Of a stretch of 64,000 nucleotides of DNA, positions 1 through 64,000 are shown piece after piece. Position 1 is the stretch's first letter. Each line of letters begins with the position of its first letter. Source of the DNA: Sipunculus nudus (Eukaryota > Annelida > Sipuncula > Golfingiida > Sipunculidae); NCBI GenBank assembly GCA_026874595.1, contig CM049320.1, forward strand, positions 26,885,214 through 26,949,213, given 5' to 3'. Under the pieces are notes generated by a model that did not search any database, had not been told where the DNA came from, and saw only the letters and a list, made by a program, of their open reading frames with translations. Both the position numbers and the translations under genes were made by a program.

Positions 1-747
1 TCCAACAATTGATTCGTTTTGTGTGTCGTCACAAATCCCGTGACTCTTCCAAACTTTAACGTCCCTGGAGCTAACACAAAACAATTCAAGGATAACAGAG
101 AAGTTTCTGCATACAGCGCCATGTTGCTTTGGAAACTCTTCCTTTTGTTGACCTTTGATGGTAAATACTTTAATCATAAGTTGATGCATTAGAAAGAAAT
201 ATAAAAGGCGTATTTTTGATTGATTTTCTGCATTTAAATTACAACGATTTTATATTCATGCTGTTTTATGATATACAAAGTTATACACATATGCGTTGTA
301 TAAATAAGTTATGTGTAGAATTTTTAATCATTTAGATTCATTTTATACATAACCGCATATATACTAACGTTTTGAATATTAGGTGGTATAGTTGAATGCA
401 ATTGTAAATATTAAAAGATCATTCTTAAATTATATTTTCAATACAAAAAAATACTATACATAAATAAACTTAATGTGTACCTAAACCCCGTTTACTGGGA
501 TATACTCCAGCAGAGTGTCAGATATTTGTTTCTAGTGACCTTGACCTTAGCGTGGCAACCATACCTTCTCAATCAGTCAGTCTTACCTGATTGCAGCACG
601 TTGCACAAAACTACCAAGTAATAAAAATGTCTGACAAAATTAGATTCCTCTGTTTGTATAATAATATAACTCTCTCTATTTTTATAATTTTCAGGCTCTG
701 GTGTTATACTATAGAGCAATCTAGCAGTTGTTCATTGCAGTAAACCG

Positions 748-794
<47 letters not shown>

Positions 795-1077
795 ATATTA
801 TAAAAAAATACAGAGAAGTTAGAATCTGTCCCCTGTTAGACTATTATCCGTCCTTAACACCTTGTAGAATATACATTTTATTAATGGCCAGGAACATTTT
901 TTTGCCAGGACGAAAAGAAGAAAATTGCTAATAATCTTCAGAATCTCATATGAGCTACACAGATATTATGTTTTTCTCGTAAACAATGAAAGAGAATAAG
1001 CTCCTACTTCAGTCCTGATAAACTATGCAAGAGAAATACAGCCATTGGAATAAACAGCCTAAAACGATATTGTTGTA
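1..1077. other. Non-coding, AT-rich; (AT)n microsatellite
   Basis: I see no convincing coding exon here. The stretch is AT-rich and contains a pure AT dinucleotide run at about 750-792. It precedes a decayed C-type lectin exon and could hold upstream exons or a promoter of that locus, but nothing in the sequence shows this. Confidence 0.5.
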
Positions 1078-1091
1078 ATGTTTTATTTACC

Positions 1092-1589
1092 TTGCCTGTC
1101 GGGACGGCTTTGGGTATTACCTGGTGTCCAAAAGAGTGGACTGCCTTCCAGTTACAGGTTTGTGAATATCCCTACGGAATGGCAGGTGGCGAGAAACTAT
1201 TGCGGAACTTTTGGTGGAGATCTGGTCAGTATAGAGACACCAACAGAGCAAGTACATATCCAGTTAATTTTCCAAGTCATGGGAAGCACCTATTCCTACC
1301 CACATACCCCGTCTGCCGTTATGTAGGTGTATTAGAGTTTTAATTAAAGATGACAGGTGGCATGTGTGTTTATATTATTGCTACAGGTTACTGGTATACA
1401 TCTTGGACGGATGAGGACCTGGAATGGGTGTGGCAATGGACAGCAATTGGCGCTGGGCTCAGCTACAGTAAATGGTATCACCTTAATACTTGCGACTACC
1501 TGCTATTGATATTGGTGGGGACCCTCCTCTGAGACGATAACGACTGTAATCATGATAGATACTTTATATGTGTGGCAGATCCACTCTGA
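1092..1589 (+). pseudogene. C-type lectin-like domain, broken
   Basis: Fragments of a C-type lectin domain (a secreted or membrane carbohydrate-binding fold common in invertebrate immunity) occur in order but not in one frame. WCPKEW at about 1122 is in one frame. YRFVNIPTEW, then NYCGTFGGDLVSIET to about 1251, is in another. After an intron-like gap with acceptor CTACAG at 1381-1386, YWYTSWTDEDLE and WVWQW continue to a TGA at 1530-1532. Beyond that stop, still in the same frame, CNHDRYFICV resembles the conserved domain end, and a second stop lies at 1587-1589. The frame break near 1145, the in-frame stop and the altered stretch before it point to a pseudogene. A multi-indel assembly error is less likely. 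The exon border before YW matches the one in the lectin remnant near 3.9 kb. Confidence 0.7.
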
Positions 1590-1619
1590 TCTTAACGGTT
1601 TCATGGACGGTCATGGAAA

Positions 1620-2276
1620 GTATGCACATACAGAACAGCCAGGGAAACGGATGTTTGGAAACAAACATGCTAGCCACACTCTTGTTTAGCTTATTACATA
1701 TTTGTTGCAAATACGGCTTGCACGATATTTTGCTTTATTGACATGGATTGAATTTGACATACGGATGTAGATAGCCATGACATAAATTCATGTGAATATT
1801 GACGGCCTTTTAGTCAAATTAATAGTTGTTAAGGTACAGCCAACAAAGACATTTTGAGTACATGGACAGTAAATTAAACAAATACCAAAGATAGAAGAAA
1901 CGAAAACATGTAACAAGCAATACAGAAAAGAAAGTGAAATATTATTTTGTTGTGCAAAATTGTGTATAATATGCGGATGGCACTATAAAAAGAAAACAAG
2001 AAAGTCGGTTTAGGGCATATTTACTCACTCTACGGGATCGTGCTTAACGTAAAATATACAGTGCCACACTGAAAGCTGAGGTATGGTTCATATATCAATG
2101 TTAGTTAATATAATTTAATAAGCATTCATTGAATAGCCGCAGGTTTTATTTATAACGAGCCAAAGTCTGAGAGTTTTCATGTATTTTTATGGAATATATT
2201 CAACACTGTTTTTCCAAGTGTTTAAGAAATGAAGGCGAGTCTTATCTTAAGTACAACCAATTTTCAGAGAGAGATT

Positions 2277-2353
<77 letters not shown>

Positions 2354-3820
2354 ACTTTTCTTAATATTGATAATAATGAGAACTTTCTCCACTCAAGTGA
2401 AAGGAGATTCAGCTTTTTTCAGGTTAATCCGTTCCGGATTGAAGAACTTTTACTTATATTTTATATTATTTTCTTTTTTTTTCTTCATTCTCAATCTCGC
2501 TATAACGCGCAGGGGATGCCTATCAGGAAGAATACGCGTAGCACGTCTCCTAATTTTCTATGGTTTTGATACGTATATACTTCGGTGCATGTCCTCTCAC
2601 CTCAAATTTAAACGGCGAAAACGTTCATTCTCCTGTAGGTGTAACTCCCTTTCAGCATAGTTTGAAATATTAGATTTACCTATTGCATATATCGAGGATC
2701 GGTCAGAACATTTCAGCGAGCGCGTGATTGTGAACATAAGGCGCTCGTCGCAGACCAGATGGAGTCCATTACATATGCGCTAAATATTCTACTCAAAACT
2801 GTGCTGTATTTCATCTTGAGATACATTGGTAATGCTATTAAAACTCTATATCTGGTCTATATCGGCATTGCACATCGAGCATCATTATCGAGTTTTAGTT
2901 GAATTTAGATATTAAATATTTCAGGGCATCTGGATGGCAAAGTTTAGCATATATTTTGCCTCGTTGCGCTCATAATAGAACTATGATACCAATTTTATCG
3001 AATATCATAGACTCATATAACACATTCCATTGAATTAAGATACTAAGTGCAGATACATGTATTCTCAGAAATATATTAATATGAAGCACTATATATAATT
3101 GCAGTCTACTGGGTGAATCCGTAGACAGAGTTTATATGTGTGAATAGTAAAATAAAATAACCAATTGCGCCGATGATGAGTAAAAATGATATAATTTGAA
3201 TATTGAGGCATAATCAAAAGTTAAAACAAGTCTCTGATTAATCTTTCGTGATGCTTTATTGAGGGTCTGTCCCACACAAATATCCAAAGTTGACTCTTTT
3301 GCATTCAACATTTTTAAAAATATTTTCCAAGTTATCTGTGGCAAGAATTCATTTATTAGTAGGTACATATTTCCATTTAATAGGTTCTACAAAACAATAT
3401 GAAAACATGGTACAAAATTTATTATTGGGCAATAAAATTCCTTTAATTAAATATTCATCGGGCTAACAAACATGTTTTTGAGGCACCGCGATTCTCAAAT
3501 TTGACCCGTGCACAAAATATTTTAATTTTTTGGGGGGTAATAGATAGATTTGTTTCTATTTCTTTCGGACATTTCTTTCGAGATGATAGGTATATTTCTG
3601 ATGAAATTATCTGCATTTCCATACTTAAACTAAAAATGCTGCTATAATCAGACGAATTAGATGTCTCAATTCTATAATATGAAAGTAAACACTTTTCCTA
3701 TTCCTTATCTCTGTTCCTATCAAAGTACAAAATAAGGCTGTCTTGGATATCCGCCACTTTGTAGGCTTAGGAAATAGGTTTAAATCATATGCTCTACCTA
3801 TCAAATGAACTGAAATGTTC
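1620..3820. other. Non-coding; compound (TC)n(AT)n microsatellite
   Basis: No coding sequence is recognised. A compound microsatellite runs TC at about 2279-2315 then AT at 2316-2349. It generates spurious SLSLSL/IYIYIY reading frames, which I leave out. Confidence 0.5.
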
Positions 3821-3824
3821 AGTT

Positions 3825-3913
3825 TGCGGGCGCCTCGCATATAGGGGCACCGGTCGTCATCCACACCTATGTCCCCTCCACGGCAGCATCGGAACCAGAG
3901 GTGAACCAGATAC
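3825..3913 (-). pseudogene. C-type lectin exon remnant with nonsense codon
   Basis: Read on the minus strand from an acceptor (CTGTAG, ending at 3914), the frame beginning GT-ATC-TGG gives IWFTSGSDAAVEGT, then TAG, then VWMTTGAP. This is the typical central segment of a C-type lectin domain: W-x-S-G-x-D, then EG-x-[WF]-x-W. The stop falls where lectins usually carry an aromatic residue, so one TGG to TAG change would explain it. The downstream NW-type segment is not recognisable in the same frame. The exon starts at the same domain position and the same phase as the second exon of the + strand lectin remnant at 1387, so the two are probably paralogous. Confidence 0.55.
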
Positions 3914-3924
3914 CTACAGATGCA

Positions 3925-4980
3925 TACAACATTGAATCGATATAATTCAAGGTAATGCTGGTTAAAATGAAAATGTCGATTTTTTTTTCTCTGGGTTTGA
4001 AAACAAATATCAAACAGCAGCATAACTTACTTTAATGCAAAACTGTACAGAGGAAAAGACACCAGTTTGCAGGAACTTTATTTTCAAACACCAAATGATT
4101 GTCGGAAAAATAGGATCAGCTACTGTATCCATTCAAACAGGCGGAATCTGTCGAAACTTCCAAACAAGGTAATATTGTATATTCTTATAATATTATACAT
4201 ACACATGGCTGATATGAAACATTTTATTTTAAAAATATGCGGAAGTCCAGAAGATGTAGAAGGAGGAAAGTGTCATATTATTTTTTGGCCAGAATAATGC
4301 CTCTCAGCTTATATCGAAATTGGGAACAAAATTCAAAGCTTTTGTTCTTTACAATAAAGGGTTCAATGGGTTATATAACTTCATATTTTGTTTATACTAT
4401 TGCTGACACCTGGTCTAAAAGTGTATATACTGTTGCTTATATATTTACCAATGGATCCCATTTCATGGATTATTGAACTTGGATAAGACTGTTCTTCGGC
4501 GGATTTAATACTAACCAGTACACCCCCGTGCCTGCTGCCATTCTCGTTTTACTGTCACAAACACAAGAAAGAAAGAAAGTTTCCAAATCAGGCTAAATCA
4601 TATAAATCAGTTGCATATCATACAAGCTACTATTTTCTCACATGCAATATATTTTTCTAATTAAACGTTTACAATAAACATAAACTGTATACAAATACTT
4701 TCCCATTTTTCATTTCTACGAAAATAAAACCTTTTTTTTTAATATAAAAATGGCCTCTTTTCCGATAAAATTAATTCAGTTTATATTAATTACAGAAAAA
4801 TGAAATTATTTTCTATGTATCAAATGTACCTTTCATTTAGAAATGAGTGGTAAGAGTATTTGTGTGCATTTATATATACCCATGTATACATTCAATCGGA
4901 AATGGACTGTTTTTAACTACTAAGTATATATATATAATATATATATATATGTGTATCTACAACTGTACTTACAATACTGT
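3925..4980. other. Non-coding; short AT run
   Basis: Nothing is recognised apart from a short (AT)n tract at about 4926-4950. Small open frames on both strands here have no recognisable motifs. Confidence 0.4.
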
Positions 4981-4989
4981 CTTACATAC

Positions 4990-5217
4990 GTGAAACAACC
5001 AGCTTCCACAATTGTTTTAGAACAGGTGTCATGATTAGTTCACATATTCCATTGTTAAAAACATTGACAGCTCTACATAATATGTCTTGATTGCAATGCA
5101 TCAGGCAACTTATTGAAGCCCCAGATTCAAGGTTCAAGCTCAAAGTAGTGGCGTTCGAGAGAGTTCTTTGCTCTTTAAGTATCTGGTATATCGTCGATGT
5201 AATCCGATATGTAGATC
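4990..5217 (-). CDS. PAN/apple-like exon (partial gene)
   Basis: On the minus strand an open exon lies between an acceptor (TATTCAG, at about 5218-5224) and a donor (GTATGTAAG at 4981-4989). It is 228 nt long and starts and ends in phase 1, the 1-1 class typical of shuffled extracellular modules. Its translation contains SISCLMHCNQDILCRAV followed by a GICEL segment. The spacing C-x3-C-x5-C-x10-C with a preceding S resembles PAN/apple domains, which mediate protein or sugar contacts in secreted proteins. A lectin-type exon remnant lies about 1.1 kb downstream on the same strand, a combination that also occurs in mollusc lectins. No start, stop or neighbouring exons of the gene were identified. 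It could also be a pseudogene exon. Confidence 0.45.
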
Positions 5218-5224
5218 CTGAATA

Positions 5225-8090
5225 AAATATAAATCCGTTCATGGAAAATAGCAGAACATTCAAACTTTTATAGTGTTATTGTACATATTGAATATCTTTA
5301 AATAAAAGATGTAAAGAGGCCTGCACCTTTCCGGAGCTTAAATTAAGCTTTTAAGTTCTTTTTTATGTTCTAACTGTCTTTGATCGAAAGAAAAGTAGAT
5401 TTTATGAAACGAATATCCTGCTGACGAACAGGGTATGATTTAAAATTCCAATTGCAGGATAAATGATGTATATACATGAAAATCCTTAATAGAAATGCAC
5501 TCTCATGCTAATTACATATGTCGCATTGGCTGTTCACTGTACCATATATTGATTTATATATTTACTCCTAGTACCCTAGCTAATTTTATAAATATATACA
5601 GTTGAACTTTTGAGAACTTAAAATGCTTTATATATCTATGCTTCCAGTGGTTTTAAGGATATCTCAGTTCTTAAATTGTTAGTGTCAGTTGGTCGGGCAA
5701 TCACTGTTAATATTTAAATAAATCCGAGTCTATATCATTGCTCGAGATAACTTACCAAAAAACGTTTAAAAACAGTATAAATAGTCTTGAAAACATGTCC
5801 ACTGAGTTTACAAAGTACCAACTCCTCAAGGATATAACCATAATGTTTAACAGTTCCCGTGCAAGTTTGTGCAGATTTATATCCAGGTCCATAGAAACAA
5901 AGCCCGAGGTATTGATTATGGTGTACAGTTATCACATGGTTTTAATGCCTTCAGCATGTCTAGCCTGTTTCAATGTCAATAATAACGAATCAAAAGTGCT
6001 AGGTATATATGATCAAACGAAAGTCTACTCTGTGTTTGATGTTGAACCAGAAATCAAGCAAACAGCTAAAAAGCCGCGGAGCAAAATAAGACACCCTCTG
6101 TTCCAACATCGTTTGTTCTGTCCTTGATAATTCTATATAAACGATGAAACGGGTAAACTGGTAGTGATTTATTGATTGTGAGCAATATATTATCATTTAT
6201 TTGTTTTAATATAAATGGTCTTCTTCATTGAGCTGGGAAAGACTATCCCATGCACGTGAACAAAGAATACCACTATTATATATATAGGAGAGGTATCATG
6301 GAACGATAAGGTTTTTTCTAGCTCTTTGCTGGTATGACAGACTAAATGGACTGCTGTTGAAAAATACGCACTAGTCGGTCTATTTTATATTCAGTAAATT
6401 TTAACCCTTTACAAATAATATATGCATGCCTATATATATATATATATATATATTATTTCTAAATCCATAAATATAGAGTAAATAAAGGTATGCTGACATT
6501 ACGTCATTCTATCATGAATTGCAAGCACGGTCCGCACGGTTGCTTGCGATCATAATGAAAAAAACAAATACGCAGTATAATTCACCAAATAAAAAAAAAT
6601 CTGTTCTCAGTTATTCTATAACGTTAAAACATTGTTCCCTGTATATTTTCAGTTAGAATTCTTGTTGAAAAAGAAACATTTGAAAGTTTGGCAAAAACTG
6701 TACCGGCGAATTCTAATAATACGCAGATTGACACCAGACTATTCTGCTGACACAGTTTACATGGGCCCACAAGGTTCATTCAAAAGTTTTAATATAAAGA
6801 GTGAGCACTCGGACATCAAAGATCAAGCTGTCCCTCGAACCTTTTTTTCCATTTTCAATATTCCCGGCCGTAAGCGGCTATCGTTATCCACTCACACGCC
6901 TATCTTGGCACCTGATTAAGCCCTTCCAGCTTGCCCCATTTGGATGGGTTTACTCTGATAAGTGTAAACCCTCCATTGATATGACACAATAAGTGTTATT
7001 ATTAAGAATTATTAAATCAATGGAAGTCAATTTTCATATTCGGCACATTCGATAATAAAATTACACATTAATGTGCGCCAGGGCGTTCTCGAATGCTCAG
7101 ATGATGGTAGCTTCATTGTGAAAGTCATCATGTCCGAGAAGTGACTGGTAACGGAGATTCAGGCACTCACGAGACATGTGTCAGTACAATCACAATGGTT
7201 AATATAACCATTCTTTCAAAGTACTTTTTAGGCGTGACTGCTGATTGAATGAAGCTGGCACTTTGTCGGACACATCGGAAATGGTGCGTTAAAATTCAGA
7301 CCTTCTGGTCAGTGAAAACAGGGGGGTTGGTCAATTGCTTCCCTTAACTAGTTACAGTATAAGTAAAAAATTACCTTCGGCATTAAGTTAAATATTGGAA
7401 AGTTTTGTCAACATAGTTTATACTTGGTCATACCATCAATGTTTCTCCATTGTCAGTCCGTTTGTAATACCGAGGTCAAATCTATCGTTACCATTAAATT
7501 GAACGATGTTGTTTAGCTTCAGTATTTATGAGTGCATTTTGAATTTCCTTTATAAATTATATGCTGGTTGTGTGAGTAAAATGATACATATATGTATGTG
7601 TGTCCACGTAACAAATAATTTATAAATTATATATATATAACATATCGAGATTGCTAGTTGGTGACCACCTGACTGTGGTTTTCTTAAGCCGTAAAAATAT
7701 CTGTGCTCGTATATCTGGCGTTGTTTTCCCTCTGTTCTATTGGTGACCCCTGCGGGATCAATCTTAATGTTTGTGTGTCATGCAAGAAAACATCTTGTAG
7801 AGCTAAAATGTATAACTTATAGGAGGTACATTCACAATATGCCGTATTTGACTAATTTTAATGAAAAGAATAACCACCTAAAGAGTGATTGTAGCCGATG
7901 GATGGCGCCACCTTGTTTCCGCATTAAAGACGAACGCTGACGCGAATACCAAAATCATATGACGCGCCAAGCGAAACTTGATAGGCTATCGATGCTGAGC
8001 GAATTGAATATATTAGAAATGGTGCATGATGGGCCTTATTTTTGGTAGATTTTCTGACACAATCACATGGTGGCAATAATGAAATAACCC
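5225..8090. other. Mostly non-coding; unassigned open frames
   Basis: Open frames of 60-130 codons exist on both strands, for example + 5738-6127 and - 5735-5935. The minus frame at 5735-5935 ends at a donor-like TTTTTG/GTAAGT near 5752, so a minus-strand exon is possible. No domain is recognised in either. An AT run lies at about 6431-6456. I would not call a gene on this evidence. Confidence 0.35.
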
Positions 8091-8480
8091 CCCCCCCCCG
8101 CCTCCCTCTGCGGTGAGCCTGGTGATTCCATTGATTCCTACATATCTGGAGAAAATGAACAGCCACCTACCACATCGCCAACTGGGGAATTACCTGAGGC
8201 GAGCAATATGGGATTTCATGCCCATCAGAACCGGTTGTCTAACTATAGAACAACAGTATCCGAAAGCAGAAACATCCTGCTCATTCTTGAATGTTTTACC
8301 GCCTCCTGGGGGAGCATACAACCCAAGCAGCCATATCAGGCGCTAGAATTTTATTCGTTCTACATTTGCCGTCCTGCAATGACCAGTACCCATTCACTTC
8401 TTGGTTGAGAGAGCACACTAGGAGTCGTAGGGCAGACGGCGGTCAGAACGGGACGCGATATCAAAAACTTGTCACACGTC
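8091..8480 (+). other. Unidentified open frame after a poly-C tract
   Basis: After a run of ten C at 8090-8099, one + frame stays open to a stop near 8408. It encodes a Ser/Thr/Pro/Glu-rich segment (ENEQPPTTSPTGELPEASN) and then a less biased tail. The composition looks coding-like, but I recognise no family and found no clear splice sites. It may be a decayed exon or transposon fragment. Confidence 0.2.
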
Positions 8481-8519
8481 CAGCGCCCTAGACGATTACG
8501 CCCCTATGCTCCACAATAA

Positions 8520-10880
8520 TAATAATAGTACAAATTTTATAATGTATTGTAAAAGAGGAAAACTACCACTTTCACCTTATCTTTCATTTTATGTTTGAAA
8601 CTGATAGTTTATGTGTACATAGTGATCCAAAACTGAATAAAATATATGTAAAGTAAGGAGAGCTAAACTAATACTATATGCAGATGAAAAAAACTTATAT
8701 TTCAGAATCTTAACGTAAATACACGATTTGTTTAAACAGTTTTCAAAATACTTCGATCAAAATATTACCAAAAAAAGAGAATCAATGTGGATTGGGAGAT
8801 CTTATGAGAGAAACAACCCAATTTAGATTAATATTACAAAAACAGATTTAACTTTCGGGTGGCTTTGTGTCCAATAATTTTAATCCTATTTGCAAGTAAA
8901 ATTTTAAATAGAATATTGGCAGTATGTATACCAATGCAAATCTATAGTTTGTTTGGTAGGATATCAATAATAAAACAATGTGTTTCCCTACATTAATTTA
9001 AACATAGGCTTAATAAGACAATTTCCGTGTTTTTTTTTGGATAAAGAAAAAATGGGGAAAATAAAAATCATAAAGGTTTAACAAATATCTGAAGGTGTAT
9101 GAATGTGTTAGATATGAATAGATTTTGACACACCTAGCTATATGGCTAAAATAAATATATTAAATAAACATGGGATTTTTTCGAACATTTTCATAAACAT
9201 TTTGGATATATAACGCTATAACATCAGTATGATTATGATGCTGACATGCACCGGCTTCTGTTGCTCAGAGATAGAACACATGACTCAAAGGACTAGATAC
9301 CAATTTAGGATAACTTATGTTAAATATCTCATCCCTGTGGTGGGTTACTTTACTTTCTGTCTCATTTTGATCTACATGATCCTTGAGCTAGATGCCTTTA
9401 TTATTGCTCACCTTCGTAGTGTCTAGGAATGTAGCCCTTTAGCTAATGGGGATAGCAATCAATATTTGTTTTCTTAGCTGTAGTTGACACATTTACAATA
9501 TTGTCACCAAGCTTGCGCTGTCCGTGTAATTGAGAGTTGCCTTAAAGTAATAACGTAGTATGTGCAAAGGGTATAGCAATACCTCAAAACCAATCACTAG
9601 TTTAAACAGGTAAAATCGATCATAGTACGTTAAATTGTATCATGTAAAACATGTATCACACGCTGTAGTATGATCTAACATCACCCTGGTATACAAGCAC
9701 ACGTCCAAAATCACAAGATATGACCCCTACCAGACAGATGTACTGAAAGCGTACCTTCTGCAGTTCTGCATGTTTGGCTTGTTCTTTTTACTCGTACGAC
9801 TACGCACGGGTACGAAATGCATACGGATCAAAGTGCACTGCGAACACAGCAGGTTACCTACCCAACCTGGTATGCCAGATTGCGTTTGTGAATGGAACAG
9901 TCGACAGTTACTAACCTATCTAACATCGTAAAATATATTTATGTTCAAGCCACTCAACTAACCTTAAAAGGTCAGCACTCTAAGAGATCTTTGTCACATT
10001 TTTCATGTAAATCAATTTGTCGGTGGTGTTAATTTATTTTAGAGACGCTTTGAATGATTGATGCGAGTAGTGTAAAACATATATCAACAAAATTATCAAC
10101 AGTCAGTCAAGTACTTATAGTTAACATTACTCAAGAACTCAAAATCAAACGATATGCCCTTTAAATTCGTCAGGCAGTTAAGGTCAAACGAGTGACTCTG
10201 TGAACTTTCTAAATATTTAAAATGATCCAAAGAAGGTACTTTTTGTGTGGCACATACATTAACAGTAATAGTGTAAAAGGCCAGCCATGTTGAAGTGAGA
10301 TAGTACCTAACTGATTTGCCAAATTGCCTATATTAATCTCGTCAGGCAGTTTAAGTCATACGAGTGATTGTGTGACGTCACATTTATCCATTCCCAGTAC
10401 TGTCCGTTGTCTTTTCAAAGAGTATTAAAGCACAGCCCCCCCCCCCCCCGCATGCAAATATCCTGTCACACGTTTTCTGAGAATTACGTTATTCTGCTTT
10501 TCTCAATGAGAATATGGATACTTATCATATACTATAAATAAATGAATTAGATTATAATTCTAAGCTCTTTACAATATCAATGTAAGTTAATCTCACCTAG
10601 TGCAATATGCCTATACCTTCAGTTATAGGTTTACTGGACTGCGCACGCTTGTGTTATTAATATGTTCTTTTGCATGTAATTATAATTACAGGGGTCGTGC
10701 AGGTTTCCTACACATTATAAAACGACATGTAAACAGGAAGTCGGTCCTCACATCGGGAAGTGTCTGAATGAGAATTACAATGATCCAATAAACGTACTTT
10801 CAGTGCTACATACAGATTCAGTCTTTTAGGTTATATTGTTTAAAATGGTATAACGAGCAAAGATAAACTGGGAACATGCG
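8520..10880. other. Non-coding, AT-rich
   Basis: No coding exon, RNA gene or known repeat is recognised. A poly-C tract lies at about 10435-10449. A short frame near 9229-9426 has a hydrophobic stretch but no other support. Confidence 0.4.
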
Positions 10881-10888
10881 ACATCATC

Positions 10889-11003
10889 AATAAAGATGAT
10901 TAAAAAAATAATTTACATATATTTACAAATAAAGATGATTAAAAATAGACCAGGCTGTATAATAAATAAATTAGAAAAATAAAAATAAAACTAAAGGCAG
11001 ATT
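10889..11003 (+). repeat. Direct repeat, copy 1
   Basis: About 115 bp, beginning at AATAAAGATGATTAAAA and ending AAAGGCAGATT, recur nearly unchanged at 11143-11259. The copies flank an (AT)n tract and a short unique segment. The similarity is plain by eye, with scattered substitutions. It may be a local duplication or paired ends of a small element. Inside copy 1, AATAAAGATGATTAAAA also recurs about 30 bp apart. Confidence 0.75.
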
Positions 11004-11042
11004 TAGTACCCTGTACATATCTCTTAACAAGTTATATATGAA

Positions 11043-11045
<3 letters not shown>

Positions 11046-11088
<43 letters not shown>
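11046..11088. repeat. (AT)n microsatellite
   Basis: Uninterrupted AT dinucleotide run of about 42 bp lying between the two copies of the flanking direct repeat. Confidence 0.95.
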
Positions 11089-11090
<2 letters not shown>

Positions 11091-11142
11091 ATCAGATGTT
11101 CGAAGGCAAACATACTTTCATTTTTCCATGCAAGGTTCAATC

Positions 11143-11259
11143 AAATAAAGATGATTAAAAAAAATCATTTACATATATTTACAAATAAATATGATTTAAA
11201 ATAGACCAGGCTGTATAATAAATAAATTAGGAAAATGAAAATAAAATTAAAGGCAGATT
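11143..11259 (+). repeat. Direct repeat, copy 2
   Basis: Second copy of the 115-bp repeat seen at 10889-11003, in the same orientation and with a few point differences. Confidence 0.75.
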
Positions 11260-13870
11260 GCATAACACGTGACCGGCATTTGTGTGTTTAGTTTTTGGAA
11301 ATGTTGTAAACAAACGCATGAATGAAACCATGTTAAGAACATTTTCAGTTGGGCTTTTTTCCGGGGATAGCGTACACGTTATCTAGAAACCACCAAAAAT
11401 CAGTCCAAATCATTTGTTCATTAAAAGGATTTATTTTATTTCCAGATGTCCCCTGCTATATAGCGAACATTTTAAATATATAAAGTATTGAAGGAATTTT
11501 GAGGCACCTTTAAAAAAAAAACATGAGGAAATTCCTTCGCTTAAATTTCATTGCATTACGAAGTCAACTTCAAACGAGACATGCTCAAATATTTATATTT
11601 TCCAAAATTTGGCTATTAACTTGAAAGTCCAAATATTGATTAGTTCATGACATGTTGATACCAATACGGTGAAAATGTCCACCTACGTTTAATTTTCCGC
11701 TGGTTAGATCTCCGGTGTGGTTATGAGAGCGAGTTGCGGTTACCCGTCAAAGGAAGGCTTGTGGTTCTCTTCTGGTTAACTGGTTTCCTCGAATCCTACA
11801 GACAACAGCTTGCCACCATCTGTAGCATGAAGGGTGCCGCTATTTGGTATAATATAATTGGTACAGTCATTAACAAATTGATTTTTAAGTTTTTACTAAG
11901 AATTTATAATTGCTAATTTATGATAATGATTTCTTATCTTTACAAATGAAAAAAACACACAGCAGCCAAAATGATTTCGTTTCTCTAGTCGAAATAATCA
12001 TAAGAATTACGCAACTTAGCATTGAATTCCAACTCTCATCATTTATATAAATTACTGAGTCAACTAGTGACCGTATTTAAAAAAAAATATAGATTTATCC
12101 ATTCGGTCGCACATACAGATACATTTATAACAATGATGGGTCCCTAAATAGGGTACACACATGATTTATTTCTTATATTCTTCATTTACATCATAATCGG
12201 AATAATTTAAATATTAAATCAGGACAAAGGCAGAACAAGATAGCGAAGCAATCATCAGGGCAATAATATTACTGACCAACGAATCAGTGAAATTTGATTT
12301 ATAGTCATTTATTTACTATTTTAGACAGCAACACAGGGGGAACTTCACACTTCACCAGGGCCCCCTGCTGATGACAATGCAAATTTATAATTTCCTGTAG
12401 AACAGTATCATTATTAGAATACATATTTTGTCGTAATTCTCAGTGAAACTACTTTATTTTTTCATTAATTTATAACCAGTTACACATGTTTAGTTCGAAA
12501 TATTCAAACTATATATCATCTATAGAGTCTCAAATGGAGTAAATTGTCAACGGCGATTCGTGTCAAGAGTCAGTTATGACAGTTGAAAATGGATGACAAG
12601 GCAGAGCATAAAAAACACTGTATGATTGTAAGTTACACTGGTGTTGTAAATCTAAGGTGATAATTGGTATATTTCAACAAAAACATTGTTTTTTTTTTAA
12701 GGGGAACTTGACATTTTTTCTATCAATATTATTTCTTAGATACTTGCACATGATATCTACGTGGTATTCTTTGTTGAATAACTAATTTTAAGGTATCTGT
12801 TAACATACAAGGTATGTTTTATGTACGTCCGGTACAGTATTTTATAAAAAAATATATTGACATCTGCCAACATTACGTTTTAAAACTGTTTTTGTATTCC
12901 TAACCGTAGTAGGATTATGCTTCCATATTAGAAATTAACTGGATAAGTGCCTCTTAAGTTAAACGCTTAAAAAAACATAGCGCATCTGGTTGCCATAAAA
13001 CAACTTTAGAAATCAATTTTTTCATACTTGAAGCCGCTAACTCATCCGTGTTTCATGTCCTTGTCAGAGGGCTGTCGGGCATGTTGAAGACAAGACCTCT
13101 GGTACAATAGTCTTGGTATTTTAAACAGGCACACAAGACCTTCGTTACACACAGACACATATTCACACAAACGTATAAAACAGGTGCATGTGAGACAGTA
13201 TGTCAGTGTACTAGGGTAGTTTGCTGGGACACGTATGTACCCGCCTTAATGAACTAATGTCGTCAGGTGATGCACCTACATTTGCTAATGATTGTCCAGA
13301 AAACTCAAATCAGGCCAAACTGGTGTCATAAAAGAGACTACCACATATGAAATCTCACTTGAAAATGTACCTAGGTGGGGAAAAATTAAAAAAAACGTAC
13401 TGCAATATTTTATGGATAGCTTAAGACTTCCAAATCGCAACATCCCAAAGCAAATGAACTGCGTAAAGCCTATGGAGACCTCGGACCTTCGCGATCTCGG
13501 CCCACTCTACGTCATACCACTTGGTACAATCTCTGACCACCGGGTGGACGATCTCGGACCACATTTCTTACCATCTCGGATCAATATATCGGACTCCTTC
13601 AGACCTCCTTCACACTAAAAATATCATTGTGAAATATATGTTCTGTCTACAAACTAAGTTGGCCTTGATTACTCTCATTCTCTCTCTTTGTCTCTCTGTG
13701 AACCATTCTCCATTGCATATATATAACTGTAAATCGCTTTCAGTATAACGTCTTGTGTACAATCGTTCGTGTATAACACCATATAAGAGAGAGAAGAGAG
13801 TAAAGAAAGTAAAGAAATAAAGAGCTAAAAAAGGAAGCAAGTTGTCTCTTCCAACCTCAACTTACCATAT
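11260..13870. other. Non-coding; degenerate ATCTCGGACCA repeats near 13.5 kb
   Basis: No gene is recognised. At about 13478-13590 the words CTCGGACC, ATCTCGGCCCA and ATCTCGGACCA recur every ~30 bp as a degenerate short tandem repeat inside a chance open frame (+ 13292-13618). A polypurine stretch, mostly GA/AAAG, spans about 13785-13835 just before the first satellite array. Confidence 0.4.
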
Positions 13871-13872
13871 AT

Positions 13873-14790
13873 GCGGGGAACTGTCGGTTTTCCAGACTTA
13901 TCCCTGGGATTCTTTGCTACCATTGCGCATAGCCCGGCACAACGCGCACTCAGCTTCCACTCACTTTGCTACCATTCTGCTCTCAGCGGCTATTCAGCGC
14001 AAAGTGCAAGGTAGCAAATGGCAGTCGCACGGTAGCATTTGCTACTCTTGTGCATAGCTTGCCACATCGCGCACTGAACAGCCACCGGACTTGCTACCAT
14101 CAGGCACAGACCGGCTCGTAGCGCAAAGTGCGCGGTAGCAAATCAGACCTGCGCGGTAGCAAGTGGCTGTCATTGCTACCAATGGGAACTATGAATTTGC
14201 GATCGCAAAATCTGCGACTGTTGACGTAGTGCAAGTCTTTGCTGCCAGAGGTCGTTCGGACAGGAACACTCAAAGCAATATGCACGGTAGCAATTAACAG
14301 TCGCATAGTAGCAAACAGATATGCCCGGTAGCAAATGCCTTTTGTCATATTAAGCTGCGATCGCAATGCGCAATGTGCGCGGTAGCAAAAAGACCTGCGC
14401 GGTCGCAAGTTACTGTCCCTTGCTATCCAGGGGGACTATGAATTTGCGATCGCAAAATCTGCTACTGTTGACGTAGTGCAAGTCTTTGCTGGCAGATGTC
14501 GCTCGGACAGGAACACTCAAAGCAATATGCGCGGTAGCAATTAATAGTCGCAAAGTAGCAGACAGATATGCGCGGTAGCAAATGCCTTTGGTCATATTAA
14601 GCTGCGAGCGCAATGCGCAATGTGCGCGATAGCAAAACGTAGTGCAAGTCTTTGCTGCCAGAGGTCGCTCGGACAGGAACACTCAAAGCAATATGCGCGG
14701 TAGCAATTAACAGTCGCAAAGTAGCAAACAGATATGCGCGGTAGCAAATGCCTTTGGTCATATTAAGCTGCGATCGCAGTGCGCATTTTA
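13873..14790 (+). repeat. GCGGTAGCAAAT-type tandem array
   Basis: The array is dense in the word GGTAGCAAAT and its reverse complement TTGCTACC, mixed with GCGC and GATCGC words. A longer unit of about 170-250 bp, with TTTGCGATCGCAAAATCTGC then CAAGTCTTTGCTG (at about 14231, 14479, 14646), recurs three times and ends near 14790. It opens with GCGGGGAACTGTCGGTTTTC at 13873-13892, which reappears inverted at 27249-27268. Open minus-strand frames across it are repeat translations, not genes. Confidence 0.85.
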
Positions 14791-14994
14791 CCGAAAACTC
14801 TACTAACCGTTCATATGTATATGGCGTAATTTATTCTTCATTTAACAAGATGCCCGCTCAAACATTGTATAGAAGCATGTGTGTAGGAAATTTATTTAAG
14901 TTCAAAGGATTGTATAATAATATACTGAGTACACACCTTATATTAAGCTATGTAATGTCAACGAGTCGTAATATTATGACTGTTTATAATGCCC

Positions 14995-17900
14995 CGTATC
15001 CCGGATAAAGCACATATTATTAGTGACACAGACTTACTGGGGTGTTTCATGCCAGAAGGGTTAGGGACTTGTACCCCCGATACAGCATATATTAACAGTG
15101 ACAAACACTTAGTGGAGTAATTCATGATTATCATATATATCATATATCATATGATATATATCATATATATCATATTTTGATAGTGACAAACACTAACAGG
15201 AGTATTTCATGCCCGAAGGGTTCAGGTAACCCGTACCCATGATATAGCATTTATTAATAATGACAAACATTTCCCGGATATAGCATATATTGATAGTGAC
15301 AAACACTTACGGGAGTATTTCATGCCCGAAAGGTTAGGCTAACCCATATCCTGGATATAGTATATATTAACAGTGACACACACTTACAGGAGTTTTTCAT
15401 GCCCGAAGGGTTAGGGTAACCCGCATCCCGGATACAGCTTATATCAATAGGGACAACAATTTACTGGATTATTTCATGCCCGAGGGTTAGGGTAACCCGT
15501 ATCCCGGATATTGCATATATGAATAGTCACAAACACTTACTGGAGTATTTCATGCCCGAAGGGTTAGGGTAACCCGTATCCCGGATATAGCATATATGAA
15601 TAGTCACAAACACTTACTGGAGTATTTCATGCTCGAAGGGTTAGGGTATAGCACATATTAATAATGGCAAACAATTACTGGGGTACTTCATGCCCGAAGG
15701 GTTAGGGTTACCCGTATCCCGGATATAGCACATATTAATAATGACAAACATCTACTGGGGTATCTATAGCACGTATCAATAATGACAAACACTTACTGGA
15801 GTATATCATGCCCGAAGGGTTAGGGTAACCCGTATCCCGGATATATCATATTTTGATAGTGACAAACACTTACAGGAGTATTTCATGCCCGAAGGGTTCA
15901 GGTAACCCGTATTCATGATATAGCATTTATTAATAATGACAAACATTTCCCGGATATAGCATATATTGATAGTGACAAACACTTACGGGAGTATTTCATG
16001 CCCGAAAGGTTAGGCTAACCCCTATCCTGGATATAGTATATATTAACAGTGACACACACTTACAGGAGTTTTTCATGCCCGAAGGGTTAGGGTGACCCGT
16101 ATCCCGGATATAGCATATATGAATAGTTACAAACACTTGTTGGAGTATTTAATGCCCGAAGGGTTAGGGTAACCCGTATCCCGGATATAGCACATATTAA
16201 TAATGACAAACATCTACTGGAGTATATCATGCCCGAAGGGTTAAGGAAACCCGTACCCCGGATATAGCATATATGAATAGTTACAAACACTTGTTGGAGT
16301 ATTTTATTCCAAAAGGGTTTGGGTAACCCGTATACCGGATATAGCATATATCTAAAGTGACAAACACTTACTGGAGTATTTCATGCCGGAAGGGTTAGGA
16401 TAACCCCTATCCCGGATATAACATATATTGATAGTGACAAAACCTTACGGGAGTATTTCATGCCTGAAGGGTTAGGGTAACCCGTATCCTGGATATAGCA
16501 TATATTATTAGTGACACACACAGGAGTATTTCATGCCCGAAGGGTTAGGGTAACCCGCATCACGGATACAGCATATATCAATAGGGACAACAACTTACTG
16601 GATTATTTCATGCCGAAGGGTTAGGGTAACCCGTATCCCGGATATAGCACATATCAATATGGACAACAACCTAGTGGATTATTTCATGCCCGAAGGGTTA
16701 GGGTAACCCGTATCCCGGATATAGCACATATTAATAATGGCAAACATCGATACTGGGGTATTTCATGCCCGAAGCGTTAGGGTAACCCGTATCCCCGATA
16801 TAGTATAAATCAATAGGGACAAAAAATTACTTGATTATTTCATGCCCGAAGGGTTAGGGTAACCCGTATCCCGGGTATAGCACGTATCAATAATGACAAA
16901 CAATTACTGGAGTATTTCATGCCCGAAGGGTTAGGGTGACCCGTATCCCGGATATAGCACGTATTAATAATGACAAACATTTACTGGAGTATTTCATGCC
17001 CGGAGGGTTAAGGTAACCCGTATCCCAGATATAGCATATATTAATATAACAAACACTTACAGGAGTATATTATTCCCGAAGGGTTTGGGTAACCCGTATC
17101 CCGGATAAAGCATATATCAATAGTGACAAACACTTACTGTAGTATTTCTTGCCCGAAGGGTTAGGGTAACCCCTATCCTGGATATAGCATATTTTGATAG
17201 TGACAAACACTTACGGGAGTATTTCATGCTCGAAGGGTTTAGGGTAACCCGTATCCTGGATATAGCATATATTAATAGTGACACACACTTACAGGAGTAT
17301 TTCATGCCCAAAGGGTTAGGGCAAACCACATCCCGGATACAGCATATATCAGTAGGGACAACAACTTACTGGATTATTTCATGCCCGAAGGGTTAGGGTA
17401 ACCCGTATCCCGGATATAGCAAATATCAATAGGGACAACAACTTACTGGATTATTTCATGCCCGAAGGGTTAGGGTAACCCGTATCCCGGATATAGCACA
17501 TATTAATAATGGCAAACATCTACTGGGGTAATTCATGCCCGAAGCGTTAGGGTAACCCGTATCCCCGATATAGCATAAAACCCGTATCCCGGGTATAGCA
17601 CGTATCAATAATGACAAACAATTACTGTAGTATTTCATGCCCGAAGGGTTAGGGTAACCCGTATCCTGGATATAGCATATATTAATAGTGACACACACTT
17701 ACTGGAGTATTTCATTCCCGAAGGGTTAGGGTAACCCGCATCCCGGATACAGCATATATTAATAATGACAAACACTTACAAGAGTATTTTATTCCCAAAG
17801 GGTTTGGGTAACCCGTAACCCGGATATAGCACCTATTAATAAGGACAAACATCTATTGGAGTATATCATGCCCGAAGGGTTAAGGAAACCGGTATCCCGG

Positions 17901-19965
17901 ATATAGCATATATGAATAGTTACAAACACTTGTTGGAGTATTTTATTCCCGAAGGGTTTGGGTAACCCGTATACCGGATATAGCATATATCTATAGTGAC
18001 AAACACTTACTGGAGTATTTCATGCCGGAAGGGTTAGGGTAACCCCTATCCCGGATATAACATATATTGATAGTGACAAAACCTTACGGTAGTATTTCAT
18101 GCCTGAAGGGTTAGGGTAACCCGTATCCTGGATATAGCATATATTAATAGTGACACACACAGGAGTATTTCATGCCCGAAGGGTTAGGGTATCCCGCATC
18201 ACGGATACAGCATATATCAATAGGGGCAACAACTTACTGGATTATTTCATGCCTAAGGGTTAGGGTAACCCGTATCCCGGATATAGCACATATCAATATG
18301 GACAACAACCTAGTGGATTATTTCATGCCCGAAGGGTTAGGGTAACCCGTATCCCGGATATAGCACATATTAATAATGGCAAACATCGATACTGGGGTAT
18401 TTCATGCCCGAAGCGTTAAGGTAACCCGTATCCCCGATATAGTATTAATCAATAGGGACAAAGTATTACTTGATTATTTCATGCCCGAAGGGTTAGGGTA
18501 ACCCGTATCCCGGGTATAGCACGTATCAATAATGACAAACAATTACTGGAGTATTTCATGCCAGAAGGGTTAGGGTGACCCGTATCCCGGATATAGCACG
18601 TATTAATAATGACAAACATTTACTGGAGTATTTCATGCCCGGAGGGTTAAGGTAACTCGTATCCCGGATATAGCATATATTAATATAACAAACACTTACA
18701 GGAGTATATTATTCCCGAAAGGTTTGGGTAACCCGTATCCCGGATATAGCATATATCAATAGTGACAAACACTTACTGTAGTATTTCATGCCCGAAGGGT
18801 TAGGGTAACCCCTATCCCGGATATAGCATATATTGATAGTGACAAACACTTACGGGAGTATTTCATGCTCGAAGGGTTTAGGGTAACCCGTATCCTGGAT
18901 ACAGCATATATCAGTAGGGACAACAACTTACTGGATTATTTCATGCCCGAAGGATTAGGGTAACCCGTATCCCGGATATAGCAAATATCAATAGGGACAA
19001 CAACTTACTGGATTATTTCATGCCCGAAGGGTTAGGGTAAACCGTATCCCGGATATAGCACATATTAATAATGGCAAACATCTACTGGGGTAATTCATGC
19101 CCTAAGCGTTAGGGTAACCCGTATTCCCGATATAGCATAAAACCCGTTTCCCGGGTATAGCACGTATCAATAATGACAAAATATTACTGGAGTATTTCAT
19201 GCCCGAAGGGTTAGGGTAACCCGTATCCTGGATATAGCATATATTAATAGTGACACACACTTACTGGAGTACTTCATTCCCGAAGGGTTAGGGTAACCCG
19301 CATCCCGGATACAGCATATATTAATAATGACAAACACTTACAAGAGTATTTTATTCCGAAAGGGTTTGGGTAACCCGTAACCCGGCAAATAGCATATATC
19401 AATAATGACAAAGACTTACTTGAGTATTTCATGCCCGAAGGGTTGGCGTAACCCGTATCCCGGATATAGCATATATTAATAGTGACACACACTTACTGGA
19501 GTATTTCATGCCCGAAGGGTTAGGGTAACCCGCATCCCGGATACAGCATATATTAATAATGACAAACACTTACAAGAGTATTTTATTCCCAAAGGGTTTG
19601 GGTAACCCGTAACCCGGCAAATAGCATATATCAATAGTGACAAAGACTTACTGGAGTATTTCATGCCCGAAGGGTTAGGGTAACCCCTATCCCGGATATA
19701 GCATATATTGATAGTGACAAACACTTACAGGGTAACCCGTATCCCCGATATAGCATAAAACCCGTATCCTGGGTATAGCACGTATCAATAATGACAAACA
19801 CTTACTGGAGCATTTCAAGCCTGAAGGGTTAGGGTAACCCGTATCCCGGATATAGGATATATTAATAGTCACAAACACTTACTGGAGTATGTCATGTCGA
19901 AGGGTTAGGGTAACCCGTATACCGGATATAGCATATATTAAAACTGACAAACACTTACTTGATTT
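14995..19965 (+). repeat. ~78-bp satellite array, about 63 copies
   Basis: This is a tandem satellite of roughly 78 bp. Each unit carries TATCCCGGATATAGCA, a variable TATTAATAATGACAAACA segment, ACTGGAGTATTTCATGCCCG and AAGGGTTAGGGTAACCCG. The last word holds a TTAGGG core within the inverted pair GGGTTA/TAACCC. Variants recur at fixed offsets: a variant with GGGTTTGGGTAACCCG and one with CCTAGTGGATTATTTC recur about 1.64 kb apart (16.3 vs 17.94 kb; 16.67 vs 18.31 kb), showing higher-order repetition. A shorter duplication with offset about 676 bp is seen at 15.18 vs 15.86 kb. Many minus-strand open frames here (PSGMKYSSKCLSLL-type peptides) are repeat translations. Confidence 0.95.
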
Positions 19966-19969
19966 TATA

Positions 19970-22430
19970 AATGTTAAATTTTAACAATAACATCCGAAAA
20001 TATTTCGGTTTATAATATACAAGAAATAACTGATTTTTAAAATTCTATTATTAAATTTATTCACGACAGCATTCAGGAATACAATTTCAAAGTATTTGCA
20101 CTCGCATTTACATACTTTGGAAGTGGTTTTGTTAGCGGGGTTTTAATTTTCGCCTTTTTAGCGGCAGGTACATTTGCGCTAAAATCAGAACACGCGTAAA
20201 TTCCATGCGATGGTTCGGCAAATTACACCGTTCTCGCCTGATACACAGTCATGTGGGCCTAGTAATCCCGCCATCGAGTTCGCTTTAGTTGAGGTTTCTT
20301 TAACCAGATTGTTAAAGAAGTCATATTGTCGTAAGACTTCCTAGCAAGTGATTTCTCGAGAAAGACCTCTTTCCTTTATAGTGATTCGTAGTAACAATTT
20401 TGAAACAATAAGGAGCTTTTTAAGACACCCATAGCCTTCCCATATAGCTATGAAGTACGGCTGAGCTGAGAAAGACCAGCGACTGTTGTCAGTTCTGTTT
20501 GTTGTCCTGACATATACTTGGCTGCTTCTGGTTAGTATTATTGTAGATAATTTGTTAGGTGGGATGTAGGTTACTTCATAAACCTACCTGTCATTAATAT
20601 CTTAATTTTTGAAACACCATTTATTACCTTACGGATTTGCGCGAAAATCCTTAATGCGCCAATGCCATGAAAAGACAAATGCGCGATAATACAGATACGG
20701 CAAATTAACCACTTCCACAGTCATATCTTTTTCCTTGTATTTGTGTTTGTATTTATTTTCATACTTGAAATATTGTTTTTTTTTATTCATAATCAAATAC
20801 AATTATACAGTCTTTACTAATTGCTTTTTTTTTCTTCAGTTTCAGTCCTACGATATTGTGGATCTTTTCGGCTATACCAATTTCACTATTTTTATTAATG
20901 ATCATAAGTACCCTGTTTTAAGGCTGTCATTAAAAAAAATGTGTGTTCACTTATGAATACTGTCACACCACTGTCCATAATCTAAACATAGCACGACACT
21001 TATGACAATTTTTAACATTATACACATTATAATGAGAACACATCTGCTTTCTTTATTTTGTTATTTGCATAACTTTCCATTTTTTAACACGTATCAGGCC
21101 AAAAAAGTAATCCAGCTATGTAACTAATACAGGTGTTAAAAATAACCTAATGATCAAAACAGGAAGCAATTATACAAGGAGGAAACTGGAGTTGGCATTG
21201 TTTAATTTTATTAATTGAAGTCAACGTTAAGGAACCAGTAATATACATTCTGATTTTTTAGCCAGTATCATGTACCATCTGCTACAGACAGGAGGCTTAA
21301 TTCCATTGGTCAAACATATTCGCATCTTCAATTAGCACTTGTCGGAGTAAAATTTTATATTTTGCACATATTTTTATATTTTTTTAAATTTTGTAATAAA
21401 TATTAATCAACAAATTAAACACCCGGTTCAGACCTGGATATTTATTAAATTAAAATTTCTTTCCATTCATATTTCTTAGACTCTTTATTTTAAAACAATT
21501 ATTTTTAATCATTTGTTTAATTCGACATTTCTGGCCACAATTACTACTACTGCAGGGGGTGGACAGATAGGTCCAGCTGGAACCACACGTGAGCTGCCTG
21601 GCTGTATTGAGGTCATGCTTCAAGCAAGCATAATTGGCCTGAAAGGTCCATAAGGGGATATACACATTGCCTTCAGTATAGCCTTGGTGTGACAAGGTCT
21701 CATTACAACTGTAATAAAAGCTACAATTAATGGTGAATTCCTTTCCTTTTTTACAAAGTAGTAGCTGACAACCTTACGTGTGCATGATATGCTATTAAAT
21801 TTACTGTGCTTACAGCGAAAAAACGGGCCATGACCACATTTGGGCATAATTTGTGGTTTAAATATAATTGTATATTTATATGAATAATTTATTATTTTAA
21901 ATATTCATACCTCATTTACAATTCAATCTTGATTCATTGTAGTTTATCCCTGATTACAACAGTCTCTACCCTCAGCAATTTTTTGGTTCAGTGGGAAAAT
22001 ATACTTTTGGATTTATTAAAGGTGCATTTCTTCAGCCCATATCTTCAACTTATACGCAATACTGACCCTGTTTTTGTGTGTTCATAGGAAATGTATGAAG
22101 CAATATCCATTTATCTACGATCAACCTCACAACAGTGGTTCTGATTTTAGGCAGTCTTGAGGCGTAACAATGGGTTCTCAATGGAAAACGGAGGGGTTTC
22201 CTTAATATCTAAAAGGAAGAAAGTCAGAGTAACCGAATTATGGTATGCTAGTAGATTTTGGGATAATCTAACTGTATACCTTATTTCAGATTTGAAGGTC
22301 CAACGGTTTAAAATGTGCCTGTTTGATGGACGGGCAGTTGCACATTTGAAGGACAAAGGATCACGACTGTACCCGAGATGACTCATCAGCTCAGCCAATG
22401 ACACCTGTCAAGGAGTTCTCTGTCTGGCCG
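19970..22430. other. Non-coding gap between satellite arrays
   Basis: The gap is AT-rich and I recognise no gene. A minus-strand frame at about 21450-21695 is Cys-rich towards its end (CGSSWTYLSTPCSSSNCGQKC) and is followed by AATAAA, but no start, splice site or family can be assigned. A + frame at 22157-22381 just before the next array is also unrecognised. Confidence 0.4.
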
Positions 22431-25010
22431 CTGTCATATCTACTCCCCCTGGCGGCAGTCTTGGCAATTTTTAAGGTAGCAAATAGCTGCTATTTGCGCT
22501 TGCGATTCATGGGGCCTCCTCTGGCCGCCCGCTCTGTGTCCACTCCTCCTGGCGGCAGTCTTGACACTTTTTATGGTAGCAAATAGCTGCTATTTGCGCT
22601 TGCGACTCATGGGGGCCTCTCTGTCAGGCTGTTCTCATTTCCACTCCCCCTGGCGGCAGTCTTGGCAACTGTTAAGGTAGCAAATAGCTGCTATTTGCGC
22701 GTGCGATTCATGGGGCCCCCTCTGGCCGCTGTCATATCCACTCCCCCTGGCGGCAGTCTTGGCAACTTTTAAGGTAGCAAATAGCTGCTATTTGCGCTTG
22801 CGATTCATGGGGGCCTCTTCGCTGGCCGCTCTCATATCAACTCCCCCTGGCGGCAGTCTTGGCAACTTTTATGGTAGCAAATAACTGCTATTTGCGCTTG
22901 CGATTCATGGGGGCCTCTTCGCTGGCCGCTCTCATATCAACTCCCCCTGGCGGCAGTCTTGGCAACTTTTAAGGTAGCAAATAGCTGCTATTTGCGCGTG
23001 CGATTCATGGGGGCCCCTCTGGCAGCCGGCTCTGTGTCCACTCCCCCGGGCGGCAGTCTTGACAACTTTTAAGGTAGCAAATAGCTGCTATTTGCTCTTG
23101 CGACTCATGGGGGCCTCTCTGTCTGGCTGCTCTCTGTCCACTCCCCCTGGCGGCAGTCTTGGCAACTGTTAAGGTAGCAAATAGCTGCTATTTGCTCGTG
23201 CGATTCATGGGGCCCCCTCTGGCTACCCCCTCTGTGTCCACTCCCCCTGGCTGCAGTCTTGACAACTTTTAAGGTAGCAAATAGCTGCTATTTGCGCTTG
23301 CGACTCATGGGGGCCTCTCTGTCTGGCCGCTGTCATATCCACTCCCCCTGGCGGCAGTCTTGGCAACTTTTAAGGTAGCAAAGAGCTGCTATTTGCGCTT
23401 GCGATTCATGGGGGCCTCTTCACTGGCCGCTCTCATATCAACTGCCCCTGGCGGCAGTCTTGGCAACTTTTAAGGTAGCAAATAGCTGCTATTTGCGCGT
23501 GCGATTCATGGGCGCCCCTCTGGCAGCCCGCTCTTTGTCCACTCCGCCTGGCGGCAGTCTTGACAACTTTTAAGGTAGCAAATAGCTGCTATTTGCGCTT
23601 GCGACTCATGGGGGCCTCTCTGTCAGGCTGTTCTCATTTCCACTCCCCCTGGCGGCAGTCTTGGCAACTGTTAGGGTAGCAAATAGCTGCTATTTGCGCG
23701 TGCGATTCATGGGGCCCCCTCTGGCCGCTGTCATATCCACTCCCCCTGGCGGCAGTCTTGGCAACTTTTAATGTAGCAAATAGCTGCTATTTGCGCTTGC
23801 GATTCATGGGGGCCTCTTCGCTGGCCGCTCACATATCAACTTCCCCTGGCGGCAGTCTTGGCAACTTTTAAGGTAGCAAATAGCTGCTATTTGCGCTTGC
23901 GATTCATGGGGCCTACTCTGGCCGCCCGCTCTGTGTCCACTCCTCCTGGCGGCAGTCTTGACACTTTTTATGGTAGCAAATAGCTGCTATTTGCGCTTGC
24001 GACTCATGGGGGCCTCTCTGTCAGGCTGTTCTCATTTCCACTCCCCCTGGCGGCAGTCTTGGCAACTTTTAAGGTAGCAAATAGCTGCTATTTGCGCTTG
24101 CGATTCATGGGGGCCCCTCTGTCTGCCTGCTCTCATATCCACTCCCCCTAGCGGCAGTCTTGGCAACTTTTAAGGTAGCAAATAGCTGCTATTTGCGCTT
24201 GCGATTCATGGGGGCCTCTTCGCTGGCCGCTCTCATATCAACTCCCCCTGGCGGCAGTCTTGGCAACTTTTAAGGTAGCAAATAGCTGCTATTTGCGCGT
24301 GCGATTCATGGCGGTCCCCTCTGGCAGCCCGCTCTTTGTCCACTTCCCCTGGCGGCAGTCTTGACAACTTTTAAGGTAGCAAATAGCTGCTATTTGCGCT
24401 TGCGACTCAAGGGGGCCTCTCTGTCTGGCCGCTCTCATATCCACTCCCCCTGGCGGCAGTCTTGGCACCTTTTAAGGTAGCAAATAGCTGCTATTTGCGC
24501 TTGCGATTCATGGGGCCTACTCTTGCCGCCCGCTCTGTGTCCACTCCTCCTGGCGGCAGTCTTGACACTTTTTATGGTAGCAAATAGCTGCTATTTGCGC
24601 TTGCGACTCATGGGGGCCTCTCTGTCAGGCTGTTCTCATTTCCACTCCTCCTGGCGGCAGTCTTGGCAACTGTTAAGGTAGCAAATAGCTGCTATTTGCG
24701 CGTGCGATTCATGGGACCCCCTCTGGCCGCTGTCATATCCACTCCCCCTGGCGGCAGTCTTGGCAACTTTTAAGGTAGCAAATAGCTGCTATTTGCGCTT
24801 GCGATTCATGGGGGCCTCTTCGCTGGCCGCTCTCATATCAACTCCCCCTGGCGGCAGTCTTGGCAACTTTTATGGTAGCAAATAACTGCTATTTGCGCTT
24901 GCGACTCGTGGTGACCCCTCTGCCAGGCCGCTGAGATCTCCTCTCCCCCTGGCGGCAGTCTTCACAACTTTTATGGTAGCAAATAGCTGCTATTTGCGCG
25001 TGCGATTCAT
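22430..25010 (+). repeat. ~100-bp tandem array with near-palindromic core
   Basis: About 26 units of roughly 100 bp. Each contains GGTAGCAAATAGCTGCTATTTGCGC, here abbreviated by its core GCAAATAGC-T-GCTATTTGC (9-bp arms around one centre base), then TGCGATTCATGGGG, CTCATATCCACTCCCCCTGG and CGGCAGTCTTGGCAAC. Units alternate in subtype (CTTCGCTGGCCGC; CTCTGTGTCCAC), hinting at multi-unit blocks. No coding potential is inferred. Confidence 0.95.
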
Positions 25011-27135
25011 TTGGGCCGCTGTGGCAGGCTTTGAGATCTCCACACCCCTGGTGGCAATCTTAACTCTCAATGCGATGCTACCAAAAATTTTACCCCCTCC
25101 TAAATTTTTAGGGTAGCAAATAGCTGCTATTTGCGCTTGCGACTCATAGGGCCAATGTGGCAGTCCTGTCTCTTGTCCACTCCCTCTGGCGGCAATCTTA
25201 ACTCTCAATGCGATGCTACCAGAAATTTTACCCAGTCTTAAATTTTTTAGGGTAGCAAATAGCTGCTATTTGCGCGAGCGATTCATGGGGGCCCCTCTGT
25301 CTGCCTGCTCTCATGTACACTCCCCCTGGCGGCAGTCTTAACACTCAATGCGATGTTACTATATATTTAACCCCTCCTAAATTTTTTAGGGTAGCAAATA
25401 GCAGCTATTTGCGCGTGCGATTCATGGGGCCCCTGTGGCAGTCCTGTCTCTAGTCCACTCCCCCTGGCGGCACTGAGGTCCACTCCCCCTGGCGGCAATC
25501 TTAACTCTCAATGCGATGCTCCCAGAAATTTTACACCCTCCTTAATTTTTTAGGGTCGCAAATAGCTGCTATTTGCGCTTGCGATTCATGGGGCCCCTCT
25601 GTCTGCCCGATCTCATGTACACTCCCCCTGGCGGCAGTCTTAACACTCAATGCGATGCTACTATATATTGAACCCCTCCTAAATTTTTTAGGGTAGCAAA
25701 TAGCAGCTATTTGCGCGTGCGATTCATGGGGCCCCTGTGGCAGTCCTGTCTCTAGTCCACTCCCCCTTGCGGCAATCTTAACTCTCAATGCGATGCTACC
25801 AGGAATTTTACACCCTCCTAAATTTTTTAGGGTAGCAAATAGCTGCTATTTGCGCGTGCGATTCATGGGGCCCTTCTGTCTGCCCGCTCTCATGTACACT
25901 CCCCCTGGCGGCAGTCTTAACACTCAATGCGATGCTACTATATATTTAACCCCTCCTAAATTTTTTAGGGTAGCAAATAGCTGCTATTTGCGCGTGCGAT
26001 TCATGGGGCCCCTGTGGTAGTCCTGTCTCTAGTCCACTCCCCCTGGCGGCAATCTTAACTCTCAATGCGATGCTACCAGAAATTTACCCCTCCTAATTTT
26101 TTTAGGGTCGCAAATAGCTGCTATTTGCGCTTGCGATTCTTGGGGCCCCTCTGTCTGCCCGCTCTCATGTACACTCCCCCTGGCGGCAGTCTTAACACTC
26201 AATGCGATGCTACTATATATTGAACCCCTCCTAAATTTTTTAGGGTAGCAAATAGCAGCTATTTGCGCGTGCGATTCATGGGGGCCCCTCTGCCTGCCCG
26301 CACTCATGTCCACTCCCCCTGGCGGCAGTCATAACGCTCAATGCAATGCTACTATAAATTTTACCCCCTCCTAATTTTTTAGGGTAGCAAATAGCTGCTA
26401 TTTGCGCGTGCGATTATGGGGGCCCCTCTGTCTGTCCACTCTCATGTCCACACCCCCTGGTGGCAGTCTTGACATATTTTGTGGTAGCAAATAGCTGCTA
26501 TTTGCGCTTGCGACTCGTGGGGACCCCTCTGCCAGGCCGCTGAGATCTCCTCTCCCCCTGGCGGCAGTCTTCACAACTTTTATGGTAGCAAATAGCTGCT
26601 ATTTGCGCGTGCAATTCATTGGACCGCTGTGGCAGGCTTTGAGATCTCCACTCCCCCTGGTGGCAGTCTTAACACTCCATGCGCTGCTACTATTATTTTA
26701 CTTCCTCCTAATTTTTAGGGTAGCAAATAGCTGCTATTTGCGCGTGCGATTCATAGGGCCTCTGTGGCAGTCCTGTCTCTTGTCCACTCCCTCTGGCGGC
26801 AATCTTAACTCTCAATGCGATGCTACCAGAAATTTTACCCCCTCCTCAATTTTTTAGGGTAGCAAATAGCTGCTATTTGCGCGTGCGATTCATGGGGGCC
26901 CCTCTGTCTGCCCGCACTCATGTCCACTCCCCCTGGCGGCAATCTTAACTCTCAATGCGATGATACCAGAAATTTTACCCCCTCCTAAATTTTTTGGGTC
27001 GCAAATAGCTGCTATTTGTGTGTGCGATTCATGGGGCCCCAGTGGCTGGCCGCTCTCATTTCACTCCCCCTGCCGGCAACCTTAACATTAATGCGATGCT
27101 CTTATAAATTTTATCCCCTCCCAATTTTTTGTAGG
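25010..27135 (+). repeat. ~139-bp variant of the same array
   Basis: About 15 units, mostly near 139 bp. They share the GCAAATAGC/GCTATTTGC core and the CCCCCTGGCGGCA segment with the preceding array but carry an extra block: CTCAATGCGATGCTACC, AATTTTACCCC, CTCCTAAATTTTTTAGGG. In some units the centre base of the core is A instead of T (for example near 25.39, 25.69 and 26.25 kb). Two ~100-bp units reappear at about 26.48-26.68 kb inside it. The array decays at about 27.13 kb into a poly-C tract. Confidence 0.95.
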
Positions 27136-27248
27136 GTACTACAGGCTGCCAAAGCTTCCAGCAACCCATCCCCCCCCCCCCCGGCACTAATGAGAAACTG
27201 CCTGCGAAAAATCGAAAAGTCCCATAAGCTTAACTACAGGCCGCTACC

Positions 27249-27268
27249 GAAAACCGACAGTTCCCCGC
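27249..27268 (-). repeat. 20-bp array boundary motif, inverted copy
   Basis: GAAAACCGACAGTTCCCCGC is the exact reverse complement of 13873-13892. It lies about 115 bp beyond the last recognisable unit of the right-hand array, as the other copy lies at the outer edge of the left-hand array. The two arrays therefore seem to be members of one element family in opposite orientation, or the ends of one large composite. Confidence 0.8.
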
Positions 27269-27639
27269 CTATCTCTTACGAACTATTAAGACTTGCTGGC
27301 CATATTTACAGACGGAATATAATCGCTGGACATGTTTCCCATTCAACTGAAATGATATTAGTCTAGTTATGACTTTCGATAGAAAAAAATGCCTTTTGTT
27401 ATTGTAATATCAGTTTGAATGTGTATATAGTTTTAATAAATATAATATGTTATATATAAATATAAATAAATATAAAAATAATATATGTGCAATTAGAATA
27501 ACTATTAACCATTATTACTTTTAACCAGTTTAATACTTTATACAAAATTGGAAATGTCTTCCTGTGCCTATATTCATTGCCTAAGGCAGGCAAAAGGCGA
27601 TAATACCATCCCTTATTTTGGACAAATGCAGATACACAA

Positions 27640-27925
27640 TGTATTACTGACTGAATGAAAGTGAAGTCGGCGATTCAGCCATTTACAGGTTTTCAGAAAA
27701 CCCGGCCCGCACTGGCTCCCTCACATAGATTGACAGATTGAGTCGGTAAACAGTCGGATATTTAAAGCTAAAATAGAAAATACTGATAAAGATCGTAGTG
27801 AGGAAGTTGGAGGAAGCCGTTGAACCCGAAGAGAACCATCAAACTTATGGCAGCACCTGGGATCGAACCCGGGTCGCCAGCGGAGGAGGCCGAACGTTTC
27901 AACGCTCAGCTATCCAGGCCTCGGA
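27640..27925 (-). repeat. tRNA-derived SINE
   Basis: On the minus strand a box A-like word (TAGCTGAGCG, 27903-27912) is followed after about 35 bp by a box B-like word (GGGTTCGATCC, about 27859-27869), the RNA polymerase III promoter layout of a tRNA. The acceptor ends do not pair well and no stable anticodon arm is evident, so a functional tRNA is unlikely. The sequence continues into a non-tRNA body, as SINEs do. The 3' end is not defined. Confidence 0.6.
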
Positions 27926-27929
27926 TTAA

Positions 27930-28430
27930 TGTATGAGAGGCGCAATTTAAACTACTTGGAAATTTGTGCAAGTAGAATTATATGCATCTGGTTTGATATA
28001 TCCCTTTAGTCGAATAAGTTTATATCAGTTTTATTTTTGTTTAATGTATATAGATTATATATTCATTGTTTATTTTGTAAATTGTTTTTTTGTACCCGAT
28101 TTCTGAAATATGATTTATAATAGTACAGTTCTTCTTCTTGAATTGTAGGTATGAAATAAAAAATAATCTAATCCGATTCTTTTATGTAAATCCTTACATA
28201 CTTTACTATATCTGGCTTTTGAAGTTAAACTGTTTTATTTTGATCTATGTATATTTTAAAATCAAAACACGGTTTAATTGCGTCCTGAAATACATACTGT
28301 GACAGTGATTTTGTTGTTGATTTCACTTGATAATACTTTAATTTGTTAATATATAATCCCAATAATTCTTTTTCCTTTTCTTGTCGAAACATGCAAGGGT
28401 TGACACAATGATGGCTACCATACGTTGATA
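27930..28430. other. Non-coding, AT-rich
   Basis: I see nothing in this stretch beyond AT-rich sequence leading into the retroelement remnant that follows. Confidence 0.4.
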
Positions 28431-28434
28431 TTTT

Positions 28435-29240
28435 TGGATTGTAGCATCGCACCGTATAATTAAACGGGTGAAACCTAAATGCCTGGCCTGTAAAAAAGAC
28501 AAGATTCCATGCCTTGTAGCCAAGCCATGGCTCCTTTACCGGTTGAAATAGTAAAAATAATGGCCATTAGAGTGAGGAGTTTAGCTCTCACAGGACCTTC
28601 ATTTTGTGTGGAACATCCAAGACAAGGTTTTTTTTTGTTATATTTAAATGCGGGGTAATAAGAGCTGTAAATATGAACTTGTGGATTCGCTCTCATCAGA
28701 CAAATGCATTTTGGCATTCAAGCGATTCATTTACTCGTCGTGGATTCAGTTCCGTTGGCCTACTCTATACAGATGACGTCGGATCATTCAAATCTGCACA
28801 GTGTCAAATGGTCAGAACATATGGACACGTAGTCTGAAGTGGAAGTATACAGTTCCTAGAGCCACCTGGTTTACAAAATGGTTGGAAAGATTGGCGAGAA
28901 TATTTATTTTTTTTTTAAAGAAATTGGGTATAAAGACCCTACTTATGTGTGAAATAGAGACTACAAGAAGTTGAAGCAAGCATTAATTCAAGGCCCTTGA
29001 CCGTTGATGATGTATTACTTATCATGCCATTAACACCTGCACATTTTCTGATTGGCAGGTTTTTAAGTTTCATCTGCTAAGGTACGTGATGAGATTTTAT
29101 CTAAGAGCATAGACTTAATAGGATCAAAGAAAGGAAACAATTATTAGATAATTTTTGGTTCTCATAGAGAAAGAACTAAATGAATCAGCGGTCCTCTTGG
29201 GAGGGATCTGAATCGAAAGGTAAGTTGAGCGAGGGTCTGT
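28435..29240 (+). pseudogene. BEL/Pao-type retrotransposon integrase remnant
   Basis: Segments typical of BEL/Pao integrases appear in order but in changing frames. First comes a zinc-binding CLAC pair (about 28480-28491) in IIKRVKPKCLACKKD. Then come CGVIRAVNMNLW and FTRRGFSSV (about 28650-28750), YTDDVGSFKSAQ (the usual SDN-x-x-x-FKSA region), RATWFTKWLERLARI (about 28858-28900) and LQEVEASINSRPLT leading into PLTPAHFLIGRF (about 28965-29070). A further decayed QLLDNFW-like segment lies near 29140. Integrase inserts the element's cDNA into host DNA. Frame changes and stops show that this copy is dead. No LTRs or other pol domains were found beside it. Confidence 0.75.
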
Positions 29241-29249
29241 GGCGCATAT

Positions 29250-29970
29250 CGGTAAGTAAAGCCTCAAGACGTGCGAATGAAGGAAGGGAGGGATATACGA
29301 GCTGTTAGTGTTAAAACAGCCAATTTGTTAGATCCATTCAGTTACTTCACAAGGGAGATGTTAACTTTCAGCCGTCATGCAGCAAATGAATATACTGATA
29401 TCTACCCTGATAAATGACAGAGGCCTGTTGACGTTTCACATAGTAATGAAACTTTGAAACCGAAATATCACCAATAATGCAATCAAGCATGGATTCTGCA
29501 CCTCAGTAACCCACTGATAATGAAGATACTCAGTACTCTTCTGTTAGCTTTGCTGATGCTATGCCCCCTTCTGATAGCTTTAAAATGTTAGACGCTTTCC
29601 CATATTTTCACACTCCAACTCCCTTGTAATATTTTATACATGTATACAGTGACATTTAAACCCAGTGCTTAGTTTTTATGTTGCTTCCCTTTATGTTAAT
29701 CGTAGTTATCAACCTGGATTTTCCGTCGCTAAGTTTCATCCATCCCTCTTACGTACTCTTCATACATGCTGCTGATCACTCATGCTTCATGGTTTCAGGT
29801 TCTCAGAGCCACAGGCATCGACAGCAATATCAACTGTGAGGGGCTGCTTGTATTTACTTGTCGCCTCTACTGGTGCCGGGATAATTTATTATGCCGGTTT
29901 AAATGGGCCTTCAATGCCGGTTTATGTAATCATTCCCATAAAAAAATATTTGCATGGGATACCGAATACT
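29250..29970. other. Non-coding
   Basis: No gene or repeat is recognised between the BEL/Pao remnant and the next array. The + frames at 29766-30164 run into the array and have no recognisable domain. Confidence 0.4.
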
Positions 29971-29977
29971 GTTATTG

Positions 29978-31660
29978 TATCCGCCAAAACAGAGTTTTGC
30001 GGATACTATGTTTTCAGCTGCACGCCGCCGCCGCCGCCGCGGAATTTTACGAAACCCGGGATTATGTTCGGGTCACATGTGAACTGCTGCGCCCTGATTT
30101 TGTTTTGACCTCTGACCTTTCCGCTGCGCTCTGCGTCCGTTTGTGCGTCTGTTTCCACACATAAACCCACATATCTCGGGAACCGTTTGACGGATCAGGA
30201 AAATTTGTTTGCACAAATGTAGCCCTTGGAGAGCTTTATAACATACAGAAAAAAATGGTGGCGCCACCTGCAACCATGTTTGCACAGTGTCCATCTGTTC
30301 GTCTGCCTTGGGTTAAAATCACTCATATCTCTGCAGTGACTTGACTAATTCACCTGAAATTTGGCATGCGTATACATCTTGGATAGCTTTTCTGATTTTG
30401 TGACAGGTGGCGCCGCCTACATTCACGTTTACGCTGCAGACATCCAAGCTCATATCTCGGGAACCGTTTGACCGATCAGGAAATTTGTTTTGCACAAATG
30501 TAGCCCTTGGAGAGCTTTATAACATACACAAAAAATGGTGGCGCCACCTGCAACCATGTTTGCACAGTGTCCATCTGTTCGTCTGCCTTGGGATAAAATC
30601 ACTCATATCTCTGCACTGACTTGACTAATCCACCTGAAATTTGGCATGCGTATACATCCTGGATAGCTTTTCTGATTTTGTGACAGGTGGCGCCACCTAC
30701 ATTCACGTTTACGCCGTAGACATCCAAGCTCATATCTCGGGAACCGTTTGACCGATCAGGAAATTTTTTTGCACAAATGTAGCCCTTGGAGAGCTTTATA
30801 ACATACACAAAAAATGGTGGCGCCACCTGCAACCATGTTTGCATAGTGTCCATCTGTTCGTCTGCCTTGGGTTAAAATCACTCATATCTCTGCAGTGACT
30901 TGACTAATTCACCTGAAATTCGGCATGCGTATACATCCTGGATAGTTTTTCTGATTTTATGACAGGTGGCGCCACCTACATTCATGTTTACGCTGCAGAC
31001 ATCCAAGCTCATATCTCGGGAACCGTTTGACCGATCAGGAAAATATTTTTGCACAAATGTAGCCCTTGGAGAGCTTTATAACACACGCAAAACTGGTGGC
31101 GCCACCTACAGCCATTTTTGCACAGCTCCTGTCTGTTTGTCTGCCATGGGATAAAATCACTCATATCTCGGCAGTGGTTTGACATATCTGGCTAAAATTT
31201 TGCAGGTTTATATATCCCCGACAGCTCTATTGATTTTATGACAGGTGGAGCCACCTGCATTCTAGTTTATGCAGCAGACATCCAAGCTCATATCTTGGGA
31301 ACCGTTTGACTGATTGGGCCAAAGTTTTGCATGTGTATAGTTCTCACATAGCTCTTTATCATACGCAAAACTGGTGCCGTCACCTGCAACCATTTTTGCT
31401 CAGCGTCCATCTGATTGTCTGCCACGGGCTAAAATCACTCAAATACATGTTGTGGTTTGACTTATCTGCCTTAAATTTTTCATATGTATACAACTGGGAC
31501 GGCTTTCTGGATCTTGGGGGGGGGGGGGGGGGGCAACCTTCATACACAATTTGGCTGCAGACATCCATGCTAATATGCAACACTTCACTCTATTTCCCCT
31601 TGCCACTTAATTCATGCCTCACTTCACCCGTTCCACTCTGATTTAGGCGGATACACGTAG
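29978..31660 (+). repeat. ~280-bp GGTGGCGCCACC array with inverted ends
   Basis: Five tandem units of about 280 bp begin at CATATCTCGGGAACCGTTTG (30170, 30451, 30731, 31010, 31289). Each unit has two copies of the palindrome GGTGGCGCCACC or a near variant. The outer ends are inverted: GTATCCGCC-AAAAC-AGAGT at 29978 pairs with the reverse complement of ACTCTGATTTAGGCGGATAC ending near 31652, apart from about two differences. The left end also forms a local hairpin (GTATCCGC...GCGGATAC, 29978-30006). A run of about 16 G lies near 31517. I infer a non-autonomous DNA element with internal tandem repeats. No transposase is present. Confidence 0.75.
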
Positions 31661-32984
31661 TCGCTTGTCGACTACCCGTATTCTAGTATTAAAAATGACT
31701 GTTAAACAAGAAAATAAATATCAGTTATTGCTTGTATTAATAAATATATGATATAAAATGTTTGGTCTATATTTAAGAGAAAGTAATCACTATTAATATA
31801 ACACTGCCAGGGGAATGCCATTGTACCCTTGTGCGGCCGAAGCTGGATTCATCTGGTTTTTAACCCGCATTTAAAGCGATCAAACAAATGAGTAATTGAC
31901 TGTGCTTGGACAGGAAGGTTGGTTATAAATGATAAAAAATGAAATAGGAACAGTGTTTCACTGAATATATGCTTAACCCGGTAATCTATGCTAAACTTGC
32001 AGATATAACAAGCCAGCACAGATAAGAGACTATCTGATTTTTATCCGATATAACCCTCATAAGCACACTGTGTGGTTAAATAATGACGTATATCAAGAAC
32101 ATCAGAACTGTGAACCCCTTATACGTGAATGGTAAACTACATACTGCATACAGTAGGTTGGATTTACATACATATATTATTATCATTACACTTATTTTTA
32201 TACTTACATAATTATACCTTGGAACACCTTTTGCAACAAATTTGAAATAAATGTAAGTTTTCATCCTCGTCAGATAATACATAGACGCAACAGAAGGTCA
32301 GTGCACCGATATAATTTCTGTAGAATGCATTGTGATATGTTCTACAGCTGGCATGGTATTACAACTGCCATTATTTTTAACGTAAGGAAATATTACTTAG
32401 TACAAACATTCTTCTCTTAAACACCTACAGCCAACGTCTACTGCTTCGTAGAGTATCATCCTAATACCCATTGATAGAGTCTAAGGGGAAAGCTCCTCGA
32501 AATCATCAAGTATTGCGAGGGGACGATGTTATCATTTTTATTCTATATTTCTATATGATATAATACCACAGGACTACATGGCATGCAATAATCGTTTAGT
32601 AGGACAGGGTAAAGCACATTATAGTAAAACGAATCTTGATTGTTTTGATTTCCTCAAAGAAATGTCCGAGTGACTGGAGCTGAAATCCAATAAAGGTTTA
32701 CTGAAAATTAGAGTAAATTATTTCGGCAGATGGGGTAAAAATTAACATGGGCGGTGACTGAGACACGTACATGTTTTGCCTACAGATTCAGGATTGCTCA
32801 GACTCTGCCATTCTTATTTAACAAAAAAAAAAGACCAGACGTATGTAAACAGTTTTTCTTGGCACTTTTAACCCAGTTACATGTAGAGAGACCAACATTT
32901 TTTTTTTAATCTGCTGGATAAAGGTGTATATAAAAGATGTCTGCATACAGCACACGGACGATTTCGGATGTACCCTCAGCGTAT

Positions 32985-33057
<73 letters not shown>

Positions 33058-34659
33058 ATCATGCATATATCATATACAAAATAGCTGGGAGTCGGATTAC
33101 GTTCTGGAAACTTAGACTCTCGGTTTCTGGGTATGGTTTGTGGAAACAAGGATGGAATCGTATTCTTCAAGCTAGATTTAATAATTTAATCTGATATATA
33201 GTACATGTATATCAGTATCAAACGTGTTTTAACTGCAAATATGTTTGCACCCCTGTTCTCCTCCTTGAAACTGTAAACATGAAGCCTTTAAAACACAACT
33301 ATAAATATAACTATACATATATACATATATATATATATATGTACTCGGCGGGTGTATGCACATCCAATGCCAAGTACACATTAAGGTATTCAGTGGGAGA
33401 CTCCTGGTTTTTACTCCATCAAAATATACGAATATGGTGGACATATTTGATATAGTTCTTAGTTTTTTTACACTCATGTAAATATCTAAATACGCTTAGA
33501 TAGACAAATTACTCATTAAAACCATCATAACGATGATGATAGTGTTACAACCACAGATACGCGAAGGAATCTAGGGAACCAGTCCGGGAAAACGTTCGGC
33601 ATTAAATCAGATAATTTAGTGTTTCCGACTAAGATGCAGGAGGCCAACGCAGATAATTCATTCAATCCACATCATAACCATATCCCGAGCTCGCTCTTAA
33701 TATAAATGTATATATAATGTGAATATATTGCTGACCATCCTATTGTCCCACCATAATTGCCGTTTTATCACACTGCCTGTTGTATGTTTAACAACATAGA
33801 CGGTGGTTCTACTTGGTTTCATACTTCCTGCTGTGTTCACCAGCCGTTCCCACCAAGACAGTTGTCTCTCTATCATTGCTTGATTTTCCACCTGTTTACA
33901 TACAGGGCGGTGACTGTGGTGAATTTTCAACCGGTAAGTGACAGTAATGTATAAGTAAAACAACTCACTTTGTTTCACCATAATGGCTTTTCAAAGGTGT
34001 ACACACGTACAAAAACTTTGGCATCTCTCAGTGTCGTAAATATTTGGCAAAACAATAAAACGTGTAATGTTGACTTTGCCAGATTTTCCTTCCATCAGAC
34101 TAAAGGAATTAGTTGTGACATTTTTTAACCCCTGCTTGATATAAACTGTTTTTATTAAAAAAATAGATAGGTCTTATTTATATGACCTTGCGCGCATTGT
34201 AACATGATGAAATTATCACCACATGTATTTATTCGCTGAATGGGTATAAATCGGGTACATTTTCTTGTAAAACTTAAACTATTTTTTATCTGTGCTGTAA
34301 TATGGGTAAAATTTTAGAATATTTTTAGATGACAGCAGTCAAAGCTACTTGCATTGAATAACTCTTGTTATATCTATGATCCCCTATATACATTATCTGC
34401 TGACTGCTGTCAACTATACCTGTGATTGTTAGTTTGCTATAATAAGAAGTTTTAGTAACTGCTGATGGTATTATGTAAGCATATGTGGTCACTTTAGATA
34501 ATACCTCCTCTTAATACAAGTCATCAACACCTAAGGCATAATACATATATTACAGAACCGCAGACCATTATTTACTAGGTACCACAAATGACCTCTCAGG
34601 GTCAGCGCATATTTTACACAATATATCTTGCTCAACCTTATTTTTATAATTATTACCAC

Positions 34660-34707
<48 letters not shown>

Positions 34708-36040
34708 ATATTATTATTATTACTATTATATAACAATTATTACGATTATTATTATCATCATCATTATTATTATTATTATTATCATTATTGTATTTTAATG
34801 AAGCAATATTCTTTAATATTAAGAGTACTGCCGCAGGATCAATGTTTAATAACCTTTAGTAATTAAGAATCTTGGTATAGGCCCTTTTTACAAGAAGACT
34901 TAAAATTAATGAACTAAACAAATTTCAACTATGCATGATACCTTTATCGCAACTATCTTACATAGTTTCCTAGTTATATGCAAATTAAGGTGTTACATCA
35001 AGAATTAAAATGTAAAAAGAATTGTCCAAATCTGATCTGAGCATGGATCGTGAATTCAGCGTATCAAGTTTTATTTTGCATTTTAATGTGATTCCTCATA
35101 TCCGCTTCATCTGTAATTGTCCGACTGCAACAAAATATGGTCTTTACCAGGAACAATGATGCTGACCTTTGTCGCTTGTTATAAAGTTACGATGCACAAT
35201 CATTTTGCATAACACGTTATTTTCTGTGATAATAATCTGCTACCCCACTTTTATTTAATTATATTATCAAATTATCCAGTAAATATCTGAATTATTGTAA
35301 TATTAATTTCTTTACCTGAAATTCCTATTTATAATATTGATAATAAAAATAAAAATAATAATAACTATTATATTAATATTATTATTATAATTATCATCAA
35401 AACACAAGTATTAGTAGTCGTAGAAGTAGTGGTCGTGTTAGTAGTATATGTAGTAGAACATTGCAAACAATTTATTCTACTTAGTACAACGATCACTTTC
35501 GTTGATCTATGATAAAAAAAACACATGCAACATTATTACAAAGTTTTATTAGTCCATACACTTGTGCTCTCTTGCCTGCATTCATTTTAGATTGTCTTTA
35601 TTAGTATATGCAAAACAGTGCCAGCTAATATTATTTTGTTGTAAGTATGTAACCATTTACAATTTAACCTTTTCCAAGATATGTATTTTAAAATTCTTTT
35701 TAAAATAAAAAATAGACAAATATGCTCATCAGCAGACAGCAGACAGAATGTTATTTGTATGAAGCATATGAAAATATTTACCCTCCAGGGTGAGGCATTA
35801 ATTGACAAAGATCTGAAGACAATATACGTTTAGTACATCTAACCAGCATGTTGCTCCCTGGCTAAAAATTATTTACATATCTAACAGCTATTGAAAAAAA
35901 ATCAGAGGGCAAAAGTGTTTCCATATTTATGGATACAGCCTAATATCATTTTAACAACCATACAGATACAAATGAACTCGATGTCGAAATAAAAACCGGA
36001 CTGGTTTTTGTGGCTCCTGTTTTTAAAACTCTTACTATAG
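31660..36040. other. Non-coding with long microsatellites
   Basis: No gene is recognised. Microsatellites include a 69-bp AT run at about 32987-33055, an AT tract near 33322-33340 and an AAT/ATT compound tract at about 34662-34790. Short open frames in these tracts translate to IYIY or III/YYY peptides and are not genes. Confidence 0.5.
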
Positions 36041-36044
36041 ATAT

Positions 36045-36690
36045 GAGACGGTTGTTGCGAGATCCTGAAAAGGATTTATTGGCAGCTCTCAAGCCCTTCA
36101 GGGAGACCTACAGGCTATCTTTGTATTTTCTCTGCCAACCAAATTAAGGCTTTCCTTTATATAGCACCCAATAGATAAGTTGTGTTTGTATGTGGTCATC
36201 CGGCATACGGTAGATATGAATTGCCCATCTAATTTGGGTCGTTGCATGATGGGGCTGGTGCTGGGAATTACTGGCAGCTTCCGGACCTAAGTCTCTGGAT
36301 CTTATCTTGCCATCGTATATAAAACTGTGTTCGTAGTCGTTTAAGGTAAACGTAACATCTGGTTTTTATGGTTCCTGTCAATCGTTCAGTTTTCGCGGGC
36401 GAGAGAGAGAGGAAGCTGAGGAACACTGCTCGGTACACTTTTATTTTCATGGTAGGACCAATTCTGCTTGTTTGGCATTCTGTTAATGGCCTCGGCATCT
36501 ATGATCGTCATGCATTTGGAACTGGAGGAGAGGTTTTCAACTGCATGCAGATTATGTCCCCTCAGTGGGTGGGACATGTAGTTTGTTGTATTGTTTTTCA
36601 GCGACGGGCTTCAGTCTTCTTCGTACTGAAGGTGAGGCTAAATTGTCCCAGGGCGTTCGGAAGCAGTTTATAATAAAATTATAAAAAATT
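36045..36690 (-). pseudogene. LINE reverse-transcriptase C-terminal remnant
   Basis: Read on the minus strand, pieces of a non-LTR retrotransposon C-terminal region occur in the right order: FSLTFSTKKTE near 36630, GPTMKIKVYRAVFLS near 36440, LRTQFYIRWQDKIQ near 36310, then RWAIHIYRMPDDHIQTQLIYW near 36190 and a final Lys/Gln-rich tail to about 36045. They match the layout N-TKKTE, TK-x-KVY-AV, WQD-I and RWAGH-x-RMPD of RTE/jockey-type LINEs in invertebrates. Stops and frame changes interrupt them, so this is an inactive, 5'-truncated copy. The clade is uncertain. Confidence 0.7.
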
Positions 36691-37439
36691 CGCGGATAAA
36701 CCTAATGAAAATATTCGGACAGCCATTCATTTCTAATGTCCATGGATAACCGCTGCGATAAGTGAATCCGTCAGTAAGATGTAAGTTTGCCATTCCCAGT
36801 ATTTTAAAGATTATTATCGTTATTATTATTATTAATTTTATTATTATTATTATTATGCTCTATTTCACCACACCTGTTCACCTGTTTTGTGATAATTTTC
36901 AAACAATGTATAGTAAATTAACAGTATTTACCTCAAGAGTTAGTCATACAGATGCGGCGATAATCTAAGAGCAAAATTATGCTCTACCGTTATAGGTGAC
37001 ACGTCTTTTCCAGAAAGAACCATGACTTCACAGATGTACGGTCTTGTAACATTTCAGTGACGAACGAAGCTGACAGTCTGAAACTACATACATGTGATGG
37101 TTTGTATTGATTATATCACAGTTGCATCTGTATGTCACACGTTTGTTACTTCACACATACGTTCTTCCTACATTACATGGAAAAACAGGTACGACCAATT
37201 GAAATTACACCATACGTTTTGTAGTTCTTTGTATACAGGTCAGTACCGTTCAGGCTTTATAAGTAAATATATTTATTTCCCATGTATTTATATCATCAAA
37301 ATCCTCACATTTTCTTCTTTGTTAAAAGCTTATTTTATAGAAAAAAATATAGTTGAAGGAAATATTTAAAATAAAAATATGTGGGCAGAGGTGTTGGAAA
37401 AGCGTTATTTCTTGAAAATGAGGACAACATTACTACATA
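36690..37439. other. Non-coding; ATT microsatellite
   Basis: No gene is recognised. An ATT-rich short tandem repeat lies at about 36812-36855. Confidence 0.4.
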
Positions 37440-37531
37440 CAGTGGAGCGCCGTTCATCCGAACACCGTTTATCCGTAAAATCGTTTATCCGTAATTAAAA
37501 CTGGAGAACCGAAATTATGACCGTTTATCCG
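37440..37531 (+). repeat. pogo/Tigger 5' terminal and subterminal repeats
   Basis: The element starts with CAGTGG at 37440, directly after a TA, the target dinucleotide of Tc1/mariner-superfamily elements. The word GTTTATCCG (first copy GTTCATCCG) occurs four times at 37452, 37467, 37483 and 37523. Such subterminal copies usually bind the transposase. I did not find the matching inverted 3' terminus downstream. Confidence 0.75.
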
Positions 37532-37995
37532 TAATTTTGAAAATCTGGAAATATAAAAATAATATTTATTCAATAAGAAGAACTGATAATGGCTCGTGTA
37601 TTTACTCCCGGTCGGTCCAGACTAATTATGAATGCATCACCGGTTCGTTTCTGCAGGTGTGACAACGCCTAATTACCCCAGTTGTACACACGCAGCTTGG
37701 GCTTGTACTCATTTGAGCAGTTATAGATGTGAAAACTACCACCCGCCGAGTCCTCTAATTAACCTTGTGTCCTGCAATGTCGAGTTGTTCACACCTGCAA
37801 ACCATCCGGCCATGAGAGCGAGTAGATTTTGAGCTGATAATGTCGGACTCTGATACGCTCGAACTTGTACTCATCTGAGCAGTTTAACAGTTCAGGCAAA
37901 TCTATCTTCTATATTAGCTATACCATGACACGCAAGTTCATTCACAATTTAGCAAATCTTCACCACGACAACACAGCACTCAAGTTTCATGTCAG

Positions 37996-39457
37996 ATGGA
38001 GTCAGGGTCTCGCAAGCGCAAACGCCATGTCCTGTCACTTGAAGACAAGCTCAGCATTCTGGAGGGACTTGATCGAGGCACCAAGGCAGCTGAGCTGACC
38101 AGAGAGTTCAATGTTGGCAGATCTACTATTAGTGACATCAAGAACAGTGGTCAGAAGCTAAAGGATTTCAAGGGCCAGATGCCAGACACGCATGCTTCCA
38201 AGGGACGAAAGACGATGCGCACGGCGTCTTATGACAAGCTGGATGCGGCCGTATACACATGGTTTCTGCAGGAACGTTCCAAAGGCAGCCCCATCTCCGG
38301 TCCAATCCTGATGGAAAAGGCAGCGATGTACAACAAGTCGATGCATGGCTCTGACAGTACATTTTTGGCGTCAAGTGGGTGGCTCAAGCGGTTCAAGGAA
38401 CGTCACGGCATCCGGCAGCTTGAGATTCAGGGCGAGGCCTTGTCAGCGGACACCAGCCACATCGACGAATTCCGATCCCACGTGCGTGAATTGCAAGAAC
38501 GGGAAGGTTTGAGAGACTGTCAAGTGTACAACGCCGACGAGACAGGTCTCTACTGGAAGGTTTTGCCTGACAAAACCCTAGCTGATGCGTCCGAGAAATG
38601 TGCTCCTGGACATAAGGTGTCAAAAGAGCGGATTACTGCTCTGTTGTGCACCAACGCAACCGGTGAACACAAAGTGCGCCCCCTGGTGATCGGGAAGTCA
38701 ACTAAACCAAGGTGTTTCAAGCACGTGAACATGGACTCCCTGCCTGTGGCGTATCGGGCTCAGAAAAACGCGTGGATGAGCCGTGAGCTCTTCACGGATT
38801 GGTTTCACCAGGAATTCGTCCCGTCCGTCCGTCCGTCAGTATGCCAGGGAGGGTCTGAGGCAGACGCCAGCACGCGCATTACTTCTTGTGGACAACTGCC
38901 CCGCCCATCCCATTGAAGATGAACTGCGGACTAGTGACGGGAACATATGGTGTATCTTCCTACCGAAGAACTGCACCAGCAAGATGCAGCCCTGTGATAC
39001 TGGCATCATAGAATGTACAAAACGATATCATCGTAAACGCTTGCTGTCATCCTTGCTTGCAGACTGCGTCGACAACAGCTTGTCCATCATAGAACGGATG
39101 CCCGGTTTCAATTTGCGTGATGCCATCAACCTGTTAGGTGATGCCTGGAATGACCTGAGACAGTCTACAATCCACAAGTGCTGGAAGAATTACCTTTTTC
39201 TGGAGCTTAAATCTCCTGCTGGTGCTCAGCCCCCAGCTGATGCGGATGAGGTGGAATCACCGACAGACATTCAGGTCAGCTCAGTTGCCAAGGCGGTGGA
39301 CTCGGACTACAGTGAACTGATAGTTGATGACTGGCTCCACTGTGATGGTGATCTACCAACTGCTGCAATGCTGACAGACGAGGAGATTGTGCAGTCAGTC
39401 ACTCAAGAAGCTGCTCCCGAGACATCTGATAATGAGGAAGACACATCGGCCCCGTGA
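37996..39457 (+). pseudogene. Tigger/pogo-like transposase, frameshifted
   Basis: A cut-and-paste transposase of the pogo/Tigger group. The first frame (37996-38916) starts at ATG with a CENP-B-type helix-turn-helix (KRKRHVLSLEDK to about residue 55) and a second DNA-binding helix-turn-helix (AVYTWFLQERSKG through WLKRFKERHGI). It then reaches the first catalytic Asp in NADETG. The second frame carries LLLVDNCPAHP with the second Asp, and KMQPCDTGII with the third. This DDD pattern is normal for Tigger. An acidic tail ends at the TGA at 39455-39457. The frame changes at 38821-38840, where the CGTC unit appears once too often (CGTCCGTCCGTC), so 4-bp slippage probably killed an otherwise intact gene. 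The coding sequence ends only 242 bp before the start codon of the CARD-ankyrin gene on the same strand. Confidence 0.88.
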
Positions 39458-39699
39458 AGCCCCCGCCCACAGCTTCAGAGGCATTTGTTCATGTCGAAGG
39501 TGTTCTATCGTGGTTAGAGAGCCTACCGAAGGCCGACCCGAATGCAGTGAAATAAAAAAAAATGATTAAACAATATCTCTACTGCATGACTGGTCGTTTC
39601 TTGGTTTCAATTACAGGCGTGTCGTAGTGCAATTTCTAATTTTATCTTTTGATTTTATTAGTATAGGAATATCAACGGTGGGTACGTGCAGTGAATAAA

Positions 39700-39843
39700 A
39701 TGGAAAAACCATTGCCTCATCAAGTTGCCATTTCGTCTTTTCGAGTGAAGATATGCCGTATGCTTGACGTACGAAGTACACTTTTATTGGACGATTTGGT
39801 CACAAAAGGAGCGATTTCGGAAAATCAGCTGGAACACATTAAG
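39700..39843 (+). CDS. Exon 1: CARD, first half
   Basis: Forty-eight codons from the start ATG to the donor AAG/GTAATA, phase 0. The pattern FRVKICRMLDVRSTLLLDDL then KGAISENQLEHIK matches CARD helices 1-3 (basic helix 1, hydrophobic L-x2-L, EE/E-Q-x-x-I before helix 3). The alternative that this is an internal exon is weakened by the in-frame upstream stop. Confidence 0.75.
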
Positions 39844-40066
39844 GTAATATCGATGTAGTTTTTTTGTATATATTGGGGAAAATACATGAAAACGATAGTT
39901 TATAATATAAGAAAAGCTGTAACTCATACCTGATCTCTAGATATAAATATAAATACCCCACCTTTAGGCATTCAATTTAAGACTGTTCTAATACCCGAAT
40001 CACTCATGATGCACGATACACACATGATACAAGTGTTCTGCGATTCATCTTCTAGGAAGTCAAGAG

Positions 40067-40141
<75 letters not shown>

Positions 40142-43100
40142 CAAATATGAACGTATACTTTAAGGTGCAGGACACAAACTTACTTCAGGTTTCTGCACTT
40201 CTCTCCCACCTGAGACGACGTCCCCCTGAGGACTTTTGCAAATTTCTTGGGGCACTTCGAGAGAATGAACATGAACATTTGGCTGATATCATAGAGGGTG
40301 AGCGCAAAATCTAATACTTTAAATGTCACGTTTTGCTTTATATAATGATATGAGCTAATTTCTATTCTGGCCAGAACAAATATATATTTCAGGTGGGAGT
40401 GATGGTGAGACGGGCTCGACCATATTTACCAAACCTCATATTGTGTTCGTTGCAAACTCGGGTGACATAGATGATCCAGGAGTGCGCGCACTCCTCGAAG
40501 ACATGCGGATATCTTTGTCGTATATAGATGGTGAAAAGATCGCCGAAATTGTCCATCCAGAGACCATAACCTCACTTGACCCAAATGATATTACTTTCAT
40601 CATGGGAATTGTCCCAGATACCGCTGCTTTGGTTAGAGAAATAATCGCACGTGTGCCTGGAAAAATATCAGCTTCATACCTTATTACAGACACCACTGAT
40701 GAAAGTCTTGAACAGGATAACAAATTTACTGCGATTCAAAGATGTAAATCTGACTATATGTCCCACCCAAACAAAGTATTCTTCCTTGGTGAGGCTGTAG
40801 AGAAGGACTGGGTTAAGCATTTAGATCATGGATTAGAATTTTTCCTGTTCATTCCTACACCAACCTGGATCAACGAAAAATGTTTAGCTTCTAGAGGAAT
40901 AAAAAGCACACAAATGCAGGTGCTTGTTGATCTGTCACGTATGAAGCTGAAGGACCTTACAAAAATATGCTTAGAGAGCCTTCGAAACTTAATTAATGAG
41001 GCAGAGCATTTGGAGGTTTCAATACTTGTGCCGAGGGAGGCTGATGCTGAATATATGTCCCATCTCCCTGATTCTGCAAACATATTACAACTGTCCTCAA
41101 AACAGGAAATTCTGTTCAGGTTTAGAGATAACACAGTATGGGTGTATCTTGAGGATGAGCGACCCTTGACCTGGATACGTATGTTACCAGTTGTCTATGG
41201 GATCCCTCAGTTGGTACCCTGCGAGTCAGAAATATTAAAAATCCTTGACAATGAGGGATTTACACAAACATTCACATGGTATAACACTGAGTCGTTAGCG
41301 CAAAGCGTAAATAACTTAGTTTGCCATCCAAAGGAAGCTTACGACTGTGCCCGGAGGGTAACAGCTGGCTTTCTCTGCTGTCCAACGGTGGTTCAATCCA
41401 GAACAGACTTTCTAAAGACATGTTTCTGTAAGTAGCGCCTTTCAATTATTCCCTAAGAGACAATAAATATTTTTATAAAGGTTGAAATATGTTATTCAAC
41501 TTCTGTGTGAAACGTGTCGAATGTCAAGGGGACAAAGAAGAAAGAAAAAGTAAGTACACACGTAATAAATGACAAACTCCAGTTGTATTATTACCTATAT
41601 GGTGATTGCAACACATTATATTCCTTGACATATTGTAATAGCTAAAGGTCAAATAAAAGCAATTTAATTGGATACAACTAGTTAATACATTTATACTAAA
41701 AGTGTTGTTCTTACATGAATATATGTATAGAAAGTCTACAACCCCTATAATTTCAAATGTCACAGGAATGAGATATGTATCTATATTTCAAATATTTATT
41801 AAACAGCACAAAACATGGTTCGGTTGAGAACAAGGGTGGTTACAAAATTGTCTGAATTAGGGGAAAGTGTACTTCCAAGTGAAGCAGCCATATACAGTGT
41901 CCTTGCCAATGCCCTGAGAGCTTTGACCGGTTACCCAAGCTGGTTATCTGAAGAGGAGAGCACAAAGAGTCCAATGCAAGTAAACTTGAAGATTCTGAAA
42001 GAACTTGACAAGAAGCTAACCGGTGGGGCCAGACGTATTTCTGTCAGCGAGGGATCGGTTGATCAGTGGCTCTATGTGCGGGATGAAGAAGTCTATTGTA
42101 AACTTGAGAGAAATGTCTGGAAAGGGACGACATCAAATGCAATGTTGGGTGTTCTCCTCCTCATGTGGCCATGTGTTTCACCTAATGAAAATCCAAAAAA
42201 TTATGGCATCCAGATGGACCTTCACGCACATGAACCCGGGGAAGAGAAAACAGGTAAGTGATGAAACAGTTACATCACCATACTGAAACAAATATCTAAC
42301 CACAAACGATGGCTTTATTTAATTACATATTGGTATTAATTTTATCCGTGTAAATATTATTGTATTGATTGACGGAGAGCTGCATTGGTGAAATATATTT
42401 TTTTTTCCCAGTCGTTGCCACACATAAAGCGTGGATGGAAGACAAAAAGGTAGTTTTTTTAACGAAAAGTTACGCTTGACCAATTTATTATTATTCGTGT
42501 AGCAGAAAGATAAGTGATATATTTAGAAGACTAAGTCTTATACCTGGTCATCACATATGTAATATAAATTTAAAGTAACAAACAAAGTGGTAAACATTAA
42601 AATTTAAAAAAAATGTGTTTCAGTCTCTACAATCACATATTTTTACATGTATTACTTGTACATATGGAAATATAACACAAATCTTGTGGATAAGGACGGG
42701 AGGACATGGCTGCATAAAGGTGCTGCTATCGGTTGTCTAGAGACTATTAGACTGCTTTCTGAGCGAGAAGCCGAAATTGATCCCATTGATAAGGTAACTA
42801 TTTAAAATACTTTTTGAAAACATAAAGATAAACACCGAAGGCATAAATAACCAACACCTAGATCAAGATCCTTAAGCCCCTTTCACACATTCACAGATAG
42901 CATCGCGGATCATCCCGGATCATTGATCTGGGATCATCCGTGTTAACTCTGGGCATTACCGTGTTAACACAATGTTGCATCCATAGTGATCCTTCGTGCA
43001 CCGGCATGTTCGGAGAAAAAATTATACCTGTATATTTTTTTTATGTCCGGGAGTACGCGGATGGAAAATTATCCGTATCATTCCTTGTAAGCACCTTGCA

Positions 43101-45535
43101 CCTCCGTGTAGACACCGTACACATCCGGGAGTGTCCGTGTAGCCACCAAGAGCTCCGTTTTTTCACCGACATTTTCCGGGTGCAACTTTTAGTTTTTTCT
43201 CCGATCATGCCGATGCACCAAGGATCACTACGGATGCAGCACGGTGTTAACACGGTGATGCCCGGTGTTTGCACGGTGATGCAGTAGATAACACGAATAA
43301 TCCCGAAAACGATGCTCCGGGATTATCCGTGTTGCTATCCGTGAATGTGAGAAAGCCCCATAAACGAAACCGCGCTGCTGCCCCTGGAACACCACGGATG
43401 AAAGTCCGTTAATGTGTAAAAGGGGCTTAACCTCCTAAATGACCTGATCCATGTAAAAGGTGCCAGATACATATTATTATTTATATTTCATTTATTATGA
43501 AGCTATAGTGGTGACTTGATCCCCATTATTTCCTTAATTTAAATATCGACGACATGGCTATGAAGTATAATCATCAAACTCGCAGTCGATGTGATATCTT
43601 TTGCCAGTACTTGTTTGCATAAAATGCATAGCTTTTTCCTCAGCCTCCAGCATCTTATAGCTTTCTTTATGATCATGCAGCGTGTTGTACACAAGAGTCA
43701 TTGTTATTTGTTATATAAATCTTCCGAAAAAAAACTTTCAAAAAGAGTTTCTCCCCACTTTTATCATCTGCTCTTGAACTCTTAAGCATGTAGGTTTCAA
43801 AGGTGTAATCTATTAAATATCCAAGGAACATTTGACTCCCATGAAAATTTCTAATTTGCTTCCTTCTGTTTTGCCTTTCCCATCAGCTTTTATGTGGATG
43901 GAACGATAAAATGTTTCTGTTTACTTCTAAACACTTCTATGTGTGTTTGCCCTAAACGACCGACGTCACGGGAATCAATGCTATTCATTAACACCTGTGT
44001 TATGAGGACTATTTTATACTTTAAAACTCTTATCCAATTAATTTGATTTGCTTTTCTCACTAGCTGTCAGAAGTCACGGGGAGCAATAAATATTTTTTTA
44101 AGAAGTACGCCTCACAAATTTTCTGTTTTACTTTTAACTCCTTCAATTAATATATATGCGTTTTTTCTAAAATAACCTATTTCACAGTACCTGTGCAAAA
44201 ATCAAATAATGTCAATGAATATACTTCAGGAACACACCACTCCTCTAATCTTGGCTTCACAGAACGGTCATCGTGACGTTGTCTGCCTTCTCCTGGAAAG
44301 GGGAGCGGCAGTAAATCACCAAGATGAGGTATTGTCAGAAAGTTTAACCTTTATTTCGACATTTAGCTATCTATAGTACTTATGATTAATTAGATTGATT
44401 GCCGTTATATCGTCAAGACGATTTATTGTGAGCTAGTGACACCTATCCTATCACAAACTGACACAATTTCAATAATATCTACGTATGTCATATTACAAAG
44501 GATCGCATGCATATACATTGATTATTTCAGTTTTATATTATTTTATATAGATTTACATTATTCTAATATCGCTCTTTCATATCTAAGAAATACCGAACTC
44601 CCCTGAGAGCAGCAGTTAACCGGAGGAAAACACAAGTCGTGAAAATCCTGCTTACAGCAGGGGCTGATGTCAACCAGGTTACTGCGGTGAGTTGCGATTT
44701 ATTAAACAAAGAAAAGTTCAGCTAAATATAGTTAGCTTTCAGGGGAATAAGATGCAAGCGTCTAACCTTTACTTTTTTATCAATAAACTTACTGTGTGTG
44801 ATCCTCTGAATAGTTTTGTAACGTCAATGTAGGGACCGAACATTTATATCCCTTTGAAAATGTATTATACGTAAACCAATCTTATTTAATAAATCACCCA
44901 TTTACAGGAACAGAGAGATTGTCTCTGGGAATCTGCTTTTCATGGATACACCGAAATTTCCTGTCTACTGATCAACCACGGCGCAAAACTCGATGTACCG
45001 GACAAGGTTCGTGGTTTATAAAATGTGATAAGATATAACATATGCCAGAGTAGCACTAATAAAATCACATGTAATCGATGTATACTCTTCATAACTTCGG
45101 ACACTAGTTTGAAAAGGGCATGCATATATTTGTGCATAATATGAAGCTTACCATACGTAATATACGAAGATACAGTGCGTACATAACGTATATTTTAGAT
45201 CAATATGGATACTAACTTGCGGTTGAAGAAAATTTATCAATCGATAGTTTCTTTTAGGATGGTATAACACCACTTATAAATGCATCACAGAGAGACCACG
45301 ACCAAGTGGTTAATTTACTTCTAAAGAATGGCGCTGATGTTGACATGCCCAGAAAGGTAAATAAACTACTGTCCACCGAATCGTTGTATATGCCCCTAAC
45401 ACAGAGAAGCAGGTAATGAATAAAATTCCAGTTTGTGTCAAACACTAGTATTTGCATTGTTTTTGTATTTCATCTGAACTAAAGCGGTTGATTTTTCGTA
45501 GTTTTTTAGAGTCCAGTCGCCCTTAGGCTAAAAGG

Positions 45536-45599
<64 letters not shown>

Positions 45600-46237
45600 A
45601 AATGCTCTAGTGGAGAATTAGAAAATTTACTTTAGTATGGGGGCTCAAACCTTATTGCTTGATGTCAAAATATTACAGATATTCAAATCGACAGAAGGGC
45701 CATAGTAAAATCTTCTTTTAACCCCCTTAAAGAGTTTCCTTTTTTAATTCATGTTAACTGCAAAAGCATTGGATATGTTTAAATTCAGGTTAGCATTATG
45801 TCCCATTGTCCAATTGTTTATATAACTGACGTATTTCCCCTTTTGAGTAATATTTTAAACATATTACTTATTGCATCCTTTCATTATGAAAAGTCCGTGT
45901 CAAGGTGTCATAACATTTTGATATAAATGATTATTATATTACATATAAGGACGGAAAAACTGCCGTAGCTTTAGCTGCTGAAGATGGTCTAGCCGATATC
46001 ATCCAGTTATTGATAAGGAACGGAGCGAACGTTGAAAAGCCAGGCCAGGTGACAACATATAATATATATTAATTTTACTGTCTATATTTGATGGGTATTA
46101 TTTCATTTCCTACTTCATGTAGTAATTCTTATGAAATAATGTATTCAGTATGGCGCCACAGGAAACATATTGCTCTATTTCTCATCATTTCCGCCATTCT
46201 GTCGTCGGTCATTCACTCTCTTTTACTCACCTTCTTG

Positions 46238-46307
<70 letters not shown>

Positions 46308-46385
46308 TGGCAGTGAACCACTTTTCTGTGTATACCCTTTCCATCTATAAAACAATGAACCAGCATGGCTATTCATATACTATAT

Positions 46386-46434
<49 letters not shown>

Positions 46435-49400
46435 CTATTATCTATTTCATGGAAATTTATTACTTTTTTAGTTCACTCTGTGAACTTATGCCATGGCGCA
46501 GCGTCCGCCGTCCACTGTCCACTGTCCACTGTCAACTGTCCACCGTCCACCGTCTGTTACCAAATATCTCAACAGCCACATCAGCTTCCTTCATGAAACT
46601 TTGCAGAATTACTGAGCATGGGATGGACATGCAAAAATAAGCTTTTGGTGGCGCCACCTATTTTGACCTACTTTCTCCGGGACGAAATAGTCTTTTCAAC
46701 TTCTTTCAAGATAAGTCATAAAGTATTAATATTTTGGCCTTCATATCATTGTCAACAGTTCCTTAGAGGAAGGGGAATAATTTGAGTATAAATTCAGTCA
46801 AGTCATATTCAAGATGGCGTCTCTACGGAACTTCAAATTCTGTTGATCGCAAAATATGACAGCTTGATGTGTTTCTATACATGATGTATTGTCTGTTAGC
46901 AAATATCTTAGGAACTGCTGCAGCCTTCAGTTTAAAATTTCACAGGAATATTGATCATGTGAATGCTAAATGATTTTGACCTCCAGGAGGCACCACCTGT
47001 GTTCACCTACTTTCTGCGGGAAAAAAATGGTCTTTTCCACTTCTTCCAAGATAAGTCACAAAGTATTGATATTTTGGCCTTCATATCATAGTCAAAAGTT
47101 CCTTAGAGAAAGAGGAATAATTTGAGTATAAATTCAGTCAAGTCATTTTCAAGATGGCGTCTCTACGGAACTTCAAATTCTGTTGATCGCAAATATGACA
47201 GCTTGATGTGTTTCTATACAAGAACAACAGTTCATGGCCAACAGTTCCTTAGAGGAAGGGGAATAATTGAGTATAAATTCAGTCAAGTCATTTTCAAGAT
47301 GGCCTCTCTACCTAACTTCAGATTCTGTCGATCGCAAAATATGACAGCTTGATGTGTTTCTTTACATGATGTATTGTCTGTTAGCAAATATCTTAGGAAC
47401 TGCTGCAGCCTTCAGTTTAAAATTTCAAAGGAATATTGATCATGTGACTGCAAAATGATTTTGACCTCCAGGTGGCGCCACCTGTGTTGACCTTCTTTCT
47501 GCGGGAAAAATGATCTTTTCCACTTCTTCCAAGATAAGTCACAAAGTATTGATATTTTGGCCTTCACATCATAGTCAACAGTTCCTTAGAGGAAGGGGAA
47601 TAATTTGAGTATAAATTCAGTCAAGTCATTTTCAAGATGGCATGTCTACCGAACTTCAAATTCTGTCAATCGCAAAATATGACAGCTTGATGTGTTTCTA
47701 TACATGAGGTATTGTCTGTTAGCAGATATCATAGGAACTGCTGCAGCCTTCAGTTTTAAAATTCACAGGAATATTGATCATATGACTGCTAAATGATTTT
47801 GACCTCCAGGTGGCGCCATCTGTGTTGCCCTTCTTTCTGCGGGAAAAAATGATCTTTTCCACTTCTTCCAAGATAAGTCACAAAGTATTAATATTTTGGC
47901 CTTCTTATCATAGTCAGCAGTTCCTTAGAGGGAGGGGAATAATTTGTGTGTGAATTCAGTCAAGTCATTTTCAAGATGGCATCTCTACAGAACTTCAAAT
48001 TGTGTGGGTTGCAAAATTTAGCAACTTGATGTGTTTCCATACAGGATGTTTTGTCTGTTACCAAATATCTTAGGAACTACTGCAGCCTTCAGTTTTAAAT
48101 TACACGAGAATATTGATCATGCGACTGCTTAATGATTTTGACTTCCAGGTGGCACCACCTGTGTTCACCTACTTTCTGCGGGAAAAAAATGGTCTTTTCC
48201 ACTTCTTCCAAGATAAGTCACAAAGTATTGATATTTTGGCCTTCATGTCATAGTCAAAAGTTCCTTAGAGGAAGAGGAATAATTTGAGTATAAATTCAGT
48301 CAAGTCATTTTCAAGATGACGTCTCTACGGAACTTCAAATTCTGTTGATCGCAAAATATGACAGCTTGATGTGTTTCTATACATGAACAACAGTTCATGG
48401 CCAACAGTTCCTTAGAGGAAGGGGAATAATTTGAGTATAAATTCAGTCAAGTCATATTCAAGACGGCGTCTCTACGGAACTTCAAAATCTGTTGATCGCA
48501 AAATATGACAGCTTGATGTGTTTCTATACATGATGTATTGTCTGTTAGCAGATATCTTAGGAAATGCTGCAGCCTTCAGTTTTAAAATTCACAGGAATAT
48601 TGATCATATGACTGCTAAATGATTTTGACCTCCAGGTGGCGCCATCTGTGTTGCCCTTCTTTCTGCCGGAAAAATGATCTTTTCCACTTCTTCCAAGATA
48701 AGTCACAAAGTATTAATATTTTGGCCTTCTTATCATAGTCAGCAGTTCCTTAGAGGGAGGGAAATAATTTGTGTGTGAATTCAGTCAAGTCATTTTCAAG
48801 ATAGCATCTCTACAGAACTTCAAATTGTGTTGGTTGCAAAATTTAGCAACTTGATGTGTTTCCATACAGGATGTTTTGTCTGTTACCAAATATCTTAGGA
48901 ACTACTGCAGCCTTCAGTTTTAAATTACACAGGAATATTGATCATGCGACTGCTTAATGATTTTGACCTCCAGGTGGCGCCACCTGTGTTGACCTACTTT
49001 CTGCGGGAGAAAATAGTCCTTTTCACTTCTTTCAAGTTAATTCATAACGTAATAATATCTTGGCCATTATGTTATAGTCATCACTTCCTTAGAGGAAATG
49101 AAATAATTTGAGTATAAAATCAGTCAATTCATTTTCAAGATGGCGTCACTACGGAACTTCAAATTGTGTCGATTGCAAAATTTGACAGCTTGATATGTTT
49201 CTATACATGATGTATTGTCTGTTACGAACTATCTTAGGAACTGCATCATGTGACTGCTAAATAATTTGACCTGCAGGTGGCGCCACCTGTGTTTACCTAC
49301 TTTCTACAGGTTGTAATGGTCTTTTTTGCTTTTCCAAGATATGTCATAAAGGATAAATACTTTGGCCTTCATATCATTGTCAACAGTTCCTTAGAGGAAG

Positions 49401-52400
49401 AGGAATAATTTGAGTATAAATTCAGTCAAGTCATATTCAAGACGGCGTCTCTACGGAACTTCAAAATCTGTTGATCGCAAAATATGACAGCTTGATATGT
49501 TTCTATACATGATGTATTGTCTGTTAGCAGATATCTTAGGAAATGCTGCAGCCTTCAGTTTTAAAATTCACAGGAATATTGATCATATGACTGCTAAATG
49601 ATTTTGACCTCCAGGTGGCGCCATCTGTGTTGCCCTTCTTTCTGCCGGAAAAAAATGATCTTTTCCACTTCTTCCAAGATAAGTCACAAAGTATTAATAT
49701 TTTGGCCTTCTTATCATAGTCAGCAGTTCCTTAGAGGGAGGGAAATAATTTGTGTGTGAATTCAGTCAAGTCATTTTCAAGATAGCATCTCTACAGAACT
49801 TCAAATTGTGTGGGTTGCAAAATTTAGCAACTTGATGTGTTTCCATACAGGATGTTTTGTCTGTTACCAAATTTCTTAGGAACTACTGCAGCCTTCAGTT
49901 TTAAATTACACAGGAATATTGATCATGCGACTGCTTAATGATTTTGACCTCCAGGTGGCGCCACCTGTGTTGACCTACTTTCTGCGGGAGAAAATAGTCC
50001 TTTCCACTTCTTTCAAGTTAATTCATAAAGTAATAATATTTTGGCCATTATGTTATAGTCATCACTTCCTTAGAGGAAATGAAATAATTTGAGTATAAAA
50101 TCAGTCAATTCATTTTCAAGATGGCGTCACTACGGAACTTCAAATTGTGTCGATTGCAAAATTTGACAGCTTGATATGTTTCTATACATGATGTATTGTC
50201 TGTTACGAACTATCTTAGGAACTGCATCATGTGACTGCTAAATAATTTGACCTGCAGGTGGCGCCACCTGTGTTTACCTACTTTCTACAGGTTGTAATGG
50301 TCTTTTTTGCTTTTCCAAGATATGTCATAAAGGATAAATACTTTGGCCTTCATATCATTGTCAACAGTTCCTTAGAGGAAGAGGAATAATTTGAGTATAA
50401 ATTCAGTCAAGTCATATTCAAGACGGCGTCTCTACGGAACTTCAAAATCTGTTGATCGCAAAATATGACAGCTTGATATGTTTCTATACATGATGTATTG
50501 TCTGTTAGCAGATATCTTAGGAAATGCTGCAGCCTTCAGTTTTAAAATTCACAGGAATATTGATCATATGACTGCTAAATGATTTTGACCTCCAGGTGGC
50601 GCCATCTGTGTTGCCCTTCTTTCTGCCGGAAAAAAATGATCTTTTCCACTTCTTCCAAGATAAGTCACAAAGTATTAATATTTTGGCCTTCTTATCATAG
50701 TCAGCAGTTCCTTAGAGGGAGGGAAATAATTTGTGTGTGAATTCAGTCAAGTCATTTTCAAGATAGCATCTCTACAGAACTTCAAATTGTGTGGGTTGCA
50801 AAATTTAGCAACTTGATGTGTTTCCATACAGGATGTTTTGTCTGTTACCAAATTTCTTAGGAACTACTGCAGCCTTCAGTTTTAAATTACACAGGAATAT
50901 TGATCATGCGACTGCTTAATGATTTTGACCTCCAGGTGGCGCCACCTGTGTTGACCTACTTTCTGCGGGAGAAAATAGTCCTTTCCACTTCTTTCAAGTT
51001 AATTCATAAAGTAATAATATTTTGGCCATTATGTTATAGTCAACACTTCCTTAGAGGAAATGAAATAATTTGAGTATAAAATCAGTCAATTCATTTTCAA
51101 GATGGCGTCATTACGGAACTTCAAATTGTGTCGATTGCAAAATTTGACAGCTTGATATGTTTCTATACATGATGTATTGTCTGTTATGAACTATCTTAGG
51201 AACTGCATCATGTGACTGCTAAATAATTTGACCTGCAGGTGGCGCCACCTGTGTTTACCTACTTTCTACAGGTTGTAATGGTCTTTTTTGCTTTTCCAAG
51301 ATATGTCATAAAGGATAAATACTTTGGCCTTCATATCATTGTCAACAGTTCCTTAGAGGAAGGGGAATAATTTGAGTATAAATTCAGTCAAGTCATATTC
51401 AAGACGGCGTCTCTACGGAACTTCAAAATCTGTTGATCGCAAAATATGACAGCTTGATGTGTTTCTATACATGATGTATTGTCTGTTAGCAAATATCTAA
51501 GGAACTGCTGCAGCCTTCAGTTTAAAATTTCACAGGAATATAGATCATGTGACTGCTAAATGATTTTGACCTCCAGGAGGCACAACCTGTGTTCACCTAC
51601 TTTCTGCGGGAAAAAATGGTCTTTTCCACTTGTTCCAAGATAAGTCACAAAGTATTGATATTTTGGCCTTCATGTCATAGTCAACAGTTCCTTAGAGAAA
51701 GAGGAATAATTTGAGTATAAATTCAGTCAAGTCATTTTCAAGATGGCGTCTCTACGGAACTTCAAATTCTGTTGATCGCAAAATATGACAGCTTGATGTG
51801 TTTCTATACATGAACAACAGTTCATGGCCAACAGTTCCTTAGAGGAAGGGGAATAATTGAGTATAAATTCAGTCAAGTCATTTTCAAGATGGCCTCTCTA
51901 CCTAACTTCAGATTCTGTCGATCGCAAAATATGACAGCTTGATGTGTTTCTATACATGATGTATTGTCTGTTAGCAAATATCTTAGGAACTGCTGCAGCC
52001 TTCAGTTTAGAATTTCACAGGAATATTGATTATGTGACCGCTAAATGATTTTAACCTCCAGGTGGCGCCACCTGTGTTGACCTTCTTTCTGCGGGAAAAA
52101 ATGATCTTTTCCACTTCTTCCAAGATAAATCACAAGTATTGATATTTTGGCCTTCATATTATAGTCAACAGTTCCTTAGAGGGAGGGAAATAATTTGTGT
52201 GTGAATTCAGTCAAGTCATTTTCTAGATAGCATCTCTACAGAACTTCAAATTATGTGGGTTGCAAAATTTAGCAACTTGATGTGTTTCCATACAGGATGT
52301 TTTGTCTGTTACCAAATATCTTAGGAACTACTGCAGCCTTCAGTTTTAAATTACACAGGAATATTGATCATGCGACTTCTTAATGATTTTGACCTCCAGG

Positions 52401-55400
52401 TGGCGCCACCTTTGTTAACCTACTTTCTGTGGGACAAAATATTCCTTTCCACTTCTTTCAAGATAAGTCATAAGGTAATAATATTTTGGCCTTCATATTA
52501 TAGTCAACAGATTCTTAGAGGAAATGAAATAATTTGAATATAAAATCAGTCAATTCATTTTCGAGATGGCGTCACTACGAAACTTCAAATTGTGTCGATT
52601 GCAAAATTTGACAGCTTGATATGTTTCTATACATGATGTATTGTCTGTTACTAACTATCTTAGGAACTGCATCATGTGACTGCTAAATAATTTGACCTGC
52701 AGGTGGCGCCACCTGTGTTTACCTACTTTCTACAGGTTGTAATGGTCTTTTCTGCTTTTTCCAAGATATGTCAGAAAGGATAAATACTTTGGCTTTCATA
52801 TCATAGTCAACAGTTTCTTAGAGGAAGAGGAATAATTTGAGTATAAATTCAGTCAAGTCATTTTCAAGATGGCATCTCTACGGAACTTCAAATTCTGTCA
52901 ATCGCAAAATATGACAACTTGATGTGTTTCCATACAGGATGTATTGTCTGTTACCAAATATCTTAGGAACTGCTGCAGCCTTCAGTTTCAAATTTCACAG
53001 GAATATTTATCATGTGACTGCTAAATGATGTTGTCCTGCATGTGGCGCCACCTGTGTTGACCTACTTTATACAGGCTGTAATGGTCTTTTCTGATTTTTC
53101 CAAGATATGTCATAAAGTATAAATACTTGGGCTTTCATATCACAGTCAGCAGTCTCAGGAGGAAGTGGAATAATTTGAGTATAAATTCAGTCAAGTCATT
53201 TTCAAGATGGCATTTCAGACCGAACTTCAAATTGTGTCGATTGCAAAATTTGACAACTTGATTTGTTCCTTTACATGATGTATTGTCTGTTACCAAATAT
53301 CTTAGGAACTGCTGCAGCCTTCTGTTTAAAATTTCACAGGAATATTGATCATGTGACTGCTTAATGATTTTGACCTCCAGGTGGCGCCACCTGTTTAGCT
53401 ACTTTCAGCAGGCTGTAATGGTGTTTTTCTGGTGTTTATCCAAAATATGTCATTAAGTATTTATTTGTTATAATCCCCCAAAACAGAGTCTCCTCTAGGA
53501 CCCTTGGACTGATCTTTCCAAAACCTGGCATACTTGTTCCCTCACCTATGTAGTTGTAGGTAACAATGATGAAGAACCTTTCTGTGCAGTACAAACCTGG
53601 GTTTCTTTTATATAACAACCCGCAATCTCAGGAGTGATTCAACGTATTTAGCTGAAATTTTGCATATTCATAGATCTTAGACTCCTCCATCTTGTATTCA
53701 AGACTGGTGGTGCCATCTGCAATAGTTTTCCTTTTGCGTCCTTCGGTACATTTGCTGTGGGTGAAAATTGCCTACAATACTTTTTGCGGAGTGTCCAACT
53801 TTGCATTTGCCATCTGTTTGTCTTAGTGGTTGTTCAGTGTATTGGGTTGAAATTGTGCATGTCCATAGATCTTTGTCACCTCCATCTCGTAAACAAGACT
53901 GGTGGCGCCATCTGCAATCATTTTCCTGTGGTGTCCATTCATACATTTGCTTTGGGTGAAAATTGCTCATATCTCAGGAGTATTCATGGTCTGAAATTTG
54001 GCATGTGCAGTCATCTTGGAAAGTTTTCTCATAAACCAGATAGGTGGCGCCACCTACCTTGTGCAATAGGACAATGTCTACTTGGAAAGGGATGAATGGT
54101 ATTTTCACAATCATTTTTTTAATCACCTGCCAAATTGCACAGTAATTCACAGAGTGAACATTAGACCCCTGGGTCTCTTGTTTTTCTTTCTCTCAGGAGA
54201 ACACCACACCGCTTATTCTGGCTTCCAGAAAAGGTCATTATGATATAGTTCGCATTCTCCTAGACGCAGGTGCAGTAGTTAATCACATTGATCAGGTAAA
54301 ACTTTTACTATTTAGTCAATCCATTGGCAACAATTATTCTATTATTCTTTCCAGCCTTAGAACGATTTTATTGCGATTCATAAAATCAGTCGATCTTTGC
54401 ACTGGAGTAAAATTGTAAATTTGTCCTGATTGATGAGGATGATTGAAATATTTATATTTATCAATCGTATCATTTATGTTCTTGACAAAAAAACTTATTT
54501 AGTACATTTTCTTGATTAATGATCTTGATTTATTATCACACTGGTATTTCAATATGTCTCCTGGATTATGTTTTAGAAATACCGAACTCCCCTGAGAGCA
54601 GCTATTACTCGGAAGAAGGTAGATCTGGTAAGGCTTCTTCTGGCGTCAGGAGCTGATGTAAACCAGCTAAATGCGGTGAGATTTACTCATAAACTTCAGT
54701 AAACAGCTAATGTTTTCGAACGATATGTACAATAACATATTATTTCACTCAATAAACCATTTGTTTCATCTATTTGTAAATATGACAAGAATACGCGCAT
54801 AGCATTTCCCCGTGTTCTTTTATTCACCATTATACAACTATAATCAGCTCGACATTGTAAATTAAAACAAAACAAGGTGAAATAAACGGTGGTAAGATTT
54901 GATGCAAAAACCAAAAATGACGAGTTGGTTTCTAAATGATTTACAGAAAAATCGACCTTGTCTTTGGAATGCTGTGTTCCACGGCTATTCAGAAATGGCT
55001 GGTCTGTTGCTTGATTACGGGGCAAAAGTCAACTTAGCAGACGAGGTTAGTTCAACGACATATGTTATGTTCATATGTGTGAAGATAAAAAGCACGAGTA
55101 ATTTAATAGCATTATATGCAGATATGCATTTTAACATATCATATATATACATATTAAAAATACCTGTACAAGCATAGGAACCACTAATCACCATTACATC
55201 TATTATTCCTTTGAAAATATCAAATTTCATGAAAAAGGTTATACATATATATATATATATTCCCAGGACAACGTTACACCGTTACACGTGGCTTCCCAAA
55301 ACGGCCACACTGGTCTTGTCCGTATTCTTCTGGAAAGAGGAGCGGATCCCTGCCTCCGTGAAAAGGTAATGGCGGAACATGCTGGATATATTTTCTGTTC

Positions 55401-56634
55401 AACGATGCACTGTATTATAAATAACAAAAGTAATATTACCGTCAAATAAACAAGCTTCACATTAAAAAAAAATAATGCCAGGAATTGATGAAGGAAGATC
55501 CATTGAGATCTTTTATTAAGAATACTTAAACCAACTGGCTCTTAAAGTTCAATAAATACGCCTGATCAAGTAGATACCGAATGTACAGGAAGATAAAAAT
55601 CTTTCAAAATTTCAATTAAATTCTCTTGAATTACCAAATGATTTCTGTGGGTCTTTACATGGTGCCGTAAAACTGAACTGTTCAATTCGGTTCAATTATT
55701 GTATAATACTGCTTAATATATAAGGTTTGCGAACACTACACATAAAGAAAGTAACCGTTCTTTTCAAAGTGCTGAAATTTTCACCTTGTGAAGACGTTGC
55801 CTAAAGGTGCTCAAAAGGATTAACTTGTGATCAAAGAGAAATCTCCCGAGATACGCTGGCACCCCTAGCTGCCTTGCTCTCGTTCAGCAATCAAAATCAA
55901 TCCAAGCAATTTTACCCATATGCCTGTGATTTTTCTGAAAAATATGGTTGATTCTTCTTTTTTTATGATGAGATAGATGTATACAGGTGTTTTATATTTA
56001 TTTTAGCGTAGAAACACCATTATTTGGTGTTTGATCCTTGTTTAGAAAAAAAAAACAGTTTTAAATATCCAATGATACAACATAATGAATAACATTTAAT
56101 ATATTGTTGGTGTCACCAATCAGTTAGGAACACGTTCCCCCTATTGAAATTTATATTACTGTCTTTGTAAACCTTAAACAAACGAGCAACAGACGACAGA
56201 CGACGGACTACATAACTATTTCCTTGTGGAAATAACATATTTTATCATTATTTTACAAAATATTATACATCATTGCTTTGTTTAAGTGATTTCTTATCAA
56301 TAGATGTTGAGGATCATTAGATCTATCTACTAATAGGTCTTATTTTCTGGATTTCGTTTGTTACAAATAAAAGCACCTGAAACATTAAAATTGCAGGACA
56401 GTGAGTTCAGTGGGAGAACAAACATGTAAAAACAAGGTTTGTTTGAGAAAGACGCCTTACAGAACATATTTGATTCATAGAAATAACATGTAAAAAATTA
56501 AGATTACCGATCTATCATGAGTTGTCATGTTTCAGGATGGAAGGACTGCTTTATCCATAGCTGCAGCACAGGGTCACGCTGAAATCGTGGAAACATTGGT
56601 CACATATGGATCTAATGTCAACCAAATGAATGAG
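39700..56634 (+). CDS. CARD / GT-B-like / ankyrin-repeat protein, 16 exons, 3' incomplete
   Basis: Predicted exons: 39700-39843, 40171-40297, 40393-41427, 41807-42253, 42412-42449, 42695-42793, 44230-44328, 44588-44686, 44908-45006, 45258-45356, 45950-46048, 54197-54295, 54577-54675, 54947-55045, 55267-55365, 56536-56634. All introns have GT/AG borders and all joints agree in phase, giving 960 codons without a stop. Order: CARD (residues 1-91), a central region (92-584), a short linker, then eleven 33-residue ankyrin repeats (598-960). CARDs make homotypic contacts in inflammasome, caspase and NF-kB signalling; ankyrin repeats bind protein partners. I infer a cytosolic immune or cell-death adaptor or sensor. 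No signal peptide or membrane segment is apparent. The start ATG has A at -3 and G at +4, with an in-frame stop upstream at 39664. The last exon ends at a donor, so more exons are expected; I could not find the terminus. A Tigger transposase lies just upstream. Confidence 0.82.
40171..40297 (+). CDS. Exon 2: CARD, second half
   Basis: Begins after GTGCAG and ends at the donor GG/GTGAGC, phase 0 to 1. DTNLLQVSALLSHLRRRPP followed by DFCKFLGALRENEHEHLADII is a clear CARD helix 4-6 pattern (LL-x-x-L, F-x-x-F-x-x-AL, HL-x-x-x-I). A second acceptor at 40188 (CTTCAG) would also keep phase but would remove six residues that CARD spacing needs, so I prefer 40171. The intron just before it ends in an (AC)n(AT)n microsatellite. 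Confidence 0.72.
40393..41427 (+). CDS. Exon 3: central Rossmann/GT-B-like region
   Basis: One long exon, phase 1 to 1, acceptor TTTCAG, donor CT/GTAAGT. It opens with a beta-strand-like HIVFVANSG and alternates hydrophobic strands with helices (ITFIMGIVPD, FLFIPTPTW, LEVSILVPREAD). The last third, with NTVWVYLEDERPLTW, then VVYGIPQLVPCESEI, then WYNTESLAQSVNNLV, resembles the C-terminal half of GT-B glycosyltransferases: a strand, an acidic loop, a G-x-P-x-[IV/L] turn and a closing helix. The usual E-x7-E donor-site signature is not evident, so catalysis is doubtful. I base this on pattern reading only; it may be an unrelated Rossmann-like fold. Confidence 0.65.
41807..42253 (+). CDS. Exon 4: uncharacterised helical linker region
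   Basis: Acceptor AAACAG, donor CAG/GTAAGT, phase 1 to 1. The one-nucleotide remainder of exon 3 joins its first two bases to give Ser. The 148 whole codons are predicted largely helical and polar (RTRVVTKLSELGESV, VNLKILKELDKKL), with a hydrophobic stretch near the end (NAMLGVLLLMWPC), too short and isolated to claim as a membrane helix. No known domain is recognised. Confidence 0.72.
42412..42449 (+). CDS. Exon 5: 38-nt linker micro-exon
   Basis: A very short exon between TTTCCCAG and AAG/GTAGTT, phase 1 to 0. It encodes VATHKAWMEDKK, linking the central region to the ankyrin repeats. It is supported by exact phase agreement with both neighbours. Without it exon 4 (phase 1) could not join the phase-0 ankyrin exons. 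Confidence 0.65.
42695..42793 (+). CDS. Exon 6: ankyrin repeat 1
   Basis: 99 nt, phase 0 at both ends. DGRTWLHKGAAIGCLETIRLL has the ankyrin pattern DG-x-T-x-LH-x-A-x-x-G. It resembles the fifth exon of each later block (DGKTAVALAA, DGRTALSIAA), as if it were the tail of an earlier, lost block. The acceptor (GGATAAG) has a weak pyrimidine tract. Confidence 0.72.
42876..43426. mobile_element. 551-bp foldback MITE with TTAA flanks
   Basis: Inserted in the intron after ankyrin exon 1. Both ends carry near-identical inverted termini beginning GCCCCTTT(C/T)ACACATT, directly flanked by TTAA (42872-42875 and 43427-43430). TTAA is the target duplicated by piggyBac-type elements. The interior is a long imperfect inverted repeat: the + frame at 42940 and the - frame at 43274 translate to closely similar peptides (GITVLTQCCIHSDP vs GITVLTPCCIRSDP). 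No transposase is encoded, so it is non-autonomous. TTAA could also be part of longer termini of another superfamily. Confidence 0.75.
44230..44328 (+). CDS. Exon 7: ankyrin repeat 2 (block 1, position 1)
   Basis: 99 nt, acceptor ACTTCAG, donor GAG/GTATTG. EHTTPLILASQNGHRDVVCLL is a canonical ankyrin repeat. It pairs with exon 12 (ENTTPLILASRKGH). Confidence 0.88.
44588..44686 (+). CDS. Exon 8: ankyrin repeat 3 (block 1, position 2)
   Basis: 99 nt, acceptor ATCTAAG, donor GCG/GTGAGT. KYRTPLRAAVNRRKTQVVKIL is a repeat with KYRTPLRAA replacing the usual DG-x-TPLH-x-A. It pairs with exon 13, which has the same KYRTPLRAA. Confidence 0.87.
44908..45006 (+). CDS. Exon 9: ankyrin repeat 4 (block 1, position 3)
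   Basis: 99 nt, acceptor TTTACAG, donor AAG/GTTCGT. EQRDCLWESAFHGYTEISCLL is a divergent repeat in which TPLH is replaced by DCLW. It pairs with exon 14 (RPCLWNAVFHGY), so the unusual Cys-Leu-Trp is conserved between blocks. Confidence 0.87.
45258..45356 (+). CDS. Exon 10: ankyrin repeat 5 (block 1, position 4)
   Basis: 99 nt, acceptor TTTTAG, donor AAG/GTAAAT. DGITPLINASQRDHDQVVNLL is a canonical repeat that pairs with exon 15. Confidence 0.87.
45539..45598. repeat. (AT)n microsatellite in intron
   Basis: AT dinucleotide run of about 58 bp in the intron between ankyrin repeats 5 and 6. Confidence 0.95.
45950..46048 (+). CDS. Exon 11: ankyrin repeat 6 (block 1, position 5)
   Basis: 99 nt, acceptor ATATAAG, donor CAG/GTGACA. 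DGKTAVALAAEDGLADIIQLL is an ankyrin repeat that pairs with exon 16. It is followed by an intron of 8148 bp. Confidence 0.85.
46245..46432. repeat. Two (AT)n microsatellites
   Basis: AT runs at about 46245-46306 and 46380-46432 near the start of the long intron, giving spurious IYIYIY frames. Confidence 0.95.
46471..54159 (+). repeat. Intronic higher-order tandem array, GGTGGCGCCACC family
   Basis: About 7.7 kb of tandem units, each ending in CCTCCAGGTGGCGCCACCTG or a variant. The other unit words are TTTTCAAGATGGCGTC, GCAAAATATGACAGCTTGATG, TTAGGAACTGCTGCAGCC and GGAATATTGATCATG. Palindrome spacing is about 339-341, 302 or 485 bp. A trimer of 339+340+302 (about 981 bp) recurs almost unchanged from 48.6 to 51.6 kb. 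The last ~500 bp (about 53.64-54.11 kb) resembles the ~280-bp array at 30-31.6 kb. Both outer edges carry GTTCACTCTGTGAA in opposite orientation (46471-46484 and 54146-54159). A short CCACTGT minisatellite lies at 46510-46555. It lies wholly within one intron. Confidence 0.9.
54197..54295 (+). CDS. Exon 12: ankyrin repeat 7 (block 2, position 1)
   Basis: 99 nt, acceptor TCTCTCAG, donor CAG/GTAAAA. ENTTPLILASRKGHYDIVRIL is the first exon after the repeat-filled intron and is paralogous to exon 7. Confidence 0.88.
54577..54675 (+). CDS. Exon 13: ankyrin repeat 8 (block 2, position 2)
   Basis: 99 nt, acceptor TTTTAG, donor GCG/GTGAGA. KYRTPLRAAITRKKVDLVRLL is paralogous to exon 8, with the first 27 nt of the exon nearly identical. 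Confidence 0.88.
54947..55045 (+). CDS. Exon 14: ankyrin repeat 9 (block 2, position 3)
   Basis: 99 nt, acceptor TTTACAG, donor GAG/GTTAGT. KNRPCLWNAVFHGYSEMAGLL is paralogous to exon 9 and keeps the non-canonical CLW and FHGY. Confidence 0.87.
55267..55365 (+). CDS. Exon 15: ankyrin repeat 10 (block 2, position 4)
   Basis: 99 nt, acceptor TTCCCAG, donor AAG/GTAATG. DNVTPLHVASQNGHTGLVRIL is the most canonical repeat of the gene. Confidence 0.9.
56536..56634 (+). CDS. Exon 16: ankyrin repeat 11 (block 2, position 5), last one found
   Basis: 99 nt, acceptor TTTCAG, donor GAG/GTATTC. DGRTALSIAAAQGHAEIVETL is paralogous to exon 11. The good donor implies at least one more exon. A nine-codon candidate after CCTTAG at about 57504 would end in TAA but has no support beyond phase. 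Confidence 0.86.
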
Positions 56635-56639
56635 GTATT

Positions 56640-56852
56640 CGTTGGATTTTTAAAATTTCTTCCTAATACACTTAGTTGATTGTTTTGCAGCATCATTGTT
56701 TTACAACTAAAATCACAATACGTAATCGTTGGGGGAAATTGGCTCCCTTTATTTATTTATTGAAGTGCAATTATCATTACATTTATTGCACCTTCCTTAT
56801 TAAGATGTTTGAACAAATCAGGAAAATTGTAACTTGGATTATATGCCACTCA

Positions 56853-56906
<54 letters not shown>

Positions 56907-57538
56907 GTTGCCGGTCCAGAAACTGGGTTGGTTGTTTAAGTTAAGATCTCGGTTTTGTGGGGATGGCTGTTCATTAATAGTTGCATGAATAAATTCAATT
57001 CTGCAAAGAATAATAACAATAATAACAAATTATACATAACGATGAGCGTATATTGATACATTTTGCAACACATGTAAAGGTTTTTCTGTTCTCTCCAACT
57101 TAATATTACAGTAACATTCCTGCAGGTCGTACGTGAAGGTACATGGTCTTGACCTATTATAACAATAGACCTACCAAGCAATAATAATTGTTACACGGTC
57201 AAATTTTACATATTCATAGAAAGAAAGACACACCTAAAGAGTGAAATAATAACTTTATGAAATATAAATTAACTAAATTAACTTTAGTGAAATAACTTAC
57301 CTTGTGCCAGGAATCTGTCTCACAACTGTATGGGGTTGTTTTCACACCCCTTTCAGTCAGAGAATCATAGACAGAATGAAAAATAGACGAACTAACTAAA
57401 TGACCTGGTCAACACAGTTGTCTTGTCAGAGAAAATGTTTTACCTATAGATAACTGACACAGGCTTTTCAAAGGTTATTAAAATAAATCAATAAATAACC
57501 CTTAGGTGGCAGCAATGAATACTTCTAATTAATCGAAC

Positions 57539-57589
<51 letters not shown>

Positions 57590-57768
57590 CTCTGGAGAAA
57601 AACAACACTTAATTCACAAAGAATCCTTCTAACCACATTCACCTGATAATCGGGTCGCACCCCGTGAAACAGACTGTTGTGAATTAAGTGTTGTTTTTCT
57701 CCAGAGTTATACCGCTCTGGCCTAATCTGTAGGCCATAGAGCACTTTACATCGGAGGGTTACACTACC

Positions 57769-57824
<56 letters not shown>

Positions 57825-58440
57825 TAACACTGTTTTTAAAGCAGGCTCACTGACCAGTATGACGGCCACATACTTCTTTACTGAAACTCTTCCGTTTCAG
57901 AATCTATTAAACTTCTGAAACAACAATAATTAATGTACACATATATTTTATCCAACATTTTCCTGAACAATATACATTGCAGCATATTCACAAATGAGAA
58001 ATGAATACGTTAATGTTTAGAAAGGTCATGTTCATAACAATACTGGGATAACCTATTGTCTATAATTTATTACGATATTCATATACGAGAAATTAATACA
58101 ATAAGACATCATTTAATAATGATCATCATTAAATTAATTAATCGACATGTGCCAAACATACATCCTCATACATTAAATACATTACATCATACACCGATAC
58201 ACTGATACCATCATATACTTATACCACCAACTATTGTTTATAAATCCTTTTTTGGGGATGTAGTTCTACGATGGCAGCGGTCAGTGCAGGTATCTCAGAA
58301 GGAAAGCATTCCTTCACCTGCATAAGTAATTATACGTTATCAACCTTTTTGGATGAGGAATTATGCCTCTTCTAGGGGCTTTCGTTGTCTTTTTGAACTG
58401 CGTGGTGCTTGACACGGACGCGTCGTTTTACCCGTAAGTG
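56640..58440. other. Intronic or intergenic, AT microsatellites
   Basis: No further ankyrin exon is recognised. AT runs lie at about 56853-56904, 57543-57588 and 57774-57820. The last two bracket an inverted-repeat element described separately. Confidence 0.5.
57588..57710. repeat. Perfect 32-bp inverted repeat between AT tracts
   Basis: Arms at 57588-57619 and 57677-57708 are exact reverse complements (starting AACTCTGGAGAAAAACAAC) and enclose 57 nt. The left arm directly abuts an (AT)n tract and another (AT)n tract follows about 65 bp past the right arm. It would form a stable hairpin and resembles a small foldback element. No coding potential is seen. Confidence 0.85.
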
Positions 58441-59789
58441 TACCCATACCAGGAATGGGTTAGTCAGCATGAACAGACTGATTGCCTATATCGAAAACGA
58501 CGATGTTTCGTCTGGTTCAAGTTTATCTTAGGTGTCCTGGAGACTGGAATCTGGCTCAGTTTTCTGAGTTTCTCAAGTTTCATCGTGTACAAGTTGTGTC
58601 CTTTTGTCAAAATATCTGGGTGAGTAATCGCTGTCGTTGGCAGGACTATCAGGACGTTTCCCCGGTTACCAAGAGGGCACTTATCTTGTGTTCCTTCCGA
58701 TTTCGCTTGTATTGTGTGAGGGGTTACAAATTCCGGAAGGATCAAACAGTATCGGCGGCAATTCATATTAATTTTCCTCATCAGATTCCTCAGACTCTTA
58801 CGGGGAAGATTCTCTTCTGAGACGAGTCCTATGGTGATTTGGTTTACGGCTGGTTTCTTCCTGCTTAGATTTAACACTTACGGTCATTACAGGTATATTG
58901 AACAGAGAGAGTAACATATTTCTGCGCAGAATCCTTTTCCTAACTTTACCGTCCTCTTTGGGCTTAACATACATGAATTATTCTTCGTCAGACGGTTCCA
59001 CTACAGTGTATTCTCCATCCTCCGAACGGTGAGTAAATTTATGTTTACTTTTAAACGATCGCCTGGTTGTAAGTTGGATTCGCCGACATTAGGATCGTAC
59101 CTGCGTTTTGACGTTTCGGCTGTCTTATCTGCTTCCTCATGGGTAACACGAGAAGCATATAACTTCCTTTTCCTGAATTTGATCACGAGTTCAGACATGT
59201 TAGTTTGTTTGTCCTCTTCAGGAAATATCCCCAGTGCCACATCTACTGGTAGTCGAGGGTTACGTCCAAACTTCAAGTAAAATAGTGTGAATGAATCCTG
59301 TACTTTCACGTTTGGTGGAATTGTATGCGTGAATCAATCTGGGTACATACGACTACCAATCGGGATTCTAGTCTTCTGGTAGGAACGGCAATACCATATC
59401 TAGTGAAAAATTTGTCAATAAAACATAACCATATCCGCCTTTGATTCCTCCTAAGTCAGGTAATCGACACAGACCAGTTCCATGGGACACGTTCAAATCA
59501 TGTTTACTAAGGAGGCGCTTTCTTAGTAGTAAGTGTTTTCCGGCGTATGCTTCGTTCACAACTTTGAGTTTCGGGTTTCACATATCTGTTATACCTGGCC
59601 AGTAGAATCTGGAGCGTGCTAAATCAATCATCCGATCTCAGCTTAAATGGCAATTCTTGTCGTGAAGACCTCTGAGAGCTTCTTCGCGCATACCCTTTGG
59701 TAGTATCAACTGATTTCTCACCTTGTTTGCAATAATGCAGCATCGTTATAGGATTCTTTCACGCAAACACTAACAATTCCATTCATTTA

Positions 59790-59833
59790 GGAGCAGTTTA
59801 CACTCTGGGTTATCCAAGAGTGTAAACTGTTCC
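59790..59833. repeat. 16-bp inverted repeat hairpin
   Basis: GGAGCAGTTTACACTC (59790-59805) and GAGTGTAAACTGTTCC (59818-59833) pair at 15 of 16 positions around a 12-nt loop. It lies inside the decayed integrase region of the Gypsy element and may be a later insertion or footprint. Confidence 0.7.
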
Positions 59834-60394
59834 TATATTTACCTTCTCCTCGCTGGAAAGCACAAAGTACGGTGGCAATGACGTTATACGTGCTTTGGTA
59901 ACATTTCGACTGGTCACAAGAGACGGTTGAAGTAAACGCATCCTCCGCTGTTGATCATATATATATAAGAGTCGTCCTGTTGTTTTTCGTCAGTAGAATT
60001 TAGCATGCAAGTTGATCTCTACAAGCTTTACCTGTTCGACCTTATGGTTCTGCAACTCTGCTTGAATCGTTCAGGGACTCATCGTGATGGACTTTGGAAT
60101 CCGAGAAAGCGTGTCTGCATCGATGTTCTTCTTCCCGGCTTGGTACTGGAGTGGAAACTTATAGTTCACAAGGTCGGCCAGCCATCGGTGACCTGTTGAA
60201 TCCAGCTTTACAGGTGTTAGGTAGGAAGGACAGCTGTCTTTGTCTGAATCTACTTCAAATTTGCTACCATAAAGGTAGTCTTGGAATTTCCAATTAAATT
60301 CCCGCTTCAAATTTATGAGCAAGGTTATTCTCCTCAGACTTGCTGTAGACATGACATGTTTAAGTGATGGCTCTGTCAACGCCATTTTGTTAAA

Positions 60395-60700
60395 CCGGCT
60401 TCTGTGGCCCAGGGGTAGAGACAGGGCCTTATCGTTAGATCGAATCTCAGCCGATGTGGTGAGATTTTCCACGGTCGGCCCACACCTAGGGTGAGCGCTC
60501 TGTAGGCTTAATGGGGAGATCACCAGCTCACCTTTCGGGGGTTCCTCGGTGATATGATTAAGAAATGGAGATGACACACACCCAGGACCCGCAGGAGTGA
60601 TATAGACTGAGCATGGTTATCTCCAGAATTATCGGATGTAAGCCCAAAACACGTAGTCCGAAACCAGAATGGAATTCTGCAGATGCGCATAATATTTAGT
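60395..60700 (+). repeat. tRNA-derived SINE inserted in Gypsy RNase H
   Basis: A box A-like TGGCCCAGGGGTAGAG (60405-60420) is followed by a box B-like AGATCGAATCTC (about 60437-60448), then a non-tRNA body to about 60700. It separates the GASIDGLGAV part of the Gypsy RNase H from its continuation (SKSEENNLAHKFE, near 60310), so it inserted after that element did. The exact ends are uncertain. Confidence 0.6.
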
Positions 60701-61019
60701 TAAGCAAGAAAAAAATGGAGGCGGCTACCTCCACCAAAAATATCTTTATAAAAAAAACGCCTTCCTGTTACAGGTACATTACAGCTCCTAGCCCGTCTAT
60801 GGAGGCACCCGTAGGGAATGTAATTCGTAAGCTGTTATCAGCGTGTACTAATACAGGGGGGTTTGAGACTAAACGATTCAGCGTATCGAAGGCATCCTTG
60901 GCAGCCGGACTCCACTGTAACGGTACTGACTGAAATTTGCCTTGGTCGTTACACCCTTGACCATTCATGTCATAGACAGGCAAACACGTCCGCGGAAAGG
61001 CTTTTTTTATTTTGTACCA

Positions 61020-61640
61020 ATCCTTTTGAAAGGTTAAACCTAGATATTATCCACATTAGTAGCTGATAAGTAGTGACAAGCATGACAACAAAAACGAAAT
61101 TTTTACAAGGGATATTTCACCCATTCCCTATATTTTCTATATGTTCCTTTAAAATGGTCTATAATTTCTTATACTTTCCCGTATTTAGGCCCTCACCTCC
61201 GATATGTTCAGGTTTTTTCAACTAGACAATCGTGTTTCTGGTATATAATCACATATTATAAATTACTATTGAAAACGTTCAGTTCTTTTTGCATGCAAGT
61301 GTGCATGTAGAATAGCATGAAACTGCATCGTACCAAGCTCCTGGGAAAAGGACATTAACTGGAGAGATTTCATGCCAAATCGCTGAGGGTATCTATCTCT
61401 GCAACGCCTAATGATGTTGGTTCAAACACAAACAGAAACATCACTGTTGTTTGGAGTGTCTGGCACACCAAGCATCAGGAGGGACTGTTTACCAATTTCC
61501 ATAACTTCAAGAAGCGGATTCACATTGACTGCTATGTAACCTAGGTGGTTCAGTTGGTGCCCACCAATTACTTCTACGGAAAGCAATATATGTAGTGGTT
61601 GAAAGGAATACTGTGGATTGAGATAATCCTCATAAAATCT
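61020..61640. other. Decayed Gypsy spacer region
   Basis: This lies between the protease and the RNase H fragments. One minus-strand stretch near 61440-61530 (NVNPLLEVMEIGKQSLLMLG) is coding-like, but reverse-transcriptase motifs such as the YVDD box are not seen, so the polymerase core appears deleted. Confidence 0.4.
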
Positions 61641-61939
61641 CTATGATATACATGTAGGTGTAACCATGAATCCGGTGTCAACAAGGCATTTTGTTTTCAC
61701 ACCCTCTATGTAAATACAAGACTCATTTGGTTCGCCTACCAAAGCGTCGAAAATAGTTGAATCTGATTGGAGCTGTAAGTAGAGTGCTCTGCTCGCCCCC
61801 TACAAAGCCTGGATTTTTTTTAAAGAATCATTCTTTCACCTTGATCTCTCTCACTTTTTTTCGGTCAACCGGGGCGACTTACTGCACTTATTTGCATAAG
61901 GACCATCTTCACCACATTTGTAGCAAATGTTTGTTCTAG

Positions 61940-62330
61940 GAGGAACACGGTGGGTCGTTAATTTTTGCCTCTCACCCGTTGTCTTTTCCGGGTTTTCCAC
62001 CTTCCTCTTAGCTTTTCCAGCTTCTGGAGAATCAGCTGGTGTTCCGAAGTCTTAGGGGCTTTCCGGGATGTCTTAGGTACACCTGTTCCTTTGGTCATCA
62101 TATGTGTCTGGACTGTAGACACACCGCATTTCTGCTATCTTTTTTCATCCATCGTCACCTTCTGTTCCATTGCTCTCACTGATGCCGAAAGGATACCGAA
62201 GTCGGTGATGGTATCAAACTTGTGCTTGGTTATATATATATTTTTTTAAACTTTTCGCCATGCAGGTTTCTCCAAAACTGAGTTCAAATCATGTCATTAT
62301 TTGCTGATCTTGGGACTTTCTCTTTCTCAA
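61940..62330 (-). mobile_element. Probable gag-side remainder of the Gypsy element
   Basis: Upstream (minus orientation) of the zinc knuckle the sequence retains a short coding-like stretch, FDTITDFGILSASVRAMEQKV, ending in a stop at about 62139. It is consistent with gag but too short to identify. It abuts the 3' tail of the LINE at about 62331, so the LINE may have inserted into the Gypsy element. Confidence 0.4.
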
Positions 62331-64000
62331 CAGAACAGAACAGAACAGAGTTTATTCAGGAAAAAGGCCTCAGGCCCAAAGTTCCAAACATTTCAACAAT
62401 AATTCAATCAAATAATTGCATTAATAGAACATAAAGTAGCAGTCTTATTATTAATTAATATATAATGCAACAAACACATGTAACATGACTGCATACCTTA
62501 GTACACAATGTATCTATATTGCCATCATCAGTGAGTATGTAACACATACTTTAACCATCTATTATTCTTCGTCTCCTCAAAAAGGAATAATATACATATG
62601 CAGCAACATTCATTATCTCAATATGATTGTCTAAATTGAATAATTTAATAAAGTTTTGTTCACTTGGGTAATGTAAGTCTTGTCTAAAGTATTTTATCCT
62701 CAAATCATTATATAGAATACATTCTTGCATAAAGTGAGCTTCATCCTCAACAATATTGTATCCATGATGTAAACAATATTTACAGATCCTCTCTTCACGA
62801 GATATATCATTTTGACGACCTATTTCTATAGCCAATTCATGATTGGAGCATCGAAGTTTAGCAAGTGCTATGCGATGTTTCTTATTAGGAATACAATATA
62901 AATACTTTTCAAGAGTTAGCATAGATTTGAAAGCACCATAATAATATAATTTACTACACAACTCAATATCACTATGCCAGTTTTGAATAGCCATGTCTCT
63001 TATTTTAATTTCAAATTCTTTCAAAAATTTATTCGCATCTCCAACATACTGTGCCATCCAAACATATCCAAAACCAGACTCAAATAGCAATGTTCTTACT
63101 TGAGATACCCAATTTGATTTACCACATTTGTCTAAATTCTTCAACAAACTGTACACTTGTTTCTGATACCTATGTTCTGGCATATAAAGTAATTTAACCC
63201 AAAACTTAACACAACGTAATAAACAAGTTACAAACAAAGGAAATCTGCCACAATCCCCTAATGCTGCTGCATTTGGAGTATTCTGGCCTACATTTAAAAT
63301 ATATTTACAAAATGTGTACTGCACTCTCTCTATAGTTTCTGATTTCTTAAAGCCCCATAATTCGCATCCATATATTAATACTGGCACTACCATTTGATCA
63401 AAAAGATAAAAGAGATGTTTAGTACTAACATATTTACACTTTTTACTGAATTTTTTTAATCATACATACAGCTTTGTTTGCTTGCAAAGCTTGCTGTTGT
63501 TGTGTTTTTGACCAAGATAATTTTGTTGAGAAAGTAATACCAAGATATTTATAGTATGGAACCACTTCTAACTGTTTACCATTTAAATACCATCTTTCAA
63601 CTTTTCGTAAAGGACCACCTTTTCTAAAAACCATAATATTAGTTTTATCTGTGTTAATTTTAAAACCATATTTTTCACAAAAATTGTGCAAGAGATTAAT
63701 CTGTTGCTGAAGTCTACCAACAGTATCTGCACAATTAACCATATCATCTGCAAATAATAAAGTCATTGCATTGGAAAGATTATCATTAACATATATCCCT
63801 TTACAATCACTTCTATGTAACATATTACAATACTCATTTATAAATAAGGAAAATAATAATGGACTTACCATGCAACCCTGTCTGGTACCTAATGAGCATG
63901 AGAAATAATCGGTAAGACCACCGTCAGTTAATATACAAGACTGCATTTTTGAATACATTGATTTTATAACATTTAATATTTTACCATTTATACCCTGTTT
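62331..64000 (-). mobile_element. LINE (non-LTR retrotransposon), 3' half, runs off the right edge
   Basis: The minus strand encodes the C-terminal half of a LINE reverse transcriptase. 63958-63443 includes SLGTRQGCMVSPLLFSLFIN and the active-site LLFADDM. 63393-62551 continues with PVLIYGCELWGFK, a long helical region, and a terminal CKYC...H...C cysteine motif, ending at a stop at 62551-62553. The two frames are separated by a one-nucleotide shift in an A-rich run (about 63450-63462). The 3' UTR is about 220 bp with AATAAA near 62352 and ends in a short (TTCTG)n tail at 62331-62347. Such 3' tandem tails occur in L2/CR1-type LINEs. The clade is not certain. Apart from the single shift this copy looks young. 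Confidence 0.85.

Follow-up and report, generated by a model that had tools for sequence, protein, structure and literature searches.

Animal conflict proteins have been described in which a GT4 domain occurs alongside repeats and a death-superfamily or TRADD-N domain (Kaur et al. 2021, PMC8195603). These proteins show a large lineage-specific expansion, with >500 paralogs in Acropora, and TRADD-N was reported with LRRs and, in cnidarians, cephalochordates and hemichordates, as GT4-TRADD-N (PMC8195603). Coral NACHT/NB-ARC proteins combine CARD, DED or Death domains with repeats and often with a glycosyl transferase group 1 domain (PMC4083563). Moreover, Acropora has an expanded set of proteins, most of them lacking NACHT, in which a glycosyl transferase group 1 domain is combined with ankyrin repeats (PMC12314368). 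Since GT4 with a death-fold and coral glycosyltransferase with ankyrin repeats were already described, the theme is known (PMC8195603, PMC4083563, PMC12314368). The exact order of CARD, GT4-like domain and ankyrin repeats was not found in the available parts of the literature on GT4 conflict and coral proteins, and Figure 6 of PMC8195603 may hold a nearer case.

The gene studied here lies in a window of 64,000 nucleotides (the whole stretch of Sipunculus nudus DNA that was analysed). It resembles the proteins of Kaur et al. in the combination of a GT4-related domain, a death-fold and repeats in an expanded family, but differs from those presented in the accessible text in that the CARD stands before the middle domain and the ankyrin repeats after it, and TRADD-N gave no match (PMC8195603); the Pfam search for TRADD-N covered residues 91-597, where a far-diverged copy could escape. 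As in the Acropora proteins, most of which also lack NACHT, a glycosyltransferase-type domain and ankyrin repeats are placed in one NACHT-free protein of an expanded set; however, a CARD is not named in the available text on those proteins, and PF00534 recognises the coral domain but not the window domain (PMC12314368). Similarly, a death-fold start, a glycosyltransferase and repeats including ankyrin are shared with the coral NACHT/NB-ARC set as far as it is covered in the accessible text, whereas the ATPase of those proteins is absent from this gene (PMC4083563). Compared with GT4-conflict (PF20706), the catalytic pair has been lost and the score falls under the Pfam cut-off. The order of death-fold N-terminus, middle module and C-terminal repeat array is that of NLR and Apaf-1-type receptors, but here there is no NACHT, NB-ARC or P-loop, and ankyrin repeats occupy the place of LRR or WD40.

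The gene model, rebuilt from the window sequence, consists of 16 exons joining in phase to 2880 nt (960 codons without stop), with gt donors and ag acceptors throughout. The start ATG is at 39700, with an in-frame stop 5' of it at 39664, and the last identified exon stops at 56634 with a donor after it. From exon 16 onward no terminal exon was found; three candidates in 56650-63990, evaluated with our own score and length limits, were not convincing. The following exons are predicted to be joined in one transcript:

39700..39843, + strand: exon 1, carrying the start codon and the N-terminal half of the CARD, residues 1-48 (Pfam CARD 4e-8 once joined to exon 2)
40171..40297, + strand: exon 2, C-terminal half of the CARD, residues 49-90 and one further base (Pfam CARD)
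40393..41427, + strand: exon 3, putative degenerate GT4/GT-B-like domain, ~345 residues (91-435); 39 genome matches, profile link of the C-lobe to GT4, catalytic pair absent
41807..42253, + strand: exon 4, 149 residues (436-584) without recognised domain; tblastn 33-51% in L020, L021, L022 and L024
42412..42449, + strand: exon 5, linker of 13 residues; weak counterparts in L020 and L021
42695..42793, + strand: exon 6, ankyrin repeat 1
44230..44328, + strand: exon 7, ankyrin repeat 2
44588..44686, + strand: exon 8, ankyrin repeat 3
44908..45006, + strand: exon 9, ankyrin repeat 4
45258..45356, + strand: exon 10, ankyrin repeat 5
45950..46048, + strand: exon 11, ankyrin repeat 6
46049..54196, + strand: intron 11, 8148 nt, tandem array of mostly ~339-bp units separating the two ankyrin blocks
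54197..54295, + strand: exon 12, ankyrin repeat 7, copy of repeat 2 (21/33 residues identical)
54577..54675, + strand: exon 13, ankyrin repeat 8, copy of repeat 3 (21/33 identical)
54947..55045, + strand: exon 14, ankyrin repeat 9, copy of repeat 4 (15/33 identical)
55267..55365, + strand: exon 15, ankyrin repeat 10, probable copy of repeat 5 (15/33 identical to repeat 5, 16/33 to repeat 2)
56536..56634, + strand: exon 16, ankyrin repeat 11, probable copy of repeat 6 (13/33 identical); a donor follows

In an alternative model, a single longer exon at 42624-42793 replaces exons 5 and 6 and gives 15 exons and 971 codons, against 16 exons and 960 codons when 42412-42449 and 42695-42793 are used instead. 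The tblastn counterparts of the small exon 5 in two paralogous loci are weak (77% identity, E 0.047 in L020; 57%, E 0.89 in L021), and the longer exon may therefore be the one in use. No tRNA or Rfam matches were obtained in the window. Transposon relics flank the gene on both sides.

When exons 1 and 2 were joined, the CARD (PF00619) was recognised by Pfam with E 4e-8 and 33.6 bits, against a curated cut-off of 23.9. The ankyrin array, which is composed of eleven 99-nt phase-0 exons of 33 residues each, matched PF00023 with 6.5e-71 in 10 stretches above the cut-off. Repeats 7-11 are copies of repeats 2-6, and dN between these blocks was 0.37 versus a dS of 1.8, values that reflect the past of the repeats. 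The middle region between CARD and ankyrin comprises 507 residues. Exon 3 has one forward frame open from end to end; the other two contain 20 and 32 stops. No Walker A pattern was present in residues 91-600, Pfam searches at E up to 10 gave neither NACHT nor NB-ARC, and the region of exon 4 had no credible Pfam match. As a single sequence, the middle domain found nothing in Pfam, NCBIfam, PADLOC, PHROGs or PDB sequences, and no relatives were confirmed among 3 and among 42 pattern matches in viral and prokaryote contigs. The initial annotation had described 16 in-phase exons giving 960 codons, a CARD split between two exons, eleven ankyrin repeats and a middle of ~500 residues without a P-loop and unlike NB-ARC or NACHT; the splice borders, the open frame, the Pfam results and the Walker A search agree with it on all these points.

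In its own genome of 1.43 Gb, the middle exon has 39 matches including itself, 34 of them without an internal stop and five with one. Paralogous loci were fetched for 20 of the 38 other matches, mostly the best-scoring ones, and the window domain and these 20 paralogs formed a family profile of 21 rows on which the hhalign and HMM comparisons were based. Because of its stop, L020 was excluded from alignment A1, and it was retained with X in the 21-row alignment; the L036 row is incomplete. Several rows may begin with intron-derived residues, since their borders follow the query rather than splice sites. Against 14 GT4 proteins, the family profile reached an hhalign score of 39.9 (P 1.7e-4, probability 49%) over 128 columns of the C-lobe, compared with maxima of 16.3 (n=25, whole family) and 18.9 (n=60, C-lobe) for column shuffles, 19.7 for the reversed family, and 17.6, 17.7 and 11.7 for the GT9, SDR and GT8 profiles against the family. 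Leave-one-out runs over the 20 paralogs and over the 14 GT4 proteins kept the score within 37.0-43.7. The genome also contains a single-copy GT4-conflict gene, L040, which a family HMM built without it found at 34.3 bits and E 1.5e-11 in a set of 22 proteins, where the next best had 0.35, and hhalign of the family to L040 gave 95.3% (P 2.1e-8, 118 columns), versus 0.07% for the reversed control. By eye, the end of exon 3 is similar in L040 and the family. One of the 20 members, L038, reached the GT4-conflict profile (PF20706): its residues 104-318 aligned to positions 140-371 of the profile with 1.9e-4 and 21.0 bits, the best score among the members but under the 26-bit cut-off. By profile, homology of the family to GT4-conflict was found in the C-lobe only, and a link of the C-terminal lobe of the middle domain to GT4 is supported; the N-lobe had no signal in the family profile against GT4.

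A different two-lobed alpha/beta fold, with the GT4 match arising from chance or from a convergent beta-alpha pattern, is unlikely, yet it fits several of the results. The window sequence alone reached an hhalign probability of 0.59% against GT4, was within shuffles or unscored in HMMER against the GT4, GT9, SDR and GT8 profiles, and had no match to PF20706 at E up to 10. In a hand-written alignment to a GT4 C-lobe profile, its C-lobe was matched or exceeded by 1/200 shuffles and by 24/324 windows of other E. coli proteins; by the latter count it is inseparable from other alpha/beta proteins. Moreover, GT9 and SDR profiles scored 36.0 and 26.4 against GT4, and the 14 ordinary GT4 proteins were all missed by the family HMM. 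The predicted structures were low-confidence models that did not support GT-B, and a structural comparison with such a model listed many other nucleotide-binding proteins. However, the recovery of L040 by HMM and hhalign, with none of seven non-GT4 controls found (best 0.35), the alignment of L038 and the similar exon end all argue against another fold. Of the GT-B-like fold guessed at in the initial annotation, the C-lobe is upheld by the family profile; neither the window sequence alone nor the low-confidence structure models lend the guess support, and the N-lobe gave no profile signal.

GT4 glycosyltransferases carry an E-x7-E pair ahead of a GxP turn. By our own reading, this pair is present in 11 of the 14 GT4 proteins compared. 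In the register of the profile match, Glu stands at neither catalytic position in any of the 21 family rows, and the middle domain is therefore probably non-catalytic. Somewhat less likely still than another fold is an active glycosyltransferase effector working on an invader or host molecule, with the ankyrin repeats picking the substrate and the CARD positioning or activating the enzyme. The profile homology to GT4-conflict would suit it, and such domains were proposed, in the accessible text, as effectors modifying invader molecules (PMC8195603). It is opposed by the missing Glu residues, by the unrecognisable N-lobe, and by L040 itself, which in our reading retains Glu at the first position and shows Thr at the second.

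In the 20 paralogous loci, CARD exon 2 was found upstream of the middle exon in 15 (E<1e-3), CARD exon 1 upstream in seven and ankyrin downstream in 14, with CARD exon 2 and ankyrin together in 11. As controls, CARD exons antisense or downstream and ankyrin antisense or upstream were each found in 0/20. When joined from two exons, 8/9 paralog CARDs exceeded the Pfam cut-off. The domain order is not due to chance, since it recurs in the paralogs with clean controls, and the NLR-like order of the earlier proposal (death-fold, middle module, repeats) is real; neither a NACHT or NB-ARC match nor a P-loop was found. Two adjacent genes, one with CARD and GT4-like domain and a separate one with ankyrin, never joined in one transcript, could be imagined from the introns of 1436 and 8148 nt that separate the blocks, but are improbable given that every junction is in phase, that the middle exon is flanked on both sides in those 11 loci and that 10 ankyrin matches follow the middle exon of L020. 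That the gene is a family copy decaying into a pseudogene is the least probable reading: the unfound terminal exon, the transposon relics at both sides, the stop in L020 and those in 5/39 genome matches would fit it, but 960 open codons, canonical splice borders and a dN far under dS between the ankyrin blocks, though reflecting the repeats' past, stand against it.

The reading that we favour on balance, with some reserve, is that of an intracellular CARD, pseudo-GT4 and ankyrin protein from an expanded family, in which ankyrin would bind, the middle domain would act as a switch or docking module and the CARD would signal. The ankyrin array, grown by duplication of a five-repeat block, may bind a ligand or host target. 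The middle domain, probably a former GT-B-type glycosyltransferase that has lost its catalytic pair, would sit at the ATPase position of NLRs and may still dimerise or bind a glycan or nucleotide-sugar. Once the N-terminal CARD is clustered or released, it could recruit CARD-bearing partners, e.g., caspases. Both this signalling mechanism and an immune role of the protein, as sensor or scaffold, are putative. A wider and distinctly tentative extension is that this animal lineage may possess a class of NLR-plan receptors, some dozens of genes, in which a dead glycosyltransferase takes the position of the ATPase: the CARD would give the output, the pseudo-GT4 domain would be a switch that perhaps senses nucleotide-sugars or glycans, and the recognition surface would be formed by changing ankyrin arrays. 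What defines NLR-type receptors is an ATPase switch placed between the effector domain and the repeats. If the reading is true, the outer NLR parts have been kept around a degenerate glycosyltransferase, so the receptor plan can dispense with the ATPase, and GT4-derived pseudo-enzymes would be indicated as sensors in invertebrate immunity. The domain was missed by single-sequence searches and was recognisable after alignment of its own paralogs. Among PDB sequences, the CARD weakly matched RAIDD with E 0.12 and Apaf-1 with E 0.61.

The predicted gene at 39700 to 56634 on the + strand, within the stretch 26885214-26949213 of contig C15 in a 1.43-Gb genome, comprises 16 exons, all bordered by gt donors and ag acceptors, which join in phase into 960 stop-free codons; the exon count, codon count and coordinates of the initial annotation were all reproduced by this rebuilt chain. 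Exons 1 and 2 together encode a CARD above the Pfam cut-off, as had been proposed. Exons 3 to 5 encode 507 residues, for which no credible Pfam match was obtained and in which no Walker A pattern was found, in agreement with the earlier reading, in which no P-loop was seen. The eleven ankyrin repeats recognized before are encoded one per exon by exons 6 to 16, eleven phase-0 exons of 99 nt. An alternative for exons 5 and 6 is a single longer exon beginning at 42624, and a terminal exon was searched for and not found.

The family and its domain order are established. The middle exon (exon 3, 40393-41427) had at least 39 matches across its own genome, itself included (E up to 0.001; match counts are lower bounds), of which 34 contain no internal stop and 17 are on contig C16. 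Two of the C16 rows (2696577 and 2696984) resemble fragments of a single locus and therefore about 38 loci, again a lower bound, were counted. Of the 38 other rows, 20, mostly the best-scoring ones, were sampled with about 10 kb of sequence apiece. CARD exon 2 was located upstream of the middle exon in 15 of these 20 stretches (E<1e-3) and CARD exon 1 in seven, ankyrin exons were located downstream in 14, and CARD exon 2 and ankyrin were both present in 11. As controls, CARD exons antisense or downstream of the middle exon, and ankyrin antisense or upstream of it, were each found in 0 of 20. The full plan is repeated, with 10 ankyrin matches, in L020, a paralogous locus on C15 at a distance of 125 kb, the middle exon of which is interrupted by a TGA. 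When the halves were joined by hand, eight of nine paralog CARDs passed the Pfam cut-off, and the ninth (locus L030) matched only CARD_2, and weakly. Near paralogs resemble the present gene more closely in the CARD halves than in the middle exon (69 and 64% versus 52% in L020; 47 and 56% versus 38% in L021).

Sequence and profile searches with the middle sequence of the window alone gave no identification. In a hand-made test against a GT4 profile, the C-lobe (C-terminal lobe of the middle domain) of the window beat 199 of 200 shuffles, but of 324 windows taken from unrelated entries among the E. coli proteins, 24 equalled or exceeded it. The structure prediction that had been suggested yielded poor models in two AlphaFold runs without relatives, and a structural second look at them was uninformative.

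The homology of the C-lobe is established at the level of the family, which was aligned in 21 rows by script and in 20 rows as alignment A1 (invariant residues W139, W249, and P271). In hhalign, comparison of the 21-row family with 14 GT4 proteins, encoded by E. coli or by plasmids, gave a score of 39.9 (P 1.7e-4, probability 49%, 128 C-lobe columns), while column shuffles reached at most 16.3 (25 shuffles) or 18.9 (60 shuffles of the C-lobe) and the reversed family 19.7. Against GT9, SDR, and GT8 profiles the family scored 17.6, 17.7, and 11.7, respectively, and shuffles against GT9 climbed to 23.0. As a yardstick, GT9, another GT-B family, scored 36.0 against the GT4 profile, SDR 26.4, and GT8 20.5. 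In leave-one-out runs over the 20 paralogs and over the 14 GT4 proteins, the GT4 score stayed within 37.0-43.7; it was 41.1 for the 15 far members by themselves and only 25.3 for the six near ones. Of the 20 sequences in A1, one, L038, matched Pfam GT4-conflict at 1.9e-4, its 21.0 bits falling short of the cut-off of 26. The same genome also contains, on contig C8, the following feature:

C8:48633814-48635241, - strand, GT4-conflict gene (in the stretch L056, C8:48629000-48638800)

This gene is GT4-conflict by Pfam (1.5e-46) and single-copy in a genome search with its own protein. A family HMM built with the C8 protein left out matched that protein with 34.3 bits and, in a set of 22 proteins, an E-value of 1.5e-11; the E-values that came next were 0.35 (an SDR protein) and 0.45 (an ordinary GT4), and so the family HMM misses ordinary GT4 proteins. 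In hhalign the family matched the C8 protein at 95.3% (P 2.1e-8, 118 columns) and the reversed family at 0.07%. No CARD exons were found in the approximately 3.6 kb before or the 5 kb after the C8 gene, and no ankyrin in the 5 kb after it. Taken together, the family-profile scores, the L038 match, and the C8 protein match thus indicate with good probability that the middle domain is a far-diverged GT4-conflict relative of GT-B type. The GT-B-like middle of the initial annotation is in this way upheld for the C-lobe, by profile-profile comparison of the family, and neither for the N-lobe, which gave no profile signal (score 14.7), nor from the window sequence alone.

GT4 enzymes carry an E-x7-E pair ahead of the GxP turn of the C-lobe, and by our own reading it is present in 11 of the 14 aligned GT4 proteins. 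In the register of the GxP turn, none of the 21 family rows has Glu at either position, and it is unlikely that the family acts enzymatically in the manner of the GT4 E-x7-E type. In the C8 protein, read by eye, the first Glu is retained and the second is Thr. From sequence, the ankyrin repeats of the putative protein would provide a recognition surface, the pseudo-GT4 could serve as a switch or docking module, and the CARD would give the output by assembly with CARD partners.

Ankyrin repeats 7-11 are copies of repeats 2-6, with diagonal identities of 21, 21, 15, 15, and 13 of 33 residues; repeat 10 is marginally closer to repeat 2 (16 identical) than to repeat 5 (15). Between the two blocks dN is 0.37 and dS, near saturation, is 1.8, as expected for selected coding sequence. 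They are separated by intron 11, of 8148 nt, inside which lies:

46600-53500, tandem array of mostly ~339-bp units, between the duplicated ankyrin blocks

In the parts of Kaur et al. (2021, PMC8195603) covered here, GT4 domains occur in animal conflict proteins in association with TRADD-N, GT4-TRADD-N is reported for cnidarians, cephalochordates, and hemichordates, Acropora has a GT4 expansion of over 500, and sponge proteins combine death-like, TRADD-N, and ankyrin domains. Excerpts of other papers describe coral proteins in which NACHT/NB-ARC is combined with CARD, DED or Death and with repeats including ankyrin, many also carrying glycosyl transferase group 1 (PMC4083563); proteins of Acropora that pair glycosyl transferase group 1 with TPR or ankyrin, mostly without NACHT (PMC12314368); and glycosyl transferase and CARD among NACHT-associated domains in cnidarians (PMC8260672). 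Ankyrin is not named in the excerpts of PMC2575513. No description of a CARD - GT4 - ankyrin protein was found among the matches listed in the open-licence literature or in the text passages of Kaur et al. covered here. The gene is filed here as a putative variant of an already known general type (GT4 with death-fold, ankyrin), of which the CARD - GT4 - ankyrin order would be new.

Several other elements were observed:

1063-1323, + strand, C-type lectin-like fragment (Pfam Lectin_C E 0.009, below cut-off)
28228-28566, - strand, calreticulin-like fragment (Pfam E 0.0019, below cut-off)
37918-39454, + strand, relic DNA transposase in two overlapping frames (Pfam CENP-B_N, HTH_Tnp_Tc5, DDE_1)
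58400-64000, - strand, retrotransposon relics (RT_RNaseH_2 60771-61046, RVT_1 63446-64000)

The transposase relic, of pogo/Tigger type, stops about 245 bases short of the start codon of the gene, and the retrotransposon relics occupy the region where its 3' end would be expected. On small contigs of this genome (C61-C89, C128), GT4-conflict matches lie within long open frames (loci L041-L055), several scoring identically on different contigs. Bacterial DNA may have been co-assembled with the host genome, because L041 (53% GC) and L048 resemble ordinary bacterial glycosyltransferases by eye.
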